Shown: positions 1-48,209 of the stretch, in pieces | Position numbering within the stretch: the first letter of the stretch is position 1 | Layout of the letters: each line of letters opens with the position of its first letter | NCBI GenBank assembly: GCA_030145625.1 | Contig: JAQYVF010000031.1 | Coordinates: 1 to 48,209 of the forward strand | From: Desulfocapsa sp. | Lineage (GTDB): Bacteria > Desulfobacterota > Desulfobulbia > Desulfobulbales > Desulfocapsaceae | Length of the DNA: 48,209 nt | Direction of reading: 5' to 3' | The notes under the pieces: generated by a model | Told to the model about the DNA's origin: nothing | The model's input: only the letters and a program-made list of their open reading frames with translations | The model's database searches: none | Translations under genes and position numbers: made by a program

Positions 1-1260
1 GGTCGCTGTAACGGTGAAGGTATAGGCTGTGCCGTTGGAGAGACCTGTGACGCTCATCGGACTGCCGGCACCGTTGCCGGTGAGGCCGCCGGGGCTTGAC
101 GTTACGGTATAACTGGAAATGGCGGCACCACCGCTAAAGGCCGGAGCGGACAAAGTCACCGAGGCCAGAGCGTCACCGGCGGTGGCAGTGCCGATGACAG
201 GTGCGCCTGGAACCACGGCGTTGACAGTGAAGGATTGTCTGACCGTGGGAGCAGCCAGGTAAGCACTGTTACCGACCTGATCCGCATCAATGGTGCAGGT
301 GCCGGTGCTGACGAAGGTCAAAGCGCCGCCCGTGGTGATGGTACACACGCCGGTGGTGGAAGAGGTAAAGCTTGGCGTCAATCCGGACGATGCTGTGGCG
401 GTCAAGGTCGGCGTCGTGCCGAAGTTCTGCGCGCCCGGGTTGGCAAAGGTGATGGTCTGGGCGGCCATCGGCGTCACGCTGTTGGAGGCTCCCGATGCAC
501 TCCCGGTGCCAGCCGAGTTGGTCGCTGTAACGGTGAAGGTATAGGCTGTGCCGTTGGAGAGACCTGTGACGCTCACCGGACTGCCGGCGCCGGTGCCGGT
601 GAGGCCGCCGGGGCTTGACGTTACGGTATAACTGGAAATGGCGGCACCACCGCTAAAGGCAGGAGCGGAAAAAGTCACCGAGGCCTGAGTGTCACCGGCG
701 GTGGCAGTGCCGATGACAGGTGCGCCCGGAACCACGGCATTGACTGTGAACGATTGAGTGACCGTGGGTGCGGCCAAGTAGAAACTATTACCAGCCTGAT
801 CCGCATCAATGGTGCAGGTGCCGCTGCTGACAAAGGTCAATGCGCCGCCCGTGGTAATGGTACACACGCCGGTGGTGGAAGAGGTAAAGCTTGGCGTCAG
901 TCCGGACGTGGCCGTGGCAGTCAGGGTCGGCGTGGTGCCGAAGTTCTGCGCGCCAGGGTTGGCAAAGGTGATGGTCTGCGGGGCCTTCGGCGTCACGCTG
1001 CTGGACGCTGCCGATGCACTCCCTGTGCCCACCGAGTTGGTCGCTGTCACCGTGAAGGTGTATGGTGTGCCGTTAGTCAGACCGGTGATGGTATGGCTCA
1101 AGCCCGTCGTGCCAGCATTGCTGTCCACTCCCCCCACCGGATTGGAGGTCACCGTATAACCAGTAATCACACTGCCGCCATCAGAGGCCGACGCGTTGAA
1201 ATTGACCGTGGCCTGACTATTGCCAGCCGTGGCGGTCACACCAGTCGGTGCACCGGGCGC
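1..1260. repeat. 519-bp tandem coding repeat (FN3 + Ig unit)
   Basis: The sequence beginning GGTCGCTGT at 1 recurs at 520 and, more diverged, at 1039, giving an exact 519-bp (173-codon) period. The copies at 1 and 520 are almost identical over hundreds of bases; the copy at 1039 differs more. Each period codes one FN3-like and one Ig-like domain of the minus-strand surface protein. The period is a multiple of three, so unit gain or loss would keep the frame. Confidence 0.9.
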
Positions 1261-2403
1261 AGTGGCAGGAGGGGTTGCATTGTTTATGGTGAAACTATCA
1301 AAAGTAATGTATTGAGAACCAGCCATGTTGGTGCTGACATACGTCACCTGAAAACCGGTGATCCCAGTAAAGTCACCGTAATTCCCCTGGGTGAAGGTTG
1401 CGCCCGTTGCGGTAAATGTGGTGCCGACAGTTCCGCCGCCGATCTTATATCCCGTGATCGTGAAGTTGTAGTTTGCGGAACCTTCAATGTTCGCAAAAGA
1501 CAATGCAGTCAGGTCAAAGCTGCTCAGGTTGGTTCCGTCAGCATTAACGGTAAAGGTCGCACTAGCGCCCCCAGTAATGTTGTTGAAATAAATGCCGGTA
1601 GGAGGACCGGTATCTCCGAAAATAAGGTAACCAGAATCATTGGTATAGGTAAAACCGGCAAGGAAGCTGACCAGCGTCACGCTGCCGCCGCCATTAGCCA
1701 TGGTATCCGTGACATCCTGTATTCCATTCGCCGGCAACACCAGTAAATGACCGTATCCCGACAAAGCCTTGTCATCCATCGCCTTTGCCACACGGATGGT
1801 TCCGGTCTGTTTTTCCAGCACCCAGTTTCCGCCCAGGGCTGGCGAACCGGTAGCGTCGGTTGAGGCAGCGACTGTCGCACCGGTAAACCGGCTGATACGA
1901 TTGACAAAATGATCACCGACCACTCCTTGCGCAACATCACAACCATAGAGCAGGATGTCGCCATGGGCCTTCAAGGCACCACCCCAGGTTTGCAATGCAG
2001 ATTGGTAGCTGTCAATATTGGCGCTGTTCAGTTCCGTGGAGCCCATCATCAATTTGCCCGGCGCACCGTGCGAAAGGATCTGGACACTATCAAGATTGCG
2101 GTAATCCTTCAAGGCTGCGGCAATTTGCTGTACGCCATCGGAATCGCCCAGCAACATAACAACTTCAACGTCGTCGGCTATGCCGGCAAGAAGCTCCTGC
2201 GAATTCTGCATGCCAGCATCAACGAACAAGACTCTGGCATATTGATTCAGGGGATCAAAAGGACTCACGCCAGGGGTGTCGTCCCCATGCGTCACTGCGT
2301 AAGACAGAGAAGGTGTAAAGAGAAAGAAGAGAAAAACAGGGGCAGATATCAGCAGCGGTATACTTTTTCTTAAAGCCAGCCAGGCGCATTTCAACTTGTT
2401 CAC
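1..2403 (-). CDS. DUF4347 / FN3 / bacterial Ig surface protein, 3' end cut by window
   Basis: The minus strand is open for 801 codons from a GTG at 2403 to the left edge with no stop, so the gene is partial. The GTG is preceded by GGGAG about nine bases upstream. Residues 1-36 form a signal peptide ending near SLSYA. Residues about 50-215 match a DUF4347 domain (RVLFVDAG, ILSHGAPGKL, GDILLYGCDVAQG, TGATVAAS), a module found at the N-terminus of giant bacterial adhesins and RTX-like proteins. After about 170 residues of beta-rich sequence come alternating fibronectin III-like (TGLSHTITGLTNG, FTVTATNS) and Ig-like (QTITFANPGAQNFGTTP) units. A surface or secreted adhesin is inferred. The plus-strand reading frames over this region are shadows of the GC-rich repeats. 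Confidence 0.85.
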   Translation of the reverse strand, partial: MNKLKCAWLALRKSIPLLISAPVFLFFLFTPSLSYAVTHGDDTPGVSPFDPLNQYARVLFVDAGMQNSQELLAGIADDVEVVMLLGDSDGVQQIAAALKDYRNLDSVQILSHGAPGKLMMGSTELNSANIDSYQSALQTWGGALKAHGDILLYGCDVAQGVVGDHFVNRISRFTGATVAASTDATGSPALGGNWVLEKQTGTIRVAKAMDDKALSGYGHLLVLPANGIQDVTDTMANGGGSVTLVSFLAGFTYTNDSGYLIFGDTGPPTGIYFNNITGGASATFTVNADGTNLSSFDLTALSFANIEGSANYNFTITGYKIGGGTVGTTFTATGATFTQGNYGDFTGITGFQVTYVSTNMAGSQYITFDSFTINNATPPATAPGAPTGVTATAGNSQATVNFNASASDGGSVITGYTVTSNPVGGVDSNAGTTGLSHTITGLTNGTPYTFTVTATNSVGTGSASAASSSVTPKAPQTITFANPGAQNFGTTPTLTATATSGLTPSFTSSTTGVCTITTGGALTFVSSGTCTIDADQAGNSFYLAAPTVTQSFTVNAVVPGAPVIGTATAGDTQASVTFSAPAFSGGAAISSYTVTSSPGGLTGTGAGSPVSVTGLSNGTAYTFTVTATNSAGTGSASGASNSVTPMAAQTITFANPGAQNFGTTPTLTATASSGLTPSFTSSTTGVCTITTGGALTFVSTGTCTIDADQVGNSAYLAAPTVRQSFTVNAVVPGAPVIGTATAGDALASVTLSAPAFSGGAAISSYTVTSSPGGLTGNGAGSPMSVTGLSNGTAYTFTVTAT

Positions 2404-2944
2404 TGGATTCTTCTCCCACGGAAATTTGAGGATTTTCCTACAATTGATTTAATAACGCGACAGAATAAGTTATGAGTCGCTGTTCCGTGGTTTATTGTTA
2501 GGTAATAAGAAACAAGAACTCTTGATTCTATGACTTTTCATCCCACGTGACTATTTACTTTTTCACAAAAAATTCCGATTAGCAAAGGAATAATGGGATA
2601 CTTTCTCATTATTCCGCAAACCGTGAATGAAAAAGCAACAATATTAGGATATCAGCACCTACGCCTGATAAAAGAAGCGAGCCACAACCGGAATAGTAGG
2701 GACACAAAAGTGTTTTTTGTTGGCTTTGGGTAAGTTCAAGAACTAAGGAGATGACCTTCAATTCCTGCTTCTGTGGGAGGGGGGACAGGTCGAGCCGGAG
2801 ATGGCAAATTTTCTCCCTTATCATTAACAACCGTCATTGTTAATGGGAACAGTTACAATCAACGGTTCACAAGGGATTCCTGCTCGAAAAAAGAAATATT
2901 TTTGGTAAGATTAAGGGATTAAGAGTAACACAACATTCTCAACC
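2404..2944. other. Intergenic region between the DUF4347 gene and the ACP operon
   Basis: This 541-bp AT-rich stretch has no convincing gene. It should hold the promoter of the DUF4347 gene and the 3' end of the ACP operon. The only structure seen is an imperfect palindrome at 2829-2867: AACCGT at 2829-2834 pairs with ACGGTT at 2862-2867, and ATTGT at 2836-2840 pairs with ACAAT at 2855-2859. No T-run follows on the minus strand, so it is not a classical terminator. Confidence 0.5.
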
Positions 2945-3214
2945 CTAATCCGGCTGGATAAAATCTGCCATGTCATTGATGGTTGAGGCATGCCGACGAA
3001 AGGCCTTGCTGTCAGGCAGGCGTATGCCGAACCGGCTTTGCAGGCCCACGGAGATCTGCAGTGCATCCAGCGAATCAAGTTCAAGCCCGCTCATATCGGA
3101 AAAAATCTGCACATCGTCAGCCACTTCTTCCGGTGTCATATCTTCTATATCACACTCTTCGATTATCATCGTCTTCAAGCGAATTTTCAACGTGTTGTCT
3201 AACGAACCTTTCAT
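2945..3214 (-). CDS. Acyl carrier protein
   Basis: This 89-residue protein is the last gene of the seven-gene minus-strand operon. The motif LELDSLDAL places the phosphopantetheine-bearing serine at residue 48, in the usual context before helix II, and the length fits a discrete ACP. Its ATG overlaps the permease stop by four bases (ATGA), which implies translational coupling. It probably carries the beta-ketoacyl or acyl substrates used by the DarB-like synthase, or the acyl group moved by the BtrH-like protein. Activation would need a phosphopantetheinyl transferase; an Sfp-type one lies at 13692-14474. No ketoreductase, dehydratase or thioesterase is in the operon, so the acyl chain probably comes from primary fatty acid synthesis. 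Confidence 0.9.
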   Translation of the reverse strand: MKGSLDNTLKIRLKTMIIEECDIEDMTPEEVADDVQIFSDMSGLELDSLDALQISVGLQSRFGIRLPDSKAFRRHASTINDMADFIQPD

Positions 3215-4407
3215 ACTCCCCTTCTCAATTTAGAACTGAAAATAATCCCAGCCAAAAGCAGCAGGCCTGCACCGAATCCTGCCAAAGCCAGAGATTCCAA
3301 GATGACCGCTTCAGCTCCCAGACCACGGAGGAAGATATCAAGGAAGCCCTCAAGTCCCCATGACATGGGGGAGACATTGGCAAAATCCTGCATCGCTTGA
3401 GGCATGTAAAATTTCGGCACCATAATACCGCCAATCGCTCCCAGCAAGATATTAATGATGCCGCCAATGGTCGTCGCCTGCTCTACCGTAGCGGTCATGA
3501 CAGCGATCAATACCGAGGTTCCTATAGCCGCCAGGCTCAACCCCAGCGAAACCATAAACAGACCGGAGATGGAGTCTCCAAGGGTCAAGGCGTCCCCACC
3601 GAAAAGCGGCACCACGAAGATTCCCACAGCGATCATCAGCCAGACCTGAATCTGGTTGATAAGCATATAGGGTACTATCTTGCCGGCAAAGAGTACGGGA
3701 ACAGATATATTCATCGCACTCATACGCATCAAGGTGTTCTGCCTGCGCTCATTGATAAAGACCGTTGACATGGGAATGATCACAAAGAACATCCCGAAAA
3801 CGATCCACGAGGGGACGCTCTGCTGGGTGGAAGTCGGCTGTTTACTGGCCTCCATACCATTAAAGTGTACAGTCACCAGACCGTCACCGTCAAAATCCAT
3901 CGCCTCAAGTTGTTGTGCCACCTCCGGCAAAAAGGGGGCGAGCTCCTCCTGCATCTTCTCGAGCCGCAAGCGCATGATACCCTTTGTCAATTCTGCCTGA
4001 AAAAATGTCAGCACCTCCTGCTTGACGTCCGCAGCAACAGTGAGTTGCAGCAGTGCAGGGTCAGACTGCTCTTGGCCAAGATTTTGGGCAAAGCCTTGCG
4101 GAATGGACAAGACAAAATGCAGGGTCTCGTTCAGGGCCTGTTGTTGCTTGGCCACATTGGTGAGGGTCAACTCATGCTCTTCCAGCGCACTGTTTTCAGA
4201 CAAAAAACTCTGCAGCCTTCCACTTTGCACCGTGTTGTCCTGATCCACCACCACATAAGTTGACAGCACACGGTCACTGCCCAAGGTATCTTTGAGGGCC
4301 AGCGACATGATCAGAATAAAGATCGAGGGCATGATAAAGAGTGCGGCCAAGGCATGCCTGTCGCGCAAGAGAAGAAGAAACTCTTTAAGCAGCATGGCCC
4401 TAAACAT
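3211..4407 (-). CDS. ABC-2 type transporter permease
   Basis: The 398-residue inner-membrane protein has the usual ABC-2/YhhJ layout. One N-terminal membrane segment lies at about residues 18-40, followed by a long extracytoplasmic domain to about residue 215. Five hydrophobic segments make up the C-terminal half, the last just before a basic tail. The gene overlaps the upstream ATPase gene by eight bases and the ACP gene by four, so the three are one translational unit. With the ATPase it should form an exporter. Given the neighbours, the cargo is inferred to be the lipid or aryl-lipid product of the operon, possibly after acylation. No substrate can be read from the sequence. Confidence 0.9.
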   Translation of the reverse strand: MFRAMLLKEFLLLLRDRHALAALFIMPSIFILIMSLALKDTLGSDRVLSTYVVVDQDNTVQSGRLQSFLSENSALEEHELTLTNVAKQQQALNETLHFVLSIPQGFAQNLGQEQSDPALLQLTVAADVKQEVLTFFQAELTKGIMRLRLEKMQEELAPFLPEVAQQLEAMDFDGDGLVTVHFNGMEASKQPTSTQQSVPSWIVFGMFFVIIPMSTVFINERRQNTLMRMSAMNISVPVLFAGKIVPYMLINQIQVWLMIAVGIFVVPLFGGDALTLGDSISGLFMVSLGLSLAAIGTSVLIAVMTATVEQATTIGGIINILLGAIGGIMVPKFYMPQAMQDFANVSPMSWGLEGFLDIFLRGLGAEAVILESLALAGFGAGLLLLAGIIFSSKLRRGV

Positions 4408-5323
4408 CGCAACTTCCTTGCGATGTCAAGCTGAGGAAGAGAGATTCCAGGTTTGTCGTCCCGTAGCGGATCTGCTTTACTGCGATATTTTCTGCTTCCA
4501 AGGCAGAGAGAAGCATCCCCATTTGCTTGGCATCGAGAGAGCTGGTCATCAATGTCGCGGCATCGACAACCTCCACCCCCGCATACTTGCTGGCAAATTG
4601 GTCCAGCTGTGTCTTGCTTGCATGCAATAATTCGATGACGGCTGAATCGCCTTCATTCTCCTGCAGCATTGTAGTGAGTGAGCCCTGACGAATGATCCGG
4701 CCATGGTCGATGATGGCCACATCGTCGCAGATCTTTTCGATTTCCGGCATATAGTGCGAGGTATAGACAACGGTCTTGCCCTCGTTTTTAAAGAAACGAA
4801 TTGTCTCCAGGATAGCATTGCGCGATTCTGGATCGATCCCTGCCGTGGGTTCATCGAAATAGAGGAGTTCAGGATTATTCAACAACCCGATGGCAATGTT
4901 CAATCGACGCTTCTGGCCTCCGGAAAGGGTCGCCGCTTTTTGATCCCGCAGCGGATGCAGCCGATTAACGGTCAGGGCATAGTCGATGTTATGACGGAGT
5001 GTATTGCCGCTAATCTTCTGAATCCCGGCAAAGAAACGTAAATTTTCAATAATGGTCAGTTTGTCATACAGCGCCAGGGATTGGGGGATAAAGGAACTGC
5101 GTTTACGGATCGCCTGCAGCTCTCCGTTGAGGGGCATCCCGAAAATCGTTATCTCTCCCTCTTGAAAATCAATCAGTCCGTTCAAGATCGAGAGCAGTGT
5201 CGTTTTTCCGGCGCCGTTTGGTCCCAGCAGGCCTAAAATGGCACCTTTGCCAACGCTCAGATTGATATGATCAAGGGCAACATGCTTACCATACTGTTTG
5301 ACGAGATTCTTGATGAAAATCAT
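4400..5323 (-). CDS. ABC transporter ATP-binding protein
   Basis: The 307-residue protein has a complete nucleotide-binding domain. Walker A is GPNGAGKTT (about residues 35-43), the signature is LSGGQKRRL, and Walker B with its D-loop is LLYFDEPTAGIDPE, followed by a switch histidine in TSHYMPE. The C-terminal 80 residues form the extension typical of ABC-2 (DrrA/CcmA-like) export ATPases. It lies three bases downstream of the BtrH-like gene and overlaps the permease gene, so it is the motor of that permease. Related ATPases occur in the same order in dialkylresorcinol/flexirubin clusters of Bacteroidetes, from memory of those clusters. Confidence 0.93.
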   Translation of the reverse strand: MIFIKNLVKQYGKHVALDHINLSVGKGAILGLLGPNGAGKTTLLSILNGLIDFQEGEITIFGMPLNGELQAIRKRSSFIPQSLALYDKLTIIENLRFFAGIQKISGNTLRHNIDYALTVNRLHPLRDQKAATLSGGQKRRLNIAIGLLNNPELLYFDEPTAGIDPESRNAILETIRFFKNEGKTVVYTSHYMPEIEKICDDVAIIDHGRIIRQGSLTTMLQENEGDSAVIELLHASKTQLDQFASKYAGVEVVDAATLMTSSLDAKQMGMLLSALEAENIAVKQIRYGTTNLESLFLSLTSQGSCDV

Positions 5324-5326
5324 GGA

Positions 5327-6334
5327 CTAATCCAGATTTCCATCAAGCAATTTCCTGTACACGGCAGCTTCGGCATCGGCAACACTTTCGAGTTTTCTTT
5401 GCAATGCGGAAAAATCAATGGGCTGACTCTTTTTGCTGCGGATCGCCTTGGCCAGCATCAGGGCAAATTCACGCCACTGGTCGCCCACCACAGTCATCAT
5501 CTCCGAGGCCTCCGCCAGCAATGGATTGCCAAGCAGCCTGCCCGCTTCCTGCAGAAATGAAGCATATATAAAGCGGAAGCCCGCCCCCCCGGTACCAATC
5601 TCCTCCTGCATCCGGACTATATGCCCCAAAAAAAGCTTCGCATAACGAGGATCTTTCTTCCCCAGTTTGCCAATTTTTTTCGCCAGGGCTCGAATACCAC
5701 GGATACCGGCAATGGGCACCGGAGTTTTCAGCATGGCCTTGGCATTCTTTTTTATAGCCCTCGGAATAACAACTGCATACTCTATGCTTTCAGGAACCTT
5801 AAGCGGATAGTAAAGCAAGCCCTTGGGTGCCATCACCCCCTTGACGAAACGTGCCTTTTGCAGAGCCAGAGTCTCACAGCGTACCGGTGCCTCAAAAACA
5901 GGATCACTGATCAAATAGTCATCGCCCTCTTTGCCGTAGACGATCAGGTTGTGGGCATTAAAGTGGAAGCGCATCTCTTCTGGAAAATAAGGCAGCCAGA
6001 AGACAGATGTCTGGGCACCGACAATCTCGCCTTGTGCCAGCAGTCCATCAAGAACCTCTGTCCCTTTTTCAGGATTTGAAAAGGTCTGCATCTTCATCTT
6101 GATGCCAAGATTTTTTTGCAATCCCTTTATGATAGCCCTGGGCATACTGCGATAGGCAATCAGCGGCAGACCGCCAAGCTTGACAAAGGGGAGGTAAGCG
6201 AACATCAGCGCCCCCGACAGGCCAAAAACCATGGCTTCGGAGAGCGGCAGGCCATGATGCTGCATCATCAGCGACATCACTCCGCTTTCACAATGGGCAG
6301 AGTGACCATGGGCAAAGCTCTTGTTAGACACCAC
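5327..6334 (-). CDS. BtrH-type acyltransferase (BtrH N-terminal + DUF4872-like)
   Basis: The 335-residue protein begins with the BtrH pattern HSAHCESG, giving a candidate nucleophile Cys15. A histidine in NAHNLIVYG (His128) and an aspartate in YLISDP (Asp144) complete a Cys-His-Asp arrangement. BtrH of butirosin biosynthesis moves an acyl group from an acyl carrier protein to an aminoglycoside amine, so an ACP-dependent acyl transfer is a reasonable role here, with the operon ACP as donor. The acceptor is unknown. The C-terminal part (about residues 190-335) matches the helical DUF4872-like half. The gene start overlaps the upstream small gene by eleven bases. BtrH-domain proteins recur next to DarA/DarB in flexirubin-type clusters, where their task is not settled to my knowledge. 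Confidence 0.85.
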   Translation of the reverse strand: MVSNKSFAHGHSAHCESGVMSLMMQHHGLPLSEAMVFGLSGALMFAYLPFVKLGGLPLIAYRSMPRAIIKGLQKNLGIKMKMQTFSNPEKGTEVLDGLLAQGEIVGAQTSVFWLPYFPEEMRFHFNAHNLIVYGKEGDDYLISDPVFEAPVRCETLALQKARFVKGVMAPKGLLYYPLKVPESIEYAVVIPRAIKKNAKAMLKTPVPIAGIRGIRALAKKIGKLGKKDPRYAKLFLGHIVRMQEEIGTGGAGFRFIYASFLQEAGRLLGNPLLAEASEMMTVVGDQWREFALMLAKAIRSKKSQPIDFSALQRKLESVADAEAAVYRKLLDGNLD

Positions 6335-6749
6335 TCTCTCCTCTTGGCGGCAGCATACAAAGATTCTTCACACTAATGCCCAGGGTATCGGCATAGCGTT
6401 CAACCATCTTTCCGGAAAGCCTTTCAAAAATCATAGGCCTGAAATGGCGTTTGATCCGCCATTTAAACATCCCGGTTGCCTGCGCCAGGGTCTGCAGGTC
6501 CATCCGCCGGTCATACATATGGAAATAAAGCGGGGAAACTTTGCCCGTAGCCACTCTCTCATAGGCTAGGCCTGCCAGACGTTCAAGCTCCATAAGCGCC
6601 TGCTTGGTGGCCTCTTCTTCAACATTCCAGCCCGAAGAGGCGACAATGGTGTACTCGCCGTTTTCATCGGTGGCGTATATCGCTTTTTTATGATTGGCGT
6701 AAGTGGATATGTTGTGCTGGGGTACCTTGCTGTTATCCATCGTATTCAA
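6324..6749 (-). CDS. Small conserved-looking protein of the dar-like operon, function unknown
   Basis: The 141-residue protein has no domain I can name. It has no signal peptide or membrane segment and should be cytoplasmic. Its start overlaps the KAS III stop by four bases, and it overlaps the BtrH-like gene by eleven, so it is a real, coupled gene. An alternative start is Met4. The C-terminal half is helical and basic (MFKWRIKRHFRP) and ends with ERYADTLGISVKNL, which resembles a Xre/Cro-type helix-turn-helix recognition segment. Either a DNA-binding regulator or an accessory partner of the KAS III enzyme would fit. Neither is shown by the sequence alone. Confidence 0.75.
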   Translation of the reverse strand: MNTMDNSKVPQHNISTYANHKKAIYATDENGEYTIVASSGWNVEEEATKQALMELERLAGLAYERVATGKVSPLYFHMYDRRMDLQTLAQATGMFKWRIKRHFRPMIFERLSGKMVERYADTLGISVKNLCMLPPRGESGV

Positions 6750-7894
6750 ACCACCGTTAGCTGCATAAATGCCGTGGAAAAACGTCCGCTTTCCGGGATA
6801 TAACAGAGGACGGTCTCTCCCTTTTGCAGACGACCTGAGTTAAAGAGCTCTTCGAGGATAATATAGATCGAGGCCGAACCGGTGTTTCCCTTGGCACTGA
6901 GATTGGAAAACCACTTCTCCTGAGGGATATCACACCCTGCCGCCTGCATCCCCTCATAAACTTTCTCACGGAAGAACTCAGAAGAGTAGTGCGGCAGGTA
7001 CCAGTCGACTTTGGCCACATCAATCTTCCCCTGTGCCACAAGCTCCTGCAGTGGTTTGGTCACCGTATACTCGATGATCTTTTCGTTGAGCAGTTTGACA
7101 TCCTGTTTGATGGCAAAAATCGACTGTTCCAACCACTCCTGCGGCAGGTACTCGCGCCACCCCTGCAAAGAACCGTCTGCCATCTTTTCCGCTCCGGCAT
7201 ACATACAGGTCTCAAGTTCGCCTGCGTAGGACTTCTGAAAAATCCAGTCAATCCGCAGAGAATTCCCTGCACTCTTCGGCGTATCACTCATCCACACGGC
7301 ACCTGCACCATCACTCAGCATCCAGCGCAGGAAATCTTTGTCGAAGGCTATTTCTGCCGATTTAGCAAGGTGATCGGCGTGCGACTCGATCTCCTCTGAA
7401 AATTGATGTCCCCGCATGATTGAAGAGACATTCTCCGAACCGGTGGCCACGCTATTCTGACTCTGCCCGGAACAAATCGACAAATAGCCATACTTCAGCG
7501 ACATCACACCTGAAAGGCAGATACCTGCCGTGGCAACCGCCTCACAGGGAGGGAGACCAAGCTCACCCTGCACCATCAGGGCATGATTGGGCATCAACTG
7601 ATCGGGCAGGGTTGTTCCGCAAGCCAGGACTTCAATCGCATTAATATCACAGCCCTGCTCCTCCAGATTACGTACGGCCTCGGCAACCAGTTGCGCATTG
7701 CTATGGGTCGCCTCCCCTGTTCTCGGGTCGATTGCATAATATCTGGATTTGATCTGGTTACTGCGAAGAATCAGTTTACGCGCACGAGATGGCCGTTCAC
7801 CAACCTGCCCAAGAACACTCTCCATTGCTTCATTTACAACTGGATCATTGGGCAAAAATGCTGCGATATGAGTAATATAAACCTGTTGAGACAT
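6746..7894 (-). CDS. darB: Beta-ketoacyl-ACP synthase III, DarB-like
   Basis: The 382-residue thiolase-fold enzyme has an intact KAS III triad: Cys126 in AGICLSG, His302 in YLPHYSS and Asn337 in KGNTGSAS. The N-terminal pattern (FLPNDPVVN, SRYYAIDPRTGEATHSNAQL) is that of the DarB group rather than housekeeping FabH. DarB enzymes join a beta-ketoacyl chain and a second acyl chain to make a cyclohexanedione, the precursor of dialkylresorcinols. The gene starts twelve bases after the darA-like stop, which supports a DarA-DarB pair. The symbol rests on family resemblance plus this pairing; another ketosynthase III chemistry is possible. Confidence 0.85.
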   Translation of the reverse strand: MSQQVYITHIAAFLPNDPVVNEAMESVLGQVGERPSRARKLILRSNQIKSRYYAIDPRTGEATHSNAQLVAEAVRNLEEQGCDINAIEVLACGTTLPDQLMPNHALMVQGELGLPPCEAVATAGICLSGVMSLKYGYLSICSGQSQNSVATGSENVSSIMRGHQFSEEIESHADHLAKSAEIAFDKDFLRWMLSDGAGAVWMSDTPKSAGNSLRIDWIFQKSYAGELETCMYAGAEKMADGSLQGWREYLPQEWLEQSIFAIKQDVKLLNEKIIEYTVTKPLQELVAQGKIDVAKVDWYLPHYSSEFFREKVYEGMQAAGCDIPQEKWFSNLSAKGNTGSASIYIILEELFNSGRLQKGETVLCYIPESGRFSTAFMQLTVV

Positions 7895-7906
7895 CTTATT
7901 TCTCTA

Positions 7907-8818
7907 TTATCGACCCGACGGCTGTTCATAATACTCAACGGCTTTATCGAGAGCTTTTTTTCTAAACGGATACATAATTTTACGGATCAACATATTCAGC
8001 GGGACAATGGTCAACACCAATGTCAGCAGAAAAACCGCATAAATCGTGATGACGACATTGCGTCCCTGCGAATTCGGAATCCCAGCTTTTTTGATCAATT
8101 TACTCCAGATCAAAAAGCTGCGGTGGGCAATACGCTCGGTGGCGATCAATTTCCCATTAACGTTCACAGCACCCATATTACTCAACATCGGGCCATCACC
8201 CTGCTCTTCATCTTTATCTAAGGCAGAACAGAGACGTTCACCAAAACGGGATGATGCGCCAATTTCTTCCTCAGCAACCCCGGCTTTTGGGAAAAACCAG
8301 AAAGCATCTTTTTTCCCGGTCAACATCCAGCGCGGCGTGGTGACAAAGGTGTAAAGCGATTTCCCCTGATCCGTCAGAGCCACATTATCCAGCAGGCGGG
8401 CACCAAGATCAGTCAGCAGCGACTTCATCTTCTCCTGGGCAATCAGCCACATGTCACGGCAGGCAATCACCGTCACCACCGGCTTATCTGCAAAAAGACG
8501 CCTGGCCTGTTCACTCTGTAAAAATCCGGTCACAGGAATAGAGGGTGAAAGAAACCATGAGGTGTAGCCCAACACGATCACGTCATACTCCTCTTCCACC
8601 TCAATCGGCTCCACATCGCATCCATCGAGATACACAGCTTCAGGAAAAACATTGAAAAAGGCATAAAAAGACCATGGGTAGGGATAAGGATGCAGCGGTT
8701 TGATTTCGCGATAATCACACTGCACTGCATCACACTGCTGCAGCGGCGCAACAATCTCATCCAGAACCCTTTTCAGTTGCCCGCTTTGCGAATAATAGAG
8801 AACCAATACCTTTTTCAT
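7907..8818 (-). CDS. darA: DarA-like flavodoxin-fold enzyme with C-terminal membrane anchor
   Basis: The start is placed at the Met of MKKVLVLYYSQSGQLKR (303 residues) rather than the ATG 21 bases upstream, because AAGG and AGGTGGG lie just upstream and the conserved fold begins there. The N-terminus has the flavodoxin phosphate-loop pattern YYSQSGQ. A hydrophobic segment near residues 255-280 (ITIYAVFLLTLVLTIV) followed by a basic tail suggests anchoring to the inner membrane. Databases call this family dialkylresorcinol condensing enzyme DarA. In the dar pathway DarA aromatises the cyclohexanedione made by DarB, and a flavin-type fold fits such an oxidation. It is the first gene of the operon. 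Confidence 0.82.
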   Translation of the reverse strand: MKKVLVLYYSQSGQLKRVLDEIVAPLQQCDAVQCDYREIKPLHPYPYPWSFYAFFNVFPEAVYLDGCDVEPIEVEEEYDVIVLGYTSWFLSPSIPVTGFLQSEQARRLFADKPVVTVIACRDMWLIAQEKMKSLLTDLGARLLDNVALTDQGKSLYTFVTTPRWMLTGKKDAFWFFPKAGVAEEEIGASSRFGERLCSALDKDEEQGDGPMLSNMGAVNVNGKLIATERIAHRSFLIWSKLIKKAGIPNSQGRNVVITIYAVFLLTLVLTIVPLNMLIRKIMYPFRKKALDKAVEYYEQPSGR

Positions 8819-8874
8819 AGCCTTCAACCCACCTCTCATAAGGAAAGGTGATATTTAACCAACCTTCACATAAA

Positions 8875-8903
8875 ATTGTATAAAATTCTGAAACAATCTT
8901 CAA
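8875..8903 (-). promoter_or_regulatory. Candidate sigma-70 promoter of the dar-like operon
   Basis: On the minus strand TTGAAG (8903-8898) and TACAAT (8880-8875) are separated by 17 bases. This would start transcription near 8868 and leave a leader of about 50 nt before the darA-like ATG at 8818. It lies in the 96-bp gap after the phosphatase gene, so read-through from that gene is also possible. Confidence 0.45.
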
Positions 8904-8914
8904 ACCAGGTTGAT

Positions 8915-10657
8915 TTATAAAATCAGGCCCTCTGAGCCATAACCTCGGTTTTTTAAGGCCAGGATTGTGATATCATCAAAACGATTTTCTCCCTGAAAAT
9001 TGTCCAGATCACTCACCAATGTGGTACATATGGTCTTCATCTCTCGGCCTGCAGAGTCCCGCAGGTATTGTTCCAACCTTTTCCTGCCAAAAAATGTTTT
9101 ATCAGGAGCCACAGCCTCGGTTACGCCATCGGTATAACAAAAGAGCATTTCATCTTGCAGCAAAGAGTCATGACTGGTGCTGTACTGCTGGCCTTCATCA
9201 ACACCCAGCACCACATTAGCAGGATTTGCAAGCAGGCGGAGATTACCGTCAGGCCCAACAATAATCGGGTCATCATGGCCAGCATTGGCATACCTGAAAT
9301 CACCCGTTCGGATATCGTAGTAGACAAGGACAGCCGTAACAAACATACACTGGTCATTATTGTCACACAGAGCCACGTTTACCTGGGCAAGGGCAGTCCC
9401 CGGATCGGTTTTACTCTGCTTACAGGCTGCCCGAAACAAGGTCCTGGTCACGGCCATGAACAGGGCTGCCGGAACACCCTTCCCTGAGACATCAGCTATG
9501 ACCAGAGCCATGGTAGTGGGGTTGAGAAAAAAGAAATCATAAAAATCCCCGGCAACCTCTTTTGCCGATTCATTGATTGCATACAAATCAAATTCCCTGT
9601 GATCCGGGAAAGGAGGAAAGCTATTGGGCAGCAGGGACGTTTGGATTTCTCTGGCAACCTGCATCTCTGACTCCATGGCCTGCCTGCTTGCAGCTTCTTC
9701 CTTGACCTGATCAATATAGCCCACCAGATTCCCTTTCATCATATTAAAGGAGTGGGCCAGATCAACAATCTCATTGGGCCCGGATTCAGGTATCGGCTCG
9801 GCAAAATTTCCACGACCTACACGACGGGCAGCTCTGCTCAGCTTTCTCACAGGATCGCTTATGGCAGCAGACAGAAAAAAACCGGCTACAAAACTGATGA
9901 TCAGCAGAACCAGACCCCAAATCCCAACCCGGATCTTTATTTTCTTTGAAAGTTCATCTGCTGATTGCTTAATGGTTTGTCTGGATCGATCAGCAATTTT
10001 TTGACCTTCCTGCCGCAGGGCCTGGTGCACTGGGAGAAAGTATTTATTAATCACCACCGTGGCGGAAACAATAAAAGGGGTCCCCTCAACCCTGTGTGAC
10101 ACCAGAAACTTCTTCTGTTTTCTGTTTTCTGCATCAAGAAATGTGTAATATCCACTTACCTCTTTTTCCTTATAGGAACGCAGCACCAGTGCCCACATAT
10201 CAGGATACTGATCCTTCCATTCGCTAAAATTTCTCCCCTCGACTTCCTTATTTGGATGCAGTATCGACACGCCGTTAATGTCGTACAGATCCACGTACCC
10301 CACCACTCCATCAAGGGCATAGATAGTCTGGTTTGCCAATACACGCAGTGGTAAAGCTTTACGGAGAAGCGCATAATTTGTCTGATCATAATCTTTCAGC
10401 ATCAGGGAAAGCTGGGTGGCTACATTTTCCGCAGTCATGGCAACGCGTTCCTCACCATATTGAGTGAGAATACGCTTGGATTGTTCGAAATTCTCTTGCA
10501 GCAGCTGCTCCAGAGCGTCCTCGGCAAACCCTATATCATTAGCTGTAAGCTGTTTGATATTGTTGTCGGCAATCATCGCCATGGCGACCAAGAGCAGGAG
10601 AATAATGAGCAGCAAAATGCTGAGCATGAGTTGACGAATGGAAAAATGATACGTCAT
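8915..10657 (-). CDS. Membrane-bound SpoIIE/RsbU-type PP2C phosphatase with sensor and HAMP domains
   Basis: The 580-residue protein has a membrane segment at about residues 11-30 and an extracytoplasmic Cache-like sensor to about residue 245. A second membrane segment (about 245-268), a HAMP domain (ISDPVRKLSRAARRVGRG) and a short coiled coil follow. The PP2C domain has AGDFYDFF, DVSGKGVPAALFM, CYTDGVTEA and FDDITIL, so the metal-binding aspartates are present. Such phosphatases dephosphorylate a STAS-domain antagonist in partner-switching systems. A STAS gene lies just upstream in the opposite direction (10957-11292). No anti-sigma kinase gene is in the window. The start has GGAG eight bases upstream. 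The stop is 96 bp from the dar-like operon on the same strand, so the two may be linked. Confidence 0.92.
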   Translation of the reverse strand: MTYHFSIRQLMLSILLLIILLLLVAMAMIADNNIKQLTANDIGFAEDALEQLLQENFEQSKRILTQYGEERVAMTAENVATQLSLMLKDYDQTNYALLRKALPLRVLANQTIYALDGVVGYVDLYDINGVSILHPNKEVEGRNFSEWKDQYPDMWALVLRSYKEKEVSGYYTFLDAENRKQKKFLVSHRVEGTPFIVSATVVINKYFLPVHQALRQEGQKIADRSRQTIKQSADELSKKIKIRVGIWGLVLLIISFVAGFFLSAAISDPVRKLSRAARRVGRGNFAEPIPESGPNEIVDLAHSFNMMKGNLVGYIDQVKEEAASRQAMESEMQVAREIQTSLLPNSFPPFPDHREFDLYAINESAKEVAGDFYDFFFLNPTTMALVIADVSGKGVPAALFMAVTRTLFRAACKQSKTDPGTALAQVNVALCDNNDQCMFVTAVLVYYDIRTGDFRYANAGHDDPIIVGPDGNLRLLANPANVVLGVDEGQQYSTSHDSLLQDEMLFCYTDGVTEAVAPDKTFFGRKRLEQYLRDSAGREMKTICTTLVSDLDNFQGENRFDDITILALKNRGYGSEGLIL

Positions 10658-10705
10658 GGAGAAGACTCCGAGAGAAAGGAAAAGAGAGGGTGTTTACTCT
10701 GTCAT

Positions 10706-10745
10706 GAAAAACAAACCGGGATGCATTGCATTCACTTTGTTTTTC
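10706..10745. other. Nested inverted repeats upstream of the phosphatase gene
   Basis: GAAAAACAAA (10706-10715) is the perfect complement of TTTGTTTTTC (10736-10745), and the palindrome ATGCATTGCAT (10721-10731) lies inside. The structure is 50-90 bp upstream of the phosphatase ATG on its 5' side. It could be an operator or mRNA leader hairpin; nothing shows which. Confidence 0.4.
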
Positions 10746-10800
10746 AGATACAACGAGTTATAAGAAATATTCACAGGGAAATCAAAAAATAGTTCAGCTA

Positions 10801-10941
10801 GGAGCGTGTCCGAGAATAAGAATTTCTTCTTAAATCGAGAAATTCTCAAAAAAGAAGCACAGCCATATGTTTGATATTGCGAGCATTGTTTTTTGAGAAT
10901 TCCGAAGAGTTGGGGAGAAAGGACATTCTCGGACACGCTCC
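10801..10941. mobile_element. 141-bp MITE with perfect terminal inverted repeats
   Basis: GGAGCGTGTCCGAGAAT at 10801-10817 is exactly repeated in inverted form at 10925-10941. The match extends to 20 bp if the flanking CTA/TAG is counted. The flanking TA on both sides fits a TA target duplication, or insertion into CTAG as preferred by IS630-like elements. A second inverted repeat lies inside: AATTCTCAAAAAA at 10841-10853 and TTTTTTGAGAATT at 10889-10901. There is no transposase reading frame, so this is a non-autonomous element. Its right end is 15 bp before the STAS start codon. Confidence 0.85.
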
Positions 10942-10956
10942 TAGAGAGGGGATTGA

Positions 10957-11292
10957 ATGGAAATCACCGGCGTACAGGAGAACACTACTTTCATCATCCA
11001 GCTTTCAGGCAGAATGGACACTGCCACCGTACAAATATTTACTGATTTTATTCAGGAAAACGAACCACGAGACAGTGACAAGATTATACTGGACATGGGC
11101 AAACTGGAATATGTCAGCAGTGCTGGACTGCGCGGTCTGTTAAGCTATGCCAAGAGAGTCGAAGCAAAAAAAGGTTCCCTTCTTCTCTGCAGCTTAGGAG
11201 GCTTAGTGAAAGAGGTTTTTGAGTTATCCGGATTCAATAAAATCTTTACTATCACAGCAGATATTGACGAAGCCCATTCCCGGTTGCAATAA
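10957..11292 (+). CDS. STAS-domain anti-sigma factor antagonist
   Basis: The 111-residue protein is a single STAS domain. The conserved loop VSSAGLRGLLSYAK (about residues 52-65) holds the serine that is phosphorylated in SpoIIAA/RsbV-type proteins, here Ser53 or Ser54. It would be the substrate of the divergent SpoIIE-type phosphatase, the two forming half of a partner-switching pathway; the kinase and its target are not in the window. The ribosome binding site GAGAGGGG lies immediately after the right end of the MITE. The native promoter is therefore displaced by 141 bp or replaced by sequence within the element. Confidence 0.93.
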   Translation: MEITGVQENTTFIIQLSGRMDTATVQIFTDFIQENEPRDSDKIILDMGKLEYVSSAGLRGLLSYAKRVEAKKGSLLLCSLGGLVKEVFELSGFNKIFTITADIDEAHSRLQ

Positions 11293-11428
11293 CCTCTGAT
11301 GCAGAAGCCACCTGCAAACCTGTCAAAAACAAACTCCCATCTCTTACGATTACACCAATTATACAGTAACACAAAGACGTAACCTGACAATCTTCTTTTT
11401 ACATATAATCAGGAAGAAGGTTCATTTC

Positions 11429-11447
11429 CTGTCTGTCTGTCTGTCTG
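11429..11447. repeat. CTGT tetranucleotide microsatellite
   Basis: Four and three-quarter copies of CTGT lie 20-47 bp upstream of the flavoprotein start codons. The tract is in the promoter/leader region, so slippage would alter spacing rather than frame. It is short, and functional variation is doubtful. Confidence 0.6.
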
Positions 11448-11475
11448 AAAAAATTAAACAAAGGGCATGTTATCC

Positions 11476-12120
11476 ATGATTTCACCAAATGATTTTATTC
11501 AAGAACTTATCATTAACAAGTCTCCCACATCACAAGTGTTGGGGATAGGTGGTAGTCCAAGGAAAGGTGGAAATTCAGACATACTTTTGCAGTATATAAT
11601 TAAGGGTGTAACAGAAAATGAAATTAATGCTGCAAGTTTGCATTTAAGGGATTTTGATTATCAGGGTTGTTTAGGATGTGAGATGTGCAGAAAAGACAAA
11701 ATTTGCACACGATTAAAAGATGGTATGTCTCTTATATATCCTCAGATAATTAAGTCACGAGGGTTGGTACTCGTATGTCCAACTCACAACTACAATATTA
11801 CAGCATGGATGAAAGCCTTTATAGACCGTTTATATTGTTTTTATGACTTTGATAATAGTCGTCCTAGAGGATGGTCAAGCCGACTGGCAGGGCAAGGTAG
11901 AAAAGCCGTTTTAGCAGCAATCTGCGAACAAGAAAACACAGAGGACATGGGGTTCACTTTAGATGCTATGCGTCTTCCGTTAACAGCTTTAGGCTTTGAA
12001 ATTATTGGAGAGCTCCCAGTTTTTAGTATTTTTGACAAAGCGAAAGTAAAAGGAGAAAAAACAATCTTGGATGAAGCAACAAAACTTGGTTCAAGCCTTG
12101 CTGAATCTCTTCAATCGTAG
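11476..12120 (+). CDS. Isf-like iron-sulfur flavoprotein (NADPH-dependent FMN reductase family)
   Basis: The protein has the flavodoxin-like FMN loop GIGGSPRKGGNSD near the N-terminus. A compact cysteine motif GCLGCEMCRKDKIC (C-x2-C-x2-C-x5-C) follows, which in archaeal Isf proteins binds a 4Fe-4S cluster. Such proteins pass electrons between ferredoxin or NAD(P)H and acceptors, often under oxidative stress. The ATG at 11476 (214 residues) is chosen because AAAGGG ends ten bases upstream; an ATG at 11467 is only one base from that site. The gene is visibly more AT-rich than its neighbours, which hints at transfer. A second member of the family lies at 47163-47813. Confidence 0.85.
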   Translation: MISPNDFIQELIINKSPTSQVLGIGGSPRKGGNSDILLQYIIKGVTENEINAASLHLRDFDYQGCLGCEMCRKDKICTRLKDGMSLIYPQIIKSRGLVLVCPTHNYNITAWMKAFIDRLYCFYDFDNSRPRGWSSRLAGQGRKAVLAAICEQENTEDMGFTLDAMRLPLTALGFEIIGELPVFSIFDKAKVKGEKTILDEATKLGSSLAESLQS

Positions 12121-12186
12121 CCAAGACTTGATAATCTACTTATCTCAAAGCATGCCAGAGAAGAGGCTGCGCAGAAAAAGGTATCT

Positions 12187-12211
12187 CTAGACCAATATGA
12201 TATTGGTCCAG
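12187..12211. terminator. Hairpin between convergent genes
   Basis: GACCAATAT and ATATTGGTC form an inverted repeat with one central base, extended outward with one mismatch. It lies between the convergent flavoprotein gene and cbiK and may end transcription from either side, but no strong T-run follows. Confidence 0.35.
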
Positions 12212-12234
12212 ATGTTATTACTTAGGCTAGATGG

Positions 12235-13227
12235 TTACTTGATACTTATACCCGCGTCCTTTGCAGCTTCGGCAGCATGATTGACAAAAATGTTTGCAAA
12301 GTTATCGTTTTCGCCAAGGCCCTTAGTAACAGCTATAACCTCAAAGCCATTTTTCTCTAAGATAGATTTCCAGGAATCATCTTCGTCGCTGGCCATGTCA
12401 TTAATGGTATGATTACCGGCTACTACCATAAAAGGTTTCAGGATCACCTTGTTAACCCCGTACAGTTTTAAGGTTCCAATAACATCTTCAATGGCAGGAT
12501 AACCTTCCACAGTCCCGATAGCTGTTACAACTTCGGGATAGATCCTCCGCATTTTGGAAGCCAACTCGAGATAGGTTCCTCCATTACCTGGGAAATATTT
12601 ATTGCCGTGTCCCATGTAAACGAGTCCTGCTTTTTCTTTGATTGCCAGCGTAACATCCGGCGCCATTATTTCGGCAACCGTGTCAATGTCTTCACCATAT
12701 GGGTGCTTTTGACCATAGGTTCCCAGTGCTGGTCTACCGAGAGCTACTTTGTGAAAGGGTTTATACTTTGCTTTTTTTAAGGTACCCATGTGCATCAGAG
12801 CATTAACATAGGTGTGCAGGTCAAGAAACTCTTCACCCATGGAAATATGAGTTGGCTGAATGACAATGCTGTCATAGCCATCGTTCTGTAAATCAGCAAT
12901 CGTGGCAAGTGGCGTCTTTACATGGAGGACATCTGCGGGAATTTCAGGATGAGCTTTGATATACTCTGAATCTTCAGCCCGGTGCTGCCATTTTTTGCGA
13001 ATAATATTTGAGGTAAATGCAATCCGTACTGTTGTATCTGGATATTGAGCATTGATTTTAGAGCGGATATTCAAAAGCCCCTTTAGAGCTGGCTCCACTG
13101 TGGTACCAAACATAGCGAGAACGATGGCATTTTTGTGCTCAACCCTATAATCACCGCTTGCTTGACCATTTGTTGCAACACACAAGAACATAACTACAAC
13201 CGCGAAAAAAAAGGACTTCAACTTCAT
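12235..13227 (-). CDS. cbiK: Periplasmic sirohydrochlorin cobaltochelatase
   Basis: CbiK inserts cobalt into sirohydrochlorin in the anaerobic cobalamin pathway. The start is set at the ATG at 13227 (330 residues), which has GGAGG seven bases upstream. It gives a signal peptide (FFFAVVVMFLCVATNGQASG), as in the exported CbiK of Desulfovibrio. The longer reading frame to 13413 runs into the riboswitch and is an artefact. The chelatase signature is present: NAIVLAMFGTT at the mature N-terminus, the first metal-site histidine in IQPTHISMGEEF and the second in VYMGHGNKYF, with the acidic segment GTVEGYPAIEDV after it. An export signal on a chelatase whose substrate is cytoplasmic suggests an added role in metal or haem handling, as proposed for the Desulfovibrio enzyme. 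No other cob genes are near. Confidence 0.93.
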   Translation of the reverse strand: MKLKSFFFAVVVMFLCVATNGQASGDYRVEHKNAIVLAMFGTTVEPALKGLLNIRSKINAQYPDTTVRIAFTSNIIRKKWQHRAEDSEYIKAHPEIPADVLHVKTPLATIADLQNDGYDSIVIQPTHISMGEEFLDLHTYVNALMHMGTLKKAKYKPFHKVALGRPALGTYGQKHPYGEDIDTVAEIMAPDVTLAIKEKAGLVYMGHGNKYFPGNGGTYLELASKMRRIYPEVVTAIGTVEGYPAIEDVIGTLKLYGVNKVILKPFMVVAGNHTINDMASDEDDSWKSILEKNGFEVIAVTKGLGENDNFANIFVNHAAEAAKDAGISIK

Positions 13228-13247
13228 AACAACCTCCATTTCTTCAC

Positions 13248-13274
13248 GGTCTGGAAAATAAAAAATCCCAGACC
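13248..13274 (-). promoter_or_regulatory. Leader hairpin before the cbiK ribosome binding site
   Basis: GGTCTGG and CCAGACC flank a T-rich loop on the minus strand, ending about 14 bases before GGAGG of cbiK. It may be part of the expression platform of the cobalamin riboswitch; this is inferred from position only. Confidence 0.4.
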
Positions 13275-13359
13275 AATTAAATAATTGACCCAGGATATCC
13301 CTATATTCTCCCAGACAGCCACATTGTCCGTTTCTTTTCCGAAGACACGGACAGAAATT

Positions 13360-13514
13360 CAGGTAGGTCTTCTGACTCTCGGATCTTTCTCCTTCCACAC
13401 CTTCCCATTCCATAAAGAACAGTGGCGTTACTGTGGAATTCGTCCCCGATTACAGCGGCGGGCCCGTCCCGGATTTACACCGGGTTCCCTTTTCATCCAC
13501 CGAAGTGGAACCTG
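13360..13514 (-). promoter_or_regulatory. Cobalamin (adenosylcobalamin) riboswitch
   Basis: On the minus strand the canonical blocks occur in order: AGGTTCC near 13513, GAAAAGGGAACCCGGTG, AAATCCGGGACGGGCCCGC, then the B12 box core CGCTGTAATCGGGGACG. These are followed by CCACTG, GGGAAGG and the closing GAGTCAGAAGACCTACCTG ending near 13360. This matches the Rfam cobalamin class. It lies between a good promoter and cbiK, so cbiK should be repressed when cobalamin is plentiful. Confidence 0.95.
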
Positions 13515-13528
13515 AAAATTAAATTGGA

Positions 13529-13557
13529 CACATACTCCAAAACTAGAGTCGTGTCAA
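13529..13557 (-). promoter_or_regulatory. Candidate promoter of the riboswitch-cbiK transcript
   Basis: A perfect TTGACA (13557-13552 on the minus strand) is followed after 17 bases by TATGTG (13534-13529). This would start transcription about eight bases before the first riboswitch block, which is the expected geometry. Confidence 0.5.
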
Positions 13558-13691
13558 TATTGTTCATTTATTTCAAACAAATATTGAATTCTGCATTGTG
13601 GTGGTTTTTTTGTTTTTGCAGAAAAGAAACGACTGCCCATGACACCTCGTATACATTTTTCCCAGGGTATGCTCTTTTCTCCACTCAGCTC

Positions 13692-14474
13692 TCAAGAACA
13701 GCGATATAAATCAATCTGTTCAGGGGCACCCAGACAGGCGAGTGAAGCTAAATAGTCCTCATCATGCAATACGGGGAACAGGTTACAAATCCCCTGAAAG
13801 CGTTCTCTATCCACCCAAAGTAGTTTTGGATTGTCATCTTTCTCAAAATTTACCGCAAAACTATTCAGAGGAAATGACAAGCCGCTTCCCACTGCCTTGA
13901 TAAATGCCTCTTTACGCGTCCAGCAGCGGTAAAATCCCATTATCAATGCCTTCCCTGAGAGTTGCGCCAGGCCATGATATTCTTGCTCAGAGAAAAAGCG
14001 CTGTGCCAGTTTCAGGCATTTCACATCATCACGCATATACTCAATATCAATTCCAATCTCACAGAGTCTGGTAACGGCAAATAGGGCAATGTCCTTGGAA
14101 TGAGTGACATTGAAAAAGAGTGCTTTGTTTTTTCCAGGATTGAGTAAAGAGGGTTTCCCATGTCTGTTGTATGAGAAGGTGAGTTCTTTTGCAGCAACAC
14201 CGGTATACCGACTGAGCAGGTTTCTGAGTGTGGTTCGTGTCAGGACAAAGTTGTTTCTATCCGAGTCGAAACAAAAACGCTCCGCCTTTTGAATTTCATC
14301 TTTGGAGAGGATATCACTGGAGATCTCTTCAGCATTTTTGACTAATGAAAGTTTCCAGATATGCACACTCCTGCCAGGACATTCAGGGGCGGTTGACGCT
14401 ATTTTCCATTGCTCTGCTCGTTTCATGTCTTTCGTATTTATCATGGAGCGATATAGCTTGCCAGAAGTATGCAC
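13692..14474 (-). CDS. 4'-phosphopantetheinyl transferase, Sfp type
   Basis: The enzyme moves the phosphopantetheine arm of CoA to a serine of carrier proteins. Numbered from the upstream GTG (260 residues), it has NRHGKP (residues 103-108), FNVTHSKD (121-128), the magnesium motif GIDIE (141-145) and WTRKEAFIK (185-193). Its length matches the Sfp group used for secondary metabolism rather than the AcpS group. The start is uncertain: the GTG at 14474 and ATGs at 14444 and 14426 have no clear ribosome binding site. It is divergent from the A-T-R NRPS gene, whose carrier domain is the likely target. The ACP of the dar-like operon is a second candidate. Confidence 0.93.
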   Translation of the reverse strand: MHTSGKLYRSMINTKDMKRAEQWKIASTAPECPGRSVHIWKLSLVKNAEEISSDILSKDEIQKAERFCFDSDRNNFVLTRTTLRNLLSRYTGVAAKELTFSYNRHGKPSLLNPGKNKALFFNVTHSKDIALFAVTRLCEIGIDIEYMRDDVKCLKLAQRFFSEQEYHGLAQLSGKALIMGFYRCWTRKEAFIKAVGSGLSFPLNSFAVNFEKDDNPKLLWVDRERFQGICNLFPVLHDEDYLASLACLGAPEQIDLYRCS

Positions 14475-14503
14475 CTAAAAAAGACGCACGCCAACTTACT
14501 CAA

Positions 14504-14587
14504 ACCTCAAACCTCAATCCTCAATCCTCAATCCTCAATCCTCAATCCTCAATCCTCAATCCTCAATCCTCAATCCTCAATCCTCAA
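14504..14587. repeat. 12-copy heptamer tandem repeat (TCCTCAA)
   Basis: Ten perfect copies of TCCTCAA (14518-14587) follow two copies of ACCTCAA (14504-14517), for 84 bp in all. The array begins 30 bp upstream of the GTG start of the transferase gene and ends 177 bp before the NRPS start, within their shared promoter region. Seven is not a multiple of three, and the array is outside both genes. Confidence 0.95.
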
Positions 14588-14764
14588 GATCATACAAGCC
14601 CTGGTCTCCCCTTGCATATAATTTAATCAATAGCTGTTGCTTTTCTTTCTGTGGAACGATAAACCAAAATAATGCCACCTGACACCAGGCTCAGGTTGCC
14701 CACCCCACCATCACGTAATGGCTGGTTAGCTTGGTGTTATCCATAAATCTGTTCAGGAGTCGCT

Positions 14765-17749
14765 ATGTTTGATGCCACACATGCAGACCTCAGTCTCAAT
14801 GACCCGCAGGAACTGTCCGGTCTTTTCAGCAAATGCGCGGACATGACGCCGAACAATATCGCCGTCGTCCATGGCCGCGAGACTATCACCTACAAGGAGT
14901 TGGATCTGCTTTCCAACCGCTACGCCGACTATCTGCATCGCCGCCATCACATCGAGCGCGGTGATCTGGTCTGCGTCGCCTACGATCGCGGAATCAATTT
15001 CATTGTTGCAATCCTGTCTATTCTCAAATGCGGAGCAGCTTATGTCCCCATCGATGCCAAAGAACCGGCGGAACGGCGCCACGACATCATCGACGATGTG
15101 GCCCCGAAGTTGATCCTGGTACAACCGAAGCATCGCCACGACTTTGATTCCTCTAACTGCGTCAGCCTCGAAGACCTCACCGACATCTATGCCTTTTCGC
15201 CCGCACCGCGCCAATCCCACATCCACAGTCACGACCTCGCCTGCGTCTTTTTCACATCCGGCTCCACCGGTCGTCCCAAGGGCGTCCTGCTCCCACATCT
15301 GGCCCTGACCGGCCTGATCCGCAGTCCCCGTTATCTGACCATCAACCCTGAAGATCGGGTGTTGTCGTCAAGCAGCATCGCCTTTGATGCCGCCTCATTT
15401 GAGATCTGGACGGCCCTGGCCAACTCGGCGACGCTTGTCTGCATCGACTACGAAACCATCATCAACCCGGAGGCCTTTGCCGCCTTCCTCGACCACCAGG
15501 ATATCAGTGTCATGTGGATCACCTCGGCCCTGTTCGACCAGGTGGTGGCCTTCCGCCCCGGTATGTTCAAAAAAGTCAAATACCTGCTTTCCGGCGGCGA
15601 CGTGGTCAATCCGAAGACGGTTTACAAAGTGCTGAACAACGACCAGGGAAGGCCAAAGGCCTTTATCAACGGCTACGGCCCCACTGAAACCGGTATCCTG
15701 GCCACCTTTCAAATGATCACTGAGATGCACGACGACAATGTGCCCCTGCCCATCGGCAAGGCCCTCGCAGATACCGAACTCTACGTGCTCGACGAGGATC
15801 GAAAACCGGTTTCGCCCGGAGAACCTGGTGAGCTCTATATCGGCGGTCATCGATTGGCCAAAGGCTATCTGAACCTGCCGGAAAGGACTGCGCAGTCATT
15901 CGTCCAGAACCCCTTCACCGGCAATCCGACCGACATCCTTTATCGCACCGGCGATCTGGTGCGCTTCCGAGCCGACGGCAGCCTTGAATTCACCGGCCGA
16001 GCCGACCGTCAGATCAAATTTCGCGGCTTCCGACTGGAGCTCGACGGCATCGAAAATGTCCTGGTCAGTCATCCGGATGTGGCTAATGCTGCGATTAAGA
16101 TGGTCAAGATCAACGGTGAGAAGTGCCTGGTCGGCTATATACAGCTGGAAACTGATCACAAAGATGACTTCTCCGTCGCCGACTACAAGGCCTATCTCAA
16201 CGACAAAATGCCGTCGTATTCAGTACCGAGGGTTATCATGGTGATGGATCAGCTGCCAGTCACCCAGCGTGGCAAGATCGACCGCAAACAGCTGCCGGAG
16301 CCGGTGATCAATGAAGAGAAGCGCGATAACATCGTCGCACCGCGCACAGAGACCGAGAAGATCATCTATGACGTCTGGTCCGAGTGCTTAGCCCGGAAGG
16401 CCTTCGGCGTGACCGACAACTTCTTCGACCTGGGCGGCTCGTCTATCCTGCTGGCCACCGTCTATACCGGTATCCGCAGCCAGATTCCAACCCCGTTCAC
16501 CCTCGACGCCTTCCTGAAAAACCCGACCATTGAGGGGTTAGCCCGAACCATTGACGAGCATGGCGGTCAAGCCGATCACGCAAACGAACGTGCAGAAGCA
16601 GAGGCCGACGCAGTCCTCAACGCCAGCATCCGCCCGGCCTGGAACACTGCAGATGATGCGGAAGGCAATGCGGTACTGCTCACAGGCTCCACCGGTTTTC
16701 TCGGCGCCCACCTCCTGGCTGAGCTGCTGGAAAAAAGTGACCGCCCGGTGTACTGCCTGATCCGTCCCCATGAAAACGTGTCACTGCATGAGCACCAGCA
16801 CACAGCACTACAGCGACTCGCTCTAAACCATACGCTGAAGGCAGCCGATCGCATTCGTCCCATTGCCGGGGATCTGGCCGAGCACGGATTGGGCCTGAGT
16901 CCCCTGGATCATCAGCGCATCCTGGACAACTGCTCACACATCATTCATTGCGGGGCCTATGTCCACCACATCTATCCTTACAGCAGACTCAAGACCGCAA
17001 ACAGCCTCAGCACCCGTGAATTGATCAAGATCGCGATGCGCGGACGTCCAAAGAAGCTCTCTTTTGTCTCAACGACCAGCGCTGTCACCCAGTGCAATGC
17101 ACAGGGGATTGGCTATGAGGGACGGGTCGGAGAACATCCTGCAACGTTTTTTGGCGGCTATGCCTTATCTAAATGGGTCTCTGAACGGTTACTGGCCCAG
17201 GCCTTCGAACGCGGAATGAGTGGCCTGATTCTACGCCCCGGCAATATCTTCGCCAACAGTGAGACCGGGGTCGCAAGCTCGGTGACAAGCAATTTCGCAC
17301 TACTGATGATGCGCGCCTATCTGGACAGCGGCTTAGCGCCGGACCTGGAGCTGGTCTTCGAGGCCGTCCCGGTAAATCAACTGGCGGAAGCCATCGTGTC
17401 CTCGACCCTTGGCGACTGCGACCGCTCCATGCTGAACCTCTCAAACCCTCTGGAAATCTCTTTACAGGACTATGTCGCATTGCTCAGCGAACTGACAGGT
17501 AAAACAATCAAGATTGTTCCGTTCCAGGACTGGAAGCAGCAGGTGATCGCCCCCCTTGCTGAGTCTAGCCCGCTCTATCCGCTGACCCTCTACTTTCAGG
17601 ACGACCCAAGCGAAGAGATCATGCACTTCGAGACCGCACTCGGACAGGCCGAGCTCGCACGCCATGACATTGAGTATCCCAGAGAGTATCGTCAACTGTT
17701 GGGCGACGCTTTTGATAAAACGCTGCGAGGAGCGCTTGGGATGGACTGA
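14765..17749 (+). CDS. Single-module NRPS: adenylation - carrier - thioester reductase
   Basis: The 994-residue protein activates an amino acid, tethers it and releases it reductively as an aldehyde or alcohol. The A domain has TSGSTGRPKG (164-173), YGPTETG, YRTGDLVRF and the core lysine Lys504 (GKIDRKQL). The carrier domain has DLGGSSILL with Ser560. The reductase domain has the NAD(P)H loop LLTGSTGFLGAHLL near 640 and the Tyr799/Lys803 pair in GGYALSKW. There is no condensation domain. Reading the pocket by eye against GrsA gives D-A-F-W-L-G-G-I-L-K, close to the known valine code, with Asp208 present for the alpha-amine. Single A-T-R proteins elsewhere yield amino aldehydes that can pair into pyrazines. 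CAGGAG lies five bases before the ATG. The gene is GC-richer than its surroundings. Confidence 0.93.
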   Translation: MFDATHADLSLNDPQELSGLFSKCADMTPNNIAVVHGRETITYKELDLLSNRYADYLHRRHHIERGDLVCVAYDRGINFIVAILSILKCGAAYVPIDAKEPAERRHDIIDDVAPKLILVQPKHRHDFDSSNCVSLEDLTDIYAFSPAPRQSHIHSHDLACVFFTSGSTGRPKGVLLPHLALTGLIRSPRYLTINPEDRVLSSSSIAFDAASFEIWTALANSATLVCIDYETIINPEAFAAFLDHQDISVMWITSALFDQVVAFRPGMFKKVKYLLSGGDVVNPKTVYKVLNNDQGRPKAFINGYGPTETGILATFQMITEMHDDNVPLPIGKALADTELYVLDEDRKPVSPGEPGELYIGGHRLAKGYLNLPERTAQSFVQNPFTGNPTDILYRTGDLVRFRADGSLEFTGRADRQIKFRGFRLELDGIENVLVSHPDVANAAIKMVKINGEKCLVGYIQLETDHKDDFSVADYKAYLNDKMPSYSVPRVIMVMDQLPVTQRGKIDRKQLPEPVINEEKRDNIVAPRTETEKIIYDVWSECLARKAFGVTDNFFDLGGSSILLATVYTGIRSQIPTPFTLDAFLKNPTIEGLARTIDEHGGQADHANERAEAEADAVLNASIRPAWNTADDAEGNAVLLTGSTGFLGAHLLAELLEKSDRPVYCLIRPHENVSLHEHQHTALQRLALNHTLKAADRIRPIAGDLAEHGLGLSPLDHQRILDNCSHIIHCGAYVHHIYPYSRLKTANSLSTRELIKIAMRGRPKKLSFVSTTSAVTQCNAQGIGYEGRVGEHPATFFGGYALSKWVSERLLAQAFERGMSGLILRPGNIFANSETGVASSVTSNFALLMMRAYLDSGLAPDLELVFEAVPVNQLAEAIVSSTLGDCDRSMLNLSNPLEISLQDYVALLSELTGKTIKIVPFQDWKQQVIAPLAESSPLYPLTLYFQDDPSEEIMHFETALGQAELARHDIEYPREYRQLLGDAFDKTLRGALGMD

Positions 17750-17770
17750 AGGGTCACATACGGCAAGGAC

Positions 17771-19051
17771 TCAAAGTGCCGTCCCGACAAAGTAGGCAAT
17801 CAGGACCAGAATGCCGGATACGAGAACAAATCCGGCGCCGAGACCACGATCAACGCGAAAGTCGACAATAAAGAGGACAACACCGGCCGGCACAATAAGA
17901 AGAAAGATGGCACCAAGCGGGGCGACAAGATCACCAAGAATTGCCATAACCGGCACATTGGCAATAGCCAGCATCCATGTGACAACAAAGGTCAGACCGT
18001 GCAGTAGATTCTCGTAGCGGACAGCAGTCGCTTTGGCCTTGTCCACTCGCTGTCGCTGGATGAGCAACGACAGCAAAGATTCCCGATATCCTATGAAAAT
18101 GCCGAGAAACGAGGTAAGCAGGGCAACCATACTGATGGCAGGCCCAAGATCACCTAGCCAGGTACCCTTGTAATGATTCCCCAGCAGCGCCAGTGCAGAA
18201 ATGTTATTGTGAGCAGCACGCTCAAAATCGCTCTTAGGAATAGCCAGCATAAAGGAGATGACAAAGAGCAATAAGAAGATCATCAGCGCCAGGGTCGCCG
18301 CACAAATGATCCGGTGCAACCTGGTCTGCCGCCTCTGCGTATCCGGGATGCGACTCCGAAGGTCGCGCACCAGGCTCGACAGGGTCGGAAAAAACATAAA
18401 CGACAAGGTGAGGAGCGGAAAAAGGAGCAGGAACTGCTTCAGCATCTCAAACGGGGTCGGTACTGCCAGAGCATCACCAGCGAGCGACCAGCTCCAGTGC
18501 GGCATCAAGGCAACCGACACCAGAGCCAGCAGCATGATCAGCAGCAGGCTAAAGCCTCCCAGGATACGAACCAGCATGGGACGGGCAAATCGCAGCAGCA
18601 GCATCAAGGCGGCCAGAATAGAAAAACTCAACCAGACCCGATGGTGCATGGAGGGAGTGAGCCACCCCTGACCGCTCAGGAATTCACCAAGGTCGTTGGT
18701 CAAGGAAATCGAATAGGCAACCAACAGGGTCAGCAACCAGCTGATAAAGAGCAGATGAAGCAGCACCGCGCCCCAGCGCGGCAGCCAGCGACCCACTGCC
18801 GCAAAAAAATCAGCCCCATCGGCTACACGACTGGGAATCAATGCATAGAGACAGTGGCCGAGATAGATGGTGGGATAGATCAGGACAGACACCAGGAGCA
18901 GAACCCAGAACCCGCTCTGCCCAACCTGGATCGGCAGAAACAGTATACCGGCACCAACGGCAGTGCCAAACAGGGCAAGTACCCAGGAAAAGAAATCGAC
19001 AGGAAGTTCCCTGGTAACTCCTGCAGGTATATCAGCTTGCACTATGGACAT
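17771..19051 (-). CDS. Amino acid permease, HAAAP (SdaC/TdcC-like) family
   Basis: This inner-membrane protein of about 426 residues has about eleven hydrophobic segments. The first carries the APC-superfamily pattern ALFGTAVGAGILFLPIQ. The overall pattern fits proton-coupled hydroxy/aromatic amino acid permeases, which take up serine, threonine, tryptophan or tyrosine; the substrate cannot be read here. The start is set at the second of two adjacent ATGs (19051), five bases after GGGGGG; the longer frame begins with a TTG lacking a binding site. It converges with the NRPS gene, so substrate supply to that enzyme is possible but not shown. Confidence 0.82.
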   Translation of the reverse strand: MSIVQADIPAGVTRELPVDFFSWVLALFGTAVGAGILFLPIQVGQSGFWVLLLVSVLIYPTIYLGHCLYALIPSRVADGADFFAAVGRWLPRWGAVLLHLLFISWLLTLLVAYSISLTNDLGEFLSGQGWLTPSMHHRVWLSFSILAALMLLLRFARPMLVRILGGFSLLLIMLLALVSVALMPHWSWSLAGDALAVPTPFEMLKQFLLLFPLLTLSFMFFPTLSSLVRDLRSRIPDTQRRQTRLHRIICAATLALMIFLLLFVISFMLAIPKSDFERAAHNNISALALLGNHYKGTWLGDLGPAISMVALLTSFLGIFIGYRESLLSLLIQRQRVDKAKATAVRYENLLHGLTFVVTWMLAIANVPVMAILGDLVAPLGAIFLLIVPAGVVLFIVDFRVDRGLGAGFVLVSGILVLIAYFVGTAL

Positions 19052-19090
19052 CATCTCCCCCCGGAAATTCTCCAGCACCAAGAGAAACGT

Positions 19091-19672
19091 ATGAAGGCAT
19101 ATCTGGCATCAAGTAAATGTATAGATTGGGAACATCCCTCAATTGTGGCAAAGGCCAAAGAACTTTCCCATGGTCAGAGTAGTCATGAACAAATAGCAAA
19201 AAGCTGTTTCGAGTATGTTCGAGATAGGATCAAGCATAGCAGAGATTTTGGGTTAAACCCAGTGACATGTATAGCATCGGAAGTCTTTGAACATAAAACG
19301 GGATATTGCTACGCCAAAAGCCATCTACTGGCAGCCCTGTTACGGGCAAATGGGATTCCAGCCGGGCTCTGTTACCAAAGACTGAGCATTGAAAACAACC
19401 AGCCTCCATTTTCTCTTCATGGACTCAACAGTGTATATCTCCCGGATATTAGCTGGTACCGTATAGATGCAAGGGGCAATAAGCCGGGAATTGAGGCGCA
19501 GTTTACCCCTCCTATCGAAAAACTTGCCTTTCCAATTCTCATTGAAGGGGAGTATGATCTGCCGGGAATCCATCCTGAACCCTTAACGGAAGTTATAAGA
19601 ATACTTACAAGCAGTACAAGCTTTCAGGAAGTGGCTGATAATCTGCCGGATATTGAAAGTGGGAAGCGCTGA
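19091..19672 (+). CDS. Transglutaminase-like domain protein
   Basis: The true gene starts at the ATG at 19091 (193 residues); the open frame upstream overlaps the permease on the other strand and is not coding. The papain-like triad is visible: Cys73 in TGYCYAKSH, His110 in FSLHGLNSV and Asp126 in WYRIDARGN. Bacterial proteins of this size and layout (transglut_core) are usually cytoplasmic amidases, proteases or of unknown role. No signal peptide is seen. The start codon lies 39 bp from that of the divergent permease, so the two share a promoter region. Confidence 0.82.
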   Translation: MKAYLASSKCIDWEHPSIVAKAKELSHGQSSHEQIAKSCFEYVRDRIKHSRDFGLNPVTCIASEVFEHKTGYCYAKSHLLAALLRANGIPAGLCYQRLSIENNQPPFSLHGLNSVYLPDISWYRIDARGNKPGIEAQFTPPIEKLAFPILIEGEYDLPGIHPEPLTEVIRILTSSTSFQEVADNLPDIESGKR

Positions 19673-19719
19673 CCGAACACTCTTCAATCACAAGCAATCA
19701 ACACCCATACTATGTGCAG

Positions 19720-20028
19720 ATGAAAAACCCAGATAGAGAAAAAATAGTACGCCTTGAGGAACTGCCCAATATTGGGAAAGCAATGGCGGCCTATCTCCAA
19801 TTGATCAACATTGACCATCCGCAGAAATTGATAGGAAAAGAAGCCGTTACTCTCTACGAAGAGCTTTGTGCACACTCAGGGAAAAGATACGATCCCTGCG
19901 TAATCGATATCTTCATGTCGGTTATTCATTTTATGGAAAGTGGTGAGGCCCTTCCGTGGTGGTCATTTACCGATGAACGGAAAAAAAGAGTGCTTCACAA
20001 ACCCTACCAGAAGCTTGTCCGAGAATAG
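19720..20028 (+). CDS. Cdd1-like helix-hairpin-helix protein
   Basis: This 102-residue protein starts at the ATG at 19720; a GTG six bases upstream is possible. LEELPNIGKAMAAYLQLINI is a helix-hairpin-helix motif, and LYEELCAHSGKRYDPCVIDIF matches the Cdd1/pathogenicity locus family, which has an uncertain, probably DNA-related role. The tail GEALPWWSFTDERKK is also typical. It follows the transglutaminase-like gene by 47 bp on the same strand. No clear ribosome binding site is seen. Confidence 0.8.
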   Translation: MKNPDREKIVRLEELPNIGKAMAAYLQLINIDHPQKLIGKEAVTLYEELCAHSGKRYDPCVIDIFMSVIHFMESGEALPWWSFTDERKKRVLHKPYQKLVRE

Positions 20029-20038
20029 AGTATACCGC

Positions 20039-21055
20039 TCACCCCTTCTCAGCAACCACCCCACTGATAATCCCCGCATCGTTCGGCCCATGAAAGGGAT
20101 GGCGACTGATCTCGGAAACACCAGCATTTTTGAGCATGGCAAAAATCTCTTCTTCTGAATAACAGCGCCCCTCTGGGTTGTTGACCAGCATATTCAGGGA
20201 AAAAAGAGCGGGAAAAAGAGGCGCATATTTGGAGTTCTCCAGGATGAAGTCCTGAATCAGGATGAGACCGCCGGGGGCCATAGCGGCCACTGTCTTGTGA
20301 ATCAGCTGTTGACACTCTTCAGGACCATTAGAGTGCAGGATATGAGAAAGCCAGGCTACGTCATAGGGGCCACCGCCAATGGAGTCTCTGGTGAAATCGC
20401 CGGAGATAAAATCGATACGATCCCCCAGCTCAAATTGATCCACGATTCTGCGGGCAAAAGGCTCTGTGGTGCTTCGGTCAAAGATGGTTGCAGCCAGAGA
20501 AGAATTGGCCTGGCAGAAGTGGATGGCATAGGTCCCCGGACCTCCCCCCAGATCCAGAAGATGGCTGCGACCGGTAAGATCAATCTGAGGAACAAGCCTG
20601 GGGGCATTATCCATGGCCAGGTTAAACATCCCCAGAAGAAAATTTTCCCGATCTTCTTCCTCGCTGGTAAAACGTTCCTGCACCGGACATCCCTCTTTGA
20701 CCGCAGTGTGAAGTTGCGCCCAGGCATCAACCAGATTGTGATGGTGGAGAATAATCTGGCCTTTGTACGTTGGTGAGTTCTTACAGAGAAAGGTGCTTGC
20801 AGCCTCAGAATTCCGGTAACCTGCGCCGCTTCTGCAAAGAAGTCCCATGGCCGTAAGGGCATTACAGAGATGCTCCAGCCCCCTTCTGTCCACGTCCAGT
20901 TCTCCGCTCAGTTCATCTACTGTTTTGTCATTACCACCTTCCAGGGCAGTAAACAGTTGTAGACGAACGCCGGCCTGCAGAGTGCATCCCTGCCAGTAAG
21001 CAGAAGAGGTGGCAAGAATATTTCCAAGGGTCCAGTCTTTAACAGGGGGGGTCAT
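20039..21055 (-). CDS. SAM-dependent O-methyltransferase (COMT-like, with dimerisation domain)
   Basis: The 338-residue protein has a winged-helix dimerisation domain (residues about 10-90) followed by a class I Rossmann methyltransferase with the SAM loop LLDLGGGPGTYA. The conserved SHILHSNGPEEC and GGLILIQDF segments are also present. This is the layout of plant caffeic acid and bacterial hydroxyneurosporene or polyketide O-methyltransferases, which methylate a hydroxyl of an aromatic or isoprenoid small molecule. The acceptor is unknown. It could modify a product of the nearby biosynthetic genes, but it is on its own transcript. The last bases converge with the Cdd1-like gene. Confidence 0.88.
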   Translation of the reverse strand: MTPPVKDWTLGNILATSSAYWQGCTLQAGVRLQLFTALEGGNDKTVDELSGELDVDRRGLEHLCNALTAMGLLCRSGAGYRNSEAASTFLCKNSPTYKGQIILHHHNLVDAWAQLHTAVKEGCPVQERFTSEEEDRENFLLGMFNLAMDNAPRLVPQIDLTGRSHLLDLGGGPGTYAIHFCQANSSLAATIFDRSTTEPFARRIVDQFELGDRIDFISGDFTRDSIGGGPYDVAWLSHILHSNGPEECQQLIHKTVAAMAPGGLILIQDFILENSKYAPLFPALFSLNMLVNNPEGRCYSEEEIFAMLKNAGVSEISRHPFHGPNDAGIISGVVAEKG

Positions 21056-21406
21056 AAGAGCCTCTCAGGAAGAATCATTTCAAGAGAAAAATGTCAGGGA
21101 TAGGTACAGACCGTAAGTGACTTACCGACTCCTTTCAGCATACTGAAGAGCTGAAGCATCGTCAAGATTCGGATACAAACTGAACAACAACCACCTCATG
21201 TTGCCTTTCTTGTTGAAAAACAAACGATTTTTCTCTAACATGAATCAATCTTAAAGACTTTTTTCAGTCTCCCTGAAAAAAACCAACACTTGAACACGGG
21301 ATACTACCCATCTGAATTCTTTTAATATCTTATTACTACAAACAAGGAAGCTACCGGTAACAGACGTAAAATAATCCATAATCGAAACAAGAAGCGGAGG
21401 GAAACG
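21056..21406. other. Divergent intergenic region, methyltransferase / ParA
   Basis: No gene is seen. The perfect palindrome GTAAGTGACTTAC lies at 21113-21125, 58 bp upstream of the methyltransferase start, and could be an operator. A T/A-rich hairpin (TTTTTTCAG at 21259-21267 with CTGAAAAAA at 21273-21281) lies between the two starts. The ParA ribosome binding site GGAGGG ends this region. Confidence 0.5.
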
Positions 21407-22042
21407 ATGATTGTCACACTGACCAATCAGAAAGGCGGCTGCGGAAAGAGTACCACGACCATGAACCTGGCCCTGGGAACAGCAGCGCTGAATCACAAGA
21501 CGGCACTCATCGACGCGGACGAGCAAAAAAGCTGTATCGAGACCCTGCAGGACTACAGCAAACCGAACCTGAGCCTGTTCGAGGCCGGAAAGGACGTTGA
21601 CAATCTGGCAATGGAATTGAAAGACGATTTCGATTTCATCTTTATCGATACCCCACCGCACAGTCATCACGTCATGTTCCAGGCCATGGCTGTTTCCGAT
21701 TTCATCATCATTCCCCTCCAGGCCTCACCACTGGACATTCGATCCGCCAAGCGTACCATAGACGCGTGTGAAAAAGTGCAGAAAGATATCGGCAGAACAA
21801 TCCCCTCCTACTTTCTCCTCAACAGAGTAAATCCACGAACCACCCTCAGCAAAACAATCGGCGTATACATCCGTGAACTCTATACCGTCCCCCTGCTCCA
21901 GTCTCGACTGCACAACCGGGTAGCCTATGCCCAATCTCTCATGCACGGTAAATCGGTGATTGAATTCAGCAGGAGCTCAGATGCCGCTCTGGAAGTGACC
22001 AACCTGCTCAAAGAGGTCCACCGCATTTTTCAAGAGAACTGA
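21407..22042 (+). CDS. Orphan ParA/MinD-family ATPase
   Basis: The 211-residue protein begins with the deviant Walker A motif NQKGGCGKSTT, including the signature lysine before GG. It has a switch I-like DADEQKS and the Walker B region FIFIDTPP. Members position plasmids, chromosomes or protein complexes on the nucleoid or membrane by ATP-driven cycling. No ParB gene or parS-like repeat is next to it, so it is an orphan whose cargo is unknown. GGAGGG lies six bases before the ATG. It stands alone between the methyltransferase and the AdhE-like gene. Confidence 0.88.
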   Translation: MIVTLTNQKGGCGKSTTTMNLALGTAALNHKTALIDADEQKSCIETLQDYSKPNLSLFEAGKDVDNLAMELKDDFDFIFIDTPPHSHHVMFQAMAVSDFIIIPLQASPLDIRSAKRTIDACEKVQKDIGRTIPSYFLLNRVNPRTTLSKTIGVYIRELYTVPLLQSRLHNRVAYAQSLMHGKSVIEFSRSSDAALEVTNLLKEVHRIFQEN

Positions 22043-22139
22043 GAAAACGATCAGAAAACCGGCTCACACAGTTACACTCGTGGCCCAAAAAATAATTTTT
22101 CATTCACCCTTGACAAATCCCTCGATAACATTCACAAAA

Positions 22140-22166
22140 TGTCGGGGCTGAGTTCCAGCCCCGACA
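22140..22166. terminator. 10-bp perfect hairpin after the ParA gene
   Basis: TGTCGGGGCT (22140-22149) pairs perfectly with AGCCCCGACA (22157-22166) around a seven-base loop, about 100 bp after the ParA stop. It is GC-rich and stable but lacks a following T-run on the plus strand, so its role as a terminator is likely but unproven. Confidence 0.5.
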
Positions 22167-22413
22167 AGATCACCCCACACCTGGGACAGGCTCCTAACCC
22201 TTTATTTTCAACTTACATAACAACACGTTACGCCACACAAATGACCTGTCAAGGCGGTCACAACTCCAGAAAATTATCCTTTTTTTCTTTCTAAAAAAAG
22301 TTTTATTTAAAAATAATTTTCTCACTTTGCCTTTCCACCTTATTTTATTCATCAAATAGGAACTCTTTCTCTTTTTCACCTGACAACTGCGACAATATGT
22401 CCTTTGCCTGGCC

Positions 22414-22443
22414 TTGACAAAAGTACCTGGATAGCCCGATAAT
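22414..22443 (+). promoter_or_regulatory. Sigma-70-like promoter of the AdhE-like gene
   Basis: TTGACA (22414-22419) and GATAAT (22438-22443) are 18 bases apart, which would place the start site near 22450 and give a leader of about 70 nt to the ATG at 22519. The rest of the 476-bp gap from 22043 is AT-rich and shows no gene. Confidence 0.6.
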
Positions 22444-22518
22444 TCAGCAATACAGAGTCGATTAGACAGATTGCTCTTTCGTCACTTTTTCTTTCCCTTT
22501 TCCGTCAAGGTATACACC

Positions 22519-25107
22519 ATGCTTCATACCGACAGCGCAAACCTGACAGATGTCGAACATATTGATGAACTTATTTTTCAGGCCATATCCGCTCAAGATG
22601 CCTACCTCCAGCTTGATCAAAACTCCATCGACAAAGCAGTCAGTAAGATGGCAAGGGTCGGCGCATCCAATCACCTCACCCTGGCAAAAATGGCTGTGGC
22701 GGAAACAGGCAAGGGTATTCCTGAAGACAAATCGATCACAAATATTTTTGCATCCGTTGGCCTGGAGCAGAAGTTGCGAAACATAAAGACCGTTGGCCTG
22801 ATTGAAGACAACACGGTTTCCGGATATCAGACATTCTTGGAACCGGTTGGCATTCTGGCAACTTTTGTCCCACCGGAACACCCAACTGCCACCATACTTT
22901 CCCAGGCAATGCTCAGTGTCAAGACACGCAACCCTATACTATTCTCCTTTCACCCATCAGTCCAATCCTCTTGCGTGGCCACAGCAAAACTCATGCAGGA
23001 AGCGGCATTGGATAGTGGCATACCTCCTCACTCCATCCAGTGGCTGCCTTCCAGCTCGGAGAAGAGTATCCATGCCCTTACTCAACACCCGGAGGTTGCC
23101 CTTGTTCTCATGGATGAAAATGATTTCATCCAGCGTCTGCCCTCACCTGTCACTCCCCCCATCCTGGGATTGGGACAGGTCAACACCCCCTGTTTTATTG
23201 ATCGCTCAGCAGACCTGGAACAGGCACTAACGGATATTATTTTCTCAAAAAGTTTTGACAACGGCCTGATCAGCACCTCTGAACAGGTAGTGATTATCTG
23301 TAATAGAATCTATTCGCAAGCCCTTGATCTCCTACAGCAGAAATCATGTTACCTGGCAGACAGAGAGGAAAAAGACCTGCTGGAAAGCCTTCTCTTTCAC
23401 CCGGACAGTGGCGCACCCAATCCGGAGTGCATTGGCCGTAGCGCCTCTACCCTTGCTGAAATGGCAGGCTTTTCCGTCCCGGACCAGACCAAAATCATCT
23501 GCGCCGAAATTGCGGGAATAGGCCCGGAACATCCCCTCTCCCTGCCAAAGCCCTTCCCGGTTCTTTCCCTCCTGGCTTCAGAAAGCTGGTATGAAGCACT
23601 GTGCTTCTGCGAGGCTGCACTGGAACTCGGAACTTCTGCCCATACCGCAGTTCTCCATGCCCGGAACAACTCCATGGCCCAGGACTTCTCCACCAGACTT
23701 GAAGCCACACACACGACCTTGAACGGTCCGGCAACCCACGGTGATATCTGCCATCTCTCTCATCAAGGAAACTGCGAATTCACCTCAGCCCTGCACAAAC
23801 AAAATGGAAATCCGGCCACAGCCCCCCTCTCTGTGGACAAACTCCTTTCACACAAGGTCATCCAACAACGCCCCCCCAGACACAGGGAATGGGAGATCCC
23901 TCAAAAAATACTTTTTTCTCCAAACTGTATCAACTACCTAAAAAATTTTGCAGGAGCAGAAAGGACGCTGATCGTCACAGAGAAAAAACTGCTCAACAGC
24001 CACCACATGGAGACAATTCTCCACCATCTTGGCAGTCAGAAGTACCCGGTACAGACAGAAACCTTTCATGAGATAGCAGAATTAACCACCCTCTCTTCCA
24101 TCGAGCAGGGAATGCAGTGCATGGACCAATTTCGTCCCACTGCTGTTCTGGTACTTGGCGATGGAACCACCATTGACACTGCAAAGGCCATGCGTTTTTT
24201 TTATCAACGCCCCAAGGTTACTCTGCCACTCTCCCCGCTGCCTGTGCCCAGTAATGATTTTTCCGACTGCAAGGCAGATCCGCCGCAGAAACAGATACCC
24301 CTCATTGCCGTGCCCACCAATCTGGGAGCAGGATCGGAAATGAACTCATTTGTCACCATTTACGATGAGAACAGAGAAAAACCGCTCAATCTGCGATCGT
24401 GCGAACTCATTCCCGACTGTGCCCTCATTGATCCCACTTTTACCATTGCCGCTAAACCCGTAAAAATGGCCATGACCGGCATGACCATTCTCAGTCATGC
24501 ACTGGAGGCCTATGTTTCCGCTCTGGCCTCGGACTACTCTGATTCCATGGCCATAAAGGCCACAGAACTGATCTTCACCTGGCTCCCGGCAGCCTCTGTC
24601 AAAAAACCAAGCAATGAAGCCACTGAAAAAATTTACAATGCAGCGGCCATGGCAGGAATGGCGGCAAGCAACGCTCTGCTCGGTCTCAACCAAGCCATGG
24701 CCCATTCCTTAAGTTTCATGTTTCAACTGCCCCATGATCTGGCAAGCAGCCTGCTGCTTCCCCATATTATTCGCTATAACGGTGTAAAAAACCCTAGCCG
24801 TTTCAACCCACTCACTCCCGGAAGCCGCTACATCGCTCACGAACGCTACCAGGAAGTCGCCAAGGCCCTTTGTCTTGCAGATGACACTCCTGAGCAAGGA
24901 GTAAAATCGCTGGCCCATGCAATAACCCGACTGCAACAACAATTGGCACTGCCCCTGAAGCTGCGGGACTGCGGTATTGCGAAACAGGAATATTTATCCA
25001 GGGTAGAAGAGATGGCAGAACAGGCCTTTGAAAACCACTGTACAGCCACGAATCCGCGTCTTCCCCTGATCCAGGAGATCATCGATATCTACACCCTCAT
25101 CTATTAA
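22519..25107 (+). CDS. AdhE-family protein with degenerate catalytic sites (probable pseudoenzyme)
   Basis: The start is set at the ATG at 22519 (862 residues), eight bases after AAGG. The protein aligns end to end with bifunctional aldehyde-alcohol dehydrogenase: an ALDH half to about 440 and an iron-dependent ADH half from about 455. AdhE turns acetyl-CoA into ethanol via acetaldehyde and forms spirosome filaments. Key residues are changed. The ALDH nucleophile (Cys246 of E. coli, in ICASEQ) is Ser252 in LISTSEQ. Of the four iron ligands, Asp653 is Thr656 and His723 is Gln725, while His660 and His739 remain. GGGSPMDAAK has become GDGTTIDTAK. The frame is intact and conserved patches survive, which argues for a retained non-catalytic or altered role. 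Residue equivalences come from a by-eye alignment. Confidence 0.88.
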   Translation: MLHTDSANLTDVEHIDELIFQAISAQDAYLQLDQNSIDKAVSKMARVGASNHLTLAKMAVAETGKGIPEDKSITNIFASVGLEQKLRNIKTVGLIEDNTVSGYQTFLEPVGILATFVPPEHPTATILSQAMLSVKTRNPILFSFHPSVQSSCVATAKLMQEAALDSGIPPHSIQWLPSSSEKSIHALTQHPEVALVLMDENDFIQRLPSPVTPPILGLGQVNTPCFIDRSADLEQALTDIIFSKSFDNGLISTSEQVVIICNRIYSQALDLLQQKSCYLADREEKDLLESLLFHPDSGAPNPECIGRSASTLAEMAGFSVPDQTKIICAEIAGIGPEHPLSLPKPFPVLSLLASESWYEALCFCEAALELGTSAHTAVLHARNNSMAQDFSTRLEATHTTLNGPATHGDICHLSHQGNCEFTSALHKQNGNPATAPLSVDKLLSHKVIQQRPPRHREWEIPQKILFSPNCINYLKNFAGAERTLIVTEKKLLNSHHMETILHHLGSQKYPVQTETFHEIAELTTLSSIEQGMQCMDQFRPTAVLVLGDGTTIDTAKAMRFFYQRPKVTLPLSPLPVPSNDFSDCKADPPQKQIPLIAVPTNLGAGSEMNSFVTIYDENREKPLNLRSCELIPDCALIDPTFTIAAKPVKMAMTGMTILSHALEAYVSALASDYSDSMAIKATELIFTWLPAASVKKPSNEATEKIYNAAAMAGMAASNALLGLNQAMAHSLSFMFQLPHDLASSLLLPHIIRYNGVKNPSRFNPLTPGSRYIAHERYQEVAKALCLADDTPEQGVKSLAHAITRLQQQLALPLKLRDCGIAKQEYLSRVEEMAEQAFENHCTATNPRLPLIQEIIDIYTLIY

Positions 25108-25526
25108 TGGTGATGAGTAATTGCTTTTGATATCAACATCCGGTATTGAGGCAACGGTGCTGTCCATATCCTGTATTCTCTCCACCGTCGCCTTCGGCGA
25201 CTCTCTTCCCGACATACCATTACACCCTTGGCAGCCCACCACCCTTTTTGATCATCCTGCTTAAACTCCACACAATCCCTAACTGGCTAAAGATTCCTTT
25301 TTGCTGTTTACACGAGGCTATCCCATTAGTTTTTATGATAATGTTAGTAGCAAATTCTATAGTAACTAGTATGCTGAGAATATAAGGTATCATGCCGCAA
25401 TACTGTCCTTCTTGAATCTTTTCTCTCATGCGATGACAACAATGCAGCCATAAATACCTGCGGACAAATGCTCATAACTCCGAGAACTCGTACCAAGAGC
25501 ATCGTAAAAACGAAAGGTGATGGAAA
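25108..25526. other. Intergenic region, no gene seen
   Basis: This 419-bp region separates the AdhE-like gene from the substrate-binding protein gene. I see no convincing coding frame, RNA gene or strong hairpin. The promoter of the downstream sensor pair should lie at its right end; AAAGGTGATG just before 25527 is the ribosome binding site. Confidence 0.5.
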
Positions 25527-27251
25527 ATGAAAAGGTCGCTGCTGGTTGGAATAAGTCTTTTGCTTTTATTAATACCCGGCGTTGTCAGTGCTAACTATGA
25601 TAGGCCGTGGAGAATAGGCATCTTGATGTGGCATGAGACCACCCATGACGAAAATGCCCTGAAGGGTTTCAAGGCTGGCATTGAATTGAGCGGAATCCCA
25701 CATACCTTTGACATACAGAGAGCCTTTAGCGACAAGAAAAAAGCCAAGGAATTCATTCGTAACTGGAAGAAGGAAAAAGTCGATTTAATTTACACCATTG
25801 GCACCAAGGGCACCATTTGGGCAATGGAAGAGGCTGCAGACATCCCCATCGTCTTCACTTCAGTTACCGACCCGGTTGCATCAGGAATAGCCGATAGCTG
25901 GGAAAACCAGGGGAAAAATGTTACCGGAAGCAGCAACTGGATTGACGGCAAATACAAACTGGAGGTTTTCAAAGAGAGCATTCCTAACCTAAAAACCCTT
26001 GGAGTTATTTACAACCTCAAGAATCCGGTTCCGCTTGCAGAGGTGGAATACGCCAGGAAACACGCGCAAGAATTGGGCATTACCCTGAAAGAGGCAACCA
26101 TAACCAATGTTGACCAAATAGAAACGGCGATTTCAAATTTAATAAGTCAAGGGATAGATGCCTTGTGGGTGCCAATAGAGGTACTGCTTTACCATAACAT
26201 GGCCCGCGTTGGCAGAGTAACTCAGCCCGCCAAACTGCCCGTAGTCTCCAGTACCTTGGAAGGAATAGAAGTTCTTGCACAGGGAGAATCCGTGGGCATG
26301 GTTTCCATCACGGTCGACTATGAGGCCCTGGGCAGGCTCTCTGTTCCTGCCGCCATTGAGATATTGACCACAGGCAAAAATCCCAAAGACATTCCCATTG
26401 CCATCCTCGAGCATCATCGCACCATAGTCAATGCCAATGCGGCAAATGCGATCGGCCACAAAATTCCACCGGCATTTTTGGCAAAGGCCAGTCAGGTCAT
26501 ACGTGGATTTTCAGGGCAGAAAATAGTAGTCAGCGGCACTGGAGATAGTCAGCAGCTTCTTGGAGAAGCTGCCAAGGCCCTGGAAGAAAAGCTTGGAGGG
26601 GGGAAAATCGAGGTTCCTGACAGCATTGGCTCAGGCGGTGGAATACGAGCGCTTGCTGCCGGGAAGATTGATCTGGCAAGGGTTGCCCGTCCACTCAAGG
26701 AAACTGAAAAGAAACTGGGACTCACCTACAAACGCTTTGCCCTATCTCCAATTGTCTTTGTCGTCCATCCCAGTGTGACCGGTGTTGAAAACCTCAAGAG
26801 TAAAGATATAGTCGGCATATACTCCGGCAAAATCAATGTATGGGGACAACTTGGCGGCCAAGATCAAAAGATATATGCAATAACAAGAGAGGTGGGGGAT
26901 TCCTGCAAAATAATCCTTAATGAACAGATCCCTGGATTCGCGGATATCGCTAAGCCAACAGCTAAAGTGATCTATAACACTCCTGAGGCCGTTGCAACAT
27001 TGATACGACATAAGAAGACTGTCGGCTATCTCCCCATGTCAATGACCATTGGCAAGAATCTGAAAATACTAAAAGTAGATGGTGTTTATCCATCAGCAGA
27101 AAACATAAGGAGCGGCCGATACAAACTGGTGCTTCCCTTTGGCATAGCCTACAAGGGAGAACTGAAAGGGCTTGCCCAAAGATATGTGAATTTTCTTTTC
27201 AGTCAAGAAGGCAACCGGCTCATTACGAAGTACGGTGCGATCCCCGAATAG
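25527..27251 (+). CDS. Double substrate-binding protein: ABC_sub_bind (TrpX-like) fused to PstS-like domain
   Basis: The 574-residue exported protein has a signal peptide (residues 1-22, ending VVSA). Residues about 28-325 match the ABC_sub_bind family (WRIGILMWHETTHDENALKGF, YTIGTKGTIWAMEEA, PIVFTSVTDPVASGI), known for tryptophan/tyrosine or unknown ligands. Residues about 330-574 form a second, PstS-like periplasmic domain (SGTGDSQQLL, GSGGGIRALAAGKIDLA, FLFSQEGNRLITKYGAIP). No permease or ATPase gene is adjacent. Instead a hybrid histidine kinase starts 44 bp downstream, so ligand sensing is more likely than uptake. Either domain could bind a small anion or amino acid. Confidence 0.88.
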   Translation: MKRSLLVGISLLLLLIPGVVSANYDRPWRIGILMWHETTHDENALKGFKAGIELSGIPHTFDIQRAFSDKKKAKEFIRNWKKEKVDLIYTIGTKGTIWAMEEAADIPIVFTSVTDPVASGIADSWENQGKNVTGSSNWIDGKYKLEVFKESIPNLKTLGVIYNLKNPVPLAEVEYARKHAQELGITLKEATITNVDQIETAISNLISQGIDALWVPIEVLLYHNMARVGRVTQPAKLPVVSSTLEGIEVLAQGESVGMVSITVDYEALGRLSVPAAIEILTTGKNPKDIPIAILEHHRTIVNANAANAIGHKIPPAFLAKASQVIRGFSGQKIVVSGTGDSQQLLGEAAKALEEKLGGGKIEVPDSIGSGGGIRALAAGKIDLARVARPLKETEKKLGLTYKRFALSPIVFVVHPSVTGVENLKSKDIVGIYSGKINVWGQLGGQDQKIYAITREVGDSCKIILNEQIPGFADIAKPTAKVIYNTPEAVATLIRHKKTVGYLPMSMTIGKNLKILKVDGVYPSAENIRSGRYKLVLPFGIAYKGELKGLAQRYVNFLFSQEGNRLITKYGAIPE

Positions 27252-27295
27252 ATGACCGGAATAACTGCTCAGAAATTCATTTCGGAGAAATCAAT

Positions 27296-29917
27296 TTGTT
27301 CAAATCAATCAACACAAAGATCCTGACCTCGCAGATTGGACTCGTTCTTCTTCTTTCTGTTACCTTGGGATTTTCCACCTATTTCCTGATGCTCAATGCC
27401 CTCACAAAGAATCAACAAAGCAATCTTGCATTTATTGCTAAATACTATGTTGAGCACCTGACCTCATACATTGATGTGAAGGAAAAGCAATTTGAAAAAA
27501 TTGCCATGGGCGAAGCCATACAGGCATATTCTCTTGAATATGAAGAGCCTGCACTCATGCAATATTTTGACAGTGTTACGACAGAATTTCCTGTGCTTTC
27601 CTATATAAACGAGAATGGATTTGAAGAGGTAACGCTAGTTAATAGTGAAAGGCTGGAGGCGTCTTCTGATATTAGTGACACCATACTCTTTGAACAAGCG
27701 ACATGGCAGCCGAACAAGGTCTTTACCATTTTTTCTGTTTCATCTGATTCCTCGACATCATGCGCAGCATGCATGGAATTCGCTTTCTACCGCAAAAGTT
27801 ACTTTGGAGAATTCGAAGGATTCATTGCAGGAAAAGTTCCGCTTCCTGATTTAATCAAAGAGATAGGGGAATTCAAATTCGGCCAAACCGGCTTTCTCAT
27901 GATCATTGATAAGCAGGGAAATGTGCTGTCCCATTTCCAAAAAGAAAACATCCTCAAGAAGGTTACTGTCCAGGGAAAACATTCAGAAAAAATCTTATCA
28001 CAAATCACAGCAATGAAATCCGGCTTTGGCCGTGCCACTATCATGGGCATTGATGGCTATGTCGCCTATGCACCGATAGAGGGACGGGACTGGACCATAA
28101 TTGCAACCTTGCCGTACAAAGAATTTATGAGTGCGCCCAATACGCTGAGAAATACAGCATTGACCGTCTCATCAGCAGCCTTGTTTATATGTATACTCAT
28201 TTCATTAGCCACAGTTAGAGGCATAACCAACCCGGTTCGCAGTCTGGTAACCGCATCCGGCCTGCTGGCCAAGGGAAATTTATCACAACGGGTAAATATT
28301 GAGCAGGAAGATGAGATAGGAGGTCTGGGCCAAGCCTTCAACACAATGGCCGCAGACTTACAGGAAACAATTGCCTCCCGTGACAAGGAGATCGCCGAGC
28401 GCAAGGAAGTGCAGCTGGCGCTAGTGGCAAGTGAGAAAAAATACCGCACCCTTTTTGAAGATTCCAGAGATGCCATTTACATGACTGCCAGAGAAAAGGG
28501 GTTCATTGATGTTAACATGGCCGCCCTTGATCTCTTTGGATATACCAGAGAGGAAATGATTGGGCTGGACGCCCGAGAAATTTACGTGACCCCTGAAGAG
28601 AGGAACCATTTTAAGCAGAAAGTAGAGCAAAACGGATCTGTCGGCGACTATGCGATAAAGCTCTGCAAGAAAAACGGAGCAGAGATGGATTGTCTGATCA
28701 CCTCCAGTGTTCGGCGTGATGACAATGGAACTATTCTTGGTTACCAGGGCATCATCCGTGATGTGACTGAACAGAAGCGCCTGGAAGCTCAACTCCAACA
28801 AGCTCAAAAGATGGAAGCCGTCGGCACTCTAGCCGGTGGTATCGCCCATGACTTCAACAATCTCCTCACGGGAATCCAGGGAAACGTCTCTTTAATGCAA
28901 ATGAATATGGATTTCACAGTCAAATATTATGAGCGGCTGAACACGATTGAAAAACAGATTCAAAGGGGATCCAGACTGACCTCACACCTGCTCGGTTATG
29001 CCAGGAAAGGCAACTACGAGATCAAGCCTGTTAACCTGAATCAACTGGTGGAAGAAACAGCTGAGACCTTTGGCAGGACCAGAAAGGAAATTACTATTCA
29101 TCGAGAGCTTACCGAGGATTTACTTGCCATAGAGGCAGACCCTGCGCAGCTGGAGCAGGTACTCTTGAATCTCTTTGTCAATGCCGCAGATGCCATGCCT
29201 GGTGGTGGTGGAAATCTTCTCCTCAAGACCGTGAATATAACCAATAAGGAGATGAAAGGAAAAGCGTATGATGTAAAAATCGGCAATTATGTGCTGCTGA
29301 CAGTAACTGATACAGGCACAGGTATGGCCCAAAAGACTATGGAGCGCATTTTTGATCCGTTTTTCACCACCAAAGAGAAGGGCCGTGGCACCGGTCTTGG
29401 ACTGGCGTCTGCTTACGGAATCATCAAGGGACATGGCGGCCATATTGACGTGGAATCCAAGGAGGGTCAAGGAACCACTTTCAATCTTTACCTGTCCGCA
29501 TCTGACAAAAAAGTCGAGAAACTTGTAAAATCTGCTGGCCAGATCATCAAAGGAAGCGGAACTGTCCTCCTGGTAGAAGATGAACAGGTTGTCCTGGAAG
29601 TAGGCCAGGAATTGTTAAAAGCCATGGGCTACCAGGTACTAACAGCCAAGGATGGAAAAGAGGCTCAAGAGGCATATAGAGAGAATAGAGACGAGATAGA
29701 CATCATAGTGCTGGATATGATCATGCCCAACATGGGTGGCGGTGAAGCCTATGACCACTTTAAAAAGATTAACCCGGATGTAAAAGTGCTGCTTGCCTCC
29801 GGATACAGTATTGATGGAGAAGCGAACGATATTCTGGCCCGCGGTTGTAGTGGATTTATCCAAAAACCTTTCAACGCAGAAGAGTTGTCTCTGAAATTAA
29901 GCGAAATTCTGGGATAA
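27296..29917 (+). CDS. Hybrid sensor histidine kinase (sensor - HAMP - PAS - HisKA - HATPase - REC)
   Basis: The 873-residue kinase starts at a TTG with GGAG upstream; the next Met lies past the first membrane segment. Two membrane segments (about 10-32 and 280-302) enclose a dCache-like sensor with a paired cysteine segment (SCAACMEF). Then come HAMP, a PAS domain (about 380-495), HisKA with phospho-acceptor His518 in [10 protein letters not shown], the HATPase ([22 protein letters not shown]) and a receiver with Asp807 in [11 protein letters not shown]. The AHDFNN type of H-box is usual in such hybrid kinases. No separate output regulator is adjacent. The gene follows the double binding protein as a two-gene operon, implying that the binding protein presents the signal. 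Confidence 0.92.
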
Positions 29918-30106
29918 CAGCATAGTTTTCACAGGGCACTGTTCAAACAAACTAAGCCACCTCTAACCACCAATAATACAAGAGACTACAGTAGGTTTAG
30001 ATCTGTGCAATGCAACGGCAGAAAACCTTGATGCAACGAAAATATGAATGAGGTTTTCAAGCAAATATCTCAAACTGCACTACCATTTTTCAATTTTGGA
30101 GTCAAA

Positions 30107-31537
30107 ATGCTATCTAAGGTAAAATCAATTCAGTGTATTATTTTTCTTTTCATTTTCAACTCAAGTATGCTTCTGCAGGCAGCAGAGCCCGTGTTGATAA
30201 CAGATATCAACCCTGCAAATCCTTACGACGGTATTTCGCAAAACATTTCTATGGGCAACACATTATACTTCAGAGTTGATGACGGTATTCATGGAACAGA
30301 ACTATGGCGATCCAATGGCAATGTCTCTAGTACAGAGCTTGTGAAAGATATTCAATCAGGTGCCGGTGGCTCCTCACCGAACTACCTGACCGTAGTCAAT
30401 AATATGCTGTATTTCACTGCGTATGAAAACCAGCATGGTAATGAACTGTGGAAATCTGATGGAACTGCTGTTGGTACCGTATTGGTAAAAGATATTAACC
30501 CTGACGCTGCTACCCCGGGAATACGTGATCTTACCGCAATTGGAAATACGGTGTATTTTGAGGCAGATGATGGTGTGAACGGCATAGAATTATGGAAATC
30601 TAATGGAACAGAAGCTGGCACCAAACTTGTAAAAAATATTAATCCTTCAGGGTCGTCCTCTCCGCGTTATATGGCAACAATGAATAATATACTCTATTTC
30701 AATGCCACTGACGGCATCGATGGTAACGAACTGTGGAAATCTGATGGAACTGCCGCTGGAACCAGTATGGTAAAAGACATAAATCAAGGCATTTCGGGCG
30801 GAAGGCCAGAAGAACTTACCATTCTAGAGAATACACTCTACTTCACGGCTGATGACGGTATTCATGGTTACGAGCTGTGGAAATCTGATGGGACAGAAGC
30901 TGGCACCGTACTTATTAAAGATATTAATACTCTTGAGAGTGTTCCTGGGCAGACACGTTCCGGCGGGGTTTTACATCTAACCAACTTCAACAATACGCTT
31001 TGTTTTCAGGCTGATGATGGTAATGGTGATGGTATTGAACTGTGGAAATCCAATGGCACGGCTGTTGGCACAACGCTTGTGAAAGATATTCGACCCGGAA
31101 GTGACTCCTCCTCGCCTCAGTCCTTCACTGCTGTTAACGATACACTGTTCTTTGATGCCGCTGGGGATGGTATCGGCAGGGAACTATGGAAAACTGACGG
31201 TACTGCTGAGGGAACGGTGCTCGTAAAAGACATTTATCCCGGCACCACCTCCTCCAGCCTCCAATATCTGACTGCTTTCGAGAATATGTTATATTTTAAT
31301 GCTAACGACTATACCCATGGTAAAGAATTGTGGCAATCTGATGGAACAACTGAGGGTACGGTGCTTGTGGAGGATCTTGACCCCACCGGATCTTCAGACC
31401 CGAAAGGTCTTACCGTTTCAGGCAACACACTGTATTTTAGTGCCAATGGTGCAGAACTGTGGCAAATAAAAGGACATAGCGGGCTATTTTTCCCAATACG
31501 TTCCTCAAGTGGAGCAGTTCTTATAATTAGCCTATAA
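30107..31537 (+). CDS. ELWxxDGT repeat protein, secreted
   Basis: The start is at the ATG at 30107, seven bases after GGAG, which gives a signal peptide ending LLQAAEP; the longer frame adds 21 non-signal residues. The 476-residue protein is made of about nine repeats of roughly 45-50 residues, each ending with ELWKSDGTxxGTxLVKDI or a variant, with NxLYFxAxDGxxGxELW before it. Repeats of this kind fold into beta-propeller blades in surface or secreted proteins of unknown ligand. The final repeat lacks DGT. The protein ends FFPIRSSSGAVLIISL without an obvious sorting signal. Confidence 0.88.
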   Translation: MLSKVKSIQCIIFLFIFNSSMLLQAAEPVLITDINPANPYDGISQNISMGNTLYFRVDDGIHGTELWRSNGNVSSTELVKDIQSGAGGSSPNYLTVVNNMLYFTAYENQHGNELWKSDGTAVGTVLVKDINPDAATPGIRDLTAIGNTVYFEADDGVNGIELWKSNGTEAGTKLVKNINPSGSSSPRYMATMNNILYFNATDGIDGNELWKSDGTAAGTSMVKDINQGISGGRPEELTILENTLYFTADDGIHGYELWKSDGTEAGTVLIKDINTLESVPGQTRSGGVLHLTNFNNTLCFQADDGNGDGIELWKSNGTAVGTTLVKDIRPGSDSSSPQSFTAVNDTLFFDAAGDGIGRELWKTDGTAEGTVLVKDIYPGTTSSSLQYLTAFENMLYFNANDYTHGKELWQSDGTTEGTVLVEDLDPTGSSDPKGLTVSGNTLYFSANGAELWQIKGHSGLFFPIRSSSGAVLIISL

Positions 31538-31760
31538 TGCCAAAAGTGTGCCGAGGGAAACCTGCACGAGATAGGATCAAGCAACCACCTTGTACTAAAC
31601 AAACAATAGTTTGGAAAGTGCACTGTTTCAGCTTTTGGAAGGGGTTGTTTTTCTACCTAAAATGTCGATCCCCAGAAAACAAACAGGAAGTTGGATGCGT
31701 TAACACAACCTCATTAACTATCTAAATTCATTAACAACCTTTCCACTTTATTTTGCTGTT

Positions 31761-31922
31761 ATACATAAAAAACGGCAAAAATACGCCGAACAAAGGTATG
31801 CACATGCTCTTTTTAACTACATTGAAGTCTACTACAATCGTCAGAGAAAACATTCGACCAATGGTTACAAAACACCCGCTCAATTTGAGATGGAGTGGTG
31901 GGATAAAAGAAAAGCGGCTTAA
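31761..31922 (+). pseudogene. IS3-family transposase (OrfB) C-terminal fragment
   Basis: The frame ending at TAA 31920-31922 reads HALFNYIEVYYNRQRKHST followed by NGYKTPAQFE, the typical end of the DDE integrase core and tail of IS3/IS150-type OrfB. Only about 50 residues remain, without the N-terminal part or OrfA. The bases after the stop (CCACTTTTTTGTGG) may be part of the old right terminal repeat. Confidence 0.85.
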
Positions 31923-32028
31923 CCTCAACTCCACTTTTTTGTGGTAAGATCACCATTATTATTTCGTAGTATGTTCCATAATCTTTATTGTTTTAAATGA
32001 GGCCAATCCTGGCTACGCTTAGTATTCA

Positions 32029-32069
32029 TTAAGTTTTTTTCTTGCTAAGAACTACCCTTTTCCGTATTC
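32029..32069 (+). repeat. 41-bp degenerate repeat, copy 1
   Basis: This stretch matches 34910-34950 at 33 of 41 positions without gaps (shared core CTTGC-AAGAAC and TTCCGTAT). It lies 75 bp upstream of the M48 protease start. The second copy lies 40 bp upstream of xdhC. Confidence 0.6.
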
Positions 32070-32143
32070 TTCTCTCTTGTACTCCAGCGTCTGAAACTGA
32101 TAAACATCATTAATCAGATAAAAATATTCGTATCGATCAACCT

Positions 32144-33007
32144 ATGCACAACAATAAGAATTCGTTCAGCAATCTCAAAGCAATAGGGCAAGTCTTCCTA
32201 CTCCTTCTTCTCCTTCTCAACACCTCCTGCGAAGACACTGATATTGTAATGATTACCGGAGCCGGGATAGATGCAATGAAGGCTGCAACGCTTTCAGACA
32301 GCGAGGTCCGACAGCTCGCAAAACAGGCGGCAGACCTTACCGACAACTCCAACAGAGTTGCTTCTTCAGACAGCCCCTATGGTCGCCGTCTGCACAGGCT
32401 GGTCGGCGATCACCTTGAGGAAGATGGCCGCACCTTCAACTACAAGGTCTACCTCTCCCCCCAGGTCAACGCCTTTGCCATGGCCGATGGAACCATCCGC
32501 ATCAACAGCGGTCTGATGGACATGACAAATGACGGAGAACTGCGCTTCATCATCGGTCATGAAATGGGCCATGTGGTCAAAAATCATATCAAAAAGAAGA
32601 TGATGATGGCCTATGGCAGCAGTGCCCTGCGCAAGGCCATTGCCTCGCAGGACAACCTGGCCGGAGATATTTCCAGGTCAATTATCGGCAGTTTCACCGA
32701 GGCCATAGTCAATGCACAGTTTTCCCAACAGGAAGAACGGGAAGCAGATGATTACGGACTGGAATTTCTCACTCGCCAAGAATATGATCGGCAAGCCGCC
32801 ATCTCGGCCCTGAGAAAGCTTGCAACCCTGGGAGCCGACCACTCCTTCCTCTCCAGTCATCCCGCACCAGAGATCCGTGCCAACCGCCTGGAGGACCAAC
32901 TTTCCGGGAAAAAAGTCGAATCACAGCCATCCTTTTTGCAAGGCGTGATGGAGCAGCTTCACAAGCTGTGGGAGTACCTGCGCCAACTCTTTTTCTCTCT
33001 TTTCTGA
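32144..33007 (+). CDS. M48-family metallopeptidase, exported
   Basis: The 287-residue protein has an N-terminal hydrophobic signal (QVFLLLLLLLNTSC) ending in a cysteine. The lipobox is imperfect (Asn at -3), so lipoprotein status is uncertain. The zinc motif HEMGH (His139, Glu140, His143) and the third-ligand region EEREADDYGLEFL are present. This is the layout of LoiP/YggG- and BepA-like periplasmic proteases, which cleave misfolded or outer-membrane proteins. FSSHPAPEIRANRL-like sequence near residue 240 is also usual in the family. It converges with the HD-GYP gene. Confidence 0.9.
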   Translation: MHNNKNSFSNLKAIGQVFLLLLLLLNTSCEDTDIVMITGAGIDAMKAATLSDSEVRQLAKQAADLTDNSNRVASSDSPYGRRLHRLVGDHLEEDGRTFNYKVYLSPQVNAFAMADGTIRINSGLMDMTNDGELRFIIGHEMGHVVKNHIKKKMMMAYGSSALRKAIASQDNLAGDISRSIIGSFTEAIVNAQFSQQEEREADDYGLEFLTRQEYDRQAAISALRKLATLGADHSFLSSHPAPEIRANRLEDQLSGKKVESQPSFLQGVMEQLHKLWEYLRQLFFSLF

Positions 33008-33083
33008 CACCCTGCTGCACGGTCTTAAAATTGCGATCAAAACTTACTGATTTTGATTATTCAGCCCTACATCAATCAGCAAG

Positions 33084-33102
33084 ACATGCAGGAGCTGCAT
33101 GT
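33084..33102. terminator. Hairpin between convergent genes
   Basis: ACATGCAG (33084-33091) pairs with CTGCATGT (33095-33102) around GAG. A second, bulged inverted repeat (GGGATTTT ... AAAATTCCC) lies 30 bp further right. Both are between the convergent M48 and HD-GYP genes and could end either transcript; T-runs are weak. Confidence 0.4.
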
Positions 33103-33186
33103 ATATTGTTACCAGAAACATTCTGGGATTTTAAAAAATCAAAATTCCCGGTATCCACCTCTGCATAATTTTTGAGCATGCTCGAA

Positions 33187-34632
33187 TCACTTAGCGAGTG
33201 TGTCATTCTCCCCCATTTCCCTTCTGATCTGGAAATTATTTTGCCAGGCCCGCAGGAAGGCCTCCACCACCATCGGATCAAACTGACTGCCCTTATTACG
33301 GATAATTTCATCAGCAGCTTCTTTAGTTGTAAGTCCTTGCCGGTAGGGACGATCCGAGGTCATGGCATCAAAGGTATCGGCAACGGCTAAAATTCTTGCC
33401 ACAACTGGCAACTCTTCACCATGCAAACCATTGGGATAACCACACCCGTCAAAACGCTCATGGTGATGCAGCACACCAGGAAGAGCTCCTTTTAAAAAAT
33501 CAGATTCCCTGATAATCGCCCCCCCCTTACTGACATGGGCGTCCATGGCCTGTCGTTCGCTGGAAGTAAGGGTGTCACATTTCTTCAAAATTTCATCAGA
33601 AATGCCGATTTTGCCAACATCGTGGAGAATAGCGGCCAGTTCAATATCATCAAGAATCTTGCCGTCAAAACCAAGTTCACAGGCAATGGCCACGGCATAT
33701 CGAGAAACCCGATCCGTATGGCCCTTAGTATACGGATCTCTGGCGTCAACCGCTGCCGTCAGTGATCTCAGGGCACCCTTGTAGCCCCGCTGCAGCCTTT
33801 CCGTCATTTCATTCAAGGCCATCCCCAGGTCCTGCAGTTCATCTCCGGTTGCAAGGCTTGCCTGGTCGCTGTACTCGCAGGCGGTATAACGTTCAGCCAC
33901 TCGATGCAAATGTTTAACGGGCCTCAATACAAGTCGATGGACCAGAAAATAGAGGGCAGAAATCACGACACCAACAATTGCCAGTGCTGCCCAGACAAGT
34001 ATGGTTTTGTTGCGCTGCAAGCTCTCTATGGTTTCGGTCATTGGGATAATCATGTTTAGCGCTCCCCTGACCTCACCCATTTCATACCCTTGATCACCAT
34101 GACATTCCAGACATGACAATTTCACCTCCAGCGGGACGATACGTTGATAAATCGGCTCACCATCCTGAAAGCTCTGCTCTGACAATCCTTGTCGTGATTT
34201 GACAAACCCCTGTTCTTGAAAGCGAATCAATGCCTGTCGCTCAAAAGGGGTAGGTTTATTGGCGGGATTCTTTAATTTCAGACTGGTGAGGCGGAACTTG
34301 TAAAGACCCTTTTCTTCCGCATAGTGAGACATCTCGCGGGTGACCATGGCCGGGTTCCTAAAAAAATAGTTCTTTCCCTGGCGGTCTTCAATAACTGTCT
34401 TCGGTAGAAAGGGATTAGCAACGATACCCGGTCGCTCTTTGACGAAAATTCCGCCATGGTCAGCAATCCAGGCACGGGTAATAATGACCTGCTGCAACAA
34501 AGAGATAGCCTGTACATCCACCTGTTTCAAAATGGCTTGCCGTGATTGCTGATAAATCCCAAAAAACAACAAACCAACTATAAGACTGATCAAGGGGGCC
34601 ATGGTGAGAATAAACTTCAAACGAAGACTCAT
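33187..34632 (-). CDS. Heme-binding sensor HD-GYP phosphodiesterase (DUF3365-like)
   Basis: The start is set at the ATG at 34632 (481 residues), directly after AAGGAAGG; a TTG seven codons upstream is less likely. A membrane segment (about 8-28) is followed by a periplasmic DUF3365/Tll0287-like domain. That domain contains the c-type heme motif CLECH (Cys174, Cys177, His178). A second membrane segment (about 215-238), a HAMP-like linker and a full HD-GYP domain follow: HDVGKIG with His337/Asp338, and HHERFDGCGYPNGL. HD-GYP proteins hydrolyse cyclic di-GMP. The heme suggests redox or gas (O2, NO) sensing, with output on biofilm or surface behaviour. No diguanylate cyclase is in the window. Confidence 0.92.
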   Translation of the reverse strand: MSLRLKFILTMAPLISLIVGLLFFGIYQQSRQAILKQVDVQAISLLQQVIITRAWIADHGGIFVKERPGIVANPFLPKTVIEDRQGKNYFFRNPAMVTREMSHYAEEKGLYKFRLTSLKLKNPANKPTPFERQALIRFQEQGFVKSRQGLSEQSFQDGEPIYQRIVPLEVKLSCLECHGDQGYEMGEVRGALNMIIPMTETIESLQRNKTILVWAALAIVGVVISALYFLVHRLVLRPVKHLHRVAERYTACEYSDQASLATGDELQDLGMALNEMTERLQRGYKGALRSLTAAVDARDPYTKGHTDRVSRYAVAIACELGFDGKILDDIELAAILHDVGKIGISDEILKKCDTLTSSERQAMDAHVSKGGAIIRESDFLKGALPGVLHHHERFDGCGYPNGLHGEELPVVARILAVADTFDAMTSDRPYRQGLTTKEAADEIIRNKGSQFDPMVVEAFLRAWQNNFQIRREMGENDTLAK

Positions 34633-34990
34633 AACCTTCCTTTTCAAGAACAATAAACTGCCGATATAGGTTAGGTGTTTCTGCCAGGATGTGCCATTAC
34701 TGCCTTCGAGTTAAATGCACCCCGTAGCCTTCCAACCTCTTTTCTTCTAATCTTCTCACAACCTGTAGAGAGGAGCAAGTTGTTTGCCAACCATCGTTAA
34801 AATTATCAGGACGTGACGTCCATGAAGATTTGTATCACTACAAATTAGCATCATGTTCCAGAATTCCCTTATCGGAACGAATTTTAAGCCAAGCCACTTT
34901 TGGTATCTGGTAAGCTTTTTCCTTGCCAAGAACAGCCCTATTCCGTATCCTCAGCATTTGTCTCCCTACTCTATTGCCCGAGGTACTGCC
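34633..34990. other. Divergent intergenic region, HD-GYP / xdhC
   Basis: No gene is seen. The region contains the palindrome ACGTGACGTC-like stretch near 34812-34820 and the second copy of the 41-bp repeat (34910-34950). An open frame from 34853 continues into xdhC, but its first 46 codons lack family similarity and a binding site. Confidence 0.5.
34910..34950 (+). repeat. 41-bp degenerate repeat, copy 2
   Basis: This is the second copy of the element at 32029-32069 (33 of 41 identical). Both copies are on the same strand and both are 40-75 bp upstream of a start codon. Confidence 0.6.
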
Positions 34991-36031
34991 ATGATCCCTG
35001 AACTCTTTTTAAATGATCTTTGCCAGAGAAAAACCTCCGGTGTACTAGCCACCGTCCTTCACTCTGACGGTCATGGTCCGGCAAGGGCCGGAGACAGGCT
35101 CTTTTTTTCCGGGGGCAAACTGGTAGCAGGAACCGTGGGTGGGGGGAGCAATGAGCAGCAGGTTCTCCAGGCCTGTGCTGCACTTACAACAAGTAGACAG
35201 CAACTTGATATCAGTTCATTTTTACCGAGCAGTCTTCCTTCCTGCGGCGGAAAACTCCAGGTCCTGCTGGAACGGAACGACCTCGGCCATACGGAAGAGA
35301 CCTCTTTCTGGGAGACTTTACAGCAACTGATTCCAGGCCCAGACCCTCTCCTCTTCCTCTCTCTGCTGGGAGAGTCAGATCAGCCTCCCAACTATCTGCT
35401 TGCTAATGAAAAAGGCGTGCTGGCGGCCTTAAATGAAGAAGACAGGTCAATAATGTTAGCACCTGAGATCTGGCAACAACTCATGACTGCTGAGCAGTGT
35501 TCTCTGCAAGAACTCACCATCGGTTCCACCCAATGCTCCGTCTTTATTCAACCGCTCAATCGTAATGGCCGACTTTTCCTTTTGGGAGCCGGGCATGTTG
35601 CCAAAGAAGTGGCCTGGCTGGCAAACCGGACCGGATTCCAGGTCATCATCGTGGATCCACGTCAGGAACTGATGCAGCCCGAACATTTTCCTGCAGCAAG
35701 CACTCTCTATCCTGAGAAATCCAATGATTTTTTTTCCAAGGATTCTATCGGGTCCAGAGATTTTTTGGTCATTGCCGGACCAGATCACGCCACTGATCTG
35801 GCCATCCTTGAGCAGGCGGCAAGCACGCCGGCACGCTATGTCGGAATGCTAGGCAGCCGAGGAAAAATTGCCTCATTTGAAAAAGTACTCAGAAAAAAAG
35901 AGCGCTGGCAAGCCCTTGAGAGTCGTCTTCACGCCCCCATCGGTATTCCCATCTCATCCAGAACTCCTGCCGAGGTAGCAGTCTCTATTGTGGCCGAACT
36001 CATTAAGATACGGGCAAACCCATCCGACTGA
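34991..36031 (+). CDS. xdhC: XdhC/CoxI-family molybdenum hydroxylase maturation factor
   Basis: The start is set at the ATG at 34991 (346 residues), preceded by GAGG; the longer frame adds unrelated sequence. The N-terminal XdhC/CoxI domain has SGGKLVAGTVGGGSNEQQVL. The C-terminal Rossmann domain has LFLLGAGHVAKEVAWLA, VDPRQ and ARYVGMLGSRGK, all typical. XdhC binds molybdenum cofactor and promotes its sulfuration before insertion into xanthine dehydrogenase-type enzymes. No molybdenum hydroxylase gene lies in the window, so the client enzyme is elsewhere. The protein stands alone on its transcript. Confidence 0.9.
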   Translation: MIPELFLNDLCQRKTSGVLATVLHSDGHGPARAGDRLFFSGGKLVAGTVGGGSNEQQVLQACAALTTSRQQLDISSFLPSSLPSCGGKLQVLLERNDLGHTEETSFWETLQQLIPGPDPLLFLSLLGESDQPPNYLLANEKGVLAALNEEDRSIMLAPEIWQQLMTAEQCSLQELTIGSTQCSVFIQPLNRNGRLFLLGAGHVAKEVAWLANRTGFQVIIVDPRQELMQPEHFPAASTLYPEKSNDFFSKDSIGSRDFLVIAGPDHATDLAILEQAASTPARYVGMLGSRGKIASFEKVLRKKERWQALESRLHAPIGIPISSRTPAEVAVSIVAELIKIRANPSD

Positions 36032-36205
36032 TATCGAAACGAAAAATACAAACATTGCCAGTGCTACCGGAGTATCAATATCAGGTCATGCGTTACCACA
36101 TTCTTATTTTTCATGACTTGACACCAGGTTTTCCTTTTTATTTATTGGAAAAAACGCAGCGCATGATGTCCCGAAACTCCAACACTTATTATATAACCAC
36201 TTTTT

Positions 36206-37213
36206 TCACTCTTTCGTTACAGTAAGGCAGGAGGGATGCAAAACATATTTTGCATAATCACCATATTTATCCTGAGATGTTAAACAATCCTCAGCTCTAT
36301 CAGGACAGGTAAAGTCGGAATTAACATTTTTTATCCGTGAGGTTACTTTTTCTTCAATAATCGGGTCGTCGTAACTATTACAGTTATTCCCTTCGTCCCA
36401 AGTTCCATCTACGTAATCTGACAATTCAAATTGGGTATTGTATTCCCAGGCCTTAACTCTTTTCTTATGTTTGAGAGAAGCAATAATTTGAGTTTCACAC
36501 GTTATGTATGGCCTGTTAAAGAAATTAGCGATACCTCCTTTTAACGGATCTTTTTCTTTGAGCAGGATTTTATTCCAAAATCGCCAGCCATTCAAATTGG
36601 CTACAAGATCGGAAAAGGAAAAAATTCCTGTCGTTGTATAACCAAATTTTCCAGATTCTTGCTCCTTGCCCCACTTGAGAGCTTGCTCAAGAGTGTAATC
36701 CTCATACTGAGTTAACTCAAAATATTGCCAACCCTCAGCGAAAAAATGACCAATTTTATCCAGCCCAATAAGATGGTCATTGACATTGACTACATCACTC
36801 AACTCCTTAATGTTTAAGGAGAAACCTTCCAAGTAACCTATGTCACGATAAATAGAGTCGTTTAAGGATAACGAGTAACTTTGCCTGGCCAGCAACCTGC
36901 GTAATTGCTTATCCAGATCATACCCCTTAAGTCCCCAGGATGCGGTAAAGGATTGAAAAATTGCTTTTCTAAGTTCTGTATAGAGGACTTCTTCATTACA
37001 AAATTCATCTTTTTCTATTTTTCCGAAATCATCTTGTTTGGCATTGGCTTTTTGAATCCCCTCTTGTATTCGTTGGTTAAAAATTGTGTTGATAATAGTT
37101 CGGCTATTATCCAGTTTCAGTTTTCTTGGGGTTACGCTGTCAATTTCAGCCGCGAAACCGGCTTGAAATACAAAAACATTTATTAACACGCATAAAACAA
37201 CTATCTTTTGCAT
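36206..37213 (-). CDS. Secreted protein of unknown function
   Basis: The start is set at the ATG at 37213 (335 residues), which gives a clear signal peptide (IVVLCVLINVFVFQAGFAAE); the longer frame adds 23 residues. No family can be named. The mature protein has a conserved-looking core DKIGHFFAEGWQYFE followed by TTGIFSFSDLVANLNGWRFW, where the histidine and acidic residues could form a site. Four cysteines in the last third (in PYITCETQ, GNNCNS, FTCPDRAEDC) and one near the end suggest disulfides. The gene is AT-rich compared with its neighbours. It has no operon partner, since an IS256 fragment separates it from the next gene. Confidence 0.7.
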   Translation of the reverse strand: MQKIVVLCVLINVFVFQAGFAAEIDSVTPRKLKLDNSRTIINTIFNQRIQEGIQKANAKQDDFGKIEKDEFCNEEVLYTELRKAIFQSFTASWGLKGYDLDKQLRRLLARQSYSLSLNDSIYRDIGYLEGFSLNIKELSDVVNVNDHLIGLDKIGHFFAEGWQYFELTQYEDYTLEQALKWGKEQESGKFGYTTTGIFSFSDLVANLNGWRFWNKILLKEKDPLKGGIANFFNRPYITCETQIIASLKHKKRVKAWEYNTQFELSDYVDGTWDEGNNCNSYDDPIIEEKVTSRIKNVNSDFTCPDRAEDCLTSQDKYGDYAKYVLHPSCLTVTKE

Positions 37214-37553
37214 GTTAATAAACAAAAGCGCCTCAACTCCTAACAACCCGTTATTCAATAACATTTTTCCAATTACAACCAAAGGTGGAATTCAAAAGAA
37301 ACATTAAAAACAAATCATGTACCCATCTGAAATCAATAGGTAAAACAAATCACAGCAAAAAGAGAGCAGGTCATAAGTAGGATAAAATCATTGAACTGAA
37401 AAAGCCAGGAGAGTTTAGCGAAGATCTGCTCACAGAATTGTTACGTAACGGTGCAAGGCGATCAATTGCTGAGGCAGTTGAAAGGCGTATTGCAGAAGCT
37501 TCACAATCATTTTGGAAAATGATTGGAAAAAAAATCTTGGAAAACGTTCGCTG
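37214..37553. other. Intergenic region with IS256 fragment
   Basis: This gap holds the 5' region of the secreted unknown gene (minus strand) and an IS256-type transposase fragment (separate entry). Nothing else is seen. Confidence 0.5.
37381..37500 (+). pseudogene. IS256-family transposase N-terminal fragment
   Basis: The frame starting after TAG at 37378-37380 reads IIELKKPGEFSEDLLTELL followed by RNGARRSIAEAVERRIAEA, the typical N-terminus of IS256-type transposases. Similarity is lost after about residue 40. No catalytic DDE part follows, so this is a remnant. Confidence 0.75.
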
Positions 37554-38108
37554 TTATTGCAGGCGATACTTTATTCTGACAGCAAAAAGATGGTCCGCAG
37601 GGGTCCCTAATCCCGTACATTCCCATGACAAATGATATTGATAGTTCTGATTATCAATCTGTTCATTCGCTATATCTGCATGGATAGGGGCATATTGGCC
37701 AGAGCTCAGACTGGCAGAGTCTGCAGCAATACTAATGACATGGATTTGATGGTCGCTTAATGCATGTTTTGCAAATGTCATTTTACAGTTAATACCGCTC
37801 TCTTCTATGTATGTTGATAACTGAGAGATAATTGCACCATCGGGCAGAGTGACGGAGGCCGTAGCAGCTGTCAGTCCATTTTTGAGTGCAAGATATCCCG
37901 ACGAGTATATCATCACAGGTCTTGAATATGCTGTCGTGTCCGAATCAAGTGTGAATGCAGCACTGGAAATGGTGTGATATTGATCTCCTTGAAACAGGCG
38001 GCTTCCCATGGGAATGACGACAACTTTGTCAGCAGCGAGACAACTTGCACTGACAATCAATAAACAATACACCCCTCCTAAGAAGGCAGATATGATTCGA
38101 CGGTACAT
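37554..38108 (-). CDS. Small secreted protein of unknown function
   Basis: The start is set at the ATG at 38108 (184 residues), five bases after GGAGG. A signal peptide covers about residues 1-26 (YCLLIVSASCLAADK). The mature part is rich in Ser, Thr, Ala and beta-prone stretches (GQYHTISS-like and SAAFTLDSD segments) and has a pair of cysteines (INCKMTF, WECTGLG) that could form a disulfide. I do not recognise the family. It follows the large subtilase gene on the same strand, with a strong hairpin between, so a shared transcript is possible. Confidence 0.75.
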   Translation of the reverse strand: MYRRIISAFLGGVYCLLIVSASCLAADKVVVIPMGSRLFQGDQYHTISSAAFTLDSDTTAYSRPVMIYSSGYLALKNGLTAATASVTLPDGAIISQLSTYIEESGINCKMTFAKHALSDHQIHVISIAADSASLSSGQYAPIHADIANEQIDNQNYQYHLSWECTGLGTPADHLFAVRIKYRLQ

Positions 38109-38182
38109 TAGTTCCTCCAAGGTATTGGCGATACTATTTCAACAGCTGTATCAATTGCTTGTGTGGTTTTCTGTCTGAATAA

Positions 38183-38224
38183 TCCTGGACACAATACCAT
38201 TAGCAAATGGTATTGTGTCCAGGA
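38183..38224. terminator. 19-bp perfect hairpin after the subtilase gene
   Basis: TCCTGGACACAATACCATT (38183-38201) pairs perfectly with 38206-38224 around a four-base loop. It lies 122 bp after the subtilase stop and 75 bp before the next start. Only TTATT follows on the minus strand, so it may be an RNA-stabilising structure, a terminator or a palindromic mobile remnant. Confidence 0.55.
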
Positions 38225-38345
38225 AGTTACTCGGAGTTACTGGCTTTGCCGGAGTAATACATTTACCTACCCGTCCAGCCGCTGCCTCGTGCCATTTCCG
38301 TGAGCTCTCCACGCATGCCCTGTATGGGGAAACTGCATTACAGCT

Positions 38346-41300
38346 TTAGTCTCGTTTTCCGAGAGGCGAAATATCGACAGCAGCGTCCCCTTTCTTATTC
38401 ACCAAAATCTTAAGGAGGCTCTGCTGTCGTTCCTTCCATGCACCCAACGGAATCTCACGATGCACATGAGCATCACGGAGATCTCTCAGCATCAGCCCAA
38501 TCAGCCTGGTGGATTGAGATCGGGATTTGGACTCCTTCAGCATCGCCAAACGTGTATTAAACGCCCGTGACGACACCGGAACCTTATGTTCCGGATCAAT
38601 AATCTGCACATAGTGCGATTGTTTTGACAGACCACGATACCTGGCGCTCTTGAGATATACACCATAGGTACCCGGTGCCGTTCCCTTGGGAATTATCGCA
38701 GTGATCGATTTCCTTCTCGGATCTGGCTTGACTTCTTTCAATGGTATTCTCGTCTTACCCGATACGAGTATTACCTCACGCACTTCTCTGAAAGTGCCTT
38801 TATCGACACCAATGCTTATCGCTTGATCCCGACCAGCATCGATGATTTCGGGTTTGACAGAAGCAACAGTTGGTATTGTCAATGAAACAGGGATCTGTGC
38901 AAGTGGCATATCCCCGTACATGACAACGATTGTGCCCATCTTTGCCCTCGAAGGGACAAAAGTCTGTGAATAACTTCCATCCAGATTGTCGGTAACAGTC
39001 GATGTGGACTTGAGAAATCCGTCGGATGAAATAGTGATAGAATCACTGTGACCAGGCCCGATGAGCGAGCCACCCACGGAAACGGGAGTTACGGTTACAG
39101 TCACACCACCTCCGTCTGGCGTTGATTCATCGGGAGTAATATCAATCTCCGGATTCTTTTCGTCGATCTTCATGCCGATAGCAAGTCCGTGCACTGTTTC
39201 CCGCCTGAATGGATCACACTCGGCAATCCCCCTGGCGACGGACGTGAACTGATAGTATCCTGCGATTTCGGTTTCCCGAAACCTTTCGTAGTAGGTGCCT
39301 GCTTTTTCCGACAACTTCACTGGCACCGGTTTCAGATCCTTTCTGAACTGTGGGAGATCTCCAAACTCCCTCTGAAAAGCCATCATCATGCGCTGCTCAA
39401 CACTCAGCAAATCTCCTTTAATCTCCTTTGGTATCTTATCAAGCTGCTGCTGGGTTATCCCTGCTGATGACAGGAAGTTTCCGACATTGATCAATGGCAC
39501 ATTGACTGTAACCACAACGTTCGCCGTTGTGATAGGTGATTGCTTCTCCTCTGTCAGATCAATCTTGAGTGGAATCGCCGCTCCAGGCGCCCAGTATGAG
39601 CCGCCAGAGGGAAGAGGGAGATTCATCGACATATGAATACTCGATTCACTCATCACCGAAGACGAATACTGCACGGGATGGGATGATGGGTTGGATATGG
39701 TCATCTTCCACATACCTCCGTGCTCCACCGATGCCCCGGTTATAAGGGGATAGCCAATCTTCAGCAGGTTGTAGGAGCTCTTGGTGATAGCAGTAACCTT
39801 GCCGCCAAAGAGATGCGCATTCGATCTGTTAATTGTCACACCCTCGGGACTTGTAACCGAGAGGTTCAGCTTCTCCGATGGTGTGTCCCACGTAGCGATA
39901 AACGTCGTGCCATAGTCCTTGCGATTGATTGGAATTTCAATAACATGTTGTTCCCCAGGAGCAAGTGTCGCCACAGGATCAATAATCATGTCGCTGTTTG
40001 TTGCTCCTGCAACGGCATTGACAAAGAACTTGTCCAGGCCCAACGAACTTTGGGTAACGTGGAAAAAACCATCTGCTGTGCTATTTGCAAGAAGCTGAAG
40101 CAAATTGATATCGATACCGGTGTAGGCGTCTCCTCCCACCGTACCGAAGCCAACGGAGTAAACGTTGATATCATTTGCGTCGAATTGCTGTAAGAATGCC
40201 GCCTCAGAGGGATTTCCGCCAGAGGTCTTCTTCCCGTCAGAAAAGAAAACGATGGCTTTTCGACGTCCAGCGGTTGTCCCTGACGTCATGACATCAAGGG
40301 CCTTCTGCAATGCCCCCCGAATATCGGTGGAACCGGCGGCAGTGAGATTCTGAACAGCGGTTCTCATATCGCCAATATTGCCTGCACCAAAATCGGTAAG
40401 CTGATCGGTCGGGCCAAAATCTACCGTAATGCTCTGAGCGCCGATATCTCCGGAAAAACTCACTTGCGCCAGGCGGTCCTGGGCATCAAGACGCATCAGA
40501 TCCAAAAACAGATTGGCCGAGTTCTTGAGAACATCGATCTTCATCTGTTCACCCGATGAAACCGGAACGTTGCCGGCCATGCTGCCGCTTCGGTCAAAGA
40601 CCAGGACAACATCGGCAACCCTGGCAACCTGGGCCAGCGCAAGGTTTATTTCCTTATGCTCAAGGACATCGTTATTGTGATCCACCTGAATCAGAATGAA
40701 CACGTCATTCTCCAAGAGATCGTTTACCGTTGTCCCCGCTCCAAGCAAAGCATCCGCATTCGCCTGGCTTATCTGTACCGTTGACGTATGTGATACAGAT
40801 CCATTGATTGCCATGGGATTGAACATTTGCTGAGCAGTGTCGGTCAAGACAACATCACCACCCAGATACACATCATCAGAGAGAAGGATGCGGTAGCCAA
40901 AGTTGCTGCCGGTGGATTTCGCCCCGTTGTTCTCCACGCTCCAGGTGAACGTCATGTTTGTATTCAGGGCCTGGATGGTAACACGGTCGTCACAAAGGAC
41001 CTCCAGCTCTGCCAGGTCCGGATAGGGAAATCCCACAAGGGAGTAGTCCTGATAGGCCTGGGGCACATCAAAACCGGTCACACGGGCTTTCCAATGACCA
41101 ACCTGACCAACAGGAACGTTCTGCACAAAAACCTGCTCAACGTTATTGAGGTGATCCTTCCCCTGGGTGGCAACCCACGTGCCGTTGCCAGTGAGATCAT
41201 TGGCCTGTACGTACTCATCGACATTGGAAGGGTTTCCAGCCGGAATGGTCGGCGTCACGATAATGGCAGTGCCCGCGATCTGCTGCGCGTCGGTCAGAGG

Positions 41301-44300
41301 GTTGCCGTTGATATCTGTAATGCTTTGTCCGAGCTGCCATGGGTAATAAATCGTGTTGTCTGGTGCAACAAGCTCAAGGTCCAGATCATTAACCAACGTG
41401 GGAGACGTTCCCGGGGTTTGAACCGCGCCCTCTTTGTCGTCCCAGGCCAGAGTCAGCCTGAGAGGTCCGACGGCATCCACAACAAAATCATACTCCTTCT
41501 GGACACTTTGAGTCACTGCATCCTGGATGATATGATTCGGTATTGGTAGCCCGTCCACCAGGCGATTCTCACGAATCAGCTCGACGGCGGCAAGGGCATC
41601 GACATTGCCCCATCCTGTGGCAAAATCCGGTCCGGCTGTTGCCGAAGGGATACCGAGGCCATCGTTACCGTTGGCTTGATTGTTGTCCGAATCGATGTCG
41701 GCGCTGGCGGCTGCGCGCACATTGGCAGCGACTTCGTCACGAGCCGTCTGGATGGTGATTGCCCGGAGCGTCGAAGGATAAGGAGGATTGTCGCTGATGT
41801 TGGTTCCCAGCGGAGTGGAGTAGGTATTCTGCCACGCCTCAAGCATGAGGGCGTAAACACCTGCGGTAGCCGGAGCCGCCATCGATGTCCCGCCCATCCA
41901 TGTGTAGCCTTGCCGGTTGTCGTGCCCGGTTCTCGCTACATTGACCAGCACGGTGGCACCATTATTTAAACCAGTCCCTACAACGGTCATGTCGGCAACA
42001 TTTGTGCCCGCGAATGAATTGTCGAAGCGGACTTCAATCCTGTCACCGGGAAGAGGTCCGCCCCATGTGGCAATATCTCCGGCCGGTATATTGCCAAGTG
42101 CCTCAAGTCTGCTTTTTACGGTTGCAGCGTCGGCATCGAAGTTGATATTTGCCGTCGTTGAACCGTTGAAAGTAAGCTGGAAGGTCCCTGTCGTCGGCGT
42201 ACCGTTCTCGATGCTTACCCGTTGTATCTCATTCTCATCGGTCCACGTCGATCGAATCGAGGTCCCGGGAGCAACGACGTCAGGCTTGATGCGTCCGTCA
42301 TGGGTCGGTCCCATGCTGCTGCCATCACCAAGGCGATTATTGCTGCGGAACCAGTTTCCCAGTATCAGGGCATTTTTTGCCTGATTGAGAATGGAATAAT
42401 AGCCACGCAGATCACCATACTGAGGATTGTCTCTGCCGTTATTCGCCGATGTGCCAATGGAAGGTTTCCTCGGAATGCTTTTACCGTTATACGAGGCGCC
42501 TCCATGTATTGCCTGATCGACAATGCGTTCACCCGCACTGTAATCACCAACTGTTCCCAAAATATGAGAGTGGGTTGACAGATCCATTGAATGGTCAGCA
42601 ATATACTTGCTAATTCCATTCAGGCCACAGGAATCTGGGCCATCGATGAGTCCTGCTTCCGGCGCCATGCCTCGAAACTGAAACGGCGTCCCATTGTTTG
42701 GATTACCATTGATGTCATTCTGACTGCTTCTGATTCCGTTTCCTGCGGCAATGCCCGCCACATGAGTACCGTGCGCCGCCGAAGTGCTCGGATCGTCTAA
42801 CACGATATTTGCCGCGAGGTCATCATGGGTGCCGTCAAGACCGTATTCGCAAATGCCGATGTTTACCCCAATACCCGTCAGCCCGGTATAGTTCGGCATC
42901 CCGCCCACGAGAACGAGGTCTCCAGCAACATTTGTCTGCGCATCCTGGACATCATCGACATGCATAAATGGCCGGGTATTATCGTTCGTGATCAAGTGCG
43001 GTGCCGGTCCTGGGCCGATCCATTCAACTTCATCGTTTTCAGCCAGGTCGACGATCTCGTCTGCGCTGCAGGTCCCGACGTAGTAATGATCTCCCTGGGC
43101 CTCCAGCGTACATGGACTCGCACTGGCAATCTGTTTGACCCGCACATAATCGACGTCCCCGGAGAAGAGTACTGAGACTCGGATCTTGCCCGAGGAATCC
43201 AGCACGTAGTTCTTGGGGGTATCGATGTCGATCTGCTCTATCAAGTAACGCGCGTAATTGCGCAACAGAACATTCGGATCGATCTTGTCTTCAGGTTCCA
43301 GCGGCGTAAAGTTCCTGAACACACCGCTGAGCTCGGGGGAACTAAGTGCACTTTCTTTGTTTACCGAACCATACGACCGGAACCTTGGGAGAGGCGAGGT
43401 CATACGGATTTTCTGCTGCTCGATATGCCACCGTTTTTTGCAGGTCAGAGGACGTGCGAGTGAGATGATTCCATGCTTGCTCTTGAGCGAAGATGCTTGC
43501 AGAGTATCGACGAATTGAGAGTGTAGATATGCGCTCGGCCAATGGTCGCCGCTTCGCAGAGGAACCTTCTCTCTCTGGAAATCGGAGTCCAACCCGGCAT
43601 CATACGGATAGGTGATGTGCATGACACCCTGGGCGCTCCCATTCCCCGTCATATCGTAAAGCGCAAGCCGCCAGGCAACCCCACGAGCAAGGTCCGCGTC
43701 GGTAACGGTGTAAGACAAGCTGAGCGGAGATGTACCGGTTTTTTCATCATAGGGTGAGGCAGGGTCCGCAAGTGACGGCCGACGTCGACCTGTGAGAACC
43801 GCTTGCAGTGTGTTGCTTTCTCCTGTCCATTCAACAGAGATCGTGAGATTACCGGGGGCAAGCACATTGAACAATTGGAACGGAACCGAGTTGTCACCAT
43901 CGATGGTGAAGGGAATGTCCTTGGTGACCATTTCTATTGTCGGTGATGGGTCCTCCGTTTCCGTCTTACAGTTGCCGATGGCAATCCACTTGGGGAAGCG
44001 AGTCAATCTGTCATAGCGATAGAGAGTACGTTTTTTCTTTTTATCGATCAGAAGGAAGTACGCTGGTGATTTCACCCTTCTGATTACCGTCCTTGGAAGA
44101 AATGCTCCCTTGGGCACCGTCCACGTCTTAATTACCATGTTCTTCGCTTCGCGCAGGGGAATATCATACGTATTCCTCTTTGATTCCATGAGAACATACT
44201 GGATCTCTGATCGAGACTCCTTGAAGAACATGGTGAACGGATGGCGTGACGCTTGCGCCTTTGCCAATCGAATCTGATGCATCGGCTTGAGGGGAACCTT

Positions 44301-44519
44301 TGCTGTCACCTGGCGTAATACGCCCCTTGCTGTGCATACCTTATAGGAAATCTGCATAACCGAGCAGGAGAACCTGGTAAACTCGATATCACTGTACGTA
44401 CCGAGGGTACTGCACCGAGTTGGCCTAATAGTTTCTGTTGCAGCACATGCTATTACGGCTGTAATGGCCAGAACTACTATACAGAAAAGAGTCGCTAGGC
44501 TTATACGAAATGTCCTCAT
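38346..44519 (-). CDS. Giant secreted subtilase with VWA domain, catalytic Asp replaced by Glu
   Basis: The start is set at the ATG at 44519 (2057 residues), five to six bases after AAGGAG; a signal peptide follows (ATLFCIVVLAITAVIACAA). An N-terminal region of about 450 residues precedes a subtilisin-type S8 domain with His583 (AAHGTHVAG), an oxyanion Asn in TSANNG and Ser879 (GGTSMAAPA). The first catalytic motif, normally VxDTG, reads GICEYGLDGTH, so the Asp is Glu558. A beta-rich module (about 775-865, FQLTFNGSTTANINFDADA) is inserted between the Asn and Ser blocks. CARDB-like sequence follows. A von Willebrand A domain starts at about 1305 with an intact MIDAS (DRSGSM, Asp1309). IPT-like segments lie near the C-terminus. 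A cell-surface or secreted protease-adhesin is inferred. The two halves are in one unbroken frame. Confidence 0.9.
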   Translation of the reverse strand: MRTFRISLATLFCIVVLAITAVIACAATETIRPTRCSTLGTYSDIEFTRFSCSVMQISYKVCTARGVLRQVTAKVPLKPMHQIRLAKAQASRHPFTMFFKESRSEIQYVLMESKRNTYDIPLREAKNMVIKTWTVPKGAFLPRTVIRRVKSPAYFLLIDKKKKRTLYRYDRLTRFPKWIAIGNCKTETEDPSPTIEMVTKDIPFTIDGDNSVPFQLFNVLAPGNLTISVEWTGESNTLQAVLTGRRRPSLADPASPYDEKTGTSPLSLSYTVTDADLARGVAWRLALYDMTGNGSAQGVMHITYPYDAGLDSDFQREKVPLRSGDHWPSAYLHSQFVDTLQASSLKSKHGIISLARPLTCKKRWHIEQQKIRMTSPLPRFRSYGSVNKESALSSPELSGVFRNFTPLEPEDKIDPNVLLRNYARYLIEQIDIDTPKNYVLDSSGKIRVSVLFSGDVDYVRVKQIASASPCTLEAQGDHYYVGTCSADEIVDLAENDEVEWIGPGPAPHLITNDNTRPFMHVDDVQDAQTNVAGDLVLVGGMPNYTGLTGIGVNIGICEYGLDGTHDDLAANIVLDDPSTSAAHGTHVAGIAAGNGIRSSQNDINGNPNNGTPFQFRGMAPEAGLIDGPDSCGLNGISKYIADHSMDLSTHSHILGTVGDYSAGERIVDQAIHGGASYNGKSIPRKPSIGTSANNGRDNPQYGDLRGYYSILNQAKNALILGNWFRSNNRLGDGSSMGPTHDGRIKPDVVAPGTSIRSTWTDENEIQRVSIENGTPTTGTFQLTFNGSTTANINFDADAATVKSRLEALGNIPAGDIATWGGPLPGDRIEVRFDNSFAGTNVADMTVVGTGLNNGATVLVNVARTGHDNRQGYTWMGGTSMAAPATAGVYALMLEAWQNTYSTPLGTNISDNPPYPSTLRAITIQTARDEVAANVRAAASADIDSDNNQANGNDGLGIPSATAGPDFATGWGNVDALAAVELIRENRLVDGLPIPNHIIQDAVTQSVQKEYDFVVDAVGPLRLTLAWDDKEGAVQTPGTSPTLVNDLDLELVAPDNTIYYPWQLGQSITDINGNPLTDAQQIAGTAIIVTPTIPAGNPSNVDEYVQANDLTGNGTWVATQGKDHLNNVEQVFVQNVPVGQVGHWKARVTGFDVPQAYQDYSLVGFPYPDLAELEVLCDDRVTIQALNTNMTFTWSVENNGAKSTGSNFGYRILLSDDVYLGGDVVLTDTAQQMFNPMAINGSVSHTSTVQISQANADALLGAGTTVNDLLENDVFILIQVDHNNDVLEHKEINLALAQVARVADVVLVFDRSGSMAGNVPVSSGEQMKIDVLKNSANLFLDLMRLDAQDRLAQVSFSGDIGAQSITVDFGPTDQLTDFGAGNIGDMRTAVQNLTAAGSTDIRGALQKALDVMTSGTTAGRRKAIVFFSDGKKTSGGNPSEAAFLQQFDANDINVYSVGFGTVGGDAYTGIDINLLQLLANSTADGFFHVTQSSLGLDKFFVNAVAGATNSDMIIDPVATLAPGEQHVIEIPINRKDYGTTFIATWDTPSEKLNLSVTSPEGVTINRSNAHLFGGKVTAITKSSYNLLKIGYPLITGASVEHGGMWKMTISNPSSHPVQYSSSVMSESSIHMSMNLPLPSGGSYWAPGAAIPLKIDLTEEKQSPITTANVVVTVNVPLINVGNFLSSAGITQQQLDKIPKEIKGDLLSVEQRMMMAFQREFGDLPQFRKDLKPVPVKLSEKAGTYYERFRETEIAGYYQFTSVARGIAECDPFRRETVHGLAIGMKIDEKNPEIDITPDESTPDGGGVTVTVTPVSVGGSLIGPGHSDSITISSDGFLKSTSTVTDNLDGSYSQTFVPSRAKMGTIVVMYGDMPLAQIPVSLTIPTVASVKPEIIDAGRDQAISIGVDKGTFREVREVILVSGKTRIPLKEVKPDPRRKSITAIIPKGTAPGTYGVYLKSARYRGLSKQSHYVQIIDPEHKVPVSSRAFNTRLAMLKESKSRSQSTRLIGLMLRDLRDAHVHREIPLGAWKERQQSLLKILVNKKGDAAVDISPLGKRD

Positions 44520-44873
44520 GGGTACTCCTTGTTCATTAAGAATAAAAGACATCCTATTTCTATAAGGACCATCTCAAAAGCTACCGGTTCTGCAAAAAAC
44601 CTTGAATGTAAGGTACATCACATTGATATAAACTATAAAAACTTCACCCAGTAGGCATAGTCTACAACTAAAAAAGTAACAAACTGGTAACAAGTGAAAA
44701 AAATGTCACCTTATCTCTTTTTACTACATTTTCTGTTTGGGATCGAAGAAAGGCAAAAGCTCGAACTTAAGGAAATAATAGATCTGGAATGATTTTAGAA
44801 GAAGTATTTTTTTGGAATATATTTCTTTAAAACTGGTACGTTAATATGATTTGAGCCCGTATTCCCAGGATCA
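44520..44873. other. Intergenic region upstream of the subtilase gene
   Basis: The 354-bp AT-rich region lies between the subtilase start and the MFS transporter stop, both on the minus strand. No gene, clear promoter pair or hairpin with a T-run is seen; the subtilase promoter must be here. Confidence 0.5.
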
Positions 44874-46052
44874 TCAACCCTTGGCGATTTGCCTGAGAAA
44901 CAACCAGGCCACCGGTGGTAAGATCAGCGCAAAAACAGCGCAAAGGAGCAGAAAAGCCTGCTGCACACCAACGTTATCGGCAAGCATACCGATCAGTGGG
45001 CCAGTGCAAACGAAGCTGAGGCGAAAGACAAGCGACTGCAGGGAGAGGATTCCGGCACGATTGGCGGAGGGAATTTCCTGTTGGGCGTGGTTGAGCAGCA
45101 TCGGACCGCGTAAACCGCGCATACTGGTCAGCAGGTAGTAGAAAAGAAAACCCCAGAGTCCACCAACCAGTCCGAGCCCCAGATAACCTGCGACAACCAA
45201 TAGAATGAACAGCAGTACCATACGCCGGTCACCCAGTTTTAGATGACTGCGGTAGCTGGCCAGGGCAAACAGGGCAACGCTCAGGTTGGCGACGGCCCAG
45301 ATCGGTCCGAACCAGGCGAGCGGAACACCACCGTCCTGCATGTAAGGCTGAATCAGCCAAACCGGATAGAAGGAAGCCATCCCCAGTACCAGGTTCAAGA
45401 AGATGGTGTAGCGCAACAGCCGATTATCGAGCAGCGCGTAGCGGGTCGACTGCCAGGCTTCAGCAAAATGGCTGGTCGGAGATTTGAATTTTCGCTGTGG
45501 CTCGACCAGGGTACGGGTCAGCAACAAGGCCAGCACCCAGACAACCACCTGAATCAGAAAAGGGAGTAGCGGGGCAGCTGCATAGAGTAGACCGGCAAAG
45601 ATAGCACCGCAGGCCTCGCCACTCTGGCCAAAACCATGCATGCGCCCTTCGTGACTTGCGTAGTGCAGTTCTTCCCCCTCGGCCTTCAGGCTTTCGTAAA
45701 GGAGAGCACTGTCCGAACCACTGATGAAAGAGAAGGAAATCCCGAGGATGATCTCGGCGACCAGCACCTGGGCGAAGGAATCGGCAAAGGAATAGAACCC
45801 CCAGCCGATAATCCCCAGCAGGGAAGCGAAATTAAGGGCGGCACGGTAACCGATCCGGTCACTCAAATAACCGGACGGGTACTCCATAATCACCATAGCA
45901 ACGGAGTAGATACCCTGCAGAAGCAGAATCTGCGTCAGGCTCAAGCCGATCTGATCCTTCCAGAACAGAGTAATGATGGCCATCGGAAAGAGGCTCATCT
46001 TCAGGAAGGAGAAGAGGTAGAGCTTATTGATGTTGGAGTGGAAATTGGTCAT
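44874..46052 (-). CDS. Major facilitator superfamily transporter
   Basis: The 392-residue inner-membrane protein has about twelve hydrophobic segments. The MFS loop 2-3 signature appears as GYLSDRIGYRAALNF, and a second polar loop near the middle is as usual. The family resembles drug/metabolite or sugar efflux MFS proteins. The substrate cannot be told. No ribosome binding site is evident before the ATG. It lies downstream of the DUF1847 gene on the same strand with a gap of 97 bp, so a shared transcript is possible. Confidence 0.88.
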   Translation of the reverse strand: MTNFHSNINKLYLFSFLKMSLFPMAIITLFWKDQIGLSLTQILLLQGIYSVAMVIMEYPSGYLSDRIGYRAALNFASLLGIIGWGFYSFADSFAQVLVAEIILGISFSFISGSDSALLYESLKAEGEELHYASHEGRMHGFGQSGEACGAIFAGLLYAAAPLLPFLIQVVVWVLALLLTRTLVEPQRKFKSPTSHFAEAWQSTRYALLDNRLLRYTIFLNLVLGMASFYPVWLIQPYMQDGGVPLAWFGPIWAVANLSVALFALASYRSHLKLGDRRMVLLFILLVVAGYLGLGLVGGLWGFLFYYLLTSMRGLRGPMLLNHAQQEIPSANRAGILSLQSLVFRLSFVCTGPLIGMLADNVGVQQAFLLLCAVFALILPPVAWLFLRQIAKG

Positions 46053-46149
46053 GGTCTGAAAAATCGCCGATTACACGTCAGTATCAATACGCTCTAAAAG
46101 ATATCGCCATTATCCCTCTTCAGAAGAAAGAGTAGGCGTGTAATCTGTG

Positions 46150-46869
46150 CTATTTTTCAACCTCGACCGGTTGGACCTGAAGCCTTTTTTGATAAAAATT
46201 CTGGCCGTAGAGGACACTCACCGGATTATGGCCAGTGACCCGGTCCTTGACAACCAGTGTTGTGACCGGCGCTTCCGAGTATTTGCTGAACAATATGTCA
46301 TGTCCGACGCAGAGGCCAACTATAATGTTCATATCGGTTTGGGCCCGGTTCAGAAGTTTGGCTTGGGCCACCGGATTACATGCCGGTTCAAAGGTGTCCG
46401 GTCGAACCTTGTTGGATTCTTCTAACCCCAATTCCAGCTTGTCGATGCTCCCGGCTTTGCAGCAGACACTGACCGGACCAAAACCCTGGGCCTTAAGGAT
46501 TGATGCCAGTCTGTTGGACTCGTCAAGTAGACCGATACAAGTCGCAATGCCTATTTTTTCGTAGCCCATGAGTTTGGCAAAAGCGATGGTATCCTCAACC
46601 CTGTTCCAACGTGCATTCACTGCCTCGCTTCCCGGAACCGGCTGATAACAAAGGCCTTCCACTTTGGCCGCCACCTTGGCTATTTTAGCATCAACGCCAT
46701 CACCTTTGTACAGTTCAAAACATTCCTGGATCACTTCCAGGTGATCCTTTGAAGGACAATTTCCTGGTTGAGGAGGCATGGTTTCAGAATCATTGCTCCA
46801 GCAATTCGTTTCACCGCTCTTCTGCCAGGTTTTGCTGCACTTACTGCAGGAAAAGTTTGTGTTTTTCAT
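46150..46869 (-). CDS. DUF1847 cysteine-rich metal-binding-type protein
   Basis: The start is set at the ATG at 46869 (239 residues); a GTG seven codons upstream is possible. The N-terminus SCSKCSKTWQ and TNCWSN form a zinc- or iron-sulfur-type cysteine cluster. Further conserved cysteines lie in GIATCIGLLDES, VSVCCKAGSID, FEPACNPVAQA and IVGLCVGHDILF, as in the DUF1847 family of strict anaerobes. The function is not known to me; the cysteine pattern points to a metal or cluster site. The family often neighbours flavoproteins, and one lies 294 bp away here. Confidence 0.87.
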   Translation of the reverse strand: MKNTNFSCSKCSKTWQKSGETNCWSNDSETMPPQPGNCPSKDHLEVIQECFELYKGDGVDAKIAKVAAKVEGLCYQPVPGSEAVNARWNRVEDTIAFAKLMGYEKIGIATCIGLLDESNRLASILKAQGFGPVSVCCKAGSIDKLELGLEESNKVRPDTFEPACNPVAQAKLLNRAQTDMNIIVGLCVGHDILFSKYSEAPVTTLVVKDRVTGHNPVSVLYGQNFYQKRLQVQPVEVEK

Positions 46870-47162
46870 CTTTATGGCTACCCACTCCACTCTTAAACGA
46901 ATAAGATACCAGCTCGTTTCTTAGTTACAATATCGAATAGATCCAAAGCGTTGCATAGGTCTCATCCACATTTACCAGGAAAATTACCTTGTTGCCCTCG
47001 GATCATTCCACATTTCCCGGAAGGTGCTTGTTTTATCAAACGTTCCAGTTCATTGACAAGTCTACCGGTGCCCCTTCTCTTAGTAAATTCACTTCATTTG
47101 CGGCCAACAAAGGGTCAAACAAAGACATGCCCATCAATTTCTCAACGAAACAAAGTAGATAT
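46870..47162. other. Intergenic region, no gene seen
   Basis: Between the DUF1847 gene and the flavoprotein gene, both on the minus strand, I see no coding frame or strong hairpin. Confidence 0.4.
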
Positions 47163-47813
47163 CTACTTAAAAAAAGAGGTGCCAATTGCTTCACCTAAAT
47201 TTTTCAACTCAGCTATCTTTTCAGGGTCGTTTTCAAAATCAAATATACCCACGCTCTCTGGAGTTGCATCCTTTCCATAGATCATTTTCAAGCCTGACAC
47301 CTGACATTGGCCATCCTGACCACAACGCACGCAGGGAACATTACCAAGTAAGGATACTCCACCCAAAAAATTCATCCCTTCAGCCATCATATAATGCCTA
47401 ATGGCATCTATGCTGGTTTCAGCGGCAGACGGAATTTGTTCCTGCCGGGAGGGCATGGCACTGGTGACAATGGCTCCACCGGGTTTTCCAGCCATCAGCT
47501 TATTACGATGACGCAATGGATAGAGTCGTTCAATATACGCCTTCGTACGACTGTCAAGAGAGGAGTAAGGAGTAAAACCGGCGATAATCAAGGCATCAGC
47601 CTTGAAGGTTTTTTCAGCCAACATTACCCCATCATCTTTTTTGATACACTTATTGGTTTTGATACATCCCAGACACGCATCACACGGTCCAAAATTATAA
47701 TCACTTAATTTTATAAATTCACTTTTCATACAGGTAGCCTCAAGAACAATTTTCAAGGCCCGATCCGTATTACTGTTTTGTACAGGTGAACCGGAAACAC
47801 CAAGCACTTTCAT
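47163..47813 (-). CDS. Isf-like iron-sulfur flavoprotein
   Basis: The start is set at the ATG at 47813 (216 residues), six bases after GGAG. The FMN loop VSGSPVQNSNTDRA is followed by the compact cluster motif CDACLGCIKTNKC (C-x2-C-x2-C-x5-C), the Isf signature for a 4Fe-4S centre. A second cysteine group, CVRCGQDGQC, lies near residue 165 and is extra to the Isf core. The family reduces flavin, quinones or peroxide/oxygen with electrons from ferredoxin. It is a distant paralogue of the protein at 11476-12120. It is followed, 294 bp on, by the DUF1847 gene. Confidence 0.87.
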   Translation of the reverse strand: MKVLGVSGSPVQNSNTDRALKIVLEATCMKSEFIKLSDYNFGPCDACLGCIKTNKCIKKDDGVMLAEKTFKADALIIAGFTPYSSLDSRTKAYIERLYPLRHRNKLMAGKPGGAIVTSAMPSRQEQIPSAAETSIDAIRHYMMAEGMNFLGGVSLLGNVPCVRCGQDGQCQVSGLKMIYGKDATPESVGIFDFENDPEKIAELKNLGEAIGTSFFK

Positions 47814-47855
47814 TATATTCTCCATTCATAATTTTGATAATTTCAGGTATTTTCT

Positions 47856-48206
47856 TCAAGAATTTTTCTTAAATTTTTTCATTTCATTTTTATGATAAAG
47901 GTCAAAGAAAATCAAACTATTATCCGGTATAACCTGACAATCATCGCATGCCTTTTCGAGACGACGGTTCTCCTTTCGACACAATTTGCACCAATAATAA
48001 ATGACTCGGTAATCCCGCCTGCCAACATATTTCTTAAACCGGCCCCGATACAGCCCTTGCATTTTACCATCAGCATCGTTCGGTTCAACGATCAAGCGTT
48101 CAACAACCTGTCGAATACGCTTGTAACCTGGAGGATCGGACTGCTTCACTTTCTCCAATTTCCGGGAAAAGTGCTTGGTGGGCCGATACAAATTATTGCT
48201 ATTCAT
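47856..48206 (-). CDS. RelE/ParE-superfamily toxin-like protein with Cys4 insert
   Basis: The 116-residue protein has the RelE-fold order: an N-terminal helix pair (HFSRKLEKV, RIRQVVERL), then MQGLYRGRFKKYVG, GRRDYRVIYYW and a final strand NSLIFFDLYHKNE. Basic and aromatic residues of the usual mRNA-cleavage face (Arg, Tyr, His) are present. Between the last two strands sits CKLCRKENRRLEKACDDC, a four-cysteine pattern that probably binds zinc and is unusual for RelE. The ATG is at the window edge, so an earlier start cannot be excluded. No antitoxin gene is downstream; one may lie outside the window upstream. Confidence 0.75.
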   Translation of the reverse strand: MNSNNLYRPTKHFSRKLEKVKQSDPPGYKRIRQVVERLIVEPNDADGKMQGLYRGRFKKYVGRRDYRVIYYWCKLCRKENRRLEKACDDCQVIPDNSLIFFDLYHKNEMKKFKKNS

Positions 48207-48209
48207 TCA

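Follow-up and report, generated by a model that had tools for sequence, protein, structure and literature searches.

AdhE is a bifunctional acetaldehyde-CoA/alcohol dehydrogenase that forms spirosomes. What metabolic enzymes gain from assembling into filaments has no general answer yet; for AdhE, channelling and control of activity are the explanations given for spirosomes. Loop 2 is described as sealing the channel between the aldehyde dehydrogenase (ALDH) and alcohol dehydrogenase (ADH) halves (PMC7080775, the source of our loop definitions), Phe670 of the E. coli enzyme as an ADH-ADH contact of the spirosome (PMC6778083), and the glycines of the GxGxxG motif as lying at the monomer interface (PMC12204686). 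The same ADH-ADH contact is also described as the ordinary dimer contact of Fe-ADHs, and the stable spirosomes of C. thermocellum as having Tyr at the Phe670 position.

Desulfocapsa is a genus known for sulfur disproportionation and has a cultured species, D. sulfexigens. The window (48,209 nucleotides of Desulfocapsa sp. DNA) contains a gene for an AdhE-like protein, a putative pseudoenzyme, which we will term AdhEp (Table 1). Its product comprises an ALDH half (about residues 1-443), a linker (about 444-455), and an Fe-ADH half (about 456-862), and it is over the cut-off for PF00171, PF00465, and PF25137, as a full-length ALDH and Fe-ADH fusion. The original prediction of a full-length AdhE homologue agrees with the intact frame of 862 amino acids and with the alignment of residues 10-859 to AdhE of solved structure (HMMER; E = 1.2e-141 for 8uhw and 3.3e-136 for E. 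coli AdhE, 6ahc). Against the NCBIfam equivalog model for AdhE (NF010378/PRK13805), AdhEp scores 746.8 bits and does not reach the cut-off of 951. Three other members of the family score 747.1, 764.2, and 631.4 bits, and a canonical AdhE from a genome of the same genus (G005) scores 1331.1. AdhEp is 35% identical to this AdhE and 30.7% identical to that of E. coli. By its fusion architecture, AdhEp appears to be an AdhE by descent, but one that misses the equivalog cut-off.

Table 1. Features of the AdhEp locus, in window coordinates; residue states are those of the seven full-length orthologues and of canonical AdhE.
Feature	Position	Strand	Observation
ParA-family ATPase gene, 5' neighbour	21407..22042	+	adjoins AdhEp in G000, G002, G009, G012; remnant in G007
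27-bp conserved upstream element	22331..22357	+	one copy per genome; 6/6 genomes with <=3 mismatches
Sigma-70-type promoter, TTGACA-18-GATAAT	22414..22443	+	11/12 matches
AdhEp gene (AdhE-like putative pseudoenzyme)	22519..25107	+	862 codons + TAA, open frame
His121 codon, replaces invariant ALDH Asn	22879..22881	+	orthologues H/H/H/Q/H/H/Y; canonical Asn 26/26
Ser252 codon, replaces ALDH nucleophile Cys (E. coli Cys246)	23272..23274	+	orthologues S/S/S/N/S/P/P; canonical Cys 26/26
Pro343 codon, replaces catalytic Glu (E. coli Glu335)	23545..23547	+	orthologues P/P/P/P/S/S/P; canonical Glu 15/15
GDGT 547-550, replaces Fe-ADH nucleotide-binding GGGS	24157..24168	+	orthologues GDGT/GDGT/GDKT/GDGA/GDGA/GNGA/GNDC; GGGS 0/7
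Loop 2 equivalent, 564-592	24208..24294	+	0/29 invariant vs 12/29 canonical
Thr656 codon, replaces Fe-ligand Asp	24484..24486	+	orthologues T/A/A/D/T/T/N; canonical Asp 25/25 rows with a letter
Helix 660-679 with Fe-ligand His660 and Tyr673 (E. coli Phe670)	24496..24555	+	16/20 invariant vs 6/20 canonical
Gln725 codon, replaces Fe-ligand His	24691..24693	+	orthologues Q/S/H/H/H/H/M; canonical His 25/25 rows with a letter
His739 codon, Fe-ligand kept	24733..24735	+	His in 6/7 orthologues; Pro in G017
Loop 3 equivalent, 760-774, ALDH-ADH interface	24796..24840	+	10/15 invariant vs 4/15 canonical
XdhC-family gene	34853..36031	+	conserved start near 34991

Active-site residues were read from columns that compare AdhEp of the window and its orthologues (n = 7 full-length) with 26 canonical AdhE rows. 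(One canonical row, C_G461, is incomplete and was excluded from counts over 15 diverse rows and over a matched set of 7, both of which we picked from the 26.) The original prediction had Ser252 in place of the ALDH nucleophile, Thr656 and Gln725 in place of two Fe ligands, His660 and His739 retained with their spacing, and an altered GGGS. All of these stand, and alignment with the canonical rows restored neither the Cys nor the Asp and His ligands; the Fe-ligand set of the window protein is T/H/Q/H, not Asp/His/His/His. His121 (for Asn) and Pro343 (for Glu) are losses beyond that list, and the glycines of the GxGxxG motif, which we located in the E. coli row, align with Ala, His, and Asn. No orthologue (0/7) has the ALDH Cys, Asn, or Glu; by parsimony, these losses predate the common ancestor. 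In the iron site, His660 is present in 7/7 orthologues, all three Fe-ligand His are kept in 4/7, and a single orthologue (1/7), from G012, has all four ligands (D/H/H/H). Thus, the whole family (7/7) has lost the ALDH residues, but not every member has lost the iron site, which varies between lineages.

Of 20 genomes from what appears to be the genus Desulfocapsa, 8 have an AdhEp orthologue; seven of these orthologues are full-length, and the G005 copy is cut short by the end of its contig. The other 12 genomes, some of them incomplete, showed no AdhEp. Carriers fall on both sides of a midpoint-rooted gyrA tree (15 rows; gyrA was found in 16/20 genomes, and G017 and four non-carriers are absent from the tree). 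Six of the seven full-length orthologues have exactly 862 codons, at 59-82% identity, and none of the seven has an internal stop. For the six pairs of four close relatives, the GY94 model gives omega of 0.191-0.264 at dS of 0.49-0.62, and twice the difference in log-likelihood from omega = 1 is 155-234 (the run took G000-G017 as the only pair with G017). This constraint is similar to that on the neighbouring M48 (0.18-0.26) and XdhC (0.25, G000-G012) genes and looser than that on OMT (0.10-0.12) and ParA (0.08-0.15). The gene is not decaying: it is under purifying selection with its catalytic residues lost. In other words, the active site of one half is lost and that of the other half is largely lost, but selection keeps the gene intact in these related sulfur bacteria, and it is probably selection for something besides ethanol metabolism, as had been proposed. 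A slowly decaying relic would account for the eroded active sites and for the genomes without the gene, but such a relic is refuted by the low omega, the intact frames of near-constant length, and the retention of the promoter and of an upstream element (see below), and we give this explanation almost no weight. Disabling mutations in relatives would have pointed to decay; the seven show no internal stop.

To locate the remaining constraint, we compared seven AdhEp with seven canonical AdhE at matched mean identity (0.630 vs 0.645). The most conserved 20-residue segment of AdhEp is 658-677, which nearly coincides with the helix around the Phe670 position (the boundaries of this helix, 660-679, were set around F670 after the alignment was seen). 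Tyr673 is present in 7/7 AdhEp, and the pocket that corresponds to I460/F462/I712 of E. coli is still hydrophobic (I/V464, F/Y466, M714). Loop 3 carries a conserved motif specific to the family, NPLxPGSxYxAH. In contrast, few positions are invariant in loop 1 (7/21 vs 18/21 in canonical AdhE), the ADH NAD motif (3/13 vs 10/13), or the Asn region (0/10 vs 8/10), and among the four half-domains of AdhEp, the ADH NAD half shows the lowest conservation (34/185 invariant). The stretch around the nucleophile (246-257) keeps 7/12 positions, vs 9/12 in canonical AdhE. There is no relaxation in the ALDH catalytic half (92/223 invariant in both sets). The oligomerisation strand (E. coli 87-101; 2/15 invariant) and the linker (2/12) have no special conservation. 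Overall, at equal divergence, several of the regions that serve cofactor, chemistry, and channel in canonical AdhE are relaxed, and the spirosome-contact helix and loop 3 are now the most conserved.

The explanation that we prefer, with somewhat better than even confidence, is that AdhEp is an AdhE-derived pseudoenzyme, not an acetyl-CoA/ethanol enzyme, and that it is retained as a binding protein or as a scaffold that assembles by itself. It would be homo-oligomeric and would plausibly form either a filament of the spirosome type or a shorter assembly. A more specific version is tentative and less likely than not: a dead AdhE would be a stand-alone filament or scaffold in Desulfocapsa, a spirosome maintained for its architecture while much of the machinery for catalysis and channelling has been shed. 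In this version the contact that builds the filament is more tightly constrained than it is in the canonical set, and most hosts show no ethanol-forming AdhE. If it is correct, then nature has performed a separation-of-function experiment by removing the chemistry and keeping the filament contact. AdhEp may form filaments, judging from the conserved contact, but as the ADH-ADH contact is also the Fe-ADH dimer contact, its conservation fits a dimer or tetramer just as well. A further caveat is that the conserved helix also bears His660. The expected conservation of the oligomerisation strand and linker was not seen, which seems to count against a scaffold, as do the four Fe ligands in G012 and the retention in 7/7 orthologues of His375 (E. 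coli His367), Lys556, Thr600, and Gly605. The 12/20 genomes without the gene count against it as well.

Some of the same observations would be expected of a re-purposed enzyme, in which one half, the ADH one or, by other chemistry, the ALDH one, has taken up a new reaction and has altered its metal site and its use of cofactor. Besides the retained His ligands and the four residues just listed, AdhEp has invariant residues of its own (such as C225, C304, C362, and loop 3), and because its ALDH catalytic half is as conserved as that of canonical AdhE, that half may still bind a ligand or carry out a residual reaction. However, relatives differ in their metal ligands (T, A, D, or N at 656), in GGGS, and at the nucleophile position (S, N, or P at 252), which is unlike a conserved new active site that uses those residues, and no half-domain is less conserved than the ADH NAD half. 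We consider a new enzymatic activity unlikely.

Another possibility is that AdhEp co-assembles with a catalytically active AdhE and tunes it, as the original prediction suggested. The conserved F670-type interface is compatible with this, and one genome, G005, holds both a canonical AdhE and AdhEp (the fragment). But we did not find a second AdhE in the genome of the window (229 contigs, completeness estimated at 100%), where the matches were five partial ones to frames of Fe-ADH size and one distant ALDH-type one, or in 6 of the 7 other carriers. At E <= 1e-60, 7/8 carriers have a single match, although completeness is only 81% for G012 and 83% for G017. The phylum sample also has few canonical AdhE, with 4/297 over the cut-off. 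(G004 has a canonical AdhE and no AdhEp gene; this AdhE is in two contig pieces, in which the Cys, Asn, GGGS, Fe-ligand Asp, and two His ligands can be seen, and the trees do not include it.) Genome content speaks against co-assembly and largely refutes it; we think it very improbable. The other part of that suggestion, a structural role, is what the conservation of the F670-type helix and loop 3 fits best. As most hosts show no other AdhE, the scaffold that we prefer would assemble alone.

We also asked whether the neighbouring genes point to a partner. ParA could have positioned an AdhEp assembly, but this was lowered in our estimation: ParA occurs without AdhEp in six genomes of the genus (G001, G006, G008, G010, G011, and G015), it was not found at E <= 1e-40 in G003, G005, G007, or G017, and in G007 a remnant that matches only residues 164-207 lies beside an intact AdhEp. 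XdhC is the next 3' gene of AdhEp in G003, G005 (fragment), G009, and G012; here, 9.7 kb of other genes lie between them, and it was not seen on the short AdhEp contig of G017. In G003, xdhC is interrupted by an in-frame stop, xdhC of the same kind occurs without AdhEp in G001 and G013, and the molybdenum-hydroxylase family PF02738 has no matches in G000, G005, or G012. We record the linkage and assign it no function. AdhEp matches none of the families in PADLOC and has no match in a viral fold library at E <= 0.001.

Finally, AdhEp could be a ligand-sensing regulator, whose ligand (NAD(H), CoA, or an aldehyde) would be bound but not turned over and whose signal would be relayed, as ErcA supposedly does. 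The NCBIfam model for ErcA matches the ADH half at 205.6 bits, below its cut-off of 550, but the canonical AdhE of G005 matches better (278.8 bits, also below). AdhEp retains some of the ALDH fold and some of the ADH pocket, and the promoter-proximal element is conserved. The promoter itself is as good as first described: both boxes are present in 6/6 aligned orthologues, with CATAAT as the second box in G003. The 27-bp element does not define a regulon, as it occurs once in each of six genomes and no co-regulated genes that share it were found (the reversed pattern, as a control, gave 0 matches); a search of Rfam gave only a sub-threshold snoRNA match. A histidine kinase lies near AdhEp here and in G002, but none was found beside it in G007, G009, or G012, and no regulator or kinase adjoins AdhEp in every flank seen. 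A sensory role also seems unlikely to us.

Structure models added little to the case for a scaffold. A model from 8 sequences was poor (pLDDT 63.6). A model from 24 sequences (pLDDT 79.3, pTM 0.48) relied on rows of canonical AdhE, and its two halves are not arranged as in the spirosome (whole-chain TM 0.43-0.47, rmsd 22-25 Å).

How does AdhEp compare to known proteins? To our knowledge, human ALDH16 (ALDH16A1-type) has no Fe-ADH half; it is from a different ALDH family and does not share the spirosome ancestry. It is similar to AdhEp in being an ALDH without the catalytic Cys, and it is described as a proposed binding protein (PMC8160307). ErcA (NF041833) is an Fe-ADH family protein that is annotated as regulatory (its NCBIfam name is alcohol dehydrogenase-like regulatory protein), but its model is a single domain of 382 positions. 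BdhE of Halomonas eurihalina (PDB 9ldl), which we found by fold, is also an ALDH-ADH protein, but it is only 17% identical to AdhEp; we infer that it is probably one of the convergent ALDH-ADH fusions described in PMC12454647. AdhE itself (NF010378/PRK13805) shares with AdhEp the full-length ALDH and Fe-ADH halves and the spirosome contact residues, whereas AdhEp is without the ALDH Cys, Asn, and Glu, two of the four Fe ligands, GGGS, and the GxGxxG glycines; also, its loop 2 is not conserved and its loop 3 is replaced by a new conserved motif. Proteins of this type are easily labelled as acetaldehyde/alcohol dehydrogenases, which would lead to false predictions of ethanol metabolism.

AdhEp, the AdhE-like protein of the window, aligned end to end with AdhE of solved structure (8uhw best, E = 1.2e-141, then 13he, 7dag, and 6ahc), and the Pfam families Aldedh, Fe-ADH, and ADH_Fe_C all scored over cut-off. 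Its frame is open throughout, as originally predicted. The prediction also held that the Cys nucleophile of the aldehyde dehydrogenase (ALDH) half is replaced by Ser252, that two iron ligands of the alcohol dehydrogenase (ADH) half are lost (Asp to Thr656 and His to Gln725) with His660 and His739 retained, and that the nucleotide-binding GGGS has changed (to GDGT, 547-550). When AdhEp was aligned by MAFFT with 26 canonical AdhE, all of these changes were real: neither the Cys nor the Asp/His ligands were restored. The alignment added two losses, which are as telling: His121 replaces an invariant ALDH Asn, and Pro343 replaces the catalytic Glu335 of E. coli. (The catalytic residues named for E. 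coli AdhE are Cys246, Glu335, and His367, PMC7080775; His367 is retained, as His375.)

Across the seven full-length AdhEp (in the order G000, which is the source genome, then G002, G007, G012, G003, G009, and G017 from the genus), position 252 is S/S/S/N/S/P/P, position 121 is H/H/H/Q/H/H/Y, and position 343 is P/P/P/P/S/S/P. As none of the seven has the ALDH catalytic residue at any of these positions, parsimony places the loss of the ALDH site before their common ancestor. Of the iron ligands, position 656 is T/A/A/D/T/T/N, position 660 is His in all seven, position 725 is Q/S/H/H/H/H/M, and position 739 is His in all except G017, which has Pro; G012 has all four ligands. On the AdhE/AdhEp tree, His725 was lost at least twice, and Asp656 was lost either twice or once with a regain in G012. 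With midpoint rooting, the AdhEp sequences form a single clade (100/100) whose stem is long, at 1.29 changes per column.

By known ALDH chemistry, no acyl-enzyme can form without the Cys, and for that reason AdhEp is unlikely to be an ethanol enzyme. A conserved serine substitute is argued against because relatives have Pro or Asn at position 252. D. sulfexigens reportedly cannot use organic electron donors, and the words ethanol, alcohol, and aldehyde occur nowhere in the main text of its genome paper (PMC3739170). Among open-licence papers, we found no report of an inactive AdhE or of an AdhE-like protein in Desulfocapsa; a paper that names both AdhE and a pseudoenzyme is on ALDH structure, and its pseudoenzyme is ALDH16.

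Although ALDH catalytic residues are lost, AdhEp is under purifying selection, which agrees with the original proposal of selection for something other than ethanol metabolism. Among the four closest orthologues, for which synonymous divergence is unsaturated (dS 0.49-0.62), omega was 0.191-0.264 (GY94), and twice the log-likelihood difference from omega = 1 was 155-234. Omega was 0.18-0.26 for the neighbouring M48 peptidase and 0.25 for XdhC (G000-G012), as compared to 0.10-0.12 for the O-methyltransferase and 0.08-0.15 for ParA (three close pairs). Thus, the constraint on AdhEp is like that on the M48 peptidase and XdhC, about half as tight as that on the O-methyltransferase and ParA, and far from neutral. 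None of the seven full-length orthologues has an internal stop, and six are exactly 862 codons long (the length used for the G017 copy is 858; G003 and G009 have a common one-codon insertion and one-codon deletion). Decay was considered and is unlikely, as the gene is under selection.

We searched 56 genomes for orthologues, and 20 genus genomes with a seven-row profile. The profile found AdhEp in 8 of the 20: the seven full-length copies (identity to the window protein 82% in G002, 80% in G007, 79% in G012, 62% in G003, 59% in G009, and 50% in G017) and, in G005, a C-terminal fragment (64%) that lies at the end of a contig. Outside the genus (36 genomes), the best match (E = 5.1e-58) covered residues 3-410 only. 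A GTDB scan recovered five of these AdhEp loci, together with one partial match that is unrelated. In a phylum sample, 7 of 297 genomes had matches at E <= 1e-150, apart from the protein itself; four exceed the AdhE family cut-off and three cover the ALDH half only. When a gyrA tree of 15 genomes is rooted at its midpoint, AdhEp carriers fall on both sides of the root. The gene therefore either dates back to that split and was lost several times, or was transferred between members of the genus; carrier labels on this tree cluster weakly (104 of 500 shuffles were as low). Within the 20 genus genomes, canonical AdhE was found only in G005 and G004 (split over two contig pieces in the latter), and a search of the source genome found no second AdhE. 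Given this genome content, the earlier idea that AdhEp co-assembles with a real AdhE is unlikely. (The canonical AdhE of G005, at C348, L014, groups with a Firmicutes sequence from Subdoligranulum, support 82/80, which suggests either recent transfer or contamination.)

Features of the window around AdhEp
Feature	Position	Strand	Details
Adenylation-carrier-thioester-reductase protein	13692-17749		994 aa
27-bp element upstream of the AdhEp promoter	22331-22357		conserved in 6/6 orthologues
Sigma-70 box upstream of AdhEp	22414-22443		11/12 matches; kept in 6/6 orthologues
AdhEp	22519-25107	+	862 open codons
Protein with two periplasmic-binding-protein domains (ABC_sub_bind + PBP_like_2), beside hybrid sensor kinase	25527-29917		574 aa
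Protein with repeated ELWKSDGT-type units	30044-31537		497 aa; 0 Pfam matches over cut-off
XdhC-family gene	34853-36031		
Protein with subtilase-like and von Willebrand A-like stretches (by eye)	38346-44552		predicted 2068 aa

The good promoter that had been predicted is borne out by the conserved sigma-70 box. The 27-bp element is likely a dedicated regulatory site; each of six genomes has one copy (<=3 mismatches), and a reversed control gave 0. The gene order is ParA-AdhEp-XdhC in G009 and G012. The next gene in G009 is of the SbtM radical SAM type (627 bits against a cut-off of 350); in other members of the genus, this gene is found close to xdhC or ParA. Only 12 bp in G009 and 9 bp in G003 separate the AdhEp stop from the XdhC start; in the window, the two are 9.7 kb apart, with other genes between them. 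In G003, the xdhC that directly follows AdhEp contains an in-frame stop (L040 from 10399), and AdhEp itself is intact. The G012 ortholog of the window XdhC scores 223.6 bits with NF045664, a related family whose cut-off (350) it does not reach, and the XDH-type molybdenum-hydroxylase family PF02738 had no matches in the source genome. AdhEp persistence does not need ParA, because in G007 AdhEp is intact and the adjacent ParA is only a remnant (L038 14472-14603, matching residues 164-207). As for other genes, the one adjoining the adenylation-carrier protein resembles a phosphopantetheinyl transferase by eye; both also occur in G007 and might form a small locus for an aldehyde or alcohol natural product. 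The binding-protein and sensor kinase pair also adjoins AdhEp in G002, but was not found next to it in G007, G009, or G012.

Mean pLDDT was 63.6 for a first structural model (8 sequences) and 79.3 for a second (24 sequences, pTM 0.48). AdhE spirosome chains were the first fold matches of the second model, with whole-chain TM of 0.43-0.47 and rmsd of 22-25 A, so the relative placing of the halves is not reproduced. Each half matched single domains well (ALDH 3k9d, TM 0.86; ADH 3zdr, TM 0.89; target-normalised). Because canonical AdhE rows were in its alignment, the model shows mere fold compatibility.

To compare where conservation lies, we counted invariant positions in two sets of seven sequences, AdhEp (mean pairwise identity 0.630) and canonical AdhE (0.645). 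Several regions are less conserved in AdhEp: the ADH nucleotide motif (3/13 vs. 10/13), the Asn region (0/10 vs. 8/10), the second iron-ligand stretch (6/23 vs. 16/23), the NAD halves of ALDH (68/206 vs. 102/206) and ADH (34/185 vs. 68/185), loop 1 (7/21 vs. 18/21), and loop 2 (0/29 vs. 12/29). (Loops 1, 2, and 3, at 413-433, 561-589, and 758-772, are described as specific to AdhE; the last two seal the ALDH-ADH channel, PMC7080775.) In contrast, loop 3 is more conserved (10/15 vs. 4/15), with a family-specific motif, and so is helix 660-679 around the position of E. coli F670 (16/20 vs. 6/20). The boundaries of this helix were chosen once the alignment had been seen; the most conserved 20-residue stretch of AdhEp is 658-677. 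A general relaxation of the active sites does not fit two further counts, those for the ALDH catalytic half (92/223 in both sets) and for the residues surrounding the lost nucleophile (7/12 vs. 9/12).

Some evidence goes against a filament: the 87-101 strand (2/15 invariant) and the linker (2/12) are not specially conserved in AdhEp, and the ADH-ADH contact is reported to be common to ordinary dimeric Fe-ADH (PMC7080775). The reading that remains is that AdhEp is probably a pseudoenzyme that is kept for self-assembly or binding; the main rival explanation is that it has a re-purposed activity. In E. coli, F670 is inserted into a pocket lined by I460, F462, and I712. It holds the ADH-ADH contacts, and spirosomes no longer form when it is mutated (PMC6778083). 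All seven AdhEp have Tyr at this position (Tyr673), and the pocket residues remain hydrophobic; the C. thermocellum spirosome also has Tyr there (PMC12204686).
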